DNA of 64,000 nucleotides from Dacryopinax spathularia (lineage: Eukaryota > Basidiomycota > Dacrymycetes > Dacrymycetales > Dacrymycetaceae). Where the stretch lies: NCBI GenBank assembly GCA_037974965.1, contig JBBPFI010000009.1:124001-188000 (forward strand). Direction: 5' to 3'. The notes below the pieces were generated by a model. The model was not told the DNA's origin and searched no databases. It saw nothing but the letters and a program-made list of their open reading frames with translations. Positions 1-64,000 of this stretch are shown here, piece after piece (position 1 is the stretch's first letter; each line of letters starts with the position of its first letter). Both the position numbers and the translations under genes were made by a program.

Positions 1-555
1 AGCAGCCATCTTGATGAAGTACCAGACGTATATTCCTGATTTTGCTGACATACCCTGGTGCGAACTGTAGCTGGCTAGTCAGAACGGCGGGCTGAACTGC
101 TGTTCTTCCATCACAAAATTGGCTTTCGAGCGAGTGTAGCCTAGCATCTCCGTGGGCGGAGCTATACAGCACTGTCAATACGTTTGCAACAGGAAAGAAT
201 GTTTTCATTTCACTGACCATGCTCACCTTGCGATAAGGGAGATACGTATGAAGATATTTCATCTGCTTTGAGGCGAGGAATGCCCGCCAACTTGTGCCGG
301 GGAAGGGAGCAGACAGGAAGTAGAATGCAGGAGGAATAGTCGCACGCTCGAGCCTAAAGATCCAATAGACTTTTCCAGCATCAAGCTGGAGGCGATCCAG
401 GCGTCGCGACGGTAGTAAGCTAGAAAAGGATTCTTGTATTCCTGCTGATCGATATATGCGCACAGCTCGTCAGGCTCGCAACACCGTCGCAAACCCCCCT
501 GACGGTCTTCCCCCCCCCGCCGGCAGCCCCCGACCCGCGCAGCCAAGCCGAGGCT
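1..555. other. no gene recognised at left edge
   Basis: This stretch lies downstream of the ARPC5 stop on the minus strand. A 95-codon minus-strand open frame (259-546) is present, but it has no recognisable domain and begins in C-rich sequence just past the ARPC5 stop. It could be the 3' UTR of ARPC5 or an exon of an unseen gene. I cannot support a gene. Confidence 0.4.
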
Positions 556-1190
556 TTACACCGTCCTCCGATCCGTCATAACCCTCACAATACACCCCAC
601 GCCCGCAACCTCCGTCAACCGCTCATGCCACCCCAGCAACACGCTCCCATTCACCTCCGCCCCTCCCCCGCCCGCACCGGCAGCGCCGAGGAGAGAAGGC
701 TGACCATGCGCGGCCATCCCCTTGTAGATGTATTTCATTAGGGTGTCTTGTTGAGGTTCGGTGAGGGAGCGGACGAGGGAGGGGATGTCGGACGTTTTGG
801 TGCTGTTGAGGATTAGGAGGAGGTTGGAGAGCGTTAGGGCCTGATGCGGGGTAAGTATCTGAGCTACTGCATTAGAGAAGGAGAGCAGATCGTACGAACC
901 TTGGCTTCGTCCACGCCTTCACCATACGCCGGCCGGTCCAGTACAGCCTGTAGCGCACCAGCGATATCTCCTCTACTCATGCCAGCGAGCAAACCACACA
1001 TCAGCCTTCCGTTCCACCAGAAGGATAAGAAAGCGGCGCACCGACTCAAACTCCCCCGAACAGCGCTGCTCTTCTCCCGCGCATCTTGTAGTACCTGAGC
1101 TGGACCGCGCGGATCGGGGTCGTATAGCTCTGACGGGAGGAGAGCGTCTTCGTCGAATGCGTCGATGTTTATCTTGCGGAAGCTGTCCAT
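556..1190 (-). CDS. ARPC5: Arp2/3 complex subunit 5 (ARPC5, p16-Arc)
   Basis: ARPC5 is a small alpha-helical subunit of the Arp2/3 complex, which nucleates branched actin filaments at cortical patches and endocytic sites. Exons are 1190-1042, 972-900 and 840-556, giving 168 residues, close to the family size of about 150. The N-terminus FRKINIDAFDED, the central SLSRGDIAGALQAVL and the C-terminal MKYIYKGM and GVGCIVRVMTDRRTV match the family in order. Without removal of the first intron (69 nt, a multiple of three) a foreign 23-residue insert would break the GDIAGALQ helix, so that intron is well supported. A Gly/Ala-rich loop before WHERL is longer than in animal proteins. The gene is transcribed toward the left edge and its start lies about 550 bp from the BAR gene on the other strand. 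Confidence 0.92.
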
Positions 1191-1736
1191 GGCTTCCTAG
1201 CTACCGTTGCGAGTGTAGAGATACAGCTAGCAAGCTGACGGTACGTCAAAAGAAAAGCGAGTTGGTATGTCCGGTCAGGTATGGTAAGTCAACGTAGCAC
1301 CGCGTAGGAGTGCGTGATATCAAGCGCTCAGCGTACACGCAGCCCCGAAGCGCGCCCAACGCCACTAGAGGACAAAAGGTTCCGAACCACATGGCAACCC
1401 GCTTCTTCCCAATTGACGTCTTTAGGGTTCCGCACCGACCGACCGCGCTCGACCGGCATGAGCGGGTTGCCGGGAATTCGGTGCCTGACTGACGGAGGGG
1501 TTGGGAGCGGGTGGGTGGTGTGGGGCGTCGTCGTATCGGCTCGGTTGTGGCAGAGTGGGTGGTGCGGAGATGGGCGGCACACGTTGGACGACTATCACTG
1601 TCACTAAGACTATCATCTAGCTGTACTGCTCTTGTCCGCTCGTTGTTGATTATTGGGCTTGCGCCGTCCGTGCTGAGCACTCGCTCGCCCAGAAAGACTG
1701 CCCGTAAAAAACTGTGAACATTGCAGAAGGGACACG
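1191..1736. other. intergenic, divergent promoter region
   Basis: About 545 bp separate the start codons of ARPC5 (-) and the BAR-domain gene (+). Several short open frames on both strands have no recognisable similarity and overlap each other, as expected of chance in GC-rich DNA. The region probably holds both promoters. No TATA box stands out. Confidence 0.5.
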
Positions 1737-3855
1737 ATGTCGGTACGTCCAACATTGTAATATCGAGTGATTTGCTCCGGCTCACCCTCTCCCAACTGAC
1801 CAGCTCGGAAAACTACGCAAAGTCCGTCCCACCCCTACTCAACATAACTAGCACTAACCCTCTCATCTACAGTGGGGCAAAGGCTTCGCCAAAGACCTCA
1901 AAGGACCCTCCTCCTCCGACCCCTCCTCGCCCACTTCCCCATCCTACGACACCCCACCCACTCCCTCCGCATTCGACGACGACCTCCGCGCACTCGATGA
2001 CGACCTCGCCCTCCGCCGCCGCGGGTTCGAGCGCTTACTGATCGTCAGTTCCGCATATAGCAAACAGTTCTTCAAGCGGAAAGACTTTGACGACCCTTCT
2101 TCCCCCGGGAAAGGGAAGAAGATGCACCCCGGTGAGGCGCTAGGCGGGCATTTGGCGCGGTTTGGGGAGGCGTTGGCGGAGAGGGAGGATACGCCTTTTG
2201 CGAGGGGCCTGCAGAGTTTGGGGAGGGCGAGGATGGAGCTGGTTGGCATGGGACGGGAGCTGGGCAGGAGCTGGGAGGAGGGGTGGCAGGTCGCGTTGGA
2301 GAGGGGGTTGGTGCTGGTTAAGGATGTGCAGGGGATGAGGAAGGGGCTGGATAAGAAGAAGTGCGTGCTTTGGCTTATCTCTCCGTTGGGAAGAGGTGGG
2401 ACTAACGGCGCTGTAGACAAGCGTATGAAGCAAGTGTGGCAAGGATGCAGAAAGCGAAGAACGACAGGAACGCAGAGGTGATGGAGGAAGATGTGGCCCG
2501 TACACTGGCGGCATAGTGCGTTTCCTCCCTCTCCCCTCATCTCCTCTTCCCCCAACCTCTCGCCTCTCTCCATTTCCCGCCCATCCTCCGCACCAATTTC
2601 CCTCCTCCTATCCAATATATGCGCGCATATACTCACCTCTGCGTCTAGCGAATCCACCCTGCAAGACGTCCAAGCCCGAGTCCTCGAAATCGAAGAATTC
2701 GAGTCCTCCCTCCTAGCGCAAACCGTCCAGCTCGTAGAAGACGAACTGGAGTACGCCAATGCCTATCGGGAGATCCTAATGGGGGTCAAAGAGGAGCTTG
2801 GGGGGGATGGGGGGTCGTGAGTGCCTTTTCTTCTCTTCTTCTCTTTTGGCTAGCTTTCCCAGCTGGTGGGAGTGAACGAGTGTGGGAATGTGCTGAGCGT
2901 ATTTTGTAGGTACGAACCAAAACGCCGGTCCGCTCGCCCTCCGCCTTTCCCTCGCCGTCCTTCTGCTCGCTCGCTCCATTCGAGCCATTCACTCCACTCG
3001 ATCCACTCCCTCGCCCCGTCCTTATCGTCCTCCGACCTGCCGCCTTCCCCGCGCTCCCGACCAGGCCTACACCTACGAACACAATCCCATCTACTTCGAA
3101 GGGAGAATAGTGGGCTCAGTCGCGGACAATCAAGCCCCTTAGGGAGGAGACGGGCAGGCACGGGAGGATCAGCGGGGTGGAGCGAGATTGCCGGCGGTGG
3201 AGAGCTCAACGGCCTTAATGGGTCTGAAGGGGAGGACGATGAGTCGCTCGTCTCTGGCAGGCAGAGGTCGGACAGTCGCGCTCGCTGGCCGGGGGACGAC
3301 TCGGACTCTGACCCCTCTACTCCATCCCACTCCCTTCCCTACTCCCAGTCATACTCGCAGGCGCAACCAGGTCAGCCGCCGAAGTTGCCAAGCCGGCATC
3401 CCTCTCTTGGAAAACTCTCGATCCCTCCTGCTCTCCCACCCCGTACGCCGCCTAGAGGTACGCCTCTTACCCCAATCGGAGCACAGGCACAGGTACAGGG
3501 AAGGGGAAGTAAGCTGCAAGACGGCTTCTCGTGGCAGAGCGAGGAAGAACATTCCGACCTTCCCGCTCAGCACTCCGACTCAGAGGGTGAGCTCGACGGA
3601 GAGGGGAGCGACGCCGACCCAGTTGGAGGAGGGTGGGGAGGTCGCACGCCAGCCCAGGAGCGGCCTGACCCGGTGTCTGCCACGCTGGGTAGAGCACCTG
3701 CACCGGCCGTGCCGCCCAGGAGAGCGGGGAGCCTGAGAAGTCCTCCACCGACGCCGCCGAGGAGGAATGGCAGCTATTTGGGTGGCGCAGGAGGGGGAGC
3801 GAAAGTGGAGAGCGCGAAGAGTCCGTTTGATACGACTGATGAGAGTGACGCATGA
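1737..3855 (+). CDS. BAR-domain protein with Ser/Pro-rich tail
   Basis: Exons 1737-1742, 1873-2360, 2417-2515, 2649-2816 and 2910-3855 give 568 residues. The first coding exon holds only two codons (Met-Ser), then a 130-nt intron. The resulting start MSWGKGFAKDL resembles the MSWKGF start of fungal Hob/Rvs-type BAR proteins, which supports this tiny exon. Residues of about 40-250 form long amphipathic helices (SSAYSKQFFKR, QAYEASVARMQKAKNDRN, EFESSLLAQTVQLVEDELEYANAY), typical of the BAR fold that senses or bends membranes in endocytosis. The remaining 315 residues are low-complexity Ser/Pro/Arg with many PxxP runs (for example APAVPPRRAG), likely SH3-binding. The exact BAR subclass (amphiphysin-like or other) is not certain. 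Confidence 0.75.
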
Positions 3856-4456
3856 GCCTGTTTGGGCTCGTGAGCTTTGAGCTTCTGAGCCTTTTTGGGC
3901 TTGCGAGCTGTTTGGGCTGTTGTGGTGGGCTTTGGTTGGTTAGTGGTTGGTTGGTTGGTTGGTTGGTTGGTTGGTTGGTTGGTGGAAAGAAGTGGACAAA
4001 AGGGAAGAAAAGGAGGAGTGGGAGAAAGAAGGGGAAAGAAACATGGACGCTTGTGCGATTATGTGGATGCCTCTTGTGGATGGTGGGGGCTTGTATTAGA
4101 CAAAAAAATGAAATGTATGTGTTTGATGGAACTAACATTCACTCCAGATCACCTAAACTGTAAACCATCAATACCGTCCACTTTTTCGCTCTCCTGCCGG
4201 AGAGCGGAACAACAGCCGGGAAAAGAAGAAACAGCACGTGAACAAGTTTTCGTGACTTCCTTGTTCTCAGACGCCCCTTTCCTTCATCAGCCACCAATGC
4301 AATCACGTTTTGTAGCACGATCGGTAGTAAATACTTGTGAGGTCTTCAAACTGACAAACGGAGCGAAAGTCGACGTTGCACGTGATCCCCGTTCTACCCA
4401 GCATATCTACCCTACGTCATTCAGCGTGGTAAGGGACGGCCAAGTTACGGACGACG
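3856..4456. other. intergenic with TTGG repeat
   Basis: This 600-bp stretch between the BAR gene and MRS2 holds a (TTGG)n microsatellite near its start. A 324-codon open frame crosses it (3895-4869), but the part before MRS2 is made of the repeat and shows no protein features. It likely holds the BAR gene 3' UTR and the MRS2 promoter. Confidence 0.5.
3945..3983. repeat. (TTGG)n microsatellite
   Basis: About nine to ten perfect tandem copies of the tetranucleotide TTGG directly downstream of the BAR gene stop. Likely length-polymorphic. Confidence 0.95.
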
Positions 4457-6038
4457 ATGTTCCGCATACCTCGTCCCCGACTACCTGCCATCCGAACTTG
4501 CTATCCTTTCCTGCGGCGACCATTATCAGAATATACGTCCGCAACGCAGCTGAGCAAGGAACGCGATGTCCTGCATGCGCGGTGCACGGTCATCCAGATG
4601 GACGCGTCGACGAGCGAAATGCGGTTGTCGAACGTCGAGAAGCTCAGCAAGATGAGGTTGTGCAAGGAGAACGGGATACAGCCGCGAGATCTGAGAGTAT
4701 TAGATACCGATATTGTACGTTCATCTCAGCACTTGCACGGAGGCGTACGAGTGCTCATACAGCAACTAGCAAGATCAACCCGCATCGATCCTCACTCGCA
4801 CGGGGTCGATTCTCTTCTGCCTACCGTCGATCCGCGCAATCATCAAGTCTGACAAGCTGCTTCTCCTAGAAGCACTACCCTCATCCGAGTCTCCACCGGA
4901 GGGAGAGAAGCCTGCAGTCGTCGGCGAGGGCGAGCGGACCGAGACGAGCCAAGGAGGGACGGAGCCGCCGCCGAGCAAGACCGTGCAAGGGATCGCGCAG
5001 GATATTAGGCGACTGAGGATGCGAGAGCGAGAGACGGCGAATGTATTTGGACTCCGGAGGGAGGAGGAGGATGAGAGAGAGCCTGAGGCGCCGTTCGAGT
5101 TCTTGTCAGTGCGTCTTTGTTGTGTCGTATTGGACGGCGCTTAACCGAAATACCACAGAGCACTTGAAGCATTACTATCATATGCGCTTTCCAACCTCTC
5201 CGAAACCTCAGCTGCTGTGACCGAACGCGTCTCCACTCTCCTCCACGGCATGTCGACCTCGGAAGTTATCTCGACTACTCAACTACAGGAGCTGGTGGAA
5301 GTGAAGGATGCAGCCGAGGTGTTCCTCCGCCAGGCAAAGGAGCAGAAATCCGCACTGGACGACGTGTTGAGCGAGCCGGCCGATATGAGGATGATGTACC
5401 TCAGCGATACGAGAGACGGGATCGTTAGGGAAATTGGAGACGATGATGATCTGGAATTGCTGCTCGAAGCGTGCGTCTTCCCCCCTATGAGCCGTGGTAC
5501 AGCTATTAAAGCCAGTACAGATATGTGAAGCATGCGTCATCATTAGCTTCGACTGCACAACAGAACATATTCCGACTCCAAGCCGCCTCATCGCATATCA
5601 ACCTCCTGCTGTCCTCCAGTAGGTCCATCGTGGCCAATTCCGCGCATAAATTGATGTATTTGCGCAGCACGTAATCGTCTCCTACACCTGGAGATTCGCG
5701 TCGCGATCGCCACACTCGCCTTCAGTGCAGGAGGGATCATAGCCGGCATATTCGGCATGAACCTCTTCACCGGTCTGGAAGAGCACCCAACGGCTTTCTA
5801 CTGGACAGTCGGTGTCATCGCGCTCGTTTCGCTCACGTACTGGCGCATCGGCCGACGTGCGCTGAGCTACGCGCGCAGACTAAAGATGAGCCAGGCGGGT
5901 ATGCTGGGTGGGGCGATGCGAGAGGCGAGGATGCGTCAGGCTATGGCGATGAGGCGAGAAAAGCTGGAGAGGATGCATGAGATGACTATGCGTGAGAAGG
6001 TCACTGGTGGACATGAGAAGCTGGAGAAGCCGCTCTAA
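4457..6038 (+). CDS. MRS2: mitochondrial Mg2+ channel MRS2 (CorA family)
   Basis: MRS2 is the Mg2+ channel of the inner mitochondrial membrane. Exons 4457-4714, 4770-5104, 5159-5470, 5521-5618 and 5668-6038 give 457 residues, normal for the family. The N-terminus MFRIPRPRLPAIRTCYPFLRR is basic and free of acidic residues, as in a mitochondrial presequence. CTVIQMD, KMRLCKENGIQPRDLRVLD and the LVEVKDAAE helical region follow. The pore signature GMN (in GIFGMNLF) lies after transmembrane helix 1 (VAIATLAFSAGGIIAGIF), with helix 2 in AFYWTVGVIALVSLTYW. The fourth intron is confirmed because the unspliced frame stops, whereas splicing gives RNRLLHLEIRVAIATL. The C-terminal tail is basic and Met-rich. 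Whether this is MRS2 or its paralogue LPE10/MFM1 cannot be told here. Confidence 0.93.
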
Positions 6039-6672
6039 GAAGCCGTAACCCTAATCGTCGCTCGTGATGGAGGGATTCCTCATTGCGCACACGCATATAT
6101 ACCAGTTGTATCTCTAGTCGAACGCTTCTGTGCAGAGCGAAAACGAATATCCACCGGTTTATGTTGCCAACAAAAGCGCGGAACAGCTTCCGCTCCCTGT
6201 TTCCCGTCTTCGCACTCGCCGTTCATGATACCTGACATCAGATGCGCTCGAACATGTACGAAACGAAGGGAGGGCGTCGTATCGAAGTGTCTTGCGGTCT
6301 TCACCGCGCTACACTGCGCCCGGGGTTCACATTCCACGAAGAAATGGGCAGCACGCGCTATCGCAACGTCCTATCGGCATATACTGTACAAAGAAAACGA
6401 GTAGGGGTTGGCAGTGGACGTTGCAGAGGACACTCTGCAGCTTTCAGTCATTGTCCCACGCGTGAGCAACCGCTTTCCCGGGGAGCGGCCCACATCTCGA
6501 ATAGGAAGTTGCATCATCCAGCGGGCAGTGTTGCTGTAAGTCAAGGCACTGACCGTGTACTCCCGGATAGACGCCGACCACCGTCCTGCTCTGCTGCTCA
6601 TCCCGACGACTTACCTTCGACCACTGTCAATCTCACTGTCGCTGGCTAGCTATCCTCGCTTTGCTCTGCTCG
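6039..6672. other. intergenic
   Basis: About 630 bp between MRS2 and the kinase fusion gene. Short open frames occur on both strands without recognisable domains. Presumably 3' UTR of MRS2 and the promoter of the next gene. Confidence 0.5.
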
Positions 6673-9293
6673 ATGTCGTCCGATACCAAGACCGTTGTTG
6701 AGTGTGTCTTATGTACAATCAGGTACGCATTGCTCATTGTAGCATCGAGAAATAGGCTGACTGAAGCCGACAAGGCACTTGCAGTGCGATGCAGGCAGAC
6801 CGTGCGCTCGATGCTCAATCAATAAAGCCCATGTATGAAAGGCAAACGCTCGCATCTTTGCCTCGTCTGACGCCTTCCAGTGCACGTATGATTGGGCACT
6901 ATCTGACGAGCTTTTCCGTCTCTTCAACGGGGTGGAGAACATGAGCGGCCAGATCAAGATTGCCCTTGATTCGCCTCAAGCTGGCAATGGTGGATTTGGC
7001 CGAATCTACAAGACCGACACCTGGGCAGGGAAACTGGTTGCCGTCAAGGTCCTTTTCGAGAATAAGTTTATCCCAACAAGGACTTTGCAGGTACGGGGTA
7101 CCCTTGAATGAACGCATTCAAGTTCGCCCACTTATGGCACCAGCTGTCCATACGCGAAGCTTGGACATGGTCTCTTCTGAAACATAGGAATATCGTTCCG
7201 CTCCTGGGAGTGGCGAATCAACAGCAGATAGCGCAAGGAGGGCTGCCCCAACTCTGCCTGATCTCGCCATGGATGACAGAGGGATCTATTATGGACTACA
7301 TCAAAAGTCATCCTTCTTCTGATCGAATTGGGCTCGTAGGTCTCATACCCTGACATGTGATCACGCTGTTTGCTCTAATACGTCTCCATAGCTCGAGGAT
7401 GTTACCAAAGGCCTGATATATCTGCATACCAGTCAGCCGTCAGCCGTCATTCATGGGGATATCCGTGGGGTATTCCCTCTAACCTTTCCAATCCTGGCTT
7501 AGCATTCACGTGTCGCCTTCCTAGAGTAACATTCTTATTCACATGACCGAAAGCGGGCCGACCGCTCAGCTAACCGACTTTGGACTGTCGCACATATTTG
7601 AAGATCTTGAAGAGCAATCTGGAGCGACGACCAGCACACTAGGCTTTGGGAATGTACGATGGTTGGCGCCTGAACGATTGTTGCCACACGCATATGGCAT
7701 TTCCAGCATGAGGCTAGCCAAAACGGTTCACAGCGATGTCTTTGAGCTGGCACGAACGTTTTACGAGGTAGGTTGCGGAATACTCCTCGTCGACTGTCCA
7801 CTCACCGGGTCTTCCGTAGATTTTGACTGGGAACATTCCATTTCATACTCTGCCCAATGATTTCTCTGTCCTACATGCGGTTGAGAAAGGGCAGTCCCCG
7901 GATCGGCCCAGCCCACCTCAGCCCGAATTGGACGCTGCTTTATGGAATCTTATGCTGAAGGCTTGGTCCAGTGAACGAGCACATCGACCCCGTCTTGACC
8001 ATATCGGGGAGTTTCTTCAGTGGAATCGCATATTCCAGGAGGCCCAGGAGATGTCATCTGTACATTTTCATCGCTTTAGGGCAGACGCAGTCCAACTGAA
8101 ACGCTCGACAGGTGGATCGCATGGACTTCTGGTCCTTCATAAGCATGCGAGGGAACCCTATGCTATGGCAAGCAATTGGAGAGAAAAGTCTCGGCGTATC
8201 GCATATCTCGCTCCACTTGAAGAGCGGTTCGCGCGAGGAGGTCCGCCTGATACCGGCATTCATGAGAACCTTCCCCTTCGAATACTGGAAAACCGTCAGT
8301 ATCAGCGCGCCATCACCCGCATCGATGCTCTCTGTTTGGGACATGCTTACTGTCCAAATAGTGGCACCAATCAGAGCAACGCACCTTCGGACCTTGAATA
8401 TTGTTTCCTCGGTGCGAGAGCCATATTCTCCCCAGACGACGCTATCAATTACGATGATCCAAACGTTCGCACCATGCCTAGAAGAGCTGCTGATATCGGA
8501 TACACCGATGGACTGGAGCGGAATGGGACCCTGGAATCTCAAGGAATTGCGCCTCATCAACGATACCACGTTCGGACCTGTCCGACCTCCCTCGTTGGAA
8601 GACTTGCGCCAGATACTTCAGGCGTCGCTGTATATTCGGCAACTTTGCTTGATGCTGGGCCATTCGACCATACCAGAAGGAAACGTTGGGCAGGGAAGGG
8701 GCAAAGTCACAGTCCAACTTCCCTCACTTCGGCTTCTCTCTCTCGATCACATATACGACGAAGATGTGCTGCGCATCTGCGGCATGTTCAACGCACCAGC
8801 GCTGGAAGCGCTTATACTTGCCGATACAAGAGCGGCGACGCCGATGTCGACCTATATCGATTGGTCGGGAGGACTTGCTACCCCATATAGCGTTCGGCAT
8901 CGGCGCCGTCTGCGTGATATGGGTCGAGTCATTCTCCAGTATAGCCGTAGTCTCAAGATGCTTGGACTCTACGGACCAGAAACTGCCATTGCCGCGTTCC
9001 AACACCATGCCATAATCGACCTGCCTGCTCTTGAAATACTCGATGCGCCGGACACGCAGTGGATTCTTCCGATTAGATCGGCAGAGGTAGACCACATCTT
9101 CGCGCGTGCGGACTTTCCCGAACTGGTGTATATCCGCACGGGAGACAACTGGGATACGGTGCAGAGGGGTGTGTGGATCGTCGGGCGCGTGCTGATTCAG
9201 TGTACCGACGCCTTTAGAAAGGCGGAGATGTCCTTCAAGTTGGAGAACTATCTTCCTGTCGTTCATGGAGCGGAATGGTACGAGGTGGTATAG
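6673..9293 (+). CDS. Zn2Cys6 - protein kinase - LRR-like fusion protein
   Basis: Exons 6673-6722, 6775-6832, 6881-7090, 7144-7335, 7392-7469, 7525-7767, 7820-8059 and 8112-9293 give 750 residues. Residues 11-37 fit a fungal binuclear zinc cluster exactly: Cys 11, 14, 21, 27, 30 and 37, spacing C-x2-C-x6-C-x5-C-x2-C-x6-C. Residues about 57-345 are a protein kinase: glycine loop GNGGFGRIY, VAVK (Lys92), HGDIRGSNIL (Asp193), DFG (Asp214) and APE in WLAPERL. HGD in place of HRD is common in basidiomycete tyrosine-kinase-like kinases. Residues 358-750 resemble the leucine-rich C-terminal half of basidiomycete F-box/LRR proteins (LRTLNIVSS, LEELLISDTPMDW, LKELRLIND). All junctions are in phase with ordinary splice sites. 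Some acceptors have alternatives, notably 7122 versus 7143. Function unknown, perhaps a DNA-bound or zinc-dependent signalling kinase. Confidence 0.75.
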
Positions 9294-9602
9294 ATATGTG
9301 ATGAGCGACTCCGTCCGAGGGCGAACCGCCGTCACATTCCTCCTCCACAAACAATCACAGCTATGGCTCGTGAAGGACGAGACGAGACGATACCCGCATG
9401 AAGGGCGAGTGAACGAGGGAGGAAGCTTCATGGAAAGGAAACGTTTACTGTTTACTCCTCGATCCTTTATTGACTTGGTGGACAAGTACATAGCCACGAC
9501 GTGTGTTACGCGAGCGATATCCAACAAATACTCTCTGACACCAAGGCAGAACGCGCGAGAGATCCAAGCTGCTACAGTAGTGTAGCCACAAGCAGAAATG
9601 AC
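9294..9602. other. 3' flank of kinase fusion gene
   Basis: About 300 bp following the fusion gene stop. Nothing recognisable. It leads into the AAAG repeat. Confidence 0.5.
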
Positions 9603-9689
<87 letters not shown>

Positions 9690-9690
9690 A
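9603..9690. repeat. (GAAA)n microsatellite
   Basis: About 22 perfect tandem copies of GAAA between two convergent genes, ending three bases before the stop codon of the minus-strand gene. Confidence 0.97.
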
Positions 9691-9692
9691 GA

Positions 9693-10699
9693 CTAGCGAA
9701 TCACGTCCCTCCCCCCCACAAGCTCCGCCACGAGCCTTTTCGCCACGCTCTCAAGACTCTCCATCCTCTCCCTCGGCACCTCCGCAATGACCTTTCTCCT
9801 CCCCGCGATCGTCCTGACCAACCCAACCTTCCTAGCGGAAAAACTGACCGACAGCTCCCTGAACGGGATCCGGTCCCTTCCACTCGCACCCGGCGCCGTG
9901 CCCACGCTCACAGCTCCGGCGCGTAAGCCGTATTTCCTCACCAAGTCCTCTGTCCGAGCGCGCGGCTGGAGGAGTTCAAAGAGGTCTTTGACCCCTTCGT
10001 GCCCCGCCTCGAGGTGCAGCTCGCTCTCGTCCCGGAGCACGTTCTGCCTTACTTGGAAAGCGATGAACATGTCTAGCACGGCGGTCTCGCGCTGGGCGTC
10101 TTCGGCTAGTTGGGGCGTGGAGGGGCCGGAGGAGGAGCTGTAGGAGGAGGCGTAGACTGATGCGGGTGAGGAGAGCGGGTAGGGGTTGGCCGAGTAGGGA
10201 GGACGGATATGGGAGACGTAGGCGGGAAGGTAGGCGGAGCGGAGGACGTGCATACATGCTGTATTCCCGTTCAATTTCCCGATCATACCTCTTCAGCCTA
10301 GTAGTACATAACGCGAAGGGGGAGAGACGCACCGGTATACCAGTTCCGCGAGACGAGCCTAAGACTCACAGCGAGCCAATACAGCCCCCAGCGATACTCC
10401 TCCTCCGGCAGATCCGGATCCACAATCGTCTGAATCACCTGCAACAAAACATGCTGCGGTAAATCATTCAGCGTCGGTCGATGTCTCCACACGCTAAAGG
10501 GCGGCGGAGGGCCCCTAACAGAGGTCGGGGTCGGGGCGTCGTCTGAATAGGCTGCGGTGCTTGCCCCCGATACGCTGGTGGAGAGGGCTGAGGGTGCACC
10601 TGGAATGGGGAGGGGACGGGAGCCGCCGGGGGGTTGAGCGTGCCGCGTGTAAGGGGGAGGAGGGGGGATGGGCATCTTCACAGGTCCGTCGATTATCAT
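9693..10699 (-). CDS. F-box-like protein, uncharacterised
   Basis: Exons 10699-10333 and 10258-9693 give 310 residues. After a proline-rich N-terminus, residues of about 65-110 read LNDLPQHVLLQVIQTIV ... LRLVSRNWY. This has the LPxHLLxxI and LRLVSRxW pattern of an F-box-like segment, so the protein may be a Skp1-binding adaptor. The remainder has a Ser/Tyr-rich stretch and a basic C-terminus (FSARKVGLVRTIAGRRKVIAEVPRERMESL) with no domain I can name. An in-frame ATG 48 bases upstream (10747) is possible. I chose 10699 because the intervening residues look like read-through of the 5' UTR. The stop abuts the GAAA microsatellite. Confidence 0.65.
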
Positions 10700-11401
10700 C
10701 CTTTCTTCTCTTGTTCTTATTCTGGCAGGAGTGGGATATATGCACACTGGGGTGCTACGGTGAGTGTCGCGCGCTCTGGCCGGAGATTACGAGACCTTCG
10801 CAGAGTTGGCCGATGTCGGTCGTCGATGATGAGCTGATGAGCTGATGATGGTGCGGTCGTTCGCTGCTGCGCAAGAAGGTCGTCGTCCGAGCCCAATTTC
10901 CACCTTCTGGGGTGTTGAGAAGGGGGTAAGCAAGGAAGGTAGATCAGCGCAGCCCGGTCAGTAGAACCAGTGTGAGATAACGGTGGGTGGATGAGAGCGG
11001 GTGAGGGTGGGGAGTGGGAGTGTGACACCCTGCGGAGGGCGGTGCAGCGCCACTTTGTATTGTGGGGTAGAGGTGGGCGCCAAGACTTTTTGAGGGAGGG
11101 GCTGAGGCGACTGAATTCAGTGGGTTCATTTGTTCTCGGAAAATTGGACAAAAACCAAGGACTGACAATTCGCATGCACACCAGCGCTGGGACAGATGTA
11201 CATCTTACAATCCAGATTCTATCCAACCAAGCTATATCAAATACCTTCCCTGACAATCAACACTTCCTTACACAGGCCTTCACACAATACTTATACCGCA
11301 TAAACTGAAAACAAAGCTCGAATGCGAAACTTCTTCCGCATTACCTCCCTCGCAAGAATCCGTGTCTTGGCCATAGAGACCAAATTCAGAGCAACGTGCA
11401 C
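10700..11401. other. intergenic
   Basis: About 700 bp upstream of the F-box-like gene and downstream of the LVIVD-repeat gene, both on the minus strand. Overlapping short open frames occur without recognisable motifs. Promoter of the F-box-like gene expected here. Confidence 0.5.
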
Positions 11402-13766
11402 TTATGCGTTAAGCTTGAGCACGAACAGCCCCCTCTCCATCGAGTTGAGCAGCAAGTAGCCGCTCTCGAAATAGGGATAGACGCTCCATGAGCCGCCGAA
11501 TTCGACCACGCCTCCGACGGCGTCGTCTTCGGGCGACACTGCATACGTGTGGATCAGCATTTTACTACGCTGAAGGGGATAGGAAGGGAGGGACGTACCG
11601 TCGAAGAACCCAACCTCGCGGAACGATTCGCCCGACGGGTCCTTCGCAACGCTCGAGACATCGACGATCTATCCCCCAACAGCACATCAGCCATCTACCC
11701 ACTTCGGCAGAAGAAAATGAAAGACGTACCCTCAGCCCGCTCTTGTAGTTCGACTCATACGCCAGTCCGTTCTGCACCATGATTAGCACGATCTCCACCA
11801 ACAGGCGGAGATAAGAGAAGAGTATGGAGTGTAAGAGTTGAAGGTGGATGGTGGAGGGGAGGGAAGAAAAAGGGAGAGGGACGTACGTGAACATAAAGAT
11901 TATGGTCGATCGACTTGACGGGCGACTTGTAGTACCCCGTCAGGACGGGCTTCTCGAGGCTGCGGATATCCCAGATGTACGTGATGGTGTGGTTTTCGGC
12001 TGCCCAGCCTGTGACGCATTCATATCAGCTCGGTTCTCCCGTGCTCAGAGCTAGGCCGCAAGGCGGGAAAGAGGGAGAGGGAGAGGAGCTGAAGAGAGGG
12101 TGGAAAGGAAGGGTAGGAGAGCGAAAGACAAGGTGCGGGAAAGGAAGTGGCGGTGGCGGACAGAGATGAGAAGAGCAAGGGAAGGAGAAGTACCCACCCC
12201 TCCTCGAAATCTCATCCAACTCATCATCCAACAACAGCCAGCTCTGGTCCCTCTCATCGACCACCCACCCCTGATGCGAATACGTCACGCCATAATAGGG
12301 CGTCCTGCTGATTATTTTCGAGTTGCTGGGGTCGGTGATGTCCCAGATGGTGAGGCTGTCTTCGGCATAGGCGTAGCAGACGTCTCGGTTTTCGTAGGCA
12401 TGATCGGGGCCGTGGTAGGTTAGGCATTGGGCGCTGCGGGCAGAGAGTCTTGGTTAGCCTCAAAGCCGAAATTCCCTTCGGACAGAGTAGGAAAGGGAAG
12501 GGGAGGAGGCAAGCAGAGGAGATAGAGGAGAAGAGAGCCAGAGAAGCAGCAGGGAGAGACGACAGGAAGAAGAAGGCGGACAGGACGCACTCATGTACAT
12601 AACCATCCTCCCCCGCACACCCCACCTCAACCGGCTTCTCCGGATCCGTAACGTCAAAAAAGATCAGCCCGGCCCTACACGTCCCGTTCCTCGGCGTCGA
12701 CCCGACCGCGGCGATAAGGTTCTTCGATTCGTGGGCGACGATGTTGTGTGATCTGCCTTCGGGGAGGGGGAGGAGGGCGGTCAGGTTGGTTGTGAGGAAC
12801 GTTTTGGGGCCGGTGCGGAGGCTCGTGTCCAATAACTGTTACCCAGGTATCAGCGTTGCTCTGAGGGGCTTCGGCGAGAAGAGATGAGATGAGATGGGGA
12901 GAGGGGACGTACTTGGGTCAAGTCGAACACCTGCACCCCATGTCCCTCCGCCTCACTCCCGATATAAGCGTAGTCCCCAATAACCTTTATATCCCTCCAA
13001 ATGCTCGTCACGCTCTGAGTGCCCAGCCTGCCCAGGTAGACGACGTCCAGCCCTCCCGAGTGGGTGGGGACGAGCTCGACGAAGGCTGTGCCGTCCATTT
13101 GGCCTATGAGGCCGAATTCCCGGCCTTGGTGGGACCAGCCCCAGATGTCGTTGCCGATCTGGGTTGTGCGTCAGTGTCATCCTCGTTCACTACTCTGACC
13201 AGGGCAAGACAAGGGCAACAGGGAGGGATGGGGAGCAGGAGGAAGAGCAGAAAGGGGAGAGGGAGGCAAAAGGAAAGGAGGAGGCAGAAGAGGAAGTCCT
13301 GGAAGAGGAGACCCACCCGCTCAGTACTGCCCATCAGCGCATGCGGCAAGAAATAAGCCAAATCAACATTCCTGCACGCATACGTGCTCCTCTCGTCCCT
13401 CAGATCCCCCGAAAATCCCCCATCACACGGCGTATACGTCCTAATCGGGTCGAGGGTCATCGTCCCCCAGTTCAGCGGCGGGGACGGGGGCGGAGCTGGG
13501 GTCGGGTCGTCCTCCGGATCGGCTACCATCGTCGCAGACCCAGAGCCTGCGCAGTGGGGACGGACGGAGCCGCGCATCTCAGCGACGGCAGCGGCCATCT
13601 TGTCCATCAATTTCATGTGGATGTGGCCTTCTTCGTACGCTTCTTTGGGCGCGAAGAAGTCGGTGTGGTGGTTGAACACCACTTCGGAGGCGCGCCGGGG
13701 GGTGGTGGCTACGCCATTAACGGCAGAGGCAGCGAGGAGGAGAGGGAGGAGGGATAGGCGGCGCAT
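11402..13766 (-). CDS. secreted LVIVD-repeat / choice-of-anchor B beta-propeller protein
   Basis: Exons 13766-13317, 13158-12913, 12835-12591, 12433-12198, 12008-11887, 11771-11730, 11668-11599 and 11538-11402 give 515 residues. The N-terminus MRRLSLLPLLLAASAVNGVA is a clear signal peptide. The rest matches the family annotated as choice-of-anchor B or LVIVD-repeat proteins: STERIGNDIWGW, GREFGLIG, GTAFVELV, VHDAQC, YHGPDHAYE, LTIWDITD, HQGWVVDE, NGLAYESNYKSGLRIVDV and REVGFFDV. These repeats build an extracellular beta-propeller whose ligand is unknown. The seven introns are unusually varied in size for this window (from about 60 up to 189 nt). No membrane anchor is visible at the C-terminus, so the product is probably secreted or bound to the wall. 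Confidence 0.88.
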
Positions 13767-14893
13767 GACTACTTCTCCTGCTGTTGCTGGTGGGTGGGGT
13801 GCTGGACCTCAAGAAGGGAACCAGCCAGGAGGGACGATAACTCCCTCATGGGTATATATGCACCCCTCATAACAGCGCAGTAATGACTCGTGTGCATATG
13901 TCGCATGTGAGTGTGCCTTGTGGGGTACCCGGTATATGATGAGCTTATCAGTCCTTCGTTATCGTAGTCATGGAGGGAGGGACCGCGTGCGATGCCCGAG
14001 GCGCGGAGACGCGTCATTATTGCGGCGTTCGGTGAGGGGTTATTGAACCATAGTCGGGTTCCGAATCCGGGGGGAGTTGATCGAGGCTATAACTGGTACT
14101 GTATCGGTTGCGTGCTTTTGGCGTTTGCGGGGATACAGGGGAGGTGCTTGGATAGGTGCGGAGGTTGGAATGCCGCTGGGCAGCTGTAAAGGGCGGGGCG
14201 GGTTCTGGCAGGATTGGCGGTGATGGTTTGTTGGTGCGGTCGGCGGTAATGAAATCGGCGTTAACTCGGTGCTTCATCGAGAACAGGCCACCGCAAGGAC
14301 TGCGTGGCTCTTCGGCAATGGCAGAGCTTGTAGACAGCAGGCAGCCTATGCTCTAGCGAGCGAGTGATACTCAACTCTTACCCCTATCTCCTTTTGCAGA
14401 GTGTCCCCCCGTTAGTTGTTGCACGTATGGTCGGAGATAAGCATTGTCTTCCCCGTTTTTGAAGGGACCGCGGTAAGTTCATAGCTGGTCTCCGATGGGT
14501 CGGAATTCGAGGACAGGATTAACAGATTCAAGACGAAAAAAATCAGGAATCGGTGGCTACCGCGCAGCCCGATAAATGAAGCGAGAAGAAGACGTTGTTA
14601 CAACCGAACAATAGTTGTTCTCGGACATAACCCCTCCCAATCCCCCTCTATCTCCGACCGACCCAAACTGCCTCGCGCCTCGCGCTCACCGTCCCTCCTC
14701 CCGTGCTCGCTGTCCACCTCACCTCCGCCCCCACATCTCACATCCCACATCATCCACACCGCACGCACACCCCGCCATCAAACGGGCAACATCGCCCAAC
14801 ATCGCCAGTATAGCACCCCCCCTCATCCTCCTCTCTCTATTCTTTCTCTCCCTCGCTGTCCTCTTTCCCCGATTACGTTCCAAGAGTAGAGAG
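13767..14893. other. intergenic, divergent promoters
   Basis: About 1.1 kb between the divergent LVIVD-repeat gene and DCN1. Small open frames on both strands overlap and lack recognisable features. A pyrimidine-rich stretch at 14,640-14,880 directly precedes the DCN1 start, as is common in fungal promoters. Confidence 0.5.
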
Positions 14894-16341
14894 ATGAGTC
14901 GGCCTGTCGTACGTCCCCGCTGCCACTCCTTCGGTTGAAGGAGAAGAGGAATGCTGATGTCTGAGTGGTGTGAAGAAAGCAACGAAGCTGTCGAATGCGC
15001 AGAGGGATCAGTTGACTGCTCAGTTTCAGGCTATTACGGGGACTACGTGCGTCCGTCCTCCTCCATCTCCCCTCCACCACACTTCCGTTCCTGCGCACCG
15101 TCTCCTTCCTCTCTCCCTCTGTGTTCCTCATTTCCCCTTTTTACGACCCTTGCCCCTTCCTTCTATGTCCTCGCTCTTTCCTTGCTATCATCCTGAGATC
15201 CGAGGGCAAGAGCGCAAGCTAACCACCCCCTCGCAGAATCCAAGACGCCACCAAAGTGCTCAAGAAATACAACTACAACATCAACAACGCCGTCGACGCC
15301 TTCTTCAGTAATCCGGCTGGCCTCCTGGGGGGCCAGAGCGCAGCCGCAAGTGCGCAGAAACTGGGTCAGGTGTTCGATAAGTACAAAGGTCTGCCTTTCC
15401 TCTCCCCTCCTCTCCTCTTCTCTTCTCTGCTCTTCTCTTCTGTCCTCTTCTCTTGGTTCCTGTGCGGGAGTCATTATGGAAATCGTATGGGAAGTTGATG
15501 CTGATACGTGATGCAGACCCGGACGGAGATAGGATAGGGATTGATGGCACGATCAAGCTCTGCCAGGATTTGGACGTCTCGCCTGAAGATGTGGTGCTCC
15601 TTGCTATTGCGTATGAATGCAAGTGCCCCGGAGTGGGAGAGTTCACGAGGGAAGGTTGGATCGCGGGGTTACAGTCTCTCAAGTGCGTCCCTGCTCATGC
15701 TACCTACCGTCGGGCATGGGGGAATGCACCGGTGGTTGGGATTGTTGTAGGTGCTGACGAGATTGCGTGAACAGCTGCGACTCCATCGACTCCCTCCGGC
15801 GCGCCCTCCCCTCCCTCCGCCAACGACTCCTCACCGACCCAGACTACTTCCGCTCCGTCTACCTCTCCACATTCACATTCGCCAAAGCGCCCGACTCGCG
15901 CGTCCTCCCGCTCGAAACCGCACTCGACTATCAACGTCTCCTCATCTTGCCCGCTTTGGCGCTGGGACAGAGAGGCGCGCTGGCGAGCCAGAATCCGCCG
16001 GGGTTTGGGGAGAGGGAGTTTGGCTGGTGGGAGGAGTTTTTGGGGGGGAGCGGGGTGAAGGCTATGACGAAGGATGTGTGGAATAATGTGTGTCTTTTTT
16101 CTTCCCCTCGACCCTTTTTACTACTTGCTAAATGTGGGATAGTTTATCGACTTTGTGAAGCAGATCGATGCGGGGTTCTTGACGCATGATCTGGATGGTA
16201 CGCCCTACCTTCTCACTCTCTCGGTTGGAATTGACTGACTGATCGTATGATCCAGCGGCCTGGCCATCAGTGATCGACGACTTTGTAGAGTACGCGAAGA
16301 AGCGGGCCGTCACGGGCGGCGGGGCGGATATGCAGGAATGA
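14894..16341 (+). CDS. DCN1: DCN1-like cullin neddylation scaffold
   Basis: DCN1 is a scaffold-type E3 that binds Ubc12 and cullins and promotes transfer of Nedd8. Exons 14894-14908, 14976-15046, 15237-15388, 15517-15682, 15775-16087, 16143-16197 and 16256-16341 give 285 residues, the usual size. A UBA-like N-terminal domain is seen (LSNAQRDQLTAQF, ATKVLKKYNYNINNAVDAFF). The potentiating-neddylation (PONY) domain follows (GIDGTIKLCQDLDVSPEDVVLLAIAY, FTREGWIAGL, ALDYQRLLILPALALG) and ends WPSVIDDFVEYAKK. The first exon holds five codons. The gene is single and complete, with no sign of damage. Confidence 0.93.
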
Positions 16342-16697
16342 TCGGCTCAGCGGGCAGGAGAGGCAGTGACAGGGTATCATCTTGCAGTCCAGTAGATTTG
16401 TGACAGGTCAGTATCAGTTAACAAGGAAGACGTTCGTTGTTGTACCCCGTCCACCTGCACACCTTCGCCCTTCAACAGCGCATAGCGTTGAGCACGCACA
16501 CGACTACACATCCGAGAATGAGAACGGAGTCATCAATCCTCCTCACTCGATTTACACGGGCTTCCGAATACATCCGCTGATGACGCCCAAACTTGCGTTG
16601 AAAAACCGCGGTCCCTGAGACGCGCCTCCAAACTGAACACCTTTGTACATTCCTCTCGTTCGCCTTTCATTTCAGCCCAACATCCTTTCAAGCAGTC

Positions 16698-18643
16698 ATG
16701 GCACCTAGTACACCCAAGATACCCGCAACATCTACACCAACATCACCCCGTTCGCCTACAGCAGCACGCTCACCCACTTCCCCCTCACCCAGATCAGCAC
16801 AAACAACATTATCAGCCAAACCACTCCGACCCGCCCACCTCCCCAATCCACTCCATCTCCCCGAGATCCTAGGGATCATATTCACCCACCTCCCCACGCC
16901 CGACCTCGCCCAGTGTCTTGCAGTCTCGAGGCTCTGGTTCGACTGTGCGGTCCAGGGGTTGTATAGACATGTGAGGATGGTGGATCTGTTGAGGGTTGTT
17001 GAGGTGGGGAGGAAGGAGGGGGGTCCTAGACTTGTAAGCTTTTTATTGGTTTGAGGTGGGGAGGCGCGGGCTGATGCAGGTGTAGGGACAGTTTGTAGTA
17101 ACTTTACAGGATGTGGAGAGGTTGCAGAAATACGGTACGTCTCCCCTCCTCTCTTCCAGCTGATCGCAGATGCTGATAAGGAGAGATAGCACCGCACATC
17201 ACCACCCTCTCCCTCAGCTCACAAGAACAAAAACATCGCGACGTGCGACACGCCTGGAAAGCCTCTGGCCGGTCCTACGCCCTCGTCCCGTTGGACCCGC
17301 TGGACCAATTCTCCCAGCTCTTGACACAATGGCATCACCTCGCCTTCTCTCATCCTCAGTTCCTGCCCTCTCACAGGCAGCTGCGGGAGGGCGAGGTACC
17401 GACTCTACAAGATCTTTTCCCCCGCCTACGCGGCCTAAAGGGAGCTTTTGGGATAGACGACGAGCTCGGCGCTCTCGTCTCGCTGGACTTCACCCTCCCT
17501 CTGGACAGCCCGAGCGCATTCATAAACGGCCTCACATACCCTTTCCTAGCCGCCTACACGTACAACATGGAACGCGAACTCCGCGGATTCGAGCTCCTCC
17601 TCCGCTCTTCCGAAGCCTACGCCTGCCTAACAGAAATATGGCCCTACTTCTTCTTCCATCTCCGGCAATCAGCCACCATGAAGTCCCTCGAGATATGCGC
17701 GATGTGGGAGCAAAAGACGGAGGATGCGGTCGATTGGCGCGCGAGGTGGCAGGAGGACGCCAGCGTCCCCTACCCGGAGAAGAAGTGCTCGCTCAAGAGG
17801 CTTATTTTGAGAGCGCCGAAACCGCATCAGTTGCTCGAGAAGCTTTTGAGTGAGGATATGTTGGGACCGACGATGCCGGAGTTGGAGAGTGTATATTTTG
17901 GAGTGGAGGATGAGGTGCAGGTCGAGGAATGGGAGATGAGCGAGGAGGAAGATGAGGAAGGGTTGCTGCATCCGTTCGCAATCGACGAAGATATGTCCGA
18001 CGACGACCAGGACGGGCACGGTCATGGGCACGGGAGCGAGGATGAGGACGGACATGGGCATGCGCATGGAGAGGAGGAGGAGACGAGCACGGATGAGACG
18101 GAGAGCGAGGATACGGACGTTACGACCGATTCGTCCGTCTCTGGCTCTGGCGGCTCAGGGTCAGAGGGGGCTTCCGTCTCTGAGGCATCGGGGTCAGGGG
18201 ATGATGCGCATTTCCACGATGCGTCCATGTCTGGCTCTCCTGTCTCTCAGCACGGCCACCAAGACCATGGTGGAGAAGGAGAAGGGGAAGAAGGCTCGGA
18301 ATGGCAGACGGAAGATGAGATCCAAGTAGACGAATCCGAGGCCGCAGCGGCCGAAGCGTTGTTTGCGGAAGGAGAGCTCCTCCCCGGCCGGCTACCAGCG
18401 TACTTCGAAGAAGCCTATAAACCTCCACCTGGAGTAAGGTACTCTATTCAGCTGAGGGATGGGCGGGTGCTGGGCAGACTGTGTGCGATTCTGGCGAGGG
18501 GATGTCCGGCTCTCAAGAGGGTGGGCTGGGATGGGAGGGGGTTGGCGAGGGTTGGAGCGGGGTGGGGGTGGGAGGGGATGAGTGTGCGGGGGAGGGCGGA
18601 GGTGCTCGAGAAGGAGATTAGGCGGGTTCTGGATGGCAGGTAG
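16698..18643 (+). CDS. F-box protein with acidic, His-rich tract
   Basis: Exons 16698-17033, 17086-17134 and 17190-18643 give 612 residues. After a Ser/Thr/Pro-rich N-terminus, residues of about 52-95 hold an F-box: LHLPEILGIIFTHLPTPDLAQCLAVSRLW. This implies a substrate receptor of an SCF ubiquitin ligase. A weakly leucine-rich middle follows. At about residues 360-510 there is a long Asp/Glu/Ser/Thr tract with repeated Gly-His units (GHGHGHGSEDEDGHGHAHG), which could bind metal. The C-terminus is basic. The acidic part aside, the architecture is typical of basidiomycete F-box genes. The substrate is unknown. Confidence 0.75.
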
Positions 18644-19213
18644 GCGGCATGGGTGGATAGGACAGTGGGAGACGGTACATGAAACGACTCACATGCTTAC
18701 AGTATCTTCTTGGCCTTTTTATTACACTTTTCTTCGTGGATACATTGCACGCTGCACACAGCCTCCAGTAGGGTTATACAATAGCTCGCTCACTAATGAT
18801 TTCACCTGTTTATGGATATTGCAAGCACCAAGCCGCTGCAGGGTAACAGAACGATACCCGCCTACCGTAGCGGAGTTAATGCCGCTCTCTCAACCTTTAT
18901 CTCCGCCAACCGGCTCAGAGCTGTCGGCGATCGAACTCAACGACTTACAACCAACACCGCCACCCAAAAAGAACCAGCGCGAACCCGTCCCTGACCCCTG
19001 CGCACGTGTGCGAATCCTCAGGGTTCGAGGGCGGGAAACTCGGGATTCAGCTGGAACTGCACCGAGAGGCTTGGAGTCGTGCTGCGTGGCGCTCGCAGAT
19101 GCGCTGTTGGGTTTTCACCTGCACCTGCTTGGAGACGTGTTACTTTTCGTTTTTGCTAGTGCTTTCGGTTTTGCTCTTCGCCGACGACAAGCAGACCCAG
19201 AGGACAGGACAGG
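18644..19213. other. intergenic
   Basis: About 570 bp between two plus-strand genes. Open frames continue from the neighbours without recognisable features. Promoter of the downstream membrane protein gene is expected here. Confidence 0.5.
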
Positions 19214-20316
19214 ATGGCTGACGCTCCACCCGCCACGGCGCCCGCACCCGCACCGGCAGCGCAGGGAGGGGTTACTCTGCCGGGTAACTTGCACGATGCG
19301 AAAGACGGGCCGATCATCAAGATTCGCCTGTTCGAGCCTCAGGACCTGAAGGAAGTGAGGTTGTTGTTAGGGTATGGAGTGATGGAGCAGCTAGCTATCG
19401 CCAACACGCTTCGTACGTCCCCGCCGCGGCCCGAGTGCACTGCTGGAATGGATGGCTGACACGAAAGACAGTGTACACCAACCTATACGTGATCGCCCTC
19501 TGGCTCGCCCTCTCCAGCATGATGATCCAGCTCCTCTCCTGGTGGCCTTCCCCCTCCGGCCCCGCTTGGACATGGCTCCTCCCTCTCCCGGCACTCGCAT
19601 CCTGCGCCGTCCCGATCCTATTCATAATCGACTGGCTGAACCGCGCCTATTTCGAGCATCTTGTCAGGCATGTGCTGGCGAGGGAAGACATGATGCACGT
19701 CCGGGAGTATTATGGCAAGGTGGAGGGGAGCGCGTTTTGGGTGTTGGTGTATAAGGGGAACCCGATTGGGTGCGTGGCGACGGATACGTATAAGCCGGCG
19801 AGCGAGTTGAAGGGCTTGGACGAGCTGAAGGCGGAGCGGGAGGCGCGTGAGAAACTCGAGAAGGAGCAGAAGGAAGGAGAAGGCGTGCAGACGCGTTCGC
19901 GGTCGAAGGCGAAGAAGAAGAAGGAGCAGCGGGCGGAGAAGCAGGAAGAGGAGAAGGATGAGGAAGAGAAACTCGAGCCGGGCCAAGTCGTCTACGTCCG
20001 ACACTTCCACCTCGACTCCCCCTACCGCCCGACCTACATCCAAAACGACCTCTTCGCGCACGCGCTCAACCACGCCTTCACCTCCGCCCCAACCGTCCAA
20101 AAGGCCTACCTGCGCGTCTCGCGCCTCACGCCCTGGCTGCAGGAAGTAAGCCGGACGATGGGCATGGAGAGGTGTGATGGTCCGCCGGGCGCGATCGACC
20201 TGAATAAGGAGGGGCTCTGGAGGGGGTTGCAGAGACATAGGGAGTGGTGGGTTGGCGTGGATCGGGAGACGTGGGAGAAGAGGTATGAGGAGATGAGGGA
20301 GTTGCATGGACTGTAA
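19214..20316 (+). CDS. two-pass membrane protein with possible acetyltransferase-like region
   Basis: Exons 19214-19412 and 19472-20316 give 347 residues. The segment KIRLFEPQDLKEVRLLLGYGVMEQL resembles the start of a GNAT fold. Two hydrophobic segments follow (NLYVIALWLALSSMMIQLL, and WLLPLPALASCAVPILFIIDWL). Next come FWVLVYKGNPIGCVA, a 60-residue Lys/Glu-rich insert and VVYVRHFHLDSPYRPTYIQNDLFAHAL. This order resembles membrane-anchored NAT8-like or Pho86-like proteins whose GNAT strands are interrupted by transmembrane helices and a charged loop. I cannot see a convincing acetyl-CoA-binding R/QxxGxG/A motif, so catalytic activity is doubtful. The gene is complete. Confidence 0.6.
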
Positions 20317-21238
20317 AGTGGGTCTCAGCCATGCGTATGGATGTGTCCCAGCAAACTGCGTTATATTCGTCGGGTGTGTGGTCGTTATCGGAAGGTGTTT
20401 GTCGGAGTTAATGGGTACCGAGCGTATTGTAGAGCTTTATCCATATGATATCCTCCTCTCTATCTCTGTTAGAGCACCTTCCCTGCCCAATGCTCGTCCC
20501 ATACCTCCCACGGACGACAGGCTGACCTGTTCAAGCAAAGAAACAACGAATAAGTTACACGTATCAACAGTTCTTAACGCCGAGTACTAACGCCGAGTAC
20601 TAATGCCGACGCGCTTCCTCCTCTCCGTTCTATAGCTTCGGAACGGCGGCACTGGGACAGGAGCGGCTCCTCCGTTGCCGTGGTTCCTTTTCCTGCTTGT
20701 ATATCCTAGGCCTGCTTTGTGCACTACTCCGGTTTGGCCGGGCGACAATGTACTGGGTTTTGTCTACTTGGGCATAAGGCCGACGCCGATCCACTGGCTA
20801 ACGCCGATGATGAACGAACAACTAAGGCCGACGCGGCACGAACGACTAAAGCCGACACGTTTGCCACCTTTGCCACCACAAGTAAGGAAGGAGGACAAGC
20901 CTAAAGGCGTTCTCAAGCTTCCGATCCAACAAGAGGCAGATACAGGTACAGCTGGACGTCCATCTCCCAAGAAGGTCGAGCGCGGCAGAGAAGCAGGTGC
21001 AGAAGCAGGTGGTGACAGGAAGGAAGGGGTGCTCATACTCGGTGTTCGTTATTTCCTACAGTATCGTTAACGCCGGCACTAAGGCGGACGTTGGATTCAC
21101 TCCCCCCCACCATCCCTTTTTCTCCACATCTCTTTCAGTTTCCTTTTTTTAGTTTATTCCTACATCCTCGTCCCATCCCAGTGCTTCCTCTCTGTCCATC
21201 CTGGAAGAGCCGTGCACGTCAGCACAGATCGACCCACT
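20317..21238. other. intergenic with repeated CTAANGCCGA motifs
   Basis: About 920 bp between convergent genes. The part from about 20,570 to 21,080 contains roughly nine dispersed copies of a degenerate motif CTAANGCCGA. No gene is supported. Confidence 0.6.
20572..21085. repeat. dispersed degenerate CTAANGCCGA motif array
   Basis: Copies read, for example, TTAACGCCGAGTAC, ACTAACGCCGAGTAC, ACTAATGCCGACG, ATAAGGCCGACG, GCTAACGCCGATG, ACTAAGGCCGACG, ACTAAAGCCGACA, GTTAACGCCGGCA and ACTAAGGCGGACG, all in the plus direction. Two adjacent copies are perfect repeats of CTAACGCCGAGTA. Spacing is irregular, so this is not a simple satellite. Confidence 0.7.
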
Positions 21239-23024
21239 CTACTCCACCTCCCTCGTCTCCAGGACATCAAAGTGCCCCGGCCTGTAAAGCAACGCGATCT
21301 CATGCATCCCCTCGGCCTCCCCGACCTCGCTCTCAAACGTCACAAAGTCCACTTTCTCCTGCTCGGCCTCTTCCCCTGTCCCTCCTCCCGCTGCTCCCGA
21401 GGCGCTGTAGTCCCCAGCTGCACTAGCTCCTCCGTCGCTGTGGCCTCCAGCAGGCGAATTGTCCAGATAAGCGATCCGGACGCGAATGCGTAATGCGCGG
21501 GCGAGCGCCATCTCCTGCACATGGTCCGCCTCCTTCCCGCTCGCCTCTACTTCCCTCTCACAAAACTCCCTTACACTGAGCATCTCGCCCGTGTCCGGCG
21601 AGAAAAGGTAAGGGGTGAAGTCGTCCGCGTGCGCGCGGATGTAGGCCGAAGTGAGCAGGCGGAGGTAGACGACGATCGAGTTGGATGTTTCGGCGGTTTG
21701 GAATGCGCTGAGCAGGGCTGGGCCGGAGAGGAGGGGCGTGCTGCGGTTGGGGGGGGAGACGATGGACGTTATGAGGGTTGTGAGGGTTTCGTAGAAGTCT
21801 TCGTACTGCCGGCGGGGGGCGGCGAGCGAAGCGAGCAGCGAGCAGCGAGCGAGGGAGTGAGCGAGGACAGAGTGGATCGAGCCAGGAGGTGACGAAGTGA
21901 ACAAGCGGGCAGAACGGAAGAGCACGAGTTAGCGTGGCCCTAATATGATTGGGGGGAGTGGATAGGGACGTACGACGAGCTCCTGAAACCCAGCTTGATC
22001 GAGTAGGTTCCTTCCGTCCTGCAACGTACTCAGGGCCATGGCGACCGCCAGCGCCGGATCGGGGGCCAGGAGGAGTCTCTCCACGTAAGAAAACGCCAGC
22101 GCTGGCACACACACAACCCATCAGTCTCCCATCCTCACGGGGTCCGGGTCAAAGACCTCGACTAGAGAGAGAGGTAGAGTGGTAAGCGCACGCACAGCGA
22201 TAAAAACAATCCCCATCCCCTCTCGTCCTCCTCACCCCTCTCCACCCGACCCGTTCGAGCCATCGGAGCTTCTTGACCACTACCCGGGCACTGCCGTGCT
22301 CGTATTCCTGCTCGAGGTTCGCGAGCGGCTCGATGGGCGAGATGAGCGGACGGGAGGAGGCGGCGTCGTCTTTGAGGGATTGGGTGAGCTGGAGGATTTG
22401 GGCGTCGGTTAGGTCGGAGAGTCCTGTCGTACAGGATCGTGGGTTAGCGCTCTGCGTGTACTACGAGGGGCAGAAGGTGGCAAGCGACGCACTAGTTTCA
22501 GTGGTGATCCCGCTCGTGAGCTGCTGCGCAAGACGCTCGTTCTCCTCCTCGTCCGTCTCAAAGTTCTTGCTCCCATCGGGGAAGAGCGCCTCTTGCGGGA
22601 TATGTTCTCGTGCCTGAGCAGAATGACGATGAGCAGAAGGCGCGATCTCGCGGGACTCTTGCAGTGCCAGTTGGAGCGTGCGGGACATCTCTTGTTCGCC
22701 TGGCTGGCCTCCCCCGGCGAGGGAAGTGAGGGTGGGCACTTGACCCGGTTCGGGCTGAGGCGGGCTACCTGCTCCTCCGGCTTCAGCGGCTGAGACGGTA
22801 TGAGCGGAAGACGCAGCGTTGTTAGAGCTTTGAGGGGTATTAGGAACAAAGTAATGCATCGTCGTACTCCTGCTCCCCGGATTCCGCGGTGGTAAACTCG
22901 GCGCCTGACCAGGCTGAGGAGCCGCGGGTGAAGTGGGCGTAGGCTGGGACGGAAGAGGACGAGACGATTTTGCAGATGGAACGGTGCGTGTCGGAGCTTG
23001 AGAGGCTTGTTCTCGCGCGGGCAT
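21239..23024 (-). CDS. otubain-type deubiquitinase (peptidase C65)
   Basis: Otubains are OTU-fold cysteine proteases that cleave ubiquitin chains or inhibit E2 enzymes. Exons 23024-22493, 22423-22196, 22101-21974 and 21805-21239 give 484 residues. The catalytic Asp and Cys lie in RTRGDGDCFYR and the His in LLYRPGHFDVL. YLRLLTSAYIRAHADDFTPYLF, SVREFCEREVEASGKEADHVQEMALA and the AFSYVERLL segment fit the C65 family. An N-terminal extension of about 190 residues rich in Pro, Gln and Ser is not part of the domain. Its segment EMSRTLQLALQESREIA may be a ubiquitin-interacting helix, but that is a guess. A Gly/Ala-rich loop before the catalytic His is longer than in animal OTUB1. Confidence 0.88.
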
Positions 23025-23388
23025 TCGTGTAAGGTGTTGGGCTGCGGCGGTAGAGGGTTGGTTGATCGATGGAGGACTGATGGGCTGTTCAATCGACTAC
23101 GCTGAATGCGCTCAGCTTTGGATGACGCGCCGGGACTCAGTGTCGGAGATTACTCGCTAGTCTTGGGTCTGTTAAAGCCGCATCTCAGTTCGGACATAAG
23201 CGGCGTCGGTTCTATCACCAGTGGCGGTGCCGGTCTCCCTTCGTTGGTCCCTGAATTTTATGCAGAGGGCCGAAATTTGAGGTTTGTGAGCGCTCGTCCA
23301 CAGGGTTCGCCACTCACTGTGCATCGGCTGGCCTTTCTCTTCCTCCTGCTTCTGTGCTTATACCCTGATCTTGCTGTGGAAGATGGTC
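23025..23388. other. divergent promoter region
   Basis: About 360 bp separate the start codons of the otubain gene (-) and RPC40 (+). No other gene is supported. Confidence 0.5.
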
Positions 23389-25024
23389 ATGGCAGAAACA
23401 GAACCGATAGACCCCACCAGACTTGTGCATTTGAACCCCGAACGGGTGGCTCATGTTCGTCTCGTCTTCTTTTGTTGGAGAGGGATGGGCAGCTGACAGT
23501 GGGTTGTGGCAGGTATCGAGTACGGATTATCCGGGTCATTGGCCGGGGCAGGATCATACCTGGAACCTAGACAAGTTCAAACAAGTACGTCCCTCCCCCC
23601 TCTTCTCACCCTCCTCTCCTTCCCCCTCACTGTCGGAGCCTATGCTAAGCAAGCGCCGCAGAAACTGCGAGTCGACATCCGCCGCCTCACCCCCTCAACA
23701 ATAGACTTCGACCTCCTCGGCCCCGACGCCAGCATCGCCAACGCCCTCCGCCGGATTCTGATCGCAGAAGTGGAGACGATCGCTGTTGAGAAAGTGTTCA
23801 TATGGCAGAACACGAGCGTCATGCAGGATGAGGTGCTTGCGAGTCGGCTGGGGCTTGTCCCGCTGAGGTGCGATCCGGGGAGGTTGGAGAGCTGGACCCG
23901 TGCGTCCTTTTCCCTACATCTTATCCTCCCTCTTTTCTTCCTCCTGAGTCCTACACCCACCTCACTTCCTTCTTCTTCGCTTCTTTGTGCGACTGGGAGA
24001 GCGAGATGCTGACCCTTGGGGTACTACAGCGGACGCCCAGCCAACAGACGCCAACACCATCTCCTTCCTCCTCAACCTCACCTGCACACGCAACCCCTCC
24101 GCCCCGCGCTCCTCCACCGACCCCTCCATCCTCTACACAAACTCGACCGTCTACTCCCGTCACATGACCTGGCAACCCGTAGGCCAGCAAGCGCACCTAC
24201 CAGACTGGATCGCCGACCCCCCTCGCGTGGCCTTGCCCGACATCGCCCTAGTAAAACTCCGCCCCGGGCAAGAGATCAACGCGGAATTGCACTGCGTCAA
24301 GTCGTGCGGTCGGGAGCACGCGAAATGGAGCCCGGTCGCCACTGCCACCTACCGCTTACTCCCCCACATAGAGATAATCAAACCGATCCCGGAGGACAAG
24401 CAGGAAAAGTTTATAGCTTGTTTCTCGCCGGGGGTGATTGGACGCCGGAGGGGACAGGACGGGAAGGGCGAAGGCGAGGGCGGGTGGGAGGTGTATGTGA
24501 GGGATGCGAGGAGGGATACGGTGAGTAGGAACGTGTTTATGTATCCGGAGTTTAGGGATTGTGTGAGGTTGGGGAGGGTGAGGGATCATTTTTTGTGTAC
24601 GTCCTCTTGTCGTCCCTTGCTTCATTCGTTGCTCCCCTCACGTCTTCTCGGCTGCCTTTCGCTCCGTCCCTCTTTCCTCGCTGATCCTGCCTCTCTGCCC
24701 CTGCCTCTCGTTGCATCACTTCTCTCTTTTTCCGCTTCCTTCTCTCTTCACTGAATCTCGCCCGTTCATCGGTTACTGATCTTCCTCTGCCGGGGAACAG
24801 TCACCGTAGAATCAGCAGGCCAAATGCCCCCCCAGGCTCTCCTACCCGAAGCGATCGCCGTCTTCCGCCGAAAACTGCGACGGGTGAGCGAGGCGTTGGA
24901 AGAGATGTTGAATCCGCCTGCTGCGGACGAAGAAGAGGAGGAGGGGGAAGGTGCTGGGGAAGGGGTTGGTGGGGAGGAGGATGCGGATGGTGAGGCTGAA
25001 GGGGGGATGGAGGTGGACGCATGA
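23389..25024 (+). CDS. RPC40: DNA-directed RNA polymerases I and III subunit AC40 (RPAC1)
   Basis: AC40 pairs with AC19 to form the alpha-like assembly platform of RNA polymerases I and III in the nucleus. Exons 23389-23454, 23513-23584, 23662-23899, 24030-24596 and 24801-25024 give 388 residues. Signatures are SSTDYPGHWPGQDHTW, SIANALRRILIAEVETIAVEKV, NTSVMQDEVLASRLGLVPL, ELHCVKSCGREHAKWSPVATATYRLLP and FTVESAGQMPP. The choice of frame in exon 2 rests on the STDYPG motif, because another open frame exists there. The protein is about 45 residues longer than usual owing to an acidic Glu/Gly-rich tail after the last conserved helix. Confidence 0.93.
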
Positions 25025-25348
25025 GCTGGCAAGGGTGTAGGGGTGAGGGGGAGGGGAAGGGGGAGATCAGTCTAGGGCAGGGGGCATGGGGGGTTAGGCG
25101 TGTTGGACGGTATGCGGGATGTGCACCGTTTCCGTTTGGGCATTGTATTCTACTTACATCGACGTACTAATATATCCTCTTCAGCGGAACTGCACAGGCC
25201 CGAAACCACATCTTCGCGGCAGCACGGGATCGCCTCCCCCAGCAGTTCTCTGCCTAGTCAGGAAAAGAAAAGCTGGTCGTGACTTTTCGGAATCGAGCGC
25301 AAGGGCATGAGACCTATCGCCGTCACCGCTAGCTGCTGGACTGCTCGT

Positions 25349-25735
25349 GCGCCGCTAAATCCGCTTGGCTTCGTTTGGTCATGGCCTGGGTTCGGACAAA
25401 CGCCGTACATGGGCCTGGCAGCCTTCGTCTGCTCGCTTCACTCGTCTCTTGCTTTTCTTGCGATACGCTCGGGCTCTGGTCCTCCTCTGGGACATCCCGT
25501 CAATCCATAACGAATCAGCTGGCCGTTTGCTCCTCTTCCTGCCCGCTAAACCCGCTTGGGTTTGGTGGTGGCCTTACTCGGACCAACGCAGCAACTGCAA
25601 GGGACTCCTTGTATCCTACCCTTGCTACGCCCATTCGTCGCTTGCCTTCCTTTCGATCCTCTCGGGCTCTTGTTCTACGCAGGGACTTGCGGTCAATCCA
25701 GGACGAATGGCGTGACTTCCTCGCCCCGACGGCCC
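25349..25735. repeat. two-copy diverged tandem repeat, period about 190 bp
   Basis: The first unit starts near 25,351 (GCTAAATCCGCTTGG) and the second near 25,544 (GCTAAACCCGCTTGG). Collinear matches include CGGACAAACGC with CGGACCAACGC, CGCTCGGGCTCTGGT with CTCTCGGGCTCTTGT, and GTCAATCCATAACGAAT with GTCAATCCAGGACGAAT. Identity appears moderate, with small indels. It looks like a non-coding tandem duplication or remnant of an unknown repeat. Confidence 0.7.
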
Positions 25736-25855
25736 TTTTTTGTCTACGAACCGCAATGCGATATTCGTACTTTTCTTGCCCCGCCAAGACGCGACCACTA
25801 ACGCCGCACACCACCGGCCACAAAACACGCATTTCTGACCATGCATACGTAGGGG

Positions 25856-25862
25856 TATAAAG
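25856..25862 (+). promoter_or_regulatory. TATA box of paralog A
   Basis: TATAAAG lies 127 bp upstream of the chosen start codon, within sequence otherwise free of coding signals. Paralog B has a similar box upstream of its start, which supports both. Confidence 0.5.
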
Positions 25863-25982
25863 ATGGTTCGCTGCACACGCTGTACCTTGGCACGAACCTG
25901 CGCTCCAACTGCCTGCCCCCCACTTTCTCCCGACTACCGACTGTCGCCGCCGCCTCCGCCCGACTACTGACCCCTCGTCAGC

Positions 25983-26709
25983 ATGATGTCTGCAAGCGAA
26001 CCCGACTTTATAAACAACCTGGCTGAACTCGAAAGATTCTGTCAGAGCCTGGGGATTACAATCGACGAGGACGCCGACACATGGGAGGGCTTGCGCAGTA
26101 AGTTCCCCGTTCCTGCATGGAGCCGCCAGCTTTGCCTCTGGACATCAGGACTGATCAAAACTTCTTGTAGAGAACACGGAATTGTTCACGCTAAGCCCGT
26201 CCATCGATGGCACGCTGGCCCGCAAGACTCTTTGCGGCGATGTGTTGGTCGTGAAGGTTCCCCGCAGAGAGTCAGGCTCCGAGGCGCCCGTCAAGGTCGA
26301 GGACGGTTTCACTTGGCAGCTTCGCATCGAATTCCGTGAACTGGGTCCAGACGGCCCTTCACCTCCCAGCCCAGAACCTCGCTACTTCGTGTTCGACCCT
26401 CAACCGAATTCCGCATTCGACAGTGGACTCTCGTTCTCGCTTTCATTCCGCTCCGAGAGCGAGCTTGAGAAGCCTCTGGAGACGTCCTTCCGAAAGAGCC
26501 TTTCTCTGAAATCCGATACGTCCAAATACACTCTTCATATGCCCCCGAATTTGGAGAATATGGTAGGCCAGATCCATCGCAGACAACTTTCCGACGATTC
26601 GACGGAGAAGCGGGATGAGGCTTGGTGGTGTGGAGAGGCGTTCGATAGTCTTCAGAGGGCTGGATGGTTGCCCTCCGACCCACCCGCGTTGTCTCAAACG
26701 GAGAACTGA
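25983..26709 (+). CDS. uncharacterised protein, paralog A
   Basis: Exons 25983-26097 and 26171-26709 give 217 residues (a second Met follows directly). I recognise no domain. It reads MSASEPDFINNLAELERF at the start, PSIDGTLARKTLCGDVLVVKV and FTWQLRIEFRELG in the middle, YFVFDPQPNSAFDSGLSFS, then WWCGEAFDSLQRAGWLPSDP near the end. A second, broken copy (paralog B) lies on both sides of the transposon about 20 kb to the right and shares the intron position and phase, so the gene family is real. It has no signal peptide or membrane segment. Probably a basidiomycete-restricted family. Confidence 0.7.
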
Positions 26710-27545
26710 AACCCCGAGACCATCTCGGCCGGCAAACGGCGAAATTACAGTGCTGGCACTTGTAGGACTAGGATGTTATGATAAACACTGGTCAGCTGTA
26801 TGATGTCGTAGCTCCCGCCTATGAGGCTATATCTCCTGATATTGACGTTCTTTCCTCGTTGAACGTCCGGTAGCCAGACCAAACGCGAAGGGCTGGTTTA
26901 AAGGATAGCAGGGTGGACTGCGAGGGCGACTGTTCCATGAACTGTGCTTGCATACGAGGGTGCCAAGGCCGTGGCAACAATTGAAAGAAGGCGCTCTCGA
27001 GACCGTGGGCGTATAGTTGAAGGAGATGGTGAACCCCCTTCCGGGTGGAATGTTCAATGCGCAGCGCGCCCCAGCTTGAACCTACCGACGGGGAACTCAT
27101 TGACGTTCCCCTCAAATGCTTTTCGTTCAACGGCTCTGTGCCACGTCCTTAGGGCTCAGTCGACGTTTCCATTCTCTGGTATGGCCGCAGGAGTGTCGCC
27201 GCTTTTGTCCCTCCCAAGAGACGGTGACATGCACATCTATCCCCGCGTGCAGCCCACTACGACCGCATCGTCGTCGTACTGCGCGGCGCTGCGACGCGCG
27301 CTTCGGCAAAGCCGTTTTGATCCCTCTCGCGGCAGTTGCAGACCTGCACCTTGCCTTTTGTTTCACATTCGGTCGAGCACCTCGGCCTGACGCATGGAGC
27401 CTGTTGTTCCTCTAAAGGCCATCTAGCCCAGCGGCGATATAGCGGGTTTAGCACATCGGACAAGGTATAAATTGAGGGCTCGAGAGTGGAAATATGGTCC
27501 AATCAACATATCAAGATCGTTTTCTGCCCTCCAATACCCCTGAGC
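26710..27545. other. intergenic between paralog A and paralog B
   Basis: About 835 bp. Overlapping open frames on both strands (the longest about 150 codons) show no recognisable domain or splice-consistent structure. The last 100 bp carry a TATA box and the start of paralog B. Confidence 0.5.
27466..27472 (+). promoter_or_regulatory. TATA box of paralog B
   Basis: TATAAAT lies 80 bp upstream of the start codon of the interrupted paralog B at 27,546. Confidence 0.5.
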
Positions 27546-27565
27546 ATGTCTTCCGAGTCAACACA
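27546..27565 (+). pseudogene. paralog B, 5' piece (exon 1 start)
   Basis: ATG TCT TCC GAG TCA ACA CA encodes MSSEST, similar to MSASE at the start of paralog A. The reading frame stops here because the KDZ element begins at the next base. The frame resumes at 46,447 beyond the second copy of GTCAACACA. This is the promoter-bearing fragment of a host gene split by the insertion. Confidence 0.75.
27557..27565. repeat. target-site duplication, left copy
   Basis: GTCAACACA occurs directly before the left end of the element and again directly after its right end. Counting it once restores the open frame of paralog B exon 1, which is the strongest evidence that it is a target-site duplication. Length could be 8 or 9 bp depending on where the terminal base is placed. 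Confidence 0.8.
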
Positions 27566-27665
27566 GATGCTTCAGTCGGCCACGATTATCTCGGTCGTCT
27601 GAAGAGCGAATGAGCCGATTATCCCGAGCGGCCGGAGAGCGAGGCTTACAGGATAAATAACCGAT
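27566..27665. repeat. left terminal inverted repeat of KDZ element
   Basis: The left end aligns to the reverse complement of the right end: GATGCTTCAGTCGG against CAGCCACTTCAGTTG. After this, GATTATCTCGG and GATTATCCCGAGC match GATTATCGCAGCC and GATTATCGGAGCC. A shared GGCGAGCTT/GCGAGGCTT and GATAAA follow. Further GATAATC and AATCTAGATAAGC copies continue inward to about 27,710. Confidence 0.65.
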
Positions 27666-27928
27666 AATCTACCGTTTAGTCGTCGGTTAATCTAGATAAG
27701 CTGCGTTAATCCTTTCAGGGATGTCGCATACAGACGTTATGGGCCGGCTTATTGATTGAATCACACGTCCGTGAGCGGGCAAACAGCATCAAAATTCTAT
27801 TACGACGACGCAGGTACAGCGGAATCACTAGTGAATCATTCTATAGCAACGATTAATAAGTAGAACGTGAGCAAAGAGCAAGCAGCGCACCTTGTCAGAA
27901 AAGCCCACTCCATCGTCCTCCCGATCGC
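27665..27928. other. left subterminal region of KDZ element
   Basis: About 260 bp between the inverted repeat and the first gene of the element. It continues the GATAATC/TTAATC-like motifs for some 50 bp and is otherwise without recognisable features. Probably transposase-binding and 3' UTR sequence. Confidence 0.5.
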
Positions 27929-28453
27929 CTAGTGGAACAGCCCTACGATCGCAGGCACGATTGCTCCGATAGCAGTCGCGACCTTCCCGATCCATTCTCC
28001 CGAAGTGCTTCCACTATTGTTAATCGTCGCATTGTTGAACGAGCGGTCGAAACGAACGTTCAAGGGCGGAGCATGCATGCCTGCTCAAACGTCAGTAGCT
28101 ATAGTAAGAAGAGCTGTGAAAGACTTACGTGCACGACGAGCCGTCTCAGCCATCTCGAACGTCAGCCAGCGGATGCGTTCCTCGGCATTCATGATCTCGA
28201 TTTGATACGAACGTACGGCGTTTGCCGCCACTGTCAGCTGGAGCCGGATCAAGCTGCTCTGGTCGCGAGCAAACCGACGTTCAAGCTTGCGCAAGCGACG
28301 TTCCCAGTATCTCAAGTTCCTGCGATACATCTTCATGGTTTGCTGGGCGAGCCTGAGGCTCGTCATGTCCGTCCGAGTCGGAACGGGAGGCGGGGGAAGG
28401 ATAATCGTCGGCGAGAAGATGAACTGAAACCCCGCGGACTGATGGTTGCTCAT
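27929..28453 (-). CDS. small coiled-coil protein with hydrophobic Gly-rich tail (KDZ cargo)
   Basis: Exons 28453-28129 and 28080-27929 give 158 residues. After a proline run (IILPPPPVPTR), residues of about 32-110 form a highly charged helix with heptad spacing (LRYWERRLRKLERRFARDQSSL, IMNAEERIRWLTFEMAE). The last 30 residues read NNSGSTSGEWIGKVATAIGA then IVPAIVGLFH, a short hydrophobic helix. No family is recognised. Coiled-coil plus hydrophobic tail suggests self-assembly or membrane association. It is the outermost gene at the left end of the element and is transcribed toward that end. Confidence 0.65.
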
Positions 28454-28870
28454 GGCTGTCGACGTTTCGAAGCAGAGAGAAAGCGGCGAGAGGAGAGGTT
28501 GGACGTCGAGTTGCTCGAGACGATGAGCAGGAGAATGAAGGGCGTCGGCGAACGATTGCACCCTGATCTCGGGTGGCGCAAGCGGATGCAATTGCGACGC
28601 GGACAGCACAGCCACGAAGAAGGCGAGCAGGACGTTGATTATCTCGATCGAACAGATCTTCTTCCAAGCTAAGCTTCTGCCCTTCGCCGCTTTATTTGAC
28701 TCGATTCGCTGCGGATTTCATCTCGGTCCATCGCGAAAAGCGTTCTCGGCTCGTTACGTACTAATTCTTAGACTCTGAACCGGAATCTGCCGATACAGGC
28801 ACGGTGAGAATCTGGGCTGTGCGGAACAAAAGAAAGAGGGGCGTACGCTGCATTCCAGAACTCCCCGCTA

Positions 28871-29307
28871 TTACAGTCCGAAGAGGTAAGAAAGCTGGCT
28901 GACGAGGATTGGATCGGAGTTGCGAAGAGCTGAGTCGAGACGTATGTCTTGATATGTCCGCACTTTTGGGTGAACGGAGAGACGTGTGAGGCCTGCCATG
29001 CATCCAACAGTGTATACGAGTGCTCTGCTGGAGAGCTCCGCGAGCATATCGGAGGCCGATGGAACGTTCGGAGAGGGAGCCAGTAGAGGCTTGCCCAAGA
29101 TCACGGGGTGGTCGGCTTCTTGTGATACGCTTCTGCGATATCGTCCGCACGTCTGGTAGTCGCAAAGCAGTCCGGAAACAGGCAGAAAGACCAGGCATCC
29201 ATCGGACGTGGACGTCTGGCACATCGCTGAGACTCTTCTTCGAGATGAAGCCGACAAGATTATATGAGGAACATGTAGCAGTGAATCTCTACGTCGAGGG
29301 CCTTCAT
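28871..29307 (-). CDS. uncharacterised 100-residue protein (KDZ cargo), tentative model
   Basis: The best spliced model has exons 29307-29273, 29215-29105 and 29027-28871. It starts MKALDVEIHCYIRPRPMDAW and includes FPDCFATTRRADDIAEAYHK and RALVYTVGCMAGLTRLSVHP. No domain is recognised. Phases agree, but the donors (GTTCCT, GTGATC) are weaker than elsewhere and other frames are open across this interval. The gene could therefore be spliced differently and extend to about 28,761 (ending SDSGSESKN). It lies head-to-tail with its neighbours on the minus strand. Confidence 0.4.
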
Positions 29308-29515
29308 GGTCGTCAGTGTCAGCCTGCTGGCCAGCTGAACCAGTAGTGCGTGTTTGGGCTTGATACTTCCGTCCTTTTGCATCCGCTCTTTCGCCATCGG
29401 CCCTGAGCCCGGAGCCCGAAGAACACGTGGGGCAAGAATGATAGCATTATTGGGGCAGCATAGTATAGGAAGTAGTTTTTACCAGGCAGCCATTATAGCG
29501 CCTCACCAATATACC

Positions 29516-31027
29516 TCAGTCGGTCAGGTCGATGACCTCTATGTCCGCCTGTCCATCCCTGTGCTGACGCTTGCAGGCGCGAGCTTGAAATAATCCCTCT
29601 GCCTTCCGCTTCCTCACGTTCCGCTCGATTGGCTTCTGAGTGGAGGGCGGAAAGTCTTCTTCTCTTCCGGGCTGCGAAGCTTGAGCTGAAGACCAGGTCA
29701 GTAGACTGGTATTTACGGATGGTGAAAACGTACAGCCAAGGCGGGGCGTGCTGAACGAGCTTCCATCTTGCCGAACGTACGTCCTCAGCCGACCGTACGT
29801 CTGCAGCGGCCTCGTGCCGCCTGGCTTCTCTGTGCAGACACGATCAGACAAGCCGGTGAGAGCACGGAGAAGTAGAACGTACTGAGGATGTCCACTTCAT
29901 TTGGACGAGATATGCACGCATGCACAGGCGTGCATGCCAGTAACTCAGCCAGCTGGACGTATCGCGAGCTCATCTCGCGGCCCGACCAGTCTCGTGTGAC
30001 GTGGTCCCCGGACCGCAAGAGCAGGATCGAGCCACTGTATAGCCGGAAGGTATCTTCGAATCTCACATTCACCCATCTCGCTTGTTCGCGTTGGTAGTAC
30101 TGAACGATCGCATTGTCGACGAAGGAGAGCTTCATCTCCCGCAGAATGTCTGGGGACGTCATCGGATTGAAGTTTGTTGAGCTCTCGAATTCCAATTTGG
30201 TCGGCGGCAAGAAGGACTTCGCATGATCGTTAGCCACCTGAAGCATCTGACTGTAGCGGAAAGACGTACGCAAAGCCAGAAGTACACTCTTCCAGCCGTA
30301 GACGTTGCCCGCGCGTCCCACTCCCATCCGGACGGTGATGAGAACAGCCGTTCGCGCTTGGTTCCAGCTCGGCCAGTGAGGTATGCGTCTTTAGACTCGT
30401 CCTTCACGTCCATGCGGGAGGGAACGTCTTCATGTTTGATGGATGCGTCTTCCTCAGCAACCTCTGTGCTCTCTCGCTTGAACATGCGACGTGCAGTTCT
30501 CGCCCTGACTGGCGAAGAGAAATCCGACGACGGGATATAGCTGGCCGATGATGGCGACCGTGGAGACGACGTGGCGAGAAAACCGCGCTTGTCGTGACGT
30601 GGACAGCCGGGGCAGCATCCGATGCATGCCAGATAGGGACAGTTCCGGTTCCCCATCTTACGGCAGGCCGGATTGCAGCAATGAATCGAAAAGCCGGTAA
30701 CAGGAAATAGGACAGAGGCTGGGTTGAGGTCTGCCGCTGAAGTGGGATAGATAGGCGGAGCTGAGACCGCACGGCGCCAAGGGATGTCTGCCCTCCAATG
30801 CGACCAATGAGATACTCCTCCATTCTCCCCCGTGCACTGAAGTCCGACAACCCATATCAGCCATTTGCCTCAATCCATTACGTATAAGAACGCACCGCTT
30901 GATAAGACCGACCTTTGTTTAGCGGGGTCGAGGACGTCAGGATGCTCGGATGAATACTGCTAGAACACTGGCGGCAGACTTCGTCCGAATGAGGCGCGCG
31001 ATAGAGCACCGGGGAGACCGCAGGCAT
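29516..31027 (-). CDS. cysteine-cluster protein with C-terminal SUMO-interaction-type motif (KDZ cargo)
   Basis: Exons 31027-30896, 30836-30270, 30216-29883, 29829-29734 and 29685-29516 give 432 residues. Two cysteine groups lie near the N-terminus: CRQC at about residue 18, then residues of about 95-130 with CCNPACRK, NRNCPYLACIGCCPGCPRH. This spacing resembles the zinc-binding cysteine clusters found beside KDZ transposases in fungi. The middle is Ser-rich with IKHED and VKDES, both psi-K-x-E sumoylation-type sites. A region with no known domain (FVDNAIVQYYQREQARWVNVRF) follows. The last residues, EVIDLTD, match the canonical SUMO-interaction motif. The third exon could instead begin at 30,237 (acceptor 32 nt after the donor), in the same frame. 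Confidence 0.7.
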
Positions 31028-31760
31028 TTTGATATCTCAGTTCACAAGAGAGCGAAGCGAGAGAGGCAGACGTCGACAGAATGAAGATAGACTTAGCCCA
31101 GAGCAGCATACGTGCCTCTCTTTATACGGCTTGAATATGCCTCGCACGCCCCCGCCGAGCGCCAGGAGCTTCAGGTGCAAACTGGAATTTTATCGCAGAC
31201 GTTTCATTCCTGCCGTCGAGTTTCTGTGTCCACGTCAGCTGATGGGCGTTCTTCAGGTGCAAAGCAGAGATCGGGCTCGATAGTGAAGTAAACCGCTACG
31301 CTGGGAAGGATTTGATGCGGTCTTTAATCAGTCACATCGTCTAGCAGCGGATCCTGAACGCCGGTGAAAACGGGACTACGCATGGAAACGGAGCGGCCTC
31401 GGCTCCGTTCACCGACGATTACCGCAGACTCGGTTGCAATATTGGCACGGCTTATGAGAGTAAAAGATGAACGTTTAACGGCACGGCTTCTACTAGTGCG
31501 TTCCATTGATCAGGTTCTTCTGCTGGCCGAGTGATCTGACGACTACGTCTTCTTTCCCATGTCACGCCGCAACGGAAAGATGATCGCTGATGATAACGGG
31601 ACCTCGCTAATAACGGAGCACGTCCAGGGCCGATCTTGAAGCCTCCGATCAAAGCTCAGAACAGCGTGGAACCGAACGGGACGAGTATGAAGCAATAGTG
31701 CACTGCGGTCCAAGCGACTTCAGCGGCGCGCAGAATCCAGCAATGTAGATCTCATTAACG
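31028..31760. other. spacer in KDZ element
   Basis: About 730 bp between the stop of the transposase gene and the start of the cysteine-cluster gene, both on the minus strand. Short open frames without recognisable features. The transposase C-terminus might extend a little by another intron here, but no family similarity guides this. Confidence 0.5.
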
Positions 31761-34700
31761 TCAGCAGGAAATCGCAGGTATATCCAGAAATACAGCAAAG
31801 GAGGAACGGGCGCAAGCAGCCAACACTCCACAGACGAACTTCTGCTTGGCCGCGTAGGCGGCCCCGCCTTCCCTGGAGGCCGAACTAGTCTCAACGTCTG
31901 CCCAGCTATTGACGAAAAAATCGAAGAAGCGGATCACCCGCCGCATCTCTTCCTTCAGAAGCTCGGCTTCTTCTTTCCACCGCGAACATGATGCAGATGC
32001 ACGCCACCACGTAACTGAATCCACTGCAGCGGATCACATCAGCTGAATATTGGTGTGCGAAGCGGGCCGGACTGACCTGTATCACTCCATGAAACGCTGT
32101 AGCTGGAAGTTTCCTGTGTATTACCGCTCGATCGCTGCAGGACGTGAAACCATGGATCCGATCGGGGGGTTCGGCTACTTGCGTCCTGCCGCAGACCATG
32201 AAGAAGAGTGAGATCGTCGTCGGAAAGTGTCCGATACTTGGGATCATCTTCCCGGAGGCCCAGTGACAGCATCGCTCGCCTTGCTCTGCGATAGGTCTCA
32301 GCGTGACGACGGATCAAAATCGACTGCAGGTCCAGGGCCTTCCGAGCTCTTGTTTTGATACCGGAAGCAGTAGGTCCTTGACGGACGGCCTGCCGATAGG
32401 CGTGCTGAATTTTCAGCTCTTCTATCATGCGAGTCACAGCTTCTTCCGCTTGGCTCTTCCGCAGCTCAAGCTCGATACCCGCCAAAGTGTCGAGTTTCAT
32501 CCCACGTCGAGCTTGCAGATCGAAAGATGAGGGGAGACCCAGATCCTCTAACTCCGGTTGGCCTTCGTCGTCTGCTTCTGTCGTGCACGGCACAGCATCT
32601 CTTGAGAGCAGTGGCATCTCGCGGACTTGAAGCCTCCGCCAGCAGTCTATTTGGTGTAGTAGAGCCTGACGAGATTGCGCAAGCTCTGCCGGCTGAACGT
32701 CGGCTTCGCCGTCTCGGACGTTGTTGGCAGCTTCAGCTCGCTCTCTGACCCTGATTCTGCGCACTCCTTGAGCCGAGCTGGAGTACTTAAACGAATTTTA
32801 CTCACTGCGCCTCTTGAATGGTGATACCAAGCTGTAGGAATGAGACGGACGTTGTATCTCTGTCCGCTGGTTCATTCCATTCGGCATTGAATGTATGGGT
32901 GTCGTTCTCCCGCATTCGCTCGAGAATGGTCTCGTAGGTCGGCGCTGGCATTCAGTCTGAGCTTTGGTCACGTCAAGCTTGATGAGAAGTCACTCGCCTG
33001 ATTCCTCAGGAAATCGGTACACGGATTGGAATCTCCCGCCGCCTAAAGACACGTACGGCCGTAGACCCCGCCAGCGGGAAATACGGTCCTCTCCAAGGGC
33101 CACGCTGACGTCCGAAAAGTATTTCTCGTGACGCTGTAGCTCGACCTGCGCCGCATGCATACGTCGGCTGAGAGAATGAACTGGATGAAGAGAAGTGTCA
33201 TCACGCTTCCTGGCAATCTACGCTTGCGCGCTGGACGTACTGATATCCCTTTGCTTCCTCCAGTTCCAGTCCGCGAAATGCGTCTCTAAGCAATCACGTC
33301 GATGGCCGGGATTCATCTCCTTAGTACTACCTCCCAGCTGATTATGCTCTGCCCAGGTCCTCTCAACCCCTTCTCCGTCTACTCGTCCGGCACCTTCCTT
33401 CCAAGAGAGCGAGAATAGGTAGCGGCAGCTCTCTTTATGCGCATATTCGTGCATCTTGGGCACCACGAATGTGATACGATCATACAACGGTACCAGATGA
33501 GGGAATCTTGCGGCCATGCGTTCTCTCCATTTCGGCTGCCACATGCATGCCAGGTCGTAGGAGAGAAAGATGCGGGGCAATTTCTCTGCTCCGGCGACGG
33601 CATTGGCGAATGCGTAGTCTACGTTCGAGAAACTGCGGAAGAGAGCGTGAATTATTTGGCGACTTGGGACTTGGAATTACTCACCGCTCGCCTATCTGAA
33701 GATCTACTGTACCTCGCGGTCGGTAGAAGCCATGTCGCAAGCACGTCCAGGAATAGACGCCAGAGGAGCGATATCCAAGATTGCCCTGAAAGAGCATAGA
33801 CGTCCGGAATCCACTGCAGGTCTGCGGCTACGGTGCTGTCAGTCACGCGTTTCTGACAAGCAGAGAGCGAGAGCAAGCCTCACCAACTGAATATCTTCAT
33901 GAGTGCGAATATACTCCTCAAAATGCCGCTGGTTGGGGAAGAATCCTTGACCATCGTTGAGAGGTACGTCGCGAGAATCGATAATCTTCGTCTTCGAGGA
34001 CAAAGTGAAATTGCCATCTCCACCAAGATACAGAGTGAAAAGATGTCTGGTGGCACGTTCAGCTCGTCCGTGCATGCGGACTGGTCGAGGACGTACGCAT
34101 TAGACGGATGAACGTCCGCGAGCTCTTCTTCAGTCACATTGATGCCGACCTGTGGGCAAGCCGGGCAGAGTGGACTTCGTACGGCCCTAGCAGCGAAAGA
34201 AGGGAGGTTGCCAGTCATTCCAAGAAGATGTCCGCTCCGACGTGATGACTCCAGCTCTATCCAGATGCGGCTCACTCTCAGCAGCTCCCGATATCGATCG
34301 CTGGTCGATGATGGCAGCACGTCGCTGGTCTGCCTCACAAGCTTCGCGTAGTAGTCGTAGGCGGACTTCTTGGAGCAGAGAGTGTGCAGATGGAAGTCTT
34401 TCAGAAGGGCGAACGTGAATGCCGTTTTGGGTATCTCGTACGTGCTTGGAAACAACCGCGCTCGAAGAAGCTGGACGTATCGGTCGGGTTTATCGGTACA
34501 TTCGCAGAAGTGCATGGAGACGTCGTGGATTCCATTCGTGTGTATCACCGTTAAGAGGCTTGGGTGGTTCTCTGCAGCCGCCGGACAAGGCTGGCCTTCG
34601 TGACCGAGATGTATTGCCAAGCCCATCTCACGCAGTGTGTGACGCCGAAAGAAGTGACCATCCCACTTCTCCACCCAGTGCAGTGGATTCGCACGGTGCC

Positions 34701-35137
34701 TCTCAACCTGACAGGACGTGCACAGTTCTGAAGCATCGAAGCAGTCTCTGCATCGGATCAGAGGATCGCTTGGCTTACTGCAATGGGTACAAGATGCCGA
34801 CTTGGATCTTCGGCCGTAATGCCGCAAGCATTCTGCCGCAACTTCAGCTCGTCGCTCGAGGAATGCAGCCAGATGATCGGAACCCGCCTAAGGACGTGAG
34901 CTCGCTGCTCGAATGAAGTACCGGTCTGCTTACCTGCTTCCTTTTTGGCACTTCCCGACCGGAGTCGGCCGCGGGAGATAGCACTTTCGGGGTTATAAGC
35001 GGCGCCGCAGGACGTGGTGTAGAATCGACGCAAATGTGTGCTGAAGCTGGATTTCGTTGCCTCGTTCTCTGGAGCTTATCCATATCTTCGAGCTGCGAGA
35101 TATTAGGATTTCTCCGATTCCGGCGGGTTGCAGGCAT
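31761..35137 (-). CDS. KDZ transposase with CxC2 cysteine cluster
   Basis: Nine exons (35137-34934, 34887-34097, 34046-33884, 33821-33685, 33632-33241, 33180-32998, 32944-32806, 32756-32077, 32023-31761) give 983 residues. The CxC2 zinc cluster (SCTHCSKPSDPLIRCRDCF, LCTSCQVERH) is followed by GIHDVSMHFCEC, FPSTYEIPKTAFTFALL, SAYDYYAKLVRQ and LYLGGDGNFTL. The RNase H-like transposase core has CLRHGFYRPRGTVDLQIGER, FSNVDYAFANAVAG, LSYDLACMW, YAHKESCRYLFS, GAGRVDGEGVERTWAEHN and STKEMNPGHRRDCLETHF. The long helical tail (IEELKIQHAYRQAVRQ, RARRAMLSLG, WKEEAELLKEEMRRVIRFF) is the usual KDZ end. One intron (32,945-32,997) appears to use a GC donor. No stop or frameshift is seen, so it looks functional. 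It would excise and insert the element. Confidence 0.9.
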
Positions 35138-35600
35138 GGCTCCTCGACAAACCAGGCGCTGAGCCAAAGCATTCTGCAGGCATAGTATGCATTGCCGAAA
35201 CTAGCCAGCGGACACGGACGTCGGGTATGCTTGTGCATCATCTCCGCTACTCAGCGGAGACCTCGCAACCATCTTCTCAAGGGGACTTTGATGATCGACA
35301 CAGCTTGCACCGGCCAGAGACGTCTTCATGTGGAGGAGAGTGCTTCCTTCTTCCTGCAAGCTCCCGGACATCCAAACCCTTACGTTGCTTCCGTCAGAAG
35401 GTGATGATCATCGGAAGCTGGTGTGGCGGTATGCGCTCTGCCCCTTCCTTCCCTTGCTCCCGACGTGCTAAGATTAAAATGTCAAAACCGCTGCCCAACA
35501 CGTTGGGCCGTACTGCGAGTGCGACCGCTCTGGTTCTGCTTGTCAAGAACACGTCACTCGCTGGCCTTGGAGGAAGAGCTCTCGGCTTCATCTCGTCGAT
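35138..35600. other. divergent promoter region inside KDZ element
   Basis: About 460 bp between the start codons of the transposase (-) and the next gene (+). Open frames on both strands lack recognisable features. A shared promoter is likely. Confidence 0.5.
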
Positions 35601-37386
35601 ATGGTGAACTTCGCGCCCGAGCAGAGAAAATGGCTCTTGGAACGCTTATCCAGATTTAACGATCAAGCTGACTCCCGGAAAGGCAAGCAATATGCAGAGG
35701 ACGTCACTGCCGCCTTCAAAGAGGCCTTTCCCGACTATATTCCTCGGAAAAGCGGAGACATTGGTCAGGTACGTCATGAGTCTCACAACGACATGAATAT
35801 GCAGAATGATCTGAAGCCGAGTCCAGCAGATCTACGTCTTTCTGCGAAACAACCGATCGCATGTGAGCGACCCGATCATGAAGCTGCCATCCGTGAAAGA
35901 AAAGCCCTCACCGGTCGCTATCGTAGCACGCGAGCTCATGGCGGCAGAGATACCCGACTTGGCAGAGAAGCTGGCCCATCATGCAGGTCAGATCGATAAG
36001 TCTGTTTTTCAAGCACGTCCCACTTTCCTGAAGCAATACTGGGAGGAGAACATTTCGGACGGTGCCCGAAGAAAGTATATGGAGGCGGCTCAAAGTCTAC
36101 GGGAAACTGCTTCGGCTGAGACCGAGCTGCAGAGAAGGTCGGCGCTTCCAATCCATGCACGAAAGTCTGCTGACGTCCCTCAAGCGCGCCTGAGAAGATT
36201 TACAACACCGTGCTCGCTTTCCACAAGTCCCTCGCTGCCCAATCAGGCTGGGTTTTCTTCACGTTGGGTGGCGGTCTAGACCATAATGGAAATCGGGCGA
36301 TCGCAACGTAAGTAGCTTATCCTTTTGAGCGAGCCGCAAGATAACACTCTGGTGCTAGCGTCGAAACCGGTCAAACTCTGGCAGGTCTGACGTTCTCGCA
36401 ATTCAACGTTGGCCACCGCACTCACGTTGCCGAGGCTTTCAAGGACTTTCTGAGAGCTGCCAGTTAGCGCGCTGCTTTTCATCTCTCAACATGGTACTGA
36501 CGTTCGTATCGCTAGTCCCGGCGGTCGGGCAAGATGCAACCACACGATGTCTGCCTACAATCCAACGCTACGAAAGCGGCTGTCCGATGCTGCCGGCTCT
36601 CGATCCCCAGTGGAACAAGCCTGAGATTAGCGTGGTGCTGGCCACCTTTCTCACGCACCTTTTTGGTACGAATCCGACGTTCGTGGGAGCTGATCTGATC
36701 GCTAGCCCACAGAGCATGAGACGCAAGGCACTGAGATCGACTGGCATAGTGCACACCCGCTTCCTGGGCGGATGCCCATAGGGAGCTCTTTCATGCATCC
36801 GGAGAAGATGTCTTACGCGAGCCTCATCCTTGTCTACCAGAGGATTCAAGAGGAACAGTCAACGTTGGCGGAAGGATATACGTTCTTCAGAGTCTCGAAC
36901 GGTAGGCCGAACTGCAGCAGGTCACGCGTCTGCACATGTTCATACTGACATCCTCCCTGCCAGAGACTCGTGACGCAATCGGTCCAGAAGCCCCGATCAC
37001 GCCTCAGACAAGAAGGATAACGGCATCTGGCAATAACGTATGTTCTACGAGTTCCCGACGTCGGCAACATCATGCCCCAGAGAACTTCGGAATAGGGCAG
37101 TCTCCCTTCTCGACGCCGCCTCCTACGTCTGAAGCGGAGTCGGACGTGCCTGCCGGAGGGCCGTCCGCCATTCGTCGCAATCGCCGCAGGGAAGAGGATG
37201 AGAATGAGCAGTTTGAAGAGACACCGATGCCTGCTAAACGGCGTAGAAGACCGACGTACGTCTCCTAGTCTCTCAACTCGCGGGTTTTGCTCATAGTCTG
37301 CTTCCAGACTGAAGATGATGCTCGCTCAATCTCCCGGGTACAAGAACAAGTGGGAAGCTGCTCTCGTAGCTGTTTCTTTTGACTGA
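35601..37386 (+). CDS. uncharacterised nuclear-type protein (KDZ cargo)
   Basis: Exons 35601-35768, 35830-36137, 36185-36307, 36359-36462, 36516-36665, 36713-36901, 36964-37255 and 37308-37386 give 470 residues. The start MVNFAPEQRKWLLERLSRF and the segment ENISDGARRKYMEAAQSLRE resemble a repeat-associated family common in Agaricomycetes, known to me only as hypothetical proteins. Later segments are SGWVFFTLGGGLDHNG, DPQWNKPEISVVLATFL and FMHPEKMSYASLILVYQRIQ. The C-terminal quarter is polar and carries a nuclear-localisation-type run (PMPAKRRRRPT). Two donors are unusual (GTCGGC, GTTAGC), so single exon edges may shift. It is divergent from the transposase gene. Confidence 0.65.
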
Positions 37387-37643
37387 CTCAGAGTAGGTCC
37401 CGACAACGTGTACCCGCTCCTTCAGCTGCAATGTCGCGGTCCTCTGCTAGACGCCTGCAGTCCGCGTGAGAATTCTCGACGTCCGCCTACTGAGGGTAGA
37501 GGGAATGAGAGCGGAACAGCCTGTGAGTCTGACCGACGTGGCCTATCGAGACAGAACGTGGTATCTTAGCTGCAATTATAATCTTTTGGTTACAAGTGGA
37601 TGACCCTTCTAGCGTGAATGTGCCCATTTAGCAGCTCAACGTT

Positions 37644-39432
37644 CTACAACATAGAAGATAGAACAAATTGACGATAGCGCTGATATGCTTCTAAGCACTT
37701 TATCTTCTCCCCATGCATCCCCTTGTACTTGGCTTGATGACGTAGCCAGGCTGCGAGTCCCTGCCTTTCTGTTGCGAGCGTCGGTTGATGGGTAATCGAA
37801 CCTGAGGAGGATAAAGCTCGCACTTCCTCGCTTGGAGGACGTCTCCAGTAAGCAGTGTAGATATCAGACAGGAGAAGCACATAATTTACGTCCTCTCTGA
37901 AATCGATATCGAAGGTCATGTCGGCTGAGAAGACCGCCACTTCGCCGGGTGAATAGTCGTGATGGACGTCCATGATCGGGTCAATTTGCGTCTCAAGACT
38001 TGCGCCGGGGCCTTCATTGTATCGTCTTTTCAATACCCTCGATGAACTGCTTGGGGACTCGCGATTGGCGCGAACACCGGCATCTATCCCTGCCGACATT
38101 GAGCCGGACGTCTTCGATCCACTTGTGGACGCGGACGGCTCGCTTTCATTCGATTCAATGAGCTCTTCTTCTTCTGTATCCTCCGGCAAACCAAGGACCG
38201 CCTTCCATGAAAGCCAAGGAGGGCGTTCTGCCGCCGTGAACTCGACTGATCGAGACAGATCGACGTTGAAGATTTGCTCGATCTCAGAGCTATAGAAAGT
38301 TATACCGTTTGAGCAGATGGCGATTGGAGGATCGGGCAAGAGCTTTTCGCCTACGTACTGGTCAGGTGGCTGGGAGGCCGCAGATCAGAAGAGCACACAC
38401 GTTCGCTAAGCTCCCGAATGAATAGCGTGCCGTCCCACATACCGACGTTAAACGCCCACTGGCTGACTGTCGACCACTTGTATGGTTGTTCTTCATAGCC
38501 AGGAAGATAGATGTACTGAGAGACGCCGACTAGCACTTGCTGGGAGGCCTTCAGCGCGTGAGGCAAATCACGCCATAAGCAATTTCGACCAAGCATGACA
38601 CCTAGACGGGCTCAGTGCTCATCAGGAGGAAAGCGATAGCATTTGCTCACTGAACCACGTCTTCAAGTCTCGCCTTAAGAGTGTGTTGCTCGACTTCAGT
38701 GGAAGATATTGATTTGGGCGAGGCGGCCAAAGGCTTCTAGACGGCGAGTGCGGGTCGATCGGTATCGACTTAGCTGCAGAGAAATGATGTTTTCCGTAGC
38801 CAGGAAGAGTTACCTGCGATCCATCACGTCGCATAAACGTCTTGACGTCGAGCACTCCGCTGACGTTCCAGTCTTGAGCTGGCTGGGAGTGCGGGAGAGA
38901 GAAGGAAGGGCTTGTTCGCGAAGCGGCCAAGGCGTTCTGTAGCGTCGAAAACCAGCCGGGAAGCGCGTCTGCGCCGACAAAACGCTCCGTAGCAATATGA
39001 GAGAGGGAATCCAAGACTTCCCGGAGGCGAAGCGCTGAAGATGGCACCTCTTCAGTGCCTCGTCACGAAGAAGAGTTGAAGGACGTCCTCACCAGCTTGC
39101 ACTCCATCCGCAGCGGAAACGAACTCACTAACGAGCTGCTCCAGTTTGCTACCTCTTTCGCGCACGGAGTTGCTCCTTTGGCAGGTCATGCTGTAGTGAG
39201 GCAGTATGCCTGGGAACAAGCAGCCGTCGGCCGCCGATTCATGCTTCACCAAGTCGATATCACGGTCATGATACAGTGTTTCGGCTGCAGGGCTACGTCC
39301 CCCCGTACCTGGTCGGACGTAAGAAAGCGTAGCAACGACTGCTCTGTGCCACAGCCTACCGAGTGTCGTTGAAGAAGCAGCCAGACTATCCAGACGACCA
39401 AGATTCAGGAAGGAGGTAGTTGAGGTCATCAC
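37644..39432 (-). CDS. uncharacterised 554-residue protein (KDZ cargo)
   Basis: Exons 39432-39093, 39058-38651, 38601-38399 and 38357-37644 give 554 residues, in phase throughout. The first intron would be only 34 nt, so the start region is less sure. Distinct segments are DWNVSGVLDVKTFMRRDG, LPGYGKHHFSAAKSIPIDPH, GRNCLWRDLPHALKASQQVL, VSQYIYLPGYEEQPYKWSTV, NVGMWDGTLFIRELSER and DPPIAICSNGITFYSSEIEQ. An acidic Ser-rich stretch follows. The dense tyrosine/tryptophan-rich core looks like a folded globular protein. I cannot assign a family. I looked for a TET/JBP-type His-x-Asp because such genes travel with some KDZ elements, but saw none convincing. Confidence 0.6.
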
Positions 39433-39858
39433 AACAATGAACAATAAGGTATGTACGATGCTGGCAGCCAAAATTCCGAATGCGCTCAGGGTCGGCAGAC
39501 GGCCGCAGTCACCAGATTGCACGATGATGAACCAGTTCGATGCAGAATAATAATGCTTGTCCAGCAAAGCGATGCTTCAAGAGTAGCGCTCTAGAAAGAT
39601 GTCTGCCGAGTACAATACAATGGATCCATCATCGGGCCGGATCCGCACGGTCGGCACAGTCACCGGATACTTCTCTTCCTCAGGGTTGAAGTCTGCAGAC
39701 GTCCCGACACATGATAGCCAACACAGACTGCTGGGACGTCCGCATAGAGCTCAAAGTTAGCAATAAACATTGCATTCAGGAAACGGCGCACGGCCACGCG
39801 TATATAGACTACAATTACGATGTATCTGCGGAGGGAGATGCCAGGCATACACTCGCGC
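39433..39858. other. spacer in KDZ element
   Basis: About 425 bp with a 73-codon minus-strand frame (39,660-39,881) rich in Val/Ile (YIVIVVYIRVAVRRFLNA). It could be a missed terminal exon of the RPA70N-like gene. Nothing else stands out. Confidence 0.4.
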
Positions 39859-40423
39859 TCAAAGGCAGCCAATTGCCGCACGCCTCTCTCCTCTGCTTCC
39901 TCCCACTTCCGGAATACTCATGTCAGCCTGGTGGCTCAGAGGCTCGCGGTAGCCAGTTGTAGTTTCTCTTCCGACCAGATATTGAACGATGTGTTTCAGC
40001 GCATTCTCCGGGTCGACGCTGACGTCCAGATTTGCAGGAGACCCGTATAGCCGGGACGGACGTCCGATCGCCATGATATCAACCAATGTCACTATTCTGC
40101 GGGCATATCAGCATGCCTGTCGAACGCCGACGAAGCCGCGTACTGTAGGGTACCAAGCTCAACCGTAAAGTACTTCTTCACGGCAATTATGGTGAACGGG
40201 CTCAGCATTCCCGATGCCACGAGATCATTCAGCTGCGGATGAAGGCGAACGTTGATTATGTCGAACCCGTCACTGACGGCCAATCTGTAGAAGATGGTCA
40301 GGCTACAATCCAGAGTAGAGTAGGCTGTGGCACGTACTGGCATTCAGCCGAGCCCGCCTCTTGCATGTCGGAAGTCTTTAGGACGTGCGCGACCTGAAGA
40401 AAGGGCGACTTTAACGGCTCCAT
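39859..40423 (-). CDS. stand-alone RPA70N-like OB-fold protein (KDZ cargo)
   Basis: Exons 40423-40338, 40284-40154 and 40091-39859 give 149 residues. The pattern SPFLQVAHVLKTS ... LAVSDGFDIINVRLHPQLND ... SGMLSPFTIIAVKKYFTVEL ... VTLVDIMAIGRPS follows that of the N-terminal OB fold of replication protein A's large subunit. It matches in strand order and in the VSDG turn. It lacks the DNA-binding OB folds. RPA70N binds short acidic motifs of partner proteins, so this could be a decoy or adaptor for RPA partners. The C-terminal 40 residues are uncertain and might be replaced by another exon (an open frame continues to 39,660). Confidence 0.55.
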
Positions 40424-40854
40424 CCTGAGCATCCGCCTACAGGTTCCCTTCTTTAGAGTGATGGAGGGCATGTCTTCTCTGCCGGAAAAAGCCTAGATGA
40501 GCTGGAGAAGATGGCGGTCTCTGGATGACACTGGCGGACACGCTCGTAAGGTGCTGTAGCGGACTAAGACTGGTTCCGGCGGCGCGTACGTGCCTCTGCA
40601 AGACTACAGCTCTCCAGCCTCGCCTCAATGCCCAGATGTGCATCTCATCCATCGCGGACCGCCTTGTGTTAGGCTAGCCCATATGCCTGAACGTGAACGA
40701 AATTGACTGGTATTAACCCGACGTTGTACAGCTGTGTAGACGAAAAGAAGTTGCTATCGGATAATCATGAAACCTTCCACTCCGGCGCTCTCATGAGCTT
40801 TCCTGACCGAATTTATACTATATGGACGTCCCGCTCAGTTGGAGGCCGACCACC

Positions 40855-41578
40855 CTACGCCTCGCAGCCGCTGCGGTGCTGAGACGAAGGCATAGTGACC
40901 GCAGTGGTGTCGGTGACGTCGGAAGCTTCTTCGAAATGGGGGCTCCCACTAGAAATGCTAGTGCCAGTCTCAGTGGACTGAGAAAGTTCAGGCTCTGGAA
41001 TCTGTGTCGACCAAAGAAGTCAGTAGGTGTTAAAACGGAGAGCAGAGACGCACTTCTTCGAGATCGTGAATCTGAGGCCAACGCCTTTCACACTCTTGAA
41101 CGACCAACCTAGCAAGCTTCCCAAGCTCAAGGACGCTCATTTTTGAGAGTTGACGTCCACGCTGCTCAGCTGCGGAATTGTGCTGCATATCTACACGTCC
41201 TCCGTCAGACATAATAAGCTTCAGGCCGTCAACGAGCTTTACCTTGCGTTTCAGTGCGCGACCTCGCAAACATCTCGTCATACACGTCCGTCAGGAGCTC
41301 GTAGAAGAACGAATCGTCGATTTGCTTCAGCAGCTTCTTGGATTTACGGGCATGCCGCCCCTTTTCTGAGAACAAGACATCAGTCTGTGATCTTGACAAC
41401 AACGTGAGCACGGACCTTCAGCGGCGTTGGCTGTCGCTCCTATCAAGAAGCGATACTTCGATGCACAGACGCGCAAGGAGACTGTATTGTTCGCTGTATC
41501 CTTGATGACGACCGTATCATCCAGGCATGGCTGCTGAGAAGTAGTGGTAACCTCCAGAACAGAGCGACAGGCGGACAT
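40855..41578 (-). CDS. uncharacterised 189-residue protein (KDZ cargo)
   Basis: Exons 41578-41416, 41365-41243, 41190-41054 and 41001-40855 give 189 residues, in phase with ordinary donors and branch sites. It starts MSACRSVLEVTTTSQQ and contains VSLRVCASKYRFLIGATANA. A basic helical stretch follows (KGRHARKSKKLLKQIDDSFF, LLTDVYDEMFARS), then VLELGKLARLVVQECERRW. The tail is acidic and Ser/Thr-rich (PELSQSTETGTSIS). No family is recognised. It lies in a run of minus-strand genes between the RPA70N-like gene and the leucine-zipper gene. Confidence 0.6.
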
Positions 41579-41866
41579 ATTGGCAATACGTGTATGCAGA
41601 TAACAATGTAGAGAGAGAGAGAGAGATACACAGGGGGTGTCCACCAGCGGAGCCAACTATTAAAGCTCCGCTGCAGATGCACAGCCTGCACTAATTAGGC
41701 AAGAGGGTAAACATGCCTGAATCTAAAAGAGCAAGATCTGTTGCCCTTACAGCGCGGAAACTTCATCTACGATTCCAGAATGCTACATTCACTTGTCCTA
41801 ATTGTACATATTGAAGCTTCACACCGGTATCCCATTCACTAATGTCTGCAGCTGGCCGTCCTTCCT

Positions 41867-43164
41867 TCATGTGGCATCCTCGGTAGACTGTAGTTCACGC
41901 TTGAGCCGCGCGTTCTCAAGCTGAAGCGCTTTCACCTGCTTCTCCAGACCGTCCACGCGGCGGTCCAGTTCCAACAGCATAAATGCCTTGAGAAGATTCT
42001 CACTCCGCAGTGACTCTGCTCTTGCACTCCAGTCGGGCTGCGGAGTGAACTTCACGTCGATTTTCTTGTCCTCCTCGGGTTCGACTTTGATCTGAATCTG
42101 AATCTGTACATCAACGTAACTCGGGAATGACAGCAAAAAGAAAGACTAGACTCGCACCTCATCCTCGTCGTCGGACAAGAGCTCGATGATGTTCTGCCCT
42201 GAAGGAGCCCGGTCTAGCGCGCGCCTCTTCCTCGGTTGAACTTCGTCCCCATCTGACTCAAGAGGCCTCTTCTGCTGTTGGGTGAAAGAGCTGCCCAAGG
42301 ATGTGCCTTGCTCCGTAAGAACCGGCTGAGGGAACAGAGCGGCCGCAGAGTGATTGCGGTCTTCGGGCATCCCCTGAGCTGGGTACGTCGACAGTGCTTG
42401 AGAGGTCCCTCGAGCCCGAGGGGCTACCTCCCCCTGAGATGCTCCCTGAGCCTGAGTCGTCCCCTCAGACGTCCCCTGAGCCGCAGACGCCGATGTGAGC
42501 CGCACGGCTCCCGACGGCTTGTCGACCTGGGTCGTCGGGTTGCTCTGAGAGGACGTATGCGCACCCGACGCCGCCTTTTTCTGCGCGGCACTCCTTGTCT
42601 GAGGACGGCGATCGTTCTTTTGAGTCTTAGTCTTGGCGGAGCCTTTGCCACGGGACGTGCTCGATGCATTGGCAGAGGTCTTCGTATTGGACGTGTTCTT
42701 CGTCGCAGCCGTATTCCCCAGATTAGCCATGTCTTTCTTGCCCACGTACGTATTGAGCTCTTTCTTCGTAGATGATCGACGTGAGGTGGAAGGAGCCCGC
42801 TTCAGGTCAGGAAGGACCTGAAGAAAGTCGAGAAAACCTAAGCCGCCGTCAGCGCCAGCTATCTTCAAGGAAAGAGTCGGACTAACAGTCGACCGAGGAG
42901 CTCTGTATTTGATCCTTCCTTTGCATGCACCTTCCAGGCTGTTAAGAGTAGCGTCGACCGATATGAAGACCGATTGTACTGTCGCTGCAGCCGACGATAT
43001 AATGTTTTGTCAGTGACAGACGACGGTTGAAGAGAGAGATGACTTCCAGCGCTGGGCAAGACCGAGATCCCCTGAATACGCGGGAGTATATCAGCCGATA
43101 CGACTCACGTTCGCGGGCGCTCACCCTGAGTCTTCCATCCTTCCTGAGCTTCTACGACCAGCAT
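41867..43164 (-). CDS. leucine-zipper protein with SUMO-interaction and sumoylation-type motifs (KDZ cargo)
   Basis: Exons 43164-43125, 43071-43025, 42984-42894, 42837-42158 and 42103-41867 give 364 residues. The centre is a low-complexity Ser/Thr/Gln/Ala stretch with repeated AQG and EGT units. A basic patch (QPRKRRALDR) precedes NIIELLSDDEDE, a hydrophobic core followed by acidic residues as in a SUMO-interaction motif. Directly after it comes IKVEPEED, a psi-K-x-E sumoylation-type site. The C-terminus is a coiled coil with leucine heptads (LLELDRRVDGLEKQVKALQL). All junctions are in phase. The 13-residue first exon is less certain because its ATG overlaps the start codon of the divergent RPA1-like gene. 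Confidence 0.65.
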
Positions 43165-46100
43165 GGCTGAAAGCTTGCACGAGCATACTTGCGCTCATCT
43201 TCTGCAAAGCACCGACAATACGTTCAATGATGCTATCGTGTACGTCCTGAGCTGCGAGCTTATCGCTATAGACGGACGTGCGCTCTCCAAAGAGCTTGAG
43301 TACAGGTAAGCCATCAACGGTTGAGACGATATATGCTGATCACCCTGCTCTAGAGCCACACTAGCCGACCTCACTCAATCGATAGACGTCATGCTTGGGG
43401 ATCAGCCGGCAGCTCTGGCTGCGAAGAACAAGCTGGAGAAAGGCACGCTGCTGAGCGTGAGAGAAGTCATGCGCGGTACTCTGATGAACACCAGGTACGT
43501 TATATGCGCTTCGTCCCGCCCGCGCTCAGCTCAATGTATGTCAGGATCATTGTGATTCTGCGTGCTCAGATCGTTGGGAAGCTTGGAAAGCTTCCTATGT
43601 TCAGACCGATGCCTCTAAACCTCTCAACGACGGCAGTCCAAGCTGTCTCATCTCATACAAACTCTCTGGGTACGTCCGCCTTCCTTGCTTGGGCCTACCT
43701 TCTTGTCTGACCACGTCCATGGTACTTCACATACAGACGCGCCTTCTTTGAATGCTGGAGATGGCGCGGCCGGTTCTTCTGGTATCACCTGACCTTCAAC
43801 AAGAGCATATAGCGGTCTGATCGACGCTCCGACGCCCACGCGCGAGCTTCTTCATCTGCCTTCGCAGACTCCGCCTGCTGCCGATAACTCAACCGAGGCC
43901 GATGCAGGTTCACAGCGTACCAGGGACAAGGGAAAAAAGCCGGCTGCGCCGACGAAGGTCACGCCTCGGCCGAATCCAGGGAAGCAGAAAGGAACGGCCG
44001 GAGAGACGTCCGGTAAGAATGACCCCAGCCGTCGACACACTCAGTCGGCTGCTGGCAAGGCGGGTGGAAGCAATCAGCAGGCTTCTGGATCAGGATCGTC
44101 CTCCGCCCAGGCAGGCAACTCTGCTGCCGCCGACTACCTTGCCGAACCCGATTGGGACGAAGGCGACATCAATCTGATGATGCTGAGCGACCTTCGGCCC
44201 AAAATGCGAGTTGCATGGGAAGTCTACGTCCGGATCCATCATATCTTCGGACCGAAGGAGTACTCGAACGCTAAAGGAAGCGGGAGATTCATGTTCTTCA
44301 TCGTCCAGGATGCAAAGAACGTAAGTGAGAGCTGCCTCGGCCTGCATCTTTCGCTGACAGGCGTACAGAATGCCATGAAAGTGCTCATATTCAGCGACGA
44401 AATGCTTGACAGAGCGAAGGAAACGCTGAAGGAAGGATACGTACGTCTGAGTCTCCGCTGAATGGATCCCTGCTAATCACTTTTCAGGTCATGAGATTGA
44501 ACAATGCCAGAATCCGGCCTACCGACATGGATTATCGCCTACCTAAGCTTCTTCCGTACGAAGCCGTCGTGAATAATCATATGAATTTTGAGCCGATGGA
44601 GACCGGGGTAAGTCTTTCGTGCTTGACTCTTTAAGCGCTCCTCTGATACCCTCGAGTCAGGACTACGGCATCCCTCCGATCGAGATAGACTACTCAGACC
44701 TACGTACTGTTCGAGGCTTAGGACCGAAGTCTGTCATCAACATCCTCGCCGTGATCCACGACGTAGGCGGTCTGGCGGATATGAAGAAAGTAAAGCGCGT
44801 CGCAACGACCGACGGCGCTGAGTCAGATCAGGATGATGCGGAACTTGGTTGGAACGGCAAGCGCACTCGTCTTGAGGTCACTCTGGTCGATGCGACGATG
44901 TTCGCTATCCGCCTGGCTGTTTGGAACGAGAAAGCCATTAGCTTCAGAGGCCAAGTTGGCGACGTCGTTGCGCTGAAGAACGTCGTCATAGCCACGCATG
45001 GCGGCGTCAGCCTCAACGTCTACCGCAGCACGACGATAACCCTGAACCCTGCCCATCCCGACGCCCAGAAACTCAAGACGTGGTATAGCGGGCTTCCAAG
45101 CGATCAACTCTTCCAGTCGGTGTCCTCCGGCTTCAGCGCGCAGTGCCCTCTCAAGCCCGACGTGCTGCCGCGCTCTTTCTGCTTATCGATCAAGGAGGTC
45201 CTCGATTGTGGTCTCGGATCTGGCCAGAAGGTCGAGACGTTCAACGTCATCGGCACGATCAAAAGGATTGATACTGTCGGCGCTACTTATGAGTGCTGTC
45301 CTCATCCCGATTGCAACAAAAGCGTCGAACGTGGCAGGTGCGAGATCGCGGACCACAAGCCGTCGAGGAAGAAGCGCTACTGGTAAAGTTGCTTTCCTTC
45401 TCAATATTTTCTGTCCTCTGACGTCTATTCGAGCTATCGTTTGCACATTGGTATCGCTGAGGAACGCTCTCGTCTGCGGCTTGTTGTCTTCTCGCCGCTG
45501 GCAGACGAAATGGTAGGAGAAACGGCGCAGGAGCTACATAAGCATAAGGCAAGCTCTCAATTAGTTCTTTTTGCTTGTTGCTGACGGAGGATAGGATGAT
45601 CCCTCGTACGCGAAGGAGAAGATGAGACCTTTGATGAAAACGAAGTGGTGGTTCACAGTCCAAGCTCGCACCAATCGTTGGTGGGTAAGTGAAGGCGGAA
45701 TTCTCTGAAGATCTACGCTGAACGTCCATAGGATAAGTATCTCGATCAAGCTCAAAGCGTGATTCAATACACCGTGACGGGCGCGAAACAGCTGGATGAA
45801 GATGAGAAGGACGATTCGCATGACAACGACAACCGGTCTGAACCGGCTGAAGAGCCGCACGTCCATGATCCCGAGCACGAGGTGCGACCTGATTCGGAGG
45901 ATGAAGACTCCGGCTGCGACGGCCGCGCACAAGAAGATGCTCTCGAGGAGGAAGACTCCGGACGTCAGTCGATTCAGCATGAGTCTGACGAAGATCCTGC
46001 CGCTGCGGGAGAAAGCAGGGACGACGACTCGAGCGATGAGTCAATGAAAGACGACTCTATTCTGGCTGCTATTGAAGATCCGGACGTCGCTGCGGCTGAT

Positions 46101-46175
46101 GTCCAAAAGTCGATTGAAAAGATTCTGTTACAGTACGCAGCGAGGTCTTTGACGTCCCAGAAGAGAAGGCACTAG
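43163..46175 (+). CDS. replication protein A large-subunit (RPA1/RPA70) homologue (KDZ cargo)
   Basis: Ten exons (43163-43305, 43354-43494, 43545-43669, 43806-44320, 44369-44440, 44488-44607, 44661-45382, 45434-45548, 45595-45684, 45732-46175) give 828 residues. RPA1 is the main subunit of the eukaryotic single-stranded-DNA-binding complex. Four OB folds are seen. RPA70N, about 20-105: YRATLADLTQSIDVML, TRIIVILRAQIVGKL. DBD-A, about 260-365: MRVAWEVYVRI, NARIRPTDMDYRLP. DBD-B, about 373-550: VRGLGPKSVINILAVIHDVG, RLAVWNEKAISF. DBD-C, about 590-680: FNVIGTIKRI, ECCPHPDCNKSV as a zinc ribbon, VVFSPLADEMVGETAQEL, WWFTVQARTNRW. A tail of about 145 acidic residues is unlike ordinary RPA1. The intron at 45,549-45,594 has a GC donor. 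The edges of the intron at 43,670-43,805 are uncertain. Confidence 0.85.
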
Positions 46176-46337
46176 TGTAAGAGTTACAGCCGAGATGAGC
46201 CAGCCTGTATGATTATCGCTTAGATAAGCGCCGACTGTACGAATAACGCAATTAATGGAATGTCTGATTGACCCGATGGTTTATTGCTGGTTTATCGCTG
46301 GAATAATCTCGTACATCCCTTTTTATTCCATTTTATC
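46176..46337. other. right subterminal region of KDZ element
   Basis: About 160 bp between the RPA1-like stop and the right inverted repeat, AT-rich compared with its surroundings. It contains GATTATCGCTTAG and several TTTATCGCTGG-like repeats, likely extensions of the transposase-binding region. Confidence 0.5.
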
Positions 46338-46437
46338 CACTGTTTATCTTGCAAGCTCGCCTTCTTCAATCGGCTCCGATAATCTCAGTATACGTTCTTG
46401 GATCGGCTGCGATAATCTGAAGCAACTGAAGTGGCTG
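46338..46437. repeat. right terminal inverted repeat of KDZ element
   Basis: Read on the minus strand, this end begins CAGCCACTTCAGTTGCTTC, then GATTATCGCAGCCGATC and GATTATCGGAGCCGATTG. GGCGAGCTTGCAAGATAAAC follows. It matches the left end in the order and rough spacing of these blocks. Confidence 0.65.
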
Positions 46438-46446
46438 GTCAACACA
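46438..46446. repeat. target-site duplication, right copy
   Basis: Second copy of GTCAACACA, identical to 27,557-27,565. Confidence 0.8.
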
Positions 46447-47230
46447 TACGGTTTCGGGCGGCTGCGAGCGAACCAAGGCCGTCTTACCCTCCCCTCACTT
46501 GCTCACGAGCGCGGGAGAGCCAGCGGAGGGAGGTAGTTGGGAGCGCTGGTCGAGTAAGTCTCCAACCTGTGCTTTCTGCCCGAGCGCGGTGGTGCTGCAG
46601 GTAGAGAGACCTTCAGGCTGACGTGAACCACCCAGAAGACCCGCCGCGTTTCAGTATCCCTTTTCCTATCGATGCCACACTCGCTCGCACCAGTTTAGCC
46701 GGCTATGAGGTTCTCCTCGTGACATTCTCTCATCCAACTTATATGAGCCCCGTGAATTCTGGCCTGTGGTCTCACTGGCAGCTTCTTATTGAGATCCCCG
46801 AGTTGGGTCAGAGTGATCGGGTCGAAAGCAAGCGTAAACCCCCATTTTTCGTCCTTGATCCAATTCCCAGCCCGATGAGTAAAGCCTTGCTTTCCTTCTC
46901 GGCTTTGCTGCAGGACCAGGGGAAGGACGGCCAGAACGTTGCTCCAAGCAAGTCGGTCCTATGCCGCTTTCCTCTCCGGGCTCGACCCCTCGGCGTTGAT
47001 GACGGATCAACTACAACAAAATACCCGACGTTGGAAGGCATCGTAGCTGCTCTGCTTGACAAGAACCTGGACGGGGTCATGGGGGACGATACTTGATGGT
47101 GTAGAGACGCCCTTGTAGTCCTTCATGAGCTAGGATGGCTGGATCACGTTCCCGATTGGGTCGTGAGTGAAAGCGAGCCGATCAAGAGGAGCGAGATTGA
47201 GAGGAATGGGACCGTTCTCAAGACTACCTG
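46438..47230 (+). pseudogene. paralog B, 3' piece (rest of exon 1 and exon 2)
   Basis: Host gene fragment. Exon 1 continues 46,447-46,553 and ends TGG GAG CGC TGG TCG A before GTAAGT. Paralog A has TGG GAG GGC TTG CGC A before GTAAGT, in the same phase. Exon 2 (46,609 on) reads FPIDATLARTSLAGYEVLLV, HWQLLIEIPELG and FFVLDPIPSPMSKALLSFS, which aligns with paralog A. An in-frame TGA at 47,094-47,096 replaces a Trp codon of paralog A. Similarity continues past it (WCRDALVVLHELGWLDHVP against WCGEAFDSLQRAGWLPSDP), so the copy is truncated as well as split. It has lost its own promoter to the insertion and is presumably dead. Confidence 0.75.
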
Positions 47231-48315
47231 AAGCTACAAGAATAGTTCAGCTGGTACTTAACGGGACCACGTCCTGAGTGACGCTTGTATCCATTTACGA
47301 ACGAAGGCTGGACCTTCTGTAGTTATTGTCAATTGACAGCATTCCTTAATGTCCAAGGTGCAGTCCCGATGAAAGCGTGCACTTCAGCCCATTACGGACG
47401 TACGAGGACCTGCGCGCAGTAGCCCTATGCAGCGGAAACATGACGGTAGAGGACGGTGCCAAGTTCGTGGCGACAACCAGCAGAAGCGCCTTCTCGCTGC
47501 CGCGGACGTATACGAAGAAGCGAGAATCCAGGGGAGCATCCGGCCCGAGCGAGCCGAAAAGAGGCGCTCGGTACCTCGAACCGGACTCTTGGCTTCCAAG
47601 ATGACAAGAGGCCGTTGAGTCTTCGCGCCTGGGACGAGATGATTCTCCGCTCGGTAACCGAACTGCGAAGCTAATAACGTACCGCTACGGAGAGCCACCT
47701 TAATCTTGCCTTTGAAGTTGGTATCCTAAAGCGATCCAATGCGACTTAAAGTACAAACGCAGCAAGCTTCGTCGGTTCCGTGGATACAATGCAGTCTGGT
47801 GCTTGCACACGACCGGCGCCGACCGCTATCAGGGATTTCTATCGGGTCGGCGTACGCTATAGCCCTCCACCAGTATCTCGGCAGGCCGAACTTCCTAGAA
47901 CGTGCACAACTTATTTTCTGACTTAACAATGCGCTGGATGTGAGGATACGTTGCGATATCGGTACGTTCACCATGTGCAATCACTGCGTCAACCAACACA
48001 CCTTGCACGATGCCCAGGAATGGCTCGACGAATGATATGGCGCGGTTCTTACGGTCCGAAACCGCCGGTTCTAGGCGATCGGTTTCCCCGCGGGTCGGCA
48101 CATCTCTCCGCACAACCCGCACTTCTTGGCGCTTTTATTGGAAACTCGCGGCTCAATAAACGGGCGAACCGGATACGTCGTCATGTGCTGCACACTGTAG
48201 GACGAGGATGGTTATAAGATTGCACCGAGGCTGTCGGCTGCGTATCAGCTACTCGCTCCTGCTCTCTTTCCTTCCTCCTTGGACTTCTCCTAACTAAGAA
48301 AGACCTTTACTCGAA
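47231..48315. other. intergenic
   Basis: About 1.1 kb between paralog B and the DUF1479 gene. Several short open frames on both strands at 47,377-48,217 overlap without recognisable features. A TATA-like box lies 103 bp before the next start codon. Confidence 0.5.
48213..48219 (+). promoter_or_regulatory. TATA-like box of DUF1479 gene
   Basis: TATAAGA lies 103 bp upstream of the ATG at 48,316, followed by a pyrimidine-rich leader (CTCTCTTTCCTTCCTCC). Confidence 0.4.
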
Positions 48316-49870
48316 ATGGGCGACGTTCCTCTTACTCGTGCTCAGCGGCTCGCGGAGGCCGACAAGCCGACATTCGATGCTCAGTACGGTACACCACTCA
48401 AGCGGTCCATCATCACCATCGACGACGAGAGCGCTCTCAAGGCCGCCTGGGCCGATCTCATCGAGGCCCTCGACGCAGCCCACAAGGAGATCACCACCAA
48501 AGGACCGAACATCATTCCGCAGGTCGAGTTCTCCGACCTGGGTAAGCTTACCGAGGCGCAGAAGGATGAGATCCGCAAGGTCGGCAGTGTGGTCGTGCAC
48601 AATGTAGTGGAGGACGAGCAGGCCTTGAAATGGAAGGAGATGCTGAAGGAGTACATTGAGGCGAACCCGCAGGTGGATGGCTTCCCGGAGGAGAAGAAAG
48701 AGTTCCTGCAGATGTAGTGCGTACCCTTTCCCCCCCACGTGCACGGTGACAAGGACGCTGATCGCTCTCGCAGCTGGGCCAAATCTCAAGTCCAGGCTCG
48801 CTCCCACCCGAACGTCATCGCTGTCCAGAAAGCGCTGAACGAGTTCTGGCGCCCGCCGCGCGACCCCAACCTGCTCATCTCCTTCTCCACGCCCGTCACG
48901 TACGCCGACCGTTTCCGGATCCGCACCTCTCGGCTGTGGGACAGACACCCGCCGCATATCGACGGAGCGAAGATCGAGCGCTGGGCGAACGATGATCTCC
49001 GGAGCTGCTTTACGAGCGTGTTGAAGGGCCAGTGGAGGGAACATGATCCGTTCGTTGTGGATGGGCGGATTCAGGCGGACAGCAATATGCACAAGCGTGC
49101 TGGTCAGGTGCGTCTATTTCCCTACGTCCCCTGCCTGAATCTGCTCTGACGAAGAGTGCGCTCGCAGTCAAGCATCTTCCGCTCCTGGCAAGGCTGGCTA
49201 GCGATGTCCAACACCGGCCCAGGCGAAGGCACGCTCAAAGTCTTCCCCAACGTCCAGCTCTCCAACGCCTACGTCGTCCTCCGCCCTTTCTTCAGGCTCA
49301 AATCCCCCGAGCTCGATCCCCTGAAAGTCGAGAACTGGGAATACGACCCCGATACGGCGCATTACCCCGGCCTTAGGCCGACGATGAGCATGAGGCTGAA
49401 TGAGGACACGCATCCGCATTTGAGGACGGATAGTACTATGACGTGCGTGCCGAGGGTGCAGCCGGGTGATATGGTTTTCTGGCACTGCGGTGGGTGCCAA
49501 CTTCTACTGGATACATTATGCGTGCAACTGATGACGGTACGATACAGATGTGGTCCACTCGGTCGAGGAAGAGCATAACGGCCCCGGCGACTCCTCCGTC
49601 ATGTACATCCCCGCCTGTCCCCTCACGCTCCGGAACGCCGACTACCTCCTTCGCCAGCGGGAGACGTTCAAGACGGGCGCTACCCCGCCCGACTATGGCA
49701 ACAACATCACGCCCGAGACGGACTTCAAGGGCCGCGCGACGGAGGAGGATATTATCTCCGAGGAAGGAAGGCGTGCGATGGGATTCGCGCCGTTCCAGAT
49801 CGATGAGAGCGCGCCGAAGGGCGAGAAGGATTTGCTGCGCGAGGCGAACCGGCTGCTTGGCTTTGCATGA
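48316..49870 (+). CDS. DUF1479 family 2-oxoglutarate/Fe(II)-type oxygenase
   Basis: Exons 48316-48716, 48774-49107, 49168-49489 and 49548-49870 give 459 residues, the usual family size. DUF1479 proteins (YbiU-like) have the double-stranded beta-helix fold of 2-oxoglutarate/Fe(II) dioxygenases. Substrates are unknown to me. Family marks are [112 protein letters not shown] (probable metal-binding His) and GFAPFQIDESAPKGEKDLL. The gene is complete and unaffected by the neighbouring insertion. Confidence 0.88.
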
Positions 49871-50020
49871 GTGCGCTGATGCAGGGGCTCCCGAGCCGAC
49901 GCCCATCTAGATAACGTGTAGGATCCTATGGGCATGTCAGTTATGTTTTTTAAACGAAGAAGCAATGTACCTCTGTCCTTATTCTTCTGAACGATACCGG
50001 GGAAAAGAGAACCGGGCCGA

Positions 50021-51306
50021 TCATGGTAGATTCAGGCCACGACTCTCCAGATAGTCCAACACTCCAGCATGCGACGTCAAGGTGTTGAAGTACGTCCGCT
50101 CTGCTCGACTAAACCGATCCTCGAGCATATACACGATATGCCGATGAAACAACGCAAAAGGCAGACCACCATAGTTCATCGCAATGTCCACAAACTGAGT
50201 TATTGCCTCTGGCGGGGTGGAGTCGTAGCCAGAGAAGAGGGCCTGCACGAACCCGTCAACATACGCAAGTGATAAATGAAGGAGACGTACGGGATTCGCA
50301 AGCAGCCCACGAGCGCTCATTACCCCCTGTGCGCCTGTTTCCTTACGGATCTCGACAACCTCCTTGATCCCCCATGCATCCCCGTTCGCCGCCACAGGTA
50401 TCTCGCCCTTAGCAGCCTCGATGGCAAACCTGATCCCGGGCAGGTTGACAGGTTGCGTTGAGGCCTGATGCCGATTCCTCCCATGGACGGTTATGTGGCT
50501 CACTCCTGCGTGGATCGCTACCCTCCTCATCAGCCTCCACCACCCACTTCCACCGCCAAAAGGGAAGAGAGACATACCAGTCTGCACTAATCGATCGGTA
50601 TTCTCCAATTTCTGATCAATACGAATCTTGATCGACACCGGATACTCCCACCCAAGTCGATCCTTCGTAGCCCTAACAATATCCCTAACGACCTCAGGAT
50701 TGCGCAAGAGCCAACTGCCCACATGTTCCGAATATGCCCAGGGCTGCGGACACCCGCAGTTCAGGTCGATCCCGTCCACATACGGGGAGATAAGCTCGGC
50801 CGCGTCGGCCATGTGTCTGGGGTCGGAGGCCGCGAATTGCGCTATGAGCGCTCCTTTTACCAGTCGCTGTCTTCTGCTTGTGCCAGAGGAGGGGCGCTCG
50901 GTGAGCAGGAATGTACCGCGCTCTTGGAGGCTGGTCGTGAAGTCTCCTGCACGGGCGACGGCAGAGCGGGAGAACTCTTTGGCGAGTATCATTGGTGTGT
51001 GGGTTATGTGCACGTCGTACAGCGATACAAGGTGGCGGAAAGGTACTGAAGTCCCAACCCTTGTCAAGCACCATCGTCCAGATCAGGGCTGGTTGGAGCT
51101 TACGTTTGGAATAGCGGACCATGGGCGCTATGGGGCGTTAGTGCATGTTAAGGGGGATAAAGGAGGGACGTACCGGCGATGTTGATATCCTCGAAGTGGC
51201 GAAGCATCTCATGAGGCGGGATGATCTCCGCTTCCTGAGTTCGCTCATCCTCTTGAGCCGCAGAATCCACATCATTCACAGCCAACGGCGAGCTCATAGC
51301 AGACAT
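50021..51306 (-). CDS. DUS4: tRNA-dihydrouridine synthase (DUS4 type)
   Basis: Dus enzymes are FMN-dependent flavoproteins that reduce uridines in the D-loop of tRNA. DUS4 acts at positions 20a/20b. Exons 51306-51174, 51127-51104, 51045-50578, 50505-50291 and 50242-50021 give 353 residues. Seen are INIAAPMVRYSKLPFR, HTPMILAKEF, IDLNCGCPQPWA with the catalytic Cys in this loop, SIKIRIDQKLENTDRLVQ, SHITVHGRNRHQ, IPVAANGDAW, GVMSARGLLANPALF and the C-terminal helical domain. Splicing out 50,506-50,577 restores VQTGVSHITVHGR. Exon 2 encodes only eight residues but completes the conserved APMVRYSK. DUS4 is preferred over DUS1-3 on these motifs. Confidence 0.9.
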
Positions 51307-51667
51307 CGGATCAAGCAAGCAAGCCAGACAAGTGAAGCAAGGTATAATGCTGCCAGAGAGGTATACAAACAGAAATCACGAGCACGACGTTCTTTCAGGT
51401 GGTCGTGGTGAAAGAAAAACTCCAAGCGGGGGTGGCTGTGCCATGCGTTCCTGCTTCTTCTAACGGGCGCCTACTATGCTAAATTATGCGGGTGACTCAT
51501 TCGGCAACTTGATCTGACGTCTCGAATGACCAGATGAAAGCAAGCATGTATTCCGATTCCCATTCTTCTACCAATGTATACCTACCAAAATCCCAAGCTA
51601 TCATTCCTCCCATCTAACCACCAAGATCACCCGAACCCGATTTCCTCGTCAAATGGAACAAAAGGAT
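51307..51667. other. intergenic
   Basis: About 360 bp between the ALO1 stop and the DUS4 start, both minus-strand genes. Nothing recognisable beyond a probable promoter. Confidence 0.5.
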
Positions 51668-53527
51668 CTAGCGCGGCTTAACCCTCTCGAACCCCTCCGG
51701 CCCCGTCCCCTCCCCCTCGCCAAACACGTGTCTTCTAACATACTCGTTCCTCCACACGCCCTGCGGATCGACCTCTTCGATCAAACGGCGGAAATCGTTG
51801 AATTTCGGGTACATGTCGGACAGTTGGGCGGGGGTGAGGGGGTGAAGTTTTGCCCAGTGGGGACGGCCGCCGTGTGAGAGCATGAGGGATTCGAATTTGT
51901 CGAAGAGCTGGCGCCAGGGGACGTCGTAGCCGTAGGGTCTGCGCGATGCGGGTTAGAATGGCGTTCACCAAACATTCCCCTACCACGGTGTCGCTCCCTT
52001 ACTCCGACGCAACCAGGCCAGCGGGAGTACCGAGCACGGATGTGGGAGTAGAGAGAGGAAAGCAAGGGTCTGGTGAAAGGAAACTCACTTATACTGCACG
52101 ATCCCGACCCAACACGTCTGCCTCCCAAAGCTCGGCGACAACCAAATATCGTCCGGCGCCGTAAACCTAACCTCGATCGGGAAATGCGGTCTCAAGCCAT
52201 GCGGGTTGTTCTCTTCGTCGATGAGGAACTGGCGGAGCTCGGAGAGGCAGGAGGAGGCTTGGTCGTAGGGGAGGGCCCATTCGGTTGTGTATTGCCGGAG
52301 CTGGCGTGAGCGTCAGCGAGTTAGGAATGGGACGGAGCGGGGAGAGGAAGCGGGCAGGGAGTGGAGGAGGAGAAGGAGAAGGAGGGAGAGAGGGGAAACG
52401 TACGAAACAGTCCAAGTTAAAGATATTATAACTATCATCCACCACCACGCCCGACGGCGGGTCCAACCACGACACCAGCCTCGCCACGCTCGGTGTAATA
52501 TTCGGCACCGCCAAACTAACATACAACAAGAACTCGACCACATACGCCCCCACAAAGGTGTTCCAGAACCAGCTGCTGGGGGCGAGCTTCTTCGCTTCGA
52601 GCGTGCGGTTCGCGAGCATCACCATTGCCTTGTCGGCTTGCGGGTTCCACCAGATGCGCGTGTGCTCGGACCGGCCGGCGAGGCTGTCGAGGTCTTTGAT
52701 CACTTGGGGGAAGGGGCGGCGTTCGCGGGACTCGCGGAGACGGAAAGCGGGCTCGACCTGCACTTTCGCCGCTAAGATTAGACCAGTTGCACCAAGGCCG
52801 CAGAGAGTAGCGAGGAACAGGTCTTCGCGGTTCTCCCGGGAGGCAGTGACGATCTCCCCGCTTGCCAGGAGCAGAGTGACGCTGAGGACGTCGCCAGACA
52901 TGACGGGGTACGTCCACCCGGTGCCGTGCGTTGCGGTGCTGATTATCCCTGCTAGGGACTGGTCGGAGATGGAGCCCACGTTGCGCATTGCCAGGTTTGT
53001 GGATTTGAGCTGCTTGTGCAGGGCGTGCAGGGTGATGCCGCCTTGCGCTGTGACGGTCTTCTTTTCCGTGTCGAACTGGGTGCATACATTTAGCATCAAC
53101 TTCTGGGAAAAGCACAGGAGCGCGTAGAAGGGTATGGGAAGAGGGGCAGCGGATGGGAGGAAGAGGAAACGGTGGAAGGACGCACCTCGAGAACCTTGTC
53201 CATCTTGTCCATCCTGATCATCCACCCCCTGGTGCACCACAAATCACTCGGACTATGTCTCGCCCCCGTCGCCCTAATACTCTTCCCCTCGCGCTTCGCA
53301 AGCTCCAAGATCATCTGACACTGCTCGTTGCTCGTCGGGACCCAGACCGCCGCGGGCGTACAGCGGAATGTGTCGGCCCAGTTGGAGAACCATTTTGTTG
53401 GCCTGTATTTCCTGAATGGCGGGAGGTAGGAGCGGCGGAGGGCGTCTTCCCGTGTGGGCTCGAGGGCGTCGTAGAGTGCTTGGGTTGTGTACCCCGAGAA
53501 TGAGGTCGGAGGGGCAGGGGTGGCCAT
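51668..53527 (-). CDS. ALO1: D-arabinono-1,4-lactone oxidase
   Basis: ALO catalyses the last step of fungal D-erythroascorbate synthesis, an FAD-dependent oxidation at the mitochondrial outer face. Exons 53527-53186, 53075-52404, 52300-52089 and 51938-51668 give 498 residues. The FAD-binding PCMH half shows WADTFRCTPAAVWVPTSNEQ, IRATGARHSPSDLWCTRGWM and SISDQSLAGIISTATHGTG. The ALO half ends with PYGYDVPWRQLFDKFE, SHGGRPHWAKLHPL and FNDFRRLIEEVDPQGVWRNE, the HWAK block being typical. The usual C-terminal transmembrane or anchor segment is not obvious. No damage is seen. Confidence 0.92.
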
Positions 53528-54675
53528 CGTGCCTTCCCTCCTCTAGTGTACTCAACCGACCGTGGTGGTGGTCAACGAGGAAGTGTGTCGAAGGGAAGAG
53601 GAACGGGGCGGACGGAGGAGGCGCATACATTCAGGGTCGTAATATATGTCTTTGGTGGTGGGGGCAGCCCACGATCCCTTCCCGGCCGATCGGCAGGGGT
53701 TGTCGCAATGACTGACTACTGGCTGAGATGGTGGTCCCAAGGGGGCGGTAACGGGATCGGACGCGCTCCAAAAGATCGCGCAATCGGCTCACCATCCTCT
53801 CTGCCCTCTCAGCCGGATCGTGCTTGCCTCTTCGTCCTACTAGCTATCACATCTCGTAAGCTGCATCGTCACTTGGATGAGATCGTCCGTGAATCGACGG
53901 CTGCGCGAGGTCGAATGGATGTCTTACTTGTTCCCCTGTCACCGCCAAGAGACGAAAGTTCGGAGATTGCCGAAATACTTAGCTGAGGTGGAGACCCAGC
54001 CTGACCTGGTCAAACGTAATGTGGAGGTGTACAGCCGGCAGTATTTATTCCGTCGCGTTGTACTCTGCCCCGCATAGCAGCCTACTGCCCGCCTGCGAGA
54101 GATGAAGTACAGACGTACTGCTCTCCGATATGAGGAGCGGACGCGTCTGTCCAACTTCGTCTTCTCTCACATGCTTTCAGCGCTAGAAGGCCTCATAAGG
54201 AGGCATACAATGACTAACGTTGATACTGAATCCGGCTATTCATGCGCTGTGAAGCCTGGCCGTATCAGGTGATTGCCCTCCGATTGAGTCATCGTTCGTT
54301 CGTTCTTTGCGCATTGAGGTAGGCGCGTTACTCTGAAGGACAGTTCTGCCGCTTGCCAGGTCTTTGGACTTGGTTGGGAGCTTCCTGATGCGGTTGGCTA
54401 TGCCACGGCTTCGCAGCTTGTGCTGGTTATCGGGTTGGGCTTGTGGCGAATGAAGAAAAGCAAAACCGAGGCGTCAGAGGCGAACATCAAGGAATGGGCA
54501 TAAAATGTCGTGACTCATACGGAAACCCAGGTCATAAACAGTAGTAGTCAACAAGGTACCAAAAGAAGAATCGTCCTAGAATAGACACAACGCCGCCCGC
54601 TCCTCCCCGGGCACCAACGCACCGGCTCCCCCCACAGCCGACCTCTCAGCTGCACCTCACCCGCCCATCCAGAGC
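53528..54675. other. intergenic
   Basis: About 1.15 kb between the Hsp70-like gene (3' end) and the start of ALO1. One plus-strand frame of 146 codons (53,546-53,986) lacks recognisable features, and the rest is broken in all frames. I see no RNA gene. Confidence 0.5.
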
Positions 54676-57600
54676 TCATTTCGCCTGCAAGAAATCAAAC
54701 ACCGTGCTCCCCCACTCCTTCCCCTCCCACATCAACACCCCCCTCACCTCCGCACTATCCAGCTCCAGCCCCAGCTCGAACTCGGTATAGAACCCCACTC
54801 CTGGCTGGGCGTTCGAGGCGGCGAACTGGAAGGAGGGGAGGACGGAGAGGTCGACTGTCCATTTACAGAGCTCGGTCGTCTCGCCTTCGTCGGTGTAGCG
54901 CATTATTTTGTCCGAGTCGGAGGTGTAGAGCACGGCGGTGAAGTATCGGTCTGCGCGGGCGCGTTAGCATTTCGTCTTCCCATTTTGCGCCCGATGTGCC
55001 GGAAAGAACAGAGGGGGAGGGAGAGAAGGTGTGAGGAAAGAGACGCACCATCCGCATTCTTCGAAAACTTGCAAAACTTTGTCCTAATCCTCTGTCCTTT
55101 CAACAAAATAGCGCCCTTATACACCAAATACTGCAGCCGATTATCGCATATCTCCACCCCGGCATCATTCTTCCTGATATACGCCGGCCTCTTCGCCCAG
55201 TCCTCCGGTTCGGCGGGCAGCTTGACCTTCATCACGTATGCCTTGGGGGCGATGACGCTCTGGACGAGCGGGCGGCGCGCGAGGCCGTACTGCGCTGCTC
55301 CTCTCACCGTTGCTGTGTCCGCGTCTGGGGGGCGGACGACACGCATGCGCGAGCCGAATTTTGCAAGGACGCGCTTGAGCAGGTATTCGCTGCCGGAAAA
55401 GCCGCCGACCATGAGCAGGGCGTCGATCCGCGCGTTCACGCGGCGCTCTTGTTCTTCGATCAGGAGGAGGACTTGGTCGATCACCGGGTCGAAGACTTCG
55501 GTACGGAGGAGGTTGCCCGGGATAGCAAGCTCGCCGTTGATTAGGCCAACGGACGGGTCGTCCTGGTCCTCGACGTTGAAGCACGTGAATTGGAACATCT
55601 TGTCTGTTCACCAACCAGTAATCAGCTCCGCGCTGGAAGGGGAGAGGTAGAAGCAGGGAGCGCACTATCGTCTTCCTCCCCCTGATAACTCAACTTCTCC
55701 ACCTCGCTAAAATGATGCATAAAATACGCCAAGCTCGCCTGGTCCAAATGCGCCGGATGCGCCTGCAGCAGCGTCTTGACCAGTTCCCTAAACCTCAAGT
55801 CCAGGAACAAGCTACCGCAGTTCGCACCGGATCGAGCGCAGATCTCGGCGATCTCGAGGTGCGCGAGTTGGCCGATGAGCTTGTACACTGCTAGGTCGAC
55901 GGTGCCACCGCCGGCGTCGCAGATCATGAAGTTTTGGGAGGGGCGGAGGTGGTGGAGGTCGGTGAGGGCGACGCAGTGCACGGCGGCTGCTTCGGGTTCG
56001 CTGTGGGCGGCGTGTTAGCACCGCCCCTTACACCTCTCAACACAATACCAAACAGCAAAGAAAAGGGTGTCGTGACGTGCAGAAGGAACAAGCAGAAAGT
56101 CGAGAAATGAGAGAGTGACAGTGACAGTGCGAGAGCGACGCACGTGATAATCCTCAACCGATCCCTCCAATGATCATCATCCGCCTTCGTAGCATGCACA
56201 AGCCCAGCCGCAATAGCCGCATCACGCATCTTAGCGCAGCCCATCGCGTCCCACGCAGCAGGAACGGTGAGCCATACGTCGGCGGCCTCTGTGGGGAAAG
56301 GCGGGCGTTAGCGAGCCGTTCGCACTCTTCAGTGCCGAAAGTAATGTAAGGAGACGGTGGGAGGGGAAAGAAATTGGAGGAGACGGAGGAAGGTGGAGAC
56401 GGAGGAAGGTAGAGAGAGGAGGAAGAGGGACGGACCGAGGTCTGCTACGGCACCGATCTCCCGGCCGATCTGCTGTTTTGCGTATTCCCACATGCAAGAT
56501 AGGTAGTCCGTGATCAGGTCGATCGCTTTCTTCCCCGGCTGCATACATGCTGTCAGCAACCTTTCTCACACTCACCAGCAACCAAAGCCGGGCAACAGAA
56601 GAAGAACACAGGTAAGGAGAAAAGGAGCGAGAAGTGGAGAAGGACGAGGGAAGACATGAAACGTAGTGGGCGAAAAGGACGCACGGGCAACTGCGGCAAC
56701 CTCCTATCCACATTCCTCTCGTCCCTCAACGCGCTCGGTTCCAAGAAAAGCTTAAACCATTCACACCGATACGTCCCCTCGATCGGCGGTGCGTTCTTCG
56801 CCTCTAGCCCCCAGTGGAGCAGCTGCCCCGTGCTGGAGTAGAGGATACAGGTGGGGATCTTGCGGAAGTGCTCGAACGAGCCGGGCCAGGTGAGTATCAT
56901 TTGCGGGTGGCCGTTCGAGATGCGGGAGGAGCCGTAGGCCTGCAACGGCGCGTTAGCGGCGTTGCCCAGTTTGTACTCCTCTCACTCAGCCTTTTTCTTC
57001 TCCTCTGATCCGCCCCGGAACGTACAACGGGCCGGAGAGGGTCGGAGAGGGAGAGGGAGAGGGAGAGGGAGAGAGAAGAAAACGAGGAAAGAGACGCACC
57101 ACTCCCGAGAACGTAGTCCCAAAATCAAGAGCCATGACCAACCTCCCATCCTCCGGCATCCGCTCAAACGGTCTCTCCCCCGCCCCCGTCTGCCCAGATC
57201 CAGGCGCACTAACAGAAATACTCATCGCCGCTAGCCCTCCATGTCCGCCGCCAGCCGAGGAAGACTCGCTCATCCCCGACAGGCCGGACATGGGGCGGGC
57301 AGTGCCTGAGGGGTAAACGGGGGTGGGGCGGGGGATCGTGGGGTCGAGGAGGGGGGTGGGGGAGGGTGCGAATTTCGAGACTGATGCTTGGGTTGGAGAG
57401 CCTGGCATGGGTTGGCCAGGTTGGTAGGCTGATGGAGGGGGAGAGGGCGGGAGATGAGAGGAGGTGAGGAGAGAGGTGTCGTACCCTGATGGAGAGAACG
57501 TGCTGGTTCGTGTCCCCCCTCCGCCTCCGAGGGAGTTGAACGACTGTGAGGTTGTGTAACCCGAGTAAGCGCCCGGGGCGGCTGGGCGGCCGTCTAGCGG

Positions 57601-57933
57601 AGGAGAGGGTTGACCCCATTGGTTGACTGTTGCGCCTTGTCCTGGCTGGCCTTGTTGTTGTTGAAGGGGGTAGCGCGGTTCTCCCCATAGGGAGCCTCCC
57701 CCTCCCCCCGGCGCTTGGTGCGCCGCAGGAGGAGAAGCGGGAACATCAGGCTTGAACGGCTGGGTCGTATACTGCCCTTGCCCATTCACGCCAGTGCCAT
57801 TGCCGTTAAGCCCCATGCTGGGAGCCGCCCCGGGCTGTTGCGTGATAGGGCCATTTTGGCTCGCGAAAGCTGCGGGCGGTTGACGGTTTCCTTGTGTGTT
57901 GGGGTTTTCGCGCGGTTCGCCGCAGCAGGACAT
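54676..57933 (-). CDS. Hsp70-like (HSPA12-type) ATPase with long N-terminal extension
   Basis: Exons 57933-57100, 56939-56685, 56538-56436, 56288-56144, 56000-55666, 55603-55049 and 54950-54676 give 833 residues. The first 265 are low-complexity Pro/Gly/Ser/Gln. The nucleotide-binding domain of the actin/Hsp70 fold follows: phosphate-1 LVMALDFGTTFSGV, WLTVPAAWD, phosphate-2 FMICDAGGGTVDLAVYK, and adenosine motif ALLMVGGFSGSEYLLKRV. In place of a standard substrate-binding domain the C-terminus has the shorter beta region of HSPA12-like proteins (CRRYxxGV-type order RPAYIRKNDAGVEICDNR). A chaperone or regulatory ATPase role is inferred only. The N-terminus begins MSCCGEPRENPN, with cysteines that could be lipidated. 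Intron 1 holds a GGGAGA repeat. Confidence 0.85.
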
Positions 57934-58730
57934 CGTTCCTTCTTGGGCTGCTTGACGCTCTTGCTCTCTTACTCAGGCGCGGGGAGGCTTGTTAGTAAGA
58001 CGGCCTTTTGTCCCAGCTGATCTCCCCAATCTCAGCGAGTCGGTAGGTCGTGCCAAATAGAAAGGGAAAGAGCAAAACAAGAGAGGGAGAGAGAGCAAGC
58101 AGCTAAAGAGTCTCCTCGAGTACAGTAGACGCCCTTCCCAAGCCAACCGGTGCAGGTGCGATGATCAGAGTGGCATTCGGTCAGGCACACTTGCTTCCGT
58201 TTGACTGGGCTCGGTGGGGGTGAGGTTGTGAGGCGTTAGGGGATTGCGGAGGCGGTGTCTTCAGGCTTCGGACCCTGAGGGGGTTGAGGCCTTGTGTCAC
58301 GCTGGACCAATCAGAGGCGTTGATCGCGCGAAGGAGGAGGAAGGAGATGGAAGAGCGGGAAGGGTGGGTATGACATTTCCGAGAATAGTACAGCTTTCGA
58401 TTTCTTCTACTTAGCAGCACCGTTAGACGGAAAAAAAGTGAATGCTGATGAGGATCCAGGATGTCTACAGGCGCACGTTTGAAGAGCTGGTAGTTACCGC
58501 CCAACTCCCAGAGACCGTCCGAAGCGCTCTCCGAGGTTGTGACAACAGATGATATGTACTTCATCGCCGATCCCTCTAGTGGGCTTTAACACCGACACAG
58601 CCACCCAAAACCTCCCCTCACGCTCTGAAATTTCGTGAACCCTAGCCCTCTCGTTCCCTGCACCACCCGCTCCCCGCTCTGAAGCAGCGATACCCACCCC
58701 ACCTAATTATAGGGATCAGAGGGGAAAAGG
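57934..58730. other. divergent promoter region
   Basis: About 800 bp between the start codons of the Hsp70-like gene (-) and NOC2 (+). Overlapping short open frames only. Probably two promoters. Confidence 0.5.
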
Positions 58731-61279
58731 ATGGCCAAAACTGCCAAGGCGACAAAACGTTTCATCGCTTCAGGCAAGCTGAAGCAGCAGATCGAGCAGC
58801 GACATAAAGTGAGGAAGATCAAGCAGGCTGTTGCGAGGCGTCAAGCTGGGAAGGGGGGGAAGGGCGGCAGTGCCCGTAAAGGCGGGAAGCCGGAGGAGAA
58901 GGGGAAGGGGAAGGGACGGGCGGAGGAGGATGGTGGGGGAGAGGAGAATGATGATGACGATGAGGAGGGGTATGTCTCGTTGCTTTTTTGGGTCGTGTAT
59001 GCTGATATGGGGTAGCGAAACCGGAATGACAGTAGACGACTTCCTCGGTGCTTCATTCATGAACCCCGACGGTTCTGCAGCAGGCAGCGACGACGACGAC
59101 CAAAACGCCGAAGACGGCGACATCCAAGAAGGGGAGGAAGAGGAAGAAGACGACAACGCCTCCTTCGCCTCGCTCGACGAGCTAGCGGAGGACGAAAAGG
59201 CGCATAAGATGGACCTTGACCGGCTGAGGGAGACAGACCCGGAGTTCTGGAGGTATTTGCAGGAGAACGATAGGGAGTTGTTGGAGTTTGGGAATGAGAA
59301 GGATGAGGAGGCGGGCTCTGACGAGGACGAGGAGGACGAGGAGAACGAGGACGGAGCGGCTGGGGAGGAAGATGAAGCTGGGGAGGAGGACGGGGATGAG
59401 GATATGGACGCTCAGCCCTCCAAGCCAGCTGCGAAGGAAGTAACAAAAGAGATGCTCCGCGCATGGCAAAAGTCGCTCCTCCAAGTACGTCTCCCTCCCA
59501 CCCATCATCCTTTTCATCAACAGCGCTGACGCATATGTCTCCTTTTCGTAGCATCATTCCCTCCGCGCCCTCCGCCGTCTCCTGCTCGCTTTCCGCGCCG
59601 CGGCACACATGAACGAAGAGGACGGCACGGAGTATGCGTATCATGTTTCTTCTGCTTCTGGTGCGTCCCTCCCCTTCATAAAGAAGGGGGAACGTGGGGC
59701 TAATGCGCGGGGGCGTAGTATTTAACAAGCTCGTGGTGACGGCGCTCAAGTATACGCCTATTGTGTTGCAGCATCATTTGCCTTATAAGACGTTGCCGGA
59801 TGGGCGGTAGTACGTCCCTCTTCCTTTCGGCATCTTCAACCAGCGCTGATTACTGCGGTGCAGCAAACCCCCAGCGCAGAACAAGAAACACGCCACGCTC
59901 CAAAAGCTCATCCTCTCCTACTTTGGCAACGTCCTCCATCTTCTTTCCCAGCTTCCCGATGGGACGGACGACGACTCCGACCGGGAAGGGAACACCAAGC
60001 TCCTCGTCCTGTCCGAATCAGCCAAACTCATCCCCTACATCGTCTCCTCGCGCAAGCTCGTCCGTTCCTACCTCAACCAACTCCTCGAGCTCTGGTCCTC
60101 CGGCCCCGACTCGATCCGTATGACCGCCCTCCTCGCCATCCGCCGCCTCGCGCAAAGCCCCGACCAAAGCATCCTCGACCTCTGCCTCAAAGGCACCTAC
60201 ACCTCTCTCGTCCGGTCCTCCCGCTCCACCTCGGTCCACACCCTCCCCTCGATAAACCTGATGAAAAACTCCGCCGCAGAGATCTACACGCTCAACCCGT
60301 CCGCCTCGTACCAGCATGCGTTCCGCTATATCCGCCAGTTGGCGATCCATCTCAGGGAGAGCATGAAGGTGAAGAGCAAGGAGGCGTACAAGGCGGTGTA
60401 TAACTGGCAGTATGTCCACTCGCTGGATTTTTGGGCGATTGTTTTGGCGAAGGCGTGCGATACGGAGGCGAGGGCGGAGAGAGGGGGGGAGGAGAGCGAG
60501 TTGCAGCCGTTGATCTATCCGTTGGTGCAGGTCACTATTGGGGCTATCAAGTGCGTTCCTTCTCCGTCGCTTTACTATTTCCTGTGAAGGTGCTGATGAC
60601 GTTGTTCGTAGGCTCATACCGACACCTCGTTACTTCCCGCTACACCTACACTGCATGCGCTCCCTCCTCCATCTAATCCGCCACACAGGCACATTCATCC
60701 CCCTCGCGCCCTTCATCCTCCAAATCCTCACCTCCTCCGAATTCACGCACAAACCAAAACCCTCAACCCAACGACCGCTCGACCTCGAGATCTTCATCCG
60801 CGTCCCTGCCCCCTACGTGCGCACTCGCCTATATCAAGAAGCCCTCGCGGACGAATCTGCTTTCCTTCTGGGAGAATGGTTCGAGTGCCACGCAGCGAGC
60901 ATCGCTTTCCCCGAACTCACGGTGCCAGTGACGGTACTCCTAAAACGGACTATAAAGCGGTCCAAAAGTCCGAAATTGACAAGTACGTTCAAGCCCCTTC
61001 TGGAGAGACTGGAGGAACACGCGAAGTGGATCGAGAAGCGTCGCTCTGGGGCCAGCTTCGGCCCGGCGGATAGGGGGGAGATTGAACGTTGGGAGAGGGG
61101 GGTGGAGGTGGGGGAGACGCCGGTGGGGAAATGGATGAAGGTGCAGCGGAGGGCGAGGGAGAAGAGGAGGGCGGTTTTGCAGAAGGTGAGTGTCTTTCTG
61201 GGTTGTTGACAGGCTTGGGAGCGGTGCTGATGAGATCTTTTAGGCGAGGGAAGGCGCTTCGGAGATGATCGAGAGCTAG
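58731..61279 (+). CDS. NOC2: nucleolar complex protein 2 (ribosome biogenesis)
   Basis: Noc2 pairs with Noc1 or Noc3 to move pre-60S particles from nucleolus to nucleoplasm. Exons 58731-58969, 59016-59484, 59552-59660, 59719-59809, 59864-60550, 60612-61185 and 61244-61279 give 734 residues, the usual size. After a basic N-terminus (TKRFIASGKLKQQIEQRHKV) comes VDDFLGASF and a long acidic tract. The conserved Noc2 domain then shows FNKLVVTALKYTPIVLQHHL, LRMTALLAIRRL-like SIRMTALLAIRRLAQ, INLMKNSAAEIY, YNWQYVHSLDFWAIVLA and IYPLVQVTIGAIKLIPTPRY. The C-terminus holds CHAASIAFPEL and a basic helix. The gene is complete. Confidence 0.93.
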
Positions 61280-61478
61280 ACATGCCTGAGGATATCTGTT
61301 ATCAGATAGAGACGCGGCGATCGCACGATATCGTATTCATTCATAATCTGCCTTTATACATTGGCTTATACTCTGACGGCTGTCTGAACGCCTCGACACA
61401 TGATTCTCCCCTGGAACATCTACTACTCAATCGTCAGGTCACTGTCAGGATCTAAGCCGGCGAACCCACCGCTGCGGC
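61280..61478. other. intergenic between convergent genes
   Basis: Two hundred bases between the NOC2 stop and the stop of the minus-strand gene. AT-richer than the surroundings. Contains both 3' ends. Confidence 0.5.
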
Positions 61479-62001
61479 CTATTTGCGGGTGTTGGTGTAG
61501 GTCGGCGAATAACCGTATTGCGGTATCTGATACTCCTGCCCAAGAGCCGCATACGTCTGCTCGGAAACCTGGCTCAATTGCCCGCTGGCAGAGAGGCGAT
61601 AATAATACGTGAATCCGCGATTGAGTCCCGGGTTCAGCGTCGACCCGGACACCCGGGCGACATAACTGCAAAACAGGTTGCGGCTCAGCAGCTTAGTGGA
61701 GGATAGGCGGGAGGGACGTACGCGCCGTTGCCGTCGACTTTGTATCCCACCGCTGTCTGAATGTATTGCCCGCCTTTACCGTCGTCTCGCGGGTTGCCGG
61801 ACGTGTTGAAGGTGTTCTACGGACCAAGGAGATTAGCGGCATGCTGACAGGAAGTATGGCGATATCGTATACCCGGAAGGAGGCCAATATCGGGGACGTT
61901 GCAGGCAGGGGACCGCTCATATTTGGAGGTTGGGACAGATCGTGGAAGGAGGACGGTACTGGCGGGGAGGAGCCAGGTACAGCGGCACCGCCCGCCCACA
62001 T
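61479..62001 (-). CDS. small uncharacterised protein
   Basis: Exons 62001-61873, 61816-61722 and 61665-61479 give 136 residues. It reads MWAGGAAVPGSSPP then a Pro/Ser-rich start, followed by GKGGQYIQTAVGYKVDGNGA, YVARVSGSTLNPGL, GFTYYYRLSASGQLSQVSEQ and QIPQYGYSPTYTNTRK. The even spacing of aromatic and small residues looks like a beta-rich domain. No family is recognised. Phases agree and donors (GTATAC, GTACGT) are acceptable. The N-terminal exon could be shorter. Confidence 0.6.
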
Positions 62002-62567
62002 ACATATACATTGTCGACCGCCTGCGGCGCTCTAACAGGCGCTGATGGTCCGAGACAGCAGTGGTTCGTTTTAGGAGGGACCCCGTGGACATGTCAAAGC
62101 TGTTGTGCGAACACTTGTCTAATCTGGGTCATTCGTGTTGAATATTCTGATTGGTGACCACGGGTCGCTGCCAGGACCAGAAGGTTCCCACGTAGCGCCC
62201 CTAAGGGAAAGCACCAGACGGAGTCGCCAGCTAATTTGACAGTATGAGTGCGAACGAAACAAAAGGTCGATCTTGAATTGAGACGAAAAGCCCTTCTCCC
62301 CGACGGACAAATTGTGACCAATGGCTTAGGGGCAATCAGCAACTGCAAAACACTGATATCTCAATTGGTATTATGCTCGAGTAATGAGGTATGGTTATGA
62401 TACATATGTGCACAAACAGACAGATGATGCATGCCGTACCAAAAGGGCCGACGGCAGAAGATGCAGGGTCGCAAGACAAGAAACCGGAAAAGAAAAGTGC
62501 GCCAACTATGGCAGCATTCAGTTGTCCCACCAGACCCCAAAATCCAGGCGATCGCAATCGAAACAAA
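62002..62567. other. intergenic
   Basis: About 565 bp between two minus-strand genes. Open frames overlap without recognisable features. Confidence 0.5.
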
Positions 62568-64000
62568 TCATGCGATCGTTTTTCTTCTCTTCCGCTTTGT
62601 CCCACCTCCCGCTTCCAGGACAGCGCCAATAGCAATTTCTTCAACAACCGAAGCATGGACTCTACGTTTTGGCGAAATACGAGGGACGGTGCGATCCTCA
62701 GGGGTACTTTCTTGCACTTCGCGGACCCAAGCCTCCAGCTCCCCGCGCTCGCGCCACAAGCCTGGCGGCTCTCTCTGAGTCCAGCAGGCGTCTCTTCTCC
62801 ATCTCCTAGGGCTGTTGTCTGTGTACCGATCCGGTACCCAACTGCATCTAGTGAGATCGAAGGAGATCGCCACAGCGACAAGAGGTTGTCTCGGTCTTGA
62901 AGGCGGGGGAGGGGAAGAGCGAACCAAGGAAGACCATTCTGGAGATCGGCCAGGCGAATGAGCAAGAATGGATGAGAGGCAAGGGGAAGGCGGCTCGTTG
63001 ATGAACTCGAAGTCCTCGTCGCTGTGCACCGTGAGGGGGCTGAGGGGAACGTCGCTTATTATCGAATGTGGCGAGCGCAGCGGGCTTGGGCCTGTGCGTT
63101 GCACCGTAGGCATGAGCGTTTCTTGCTGAGCGTTTTCTGTATTCTGAGTGGTATGGGAAGACGAAGTAAGTTGTTCGTTCGTCCTACGGGTATCTTGCAT
63201 GTCCTCTTGAGGCCATATCCGATAGCCGGTATCAAGCGGGCTGATATCCATTTTGGAGAATACAACTGGCGAAGCGTCAGAGCGATCCTGCCACATCTTA
63301 TACGAGACTACTCACGTTCAAGCCAGGTAGGCAGTTTAGAGAGGGGCGAGTAAGGTGTGCCGAGGAAGCCAAACGCCCCTTTAGGTATCTGGAATTCTGT
63401 AGCGAAACATAAGTTGTATGCATCTCCTGCGGGGGAACGTCTCCACTTACGCTTATTCCGTGAGACATGGAAGGACACGCTCTCCCTCCCCAGCTTGGTG
63501 GGCGTAGTCAGCTCTGCATCCTCTTCTGTCCCTGCTGAAGAAATCAGCGTGTTATCACGCCTGCAAAGCACAGCACTGACAATCGGCAAAGCCCACTGGC
63601 GCATATCCTAGTCGATCGAGACTCTCCCAATGATTAGGTGCGGACCACACGCCCCCGCCGGTTATGGTTGGTGAGGAATGTACCGGTGGTGCAGGGGGTT
63701 CAGAAGGCGCGGCAGGAGCAGATGGTGAACACGCTTGCGCAAGTGCCTCCTGCTCGAGCTTGATTCTCACTTCCTCCAAGTCTTCCTCCTTCTGTGCTCG
63801 TGCGCGTTTCTTCTGGCTGGATTGGTTGTCGTGGATGTTTGGGGCGCTCAAGGCCTTGCCTAAGGAAGTGCGTTTCCGCCCTCTTCCCGCTGCTGGAGCA
63901 GCTGCAGGTTGTGTGGAAGATACGAGGCTGGCGGCCGACTTGCTTCTCCGTAGTGCTTCCGGTGATCGAGGCCCACCTGAGCTCTTGGCATTCCATCGAC
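62568..64000 (-). CDS. uncharacterised Ser/Pro-rich, probably nuclear protein (5' end outside window)
   Basis: Partial gene running off the right edge. Visible exons are 64000-63581, 63534-63451, 63396-63316 and 63265-62568, about 427 residues, in phase. The first part is Ser/Ala/Pro-rich with a basic patch (GRGRKRTSLGKAL) and a charged helix (QKKRARAQKEEDLEEVRIKL). A conserved-looking block, FQIPKGAFGFLGTPYSPLSK, follows, then a Ser/Pro region with repeated SP and TP sites (possible kinase targets), EDFEFINEPPSP, and a C-terminal nuclear-localisation run (GGTKRKRRKTIA). No family is recognised. The SP/TP richness hints at a cell-cycle-regulated nuclear protein, which is inference only. Confidence 0.65.

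Follow-up and report, generated by a model that had tools for sequence, protein, structure and literature searches.

RPA-type genes carried by a KDZ transposon of Dacryopinax spathularia: a possible dedicated stand-in for replication protein A

The locus described here raises the question of why an element that moves by cut and paste should encode its own replication protein A (RPA). To our knowledge, transposon-encoded RPA has been described only for Helitrons, where rolling-circle single-stranded DNA (ssDNA) explains it, and no RPA in KDZ elements was found in the literature searched. Two candidate answers are considered: the protein may keep checkpoint and repair away from transposition intermediates, or it may block RPA-dependent RNA interference (RNAi). 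The window, a 64,000-nucleotide stretch of the genome, contains an RPA1-like gene that a sequence-only reading had described as transposon cargo; all copy counts, loci and host genes given below come from this one genome.

The element and the genes aboard

The gene was proposed to be part of a KDZ element, and it does lie within one, bounded by an exact 7-bp duplication. The features are listed by window position.

27557..27563, no strand: left target-site duplication, GTCAACA
27564..46437, no strand: complete KDZ element, 18,874 bp, ends CAG...CTG common to four other copies
27564..27656, + strand: left terminal region, CAGATGCTTCAGTCG..., containing words of the GATTATC type, from end comparison between copies
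27929..28673, - strand: small gene, coiled coil followed by a hydrophobic tail
29516..31027, - strand: Cys-rich conserved gene in five of five copies, with the SUMO-interacting-like motif VIDLT[DQE] at its end
31761..35137, - strand: KDZ transposase with CxC2 cluster, motifs GGDGNF, SYD and DGEGVERTW kept
35601..37000, + strand: conserved gene, no assigned function, start MVxF..EQRxWLLxRL, 3' end uncertain
37644..39100, - strand: conserved gene, no assigned function, separate from the RPA70N-only gene
39859..40471, - strand: second gene of RPA type, coding in three exons (approximately 40338-40471, 40144-40284 and 39859-40096) for a stand-alone RPA70N-like protein
40855..41578, - strand: gene without assigned function, recognised only in C9 and C8
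41867..42978, - strand: gene of low sequence complexity, uncertain at its 5' end, with a SIM-like motif and a coiled coil at the C-terminus
43163..46175, + strand: RPA1-like gene, ATG at 43163, stop at 46173-46175
46356..46437, - strand: right terminal region, reading inward CAGCCACTTCAGTTG..., imperfect inverted repeat of the left
46438..46444, no strand: right target-site duplication, GTCAACA

The 300-bp flanks outside both ends are each single in the genome. Besides the window copy (C9), four further divergent but collinear copies were found (C5, C8, C13 and C15), and an exact 7-bp duplication is present at all five, with no shared motif among the five duplications obvious by eye. BLAST found no terminal inverted repeat within the window copy or within C8, while the own ends of C5 and C13 match in inverted orientation (74.7% over 95 bp and 72.9% over 85 bp, respectively) and those of C15 weakly so (62.7% over 67 bp, E 0.075). 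A MITE-like pair on C7 (714 bp) showed no exact duplication.

The window transposase matches the KDZ domain PF18758 (E 1.1e-35) and the CxC2 cluster (E 3.1e-37) in Pfam, and its three kept motifs are presumably catalytic. The Cys-rich gene has the look of a GRF zinc finger by eye; Pfam gave no match to it at E up to 1, and none to the N-terminal portions from two copies when the limit was raised to E 5. Sequence searches with the low-complexity gene and the small gene matched C8 only, the other copies being recognised by layout and motif for the former and by layout for the latter. No Pfam match to the TET/JBP family occurred among the 10 window ORFs and five predicted window proteins scanned. 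The stand-alone RPA70N gene, which had escaped the earlier reading, is present in all five copies.

Domains and residues of the RPA1-like protein

The start and stop first proposed for the RPA1-like gene proved correct in a splice model predicted from sequence without transcripts, which includes a GC-AG intron after exon 45434-45548.

43163-43305, 43354-43494, 43545-43669, 43737-44320, 44369-44440, 44488-44607, 44661-45382, 45434-45548, 45595-45684, 45732-46175, + strand: exons
43163..43669, + strand: RPA70N-like OB domain (Pfam and profile comparison)
43790..43792, + strand: in-frame TGA of the window copy, in the linker that joins RPA70N to DBD-A
44147..44607, + strand: DBD-A, approximate borders (profile comparison)
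44661..45160, + strand: DBD-B, approximate borders (Pfam, predicted fold and PDB matches)
45180..45790, + strand: DBD-C, approximate borders, zinc ribbon of variant type, C-x4-C followed by C-x4-H and a further Cys downstream
45791..46175, + strand: acidic tail, ending in a short basic helix-like stretch

The domain order RPA70N, DBD-A, DBD-B and DBD-C is that of the RPA1 (RPA70) family, and these domains were recovered, as first described, by Pfam and profile comparison, with the acidic tail following them; the zinc ribbon is a variant. With the premature stop of the window row read through as X, the Pfam scan of this copy gave Rep_fac-A_C at E 2.6e-12 and REPA_OB_2 at E 6.8e-10; Rep-A_N scored E 7.4e-7 in C15 and fell short of its cut-off in the window copy (E 0.0022). 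DBD-A had no Pfam match and was recognised by profile comparison with host-type DBD-A (probability 96.8, E 2.8e-10). The N domain of four copies, C8 being left out, matched RPA70N (98.4, E 6e-15), and the sole control pairing, DBD-A against RPA70N, scored 0.2. Structure prediction, suggested earlier for all four OB folds, was run on the DBD-B exon from five rows and gave pLDDT values of about 70-87 within the OB fold itself and a mean of 54.9 overall, 119 of 240 residues falling below 50. The best PDB matches of this fold were RPA70 chains, the top five including 1fgu, 4gop and 1jmc, at E-values from 5.2e-8 to 3.9e-7 and with TM-scores of 0.44-0.49 on the query.

The pattern of residues was scored at positions whose contact and cleft roles we take from human RPA. 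The residue type is kept in all five copies at seven of the 11 ssDNA-contact positions checked (human numbering 212, 216, 234, 238, 269, 361 and 532), and at least one copy departs from it at each of positions 210, 277, 343 and 386, the last being His in four of five. Such contacts could serve a factor that couples insertion or excision to the ssDNA of replication forks or repair sites, RPA being a mark of forks; however, no motif evidently common to the five duplications was seen by eye, and we consider a role in targeting or timing unlikely.

The basic cleft of RPA70N is presumably the docking site of checkpoint proteins. Its positions 31, 41, 43, 88 and 91 are basic in 0, 1, 1, 0 and 0 of the five copies, respectively, C8 contributing a weak row to this comparison with a model that lacks part of the N domain. 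The alignment suggests that the docking cleft is mostly lost but not wholly gone, since R92 is retained in five of five copies, R43 is retained in C9, and K88 is absent already from host RPA1. In the zinc ribbon both Cys of the first knuckle are kept, followed by C-x4-H and one later Cys, the ligands being uncertain; all five copies have Cys opposite human positions 481, 486 and 503, position 500 is unaligned, and an extra invariant Cys and His lie close by. Directly after DBD-C, where RPA1 has a C-terminal helix that we take to be the trimerisation helix joining RPA32 and RPA14, the four copies that reach the region have acidic sequence instead (C13 stops earlier). A helix-like stretch beyond the acidic tail in C8 and C9 might be a replacement for it.

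These losses bear on the idea of an ordinary RPA helper, which would join host RPA32/RPA14 and recruit host repair to the donor gap. All four RPA70 domains are present, as such a helper would need, but with no helix at the usual place and the cleft largely lost we find this explanation improbable. For the same reason, of the earlier proposal that the protein might recruit or evade host repair, evasion is the likelier part and recruitment the less likely.

Copies, selection and phylogeny

Two of the checks proposed at the outset, a phylogeny with host RPA1 and a genome-wide search for KDZ transposases with an RPA1-like gene within 20 kb, were run. The RPA1-like gene occurs in five of five element copies, whose RPA1-like proteins diverge down to 29% identity. 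These five are among 29 KDZ loci in the genome; no relative of this RPA clade was found at the 24 others, and the single RPA-family match within 20 kb of any of them, at one locus, is closer to a Helitron. Nor is the gene the only RPA1 of the species, which was one part of the outcome named earlier as telling against its being transposon-borne: host RPA1 is on C2 and a second host-type RPA1 on C5. A host gene beside an element is rejected because exact duplications enclose the gene at each of five loci and the host possesses a separate RPA1.

The dN/dS ratios are 0.23, 0.27 and 0.17 for the RPA1-like gene, at a dS of 1.1-2.6 that is near saturation, and 0.25 and 0.14 for the RPA70N-only gene. 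Judged from these ratios, the RPA1-like gene is a maintained module under purifying selection and not a passenger. Premature stops in two of the five copies (window and C13), the other three being open in predicted models, would suit a gene picked up by chance, and the window copy may itself be broken because of the in-frame TGA, where sister copies are open. Yet presence in all five copies, membership of a single deep clade and a dN/dS close to 0.2 over dS values above 1 make a chance passenger highly improbable. The word cargo is thus correct in placing the gene aboard the element but too weak, as the gene is found in every copy, is collinear, is under purifying selection, and is accompanied in each by an RPA70N-only gene. 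Both RPA-type genes belong to the fixed complement of this KDZ element with its short duplications and are maintained by selection.

In a tree of 15 rows, the element RPAs, with 20-24% identity to host RPA1, form one clade (100/100) apart from both host RPA1 and Helitron-side RPA, the latter labelled by nearness to a helicase, and the separate groups have support of 100/100 and 99/98. The unrooted order agrees between the RPA tree and the transposase tree, the latter covering the five elements only, with 23 other KDZ locus pieces left out (98 or fewer of 463 columns aligned). Among 31 RPA-family clusters, 20 are nearest a Helitron, within 14 kb. Transfer of the RPA gene from Helitron to KDZ is unsupported because the groups are separate in the tree, and a root that makes the KDZ and Helitron-side groups sisters may be possible. 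Two scans for relatives in viral contigs gave 54 and 71 pattern matches, none of them confirmed.

A proposed stand-in for host RPA and its known counterparts

That selection has preserved this RPA in five copies long since separated suggests a role in place of the cellular RPA on element DNA. We contend, with a probability of about 0.5, that the element encodes a dedicated RPA which would coat its own ssDNA without calling host partners, and an ssDNA-binding protein of the element's own, as proposed earlier, is also our best reading of the predicted protein. Excision, insertion and gap repair of an element of about 19-20 kb would leave short-lived ssDNA at the ends and in the donor gap, and the four-OB protein, probably as a monomer or homomer, may coat it in place of host RPA. 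As DNA contacts are mostly kept and the cleft and the RPA32/RPA14 helix largely lost, it would be expected to hold the ends and subterminal repeats for the transposase without provoking responses that depend on host RPA. The RPA70N-only protein may act as its adaptor to other proteins or compete for the partners of RPA. Against a stand-in, we know of no need for much ssDNA in cut-and-paste transposition, and the partial loss of contact positions, the residual cleft, the helix-like stretch in C8 and C9 and the two premature stops also count against it. Taken at face value, the residue pattern would make these proteins natural separation-of-function RPAs, with DNA contacts kept and partner surfaces lost, and useful reagents.

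It can also be speculated, tentatively, that the element RPA is an anti-silencing decoy that covers repeat ssDNA but fails to recruit RNA-dependent RNA polymerase (RdRP), leaving RNAi blind to the element. In fungi, host RPA brings this polymerase to repeat ssDNA and RNAi silencing needs host RPA; the genome has 10 RdRP matches (C18, C12 and C6) and nine Argonaute (Piwi) matches, and the TET cargo of other KDZ elements, thought to counter methylation, offers a parallel. Helitrons, with another transposition chemistry, also adjoin RPA1-type genes, as a shared host pressure predicts, although rolling-circle ssDNA is a sufficient reason for Helitron RPA. That both RPA-type proteins form an anti-silencing system, the partner-less RPA blocking arrival of the polymerase and free RPA70N soaking up RPA partners, is a more speculative extension. 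If true, the pair would be a DNA-binding counterpart of viral silencing suppressors, and anti-silencing would have been reached independently by KDZ elements and possibly Helitrons in one genome.

The proposed stand-in can be set against several known systems. Like eukaryotic core RPA1, the protein has the N-A-B-C order and most of the ssDNA-contact positions checked, but it differs in its low identity (19-25%), variant zinc ribbon, and mostly lost docking cleft and trimerisation helix. KDZ1-3 of Cryptococcus, of about 9-11 kb, are likewise KDZ elements active in a basidiomycete, but carry CxC1 in place of CxC2, with 139-241-bp inverted repeats and 8-bp or 4-8-bp duplications, and the main text of that paper contains neither "RPA" nor "replication protein" (PMC12810828). 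Kyakuja elements, in the sections of the source consulted, share the KDZ transposase, 7-bp duplications, CA..TG termini (here CAG...CTG) and an accessory gene aboard, which is TET/JBP there and RPA here (PMC12730594). Assignment to Kyakuja is not made, as the imperfect inverted repeats of C5 and C13 conflict with the two Laccaria families described there without them (PMC12730594). A close parallel to the protein itself is the RPA of plant Helitrons (PHRPA), which the earlier reading had already named, and of animal Helitrons/Helentrons, in the portions of the literature consulted likewise a transposon-encoded RPA1-type ssDNA-binding protein in a clade outside host RPA1 (PMC4683698 for PHRPA). 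The present system differs in being a KDZ transposon with 7-bp duplications and not a rolling-circle Helitron, in a clade apart from the RPAs that lie beside Helitrons in this genome, and in its extra RPA70N-only gene.

The element family and its copies

The host genome (24 contigs, 29.2 Mb in total, with short introns in its predicted genes), of which the window is C9:124001-188000, harbors at least 29 loci with KDZ domains, merged from at least 52 matches. A search with a piece of DBD-A recovered the window copy (C9, after its contig) and three relatives (C8, C15 and C5), and a fifth copy (C13) came from the REPA_OB_2 search. The RPA1-like gene and a KDZ domain are about 10-11 kb apart in each of the five. 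The search within 20 kb of KDZ loci that the sequence-only reading had proposed did find RPA in these five elements; beyond them C7:249807 alone matches, and a Helitron lies 11.5 kb away from this RPA-family match. Two RPA-type genes are present in the window copy:

43163-46175, + strand, RPA1-like gene, spliced gene model
39859-40471, - strand, RPA70N-only gene, a short gene for a stand-alone RPA70N-like domain

Comparison of 36 kb around each of the four other copies reveals that all five are collinear inside the element and 18.8-20.4 kb long. They have common ends (CAGATRCTTCAGTCG at the left, CAGCCRCYTCAGTYG in inverted orientation at the right), and no DNA match between two copies was seen to run past these ends. 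Every copy has an exact 7-bp duplication (GTCAACA, TGTGCGC, CAGAATG, CCAAAGA and AAAGTTT), for which the chance is about 1 in 16,000 per copy, and the 300 bp flanking the window copy on either side were found once in the genome. By raw counts, all five copies have 3-7 GATWATC-type words within their first 500 bp and four have 3-6 in the last stretch; C8 is without the right-hand cluster. The Cys-rich gene (-), the CxC2-KDZ transposase (-), the RPA1-like gene (+) and two further genes, c (+) and d (-), are matched by protein search in all four other copies. The same search matches the RPA70N-only gene in C8 and C15, and the low-complexity and far-left small coiled-coil genes in C8; the remaining copies of these three were assigned by position, motif or Pfam.

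Two accessory proteins carry SUMO-interacting-like motifs, VIDLT at the extreme C-terminus of the 29516-31027 protein in all five copies and [IV][IV][ED][LM] followed by an acidic run in the 41867-42978 protein, which would hint at a SUMO link to repair. The small coiled-coil protein (27929-28673) and its homologues have an SFN-type motif and then a hydrophobic tail, and may have a membrane or amyloid connection. In C5 and C13, the leftmost 1.35 kb (region coordinates 4955-6305 and 4823-6172; loci L055 and L061-L062) is 92% identical, whereas longer matches elsewhere between the two are about 68-74% identical, which points to a recent left-end exchange. A MITE-like element of 714 bp (C7:452285-452998, L063) carries the two termini typical of these elements and what look by eye like long inverted repeats; no exact duplication was found. 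Related ORFs on the same strand (26155-26706 and 46605-47093, about 30% identical) flank the window insertion, and the element may have inserted between paralogous host genes.

Domains and constraint of the RPA-type genes

Gene models were predicted by a purpose-written small gene finder that took conserved segments of the five elements as its training set. For the window RPA1-like protein, Pfam reports Rep_fac-A_C (E 2.6e-12), REPA_OB_2 (E 6.8e-10) and a weak Rep-A_N (E 0.0022, under its own cut-off), and no DBD-A. In profile comparison, the element DBD-A matched a profile of DBD-A from the host, U. maydis and human with 96.8% probability (E 2.8e-10), and four copies (C8 left out) matched RPA70N in their N domain with 98.4%; the control, a single mismatched pairing, scored 0.2%. 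The fold of the single large exon (five rows) had a pLDDT of about 70-87 in the DBD-B part, with 119 of 240 residues below 50, and the PDB structures that match it best are of RPA70 (1fgu, 4gop and 1jmc rank in the first five, with TM-scores on the query of 0.44-0.49). The earlier reading of the domains as RPA70N and DBD-A, DBD-B and DBD-C is borne out by Pfam, profile comparison and fold.

The RPA70N-only gene, absent from that reading, was found in all five elements. Its Rep-A_N match is at the cut-off in the window copy (5.8e-6, scored within a fused model), 4.1e-7 in C8, 2.5e-9 in C5, 7.8e-8 in C13 and under the cut-off in C15 (3.7e-4), and its profile matched host RPA70N with 98.2% and the element RPA1 N domain with 97.9%.

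The RPA1-like genes of C8, C15 and C5 are open in the predicted models, and C13 has one stop, within DBD-C. The window copy may be inactive because of a TGA in the linker (43790-43792, in-frame splice model). Nei-Gojobori counts on the predicted models gave RPA1-like dN/dS ratios of 0.23 (C8/C9, 807 codons), 0.27 (C5/C13, 770) and 0.17 (C15/C5, 789), which are rough because dS is 1.1-2.6. For the RPA70N-only gene and the transposase, two pairs each gave a ratio (0.25 and 0.14; 0.14 and 0.13) and the third was saturated (pN/pS 0.40 and 0.24, respectively), with the weakest constraint in the low-complexity gene (0.42, C8/C9) and the small coiled-coil gene (0.40, C5/C13). As far as predicted models can tell, silent changes are in clear excess. 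Given the ancient divergence of the copies and their exact duplications, the lineage appears to have remained mobile, with both RPA-type genes kept.

Ancestry, residues and proposed function

The case in which the window gene would be the only RPA1 of the species does not apply, as host RPA1 genes are present on two contigs:

C2:1633778-1635799, host RPA1
C5:1769335-1771500 (L036), second host-type RPA1

The closest PDB entry to the first is 4gnx (E 1.7e-159, residues 164-600), Ustilago maydis RPA70, which together with the short introns suggests a basidiomycete host; the second is of the core type, diverged and 40% identical to the first. An unrooted tree of 15 RPA1 rows separates three groups: the element proteins (100/100), the host-type RPA1s together with those of U. 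maydis and human (100/99), and six RPA1-like genes that lie close to Helitrons (99/98). Element RPA1s are 29-65% identical among themselves, 20-24% to the host C2 protein and 19-24% to the Helitron-side group. The unrooted order of copies is alike for transposase and RPA, with (C8,C9), (C5,C13) and C15 between; the C5,C13 split has 87/91 in the transposase tree.

Eleven ssDNA-contact positions were checked in human RPA1 numbering, with the roles of contact and cleft positions taken from human RPA. The residue type is kept in all five copies at seven: 212 (Y/W), 216 and 234 (K/R), 238 (F), 269 (F/Y), 361 (W) and 532 (F). The others vary (386, H in four and F in one; 343, R in four and C in one; 277, Q in three and E in two; 210, mixed). 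In the RPA70N docking cleft, where the C8 row is weak because its model is without part of the domain, positions 31, 41, 43, 88 and 91 are basic in 0, 1, 1, 0 and 0 of the five element RPA1s, and 92 is R in all. Both host RPA1s are basic at 31, 41, 43, 91 and 92, not at 88; the RPA70N-only proteins are so at 31, 41, 43, 88, 91 and 92 in 0, 3, 0, 0, 0 and 4 of five. An acidic tail takes the place of the host's post-DBD-C trimer helix in the four copies reaching this region, with a helix-like basic end beyond it in C8 and C9. The zinc ribbon previously read in DBD-C stands in its first knuckle (C-x4-C, all five copies); the remainder, an invariant C-x4-H and one further invariant Cys, departs from it. 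In an alignment that last Cys falls at human C503 while C500 has no partner, and the ribbon is classed as a variant with putative ligands. We give roughly even odds (about 0.5) that the element RPA1 would take the place of RPA on the ssDNA of the element itself and be deaf to host partners.

Comparison with known RPA-bearing transposons

The genome contains 31 RPA-family clusters, a number of which are based on weak matches (E up to 0.1). Five are in KDZ elements and six elsewhere, including the two host RPA1 genes; the other 20 are nearest a Helitron, within 14 kb, where association is distance to a Helitron-like helicase and means near rather than within element borders. Two of the 20 are also 16-18 kb from a KDZ locus. 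These 20 places include L037-L041, L044 and L046; L041, close to a contig end on C7, has no helicase nearby. The modelled Helitron-side genes are full-length and RPA1-type, and some loci apparently have two (C2:2417102-2420869 and C11:772059-775846). RPA near Helitrons makes this genome unusual, since published surveys report none in Fusarium Helitrons (PMC5148889) or in the RepHel ORFs of Pleurotus Helitrons (PMC4289320).

The 7-bp duplication and CA..TG ends are shared with Kyakuja, but the two Laccaria families described with it are without inverted repeats (PMC12730594), and the window element is not filed as Kyakuja. In the part of the literature covered, which does not take in the founding KDZ paper, no KDZ element or other TIR transposon was found to carry RPA. 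RPA-bearing transposons are already known; as far as found, none had been described from KDZ elements or any other DDE-type transposon, or with a second RPA70N gene.
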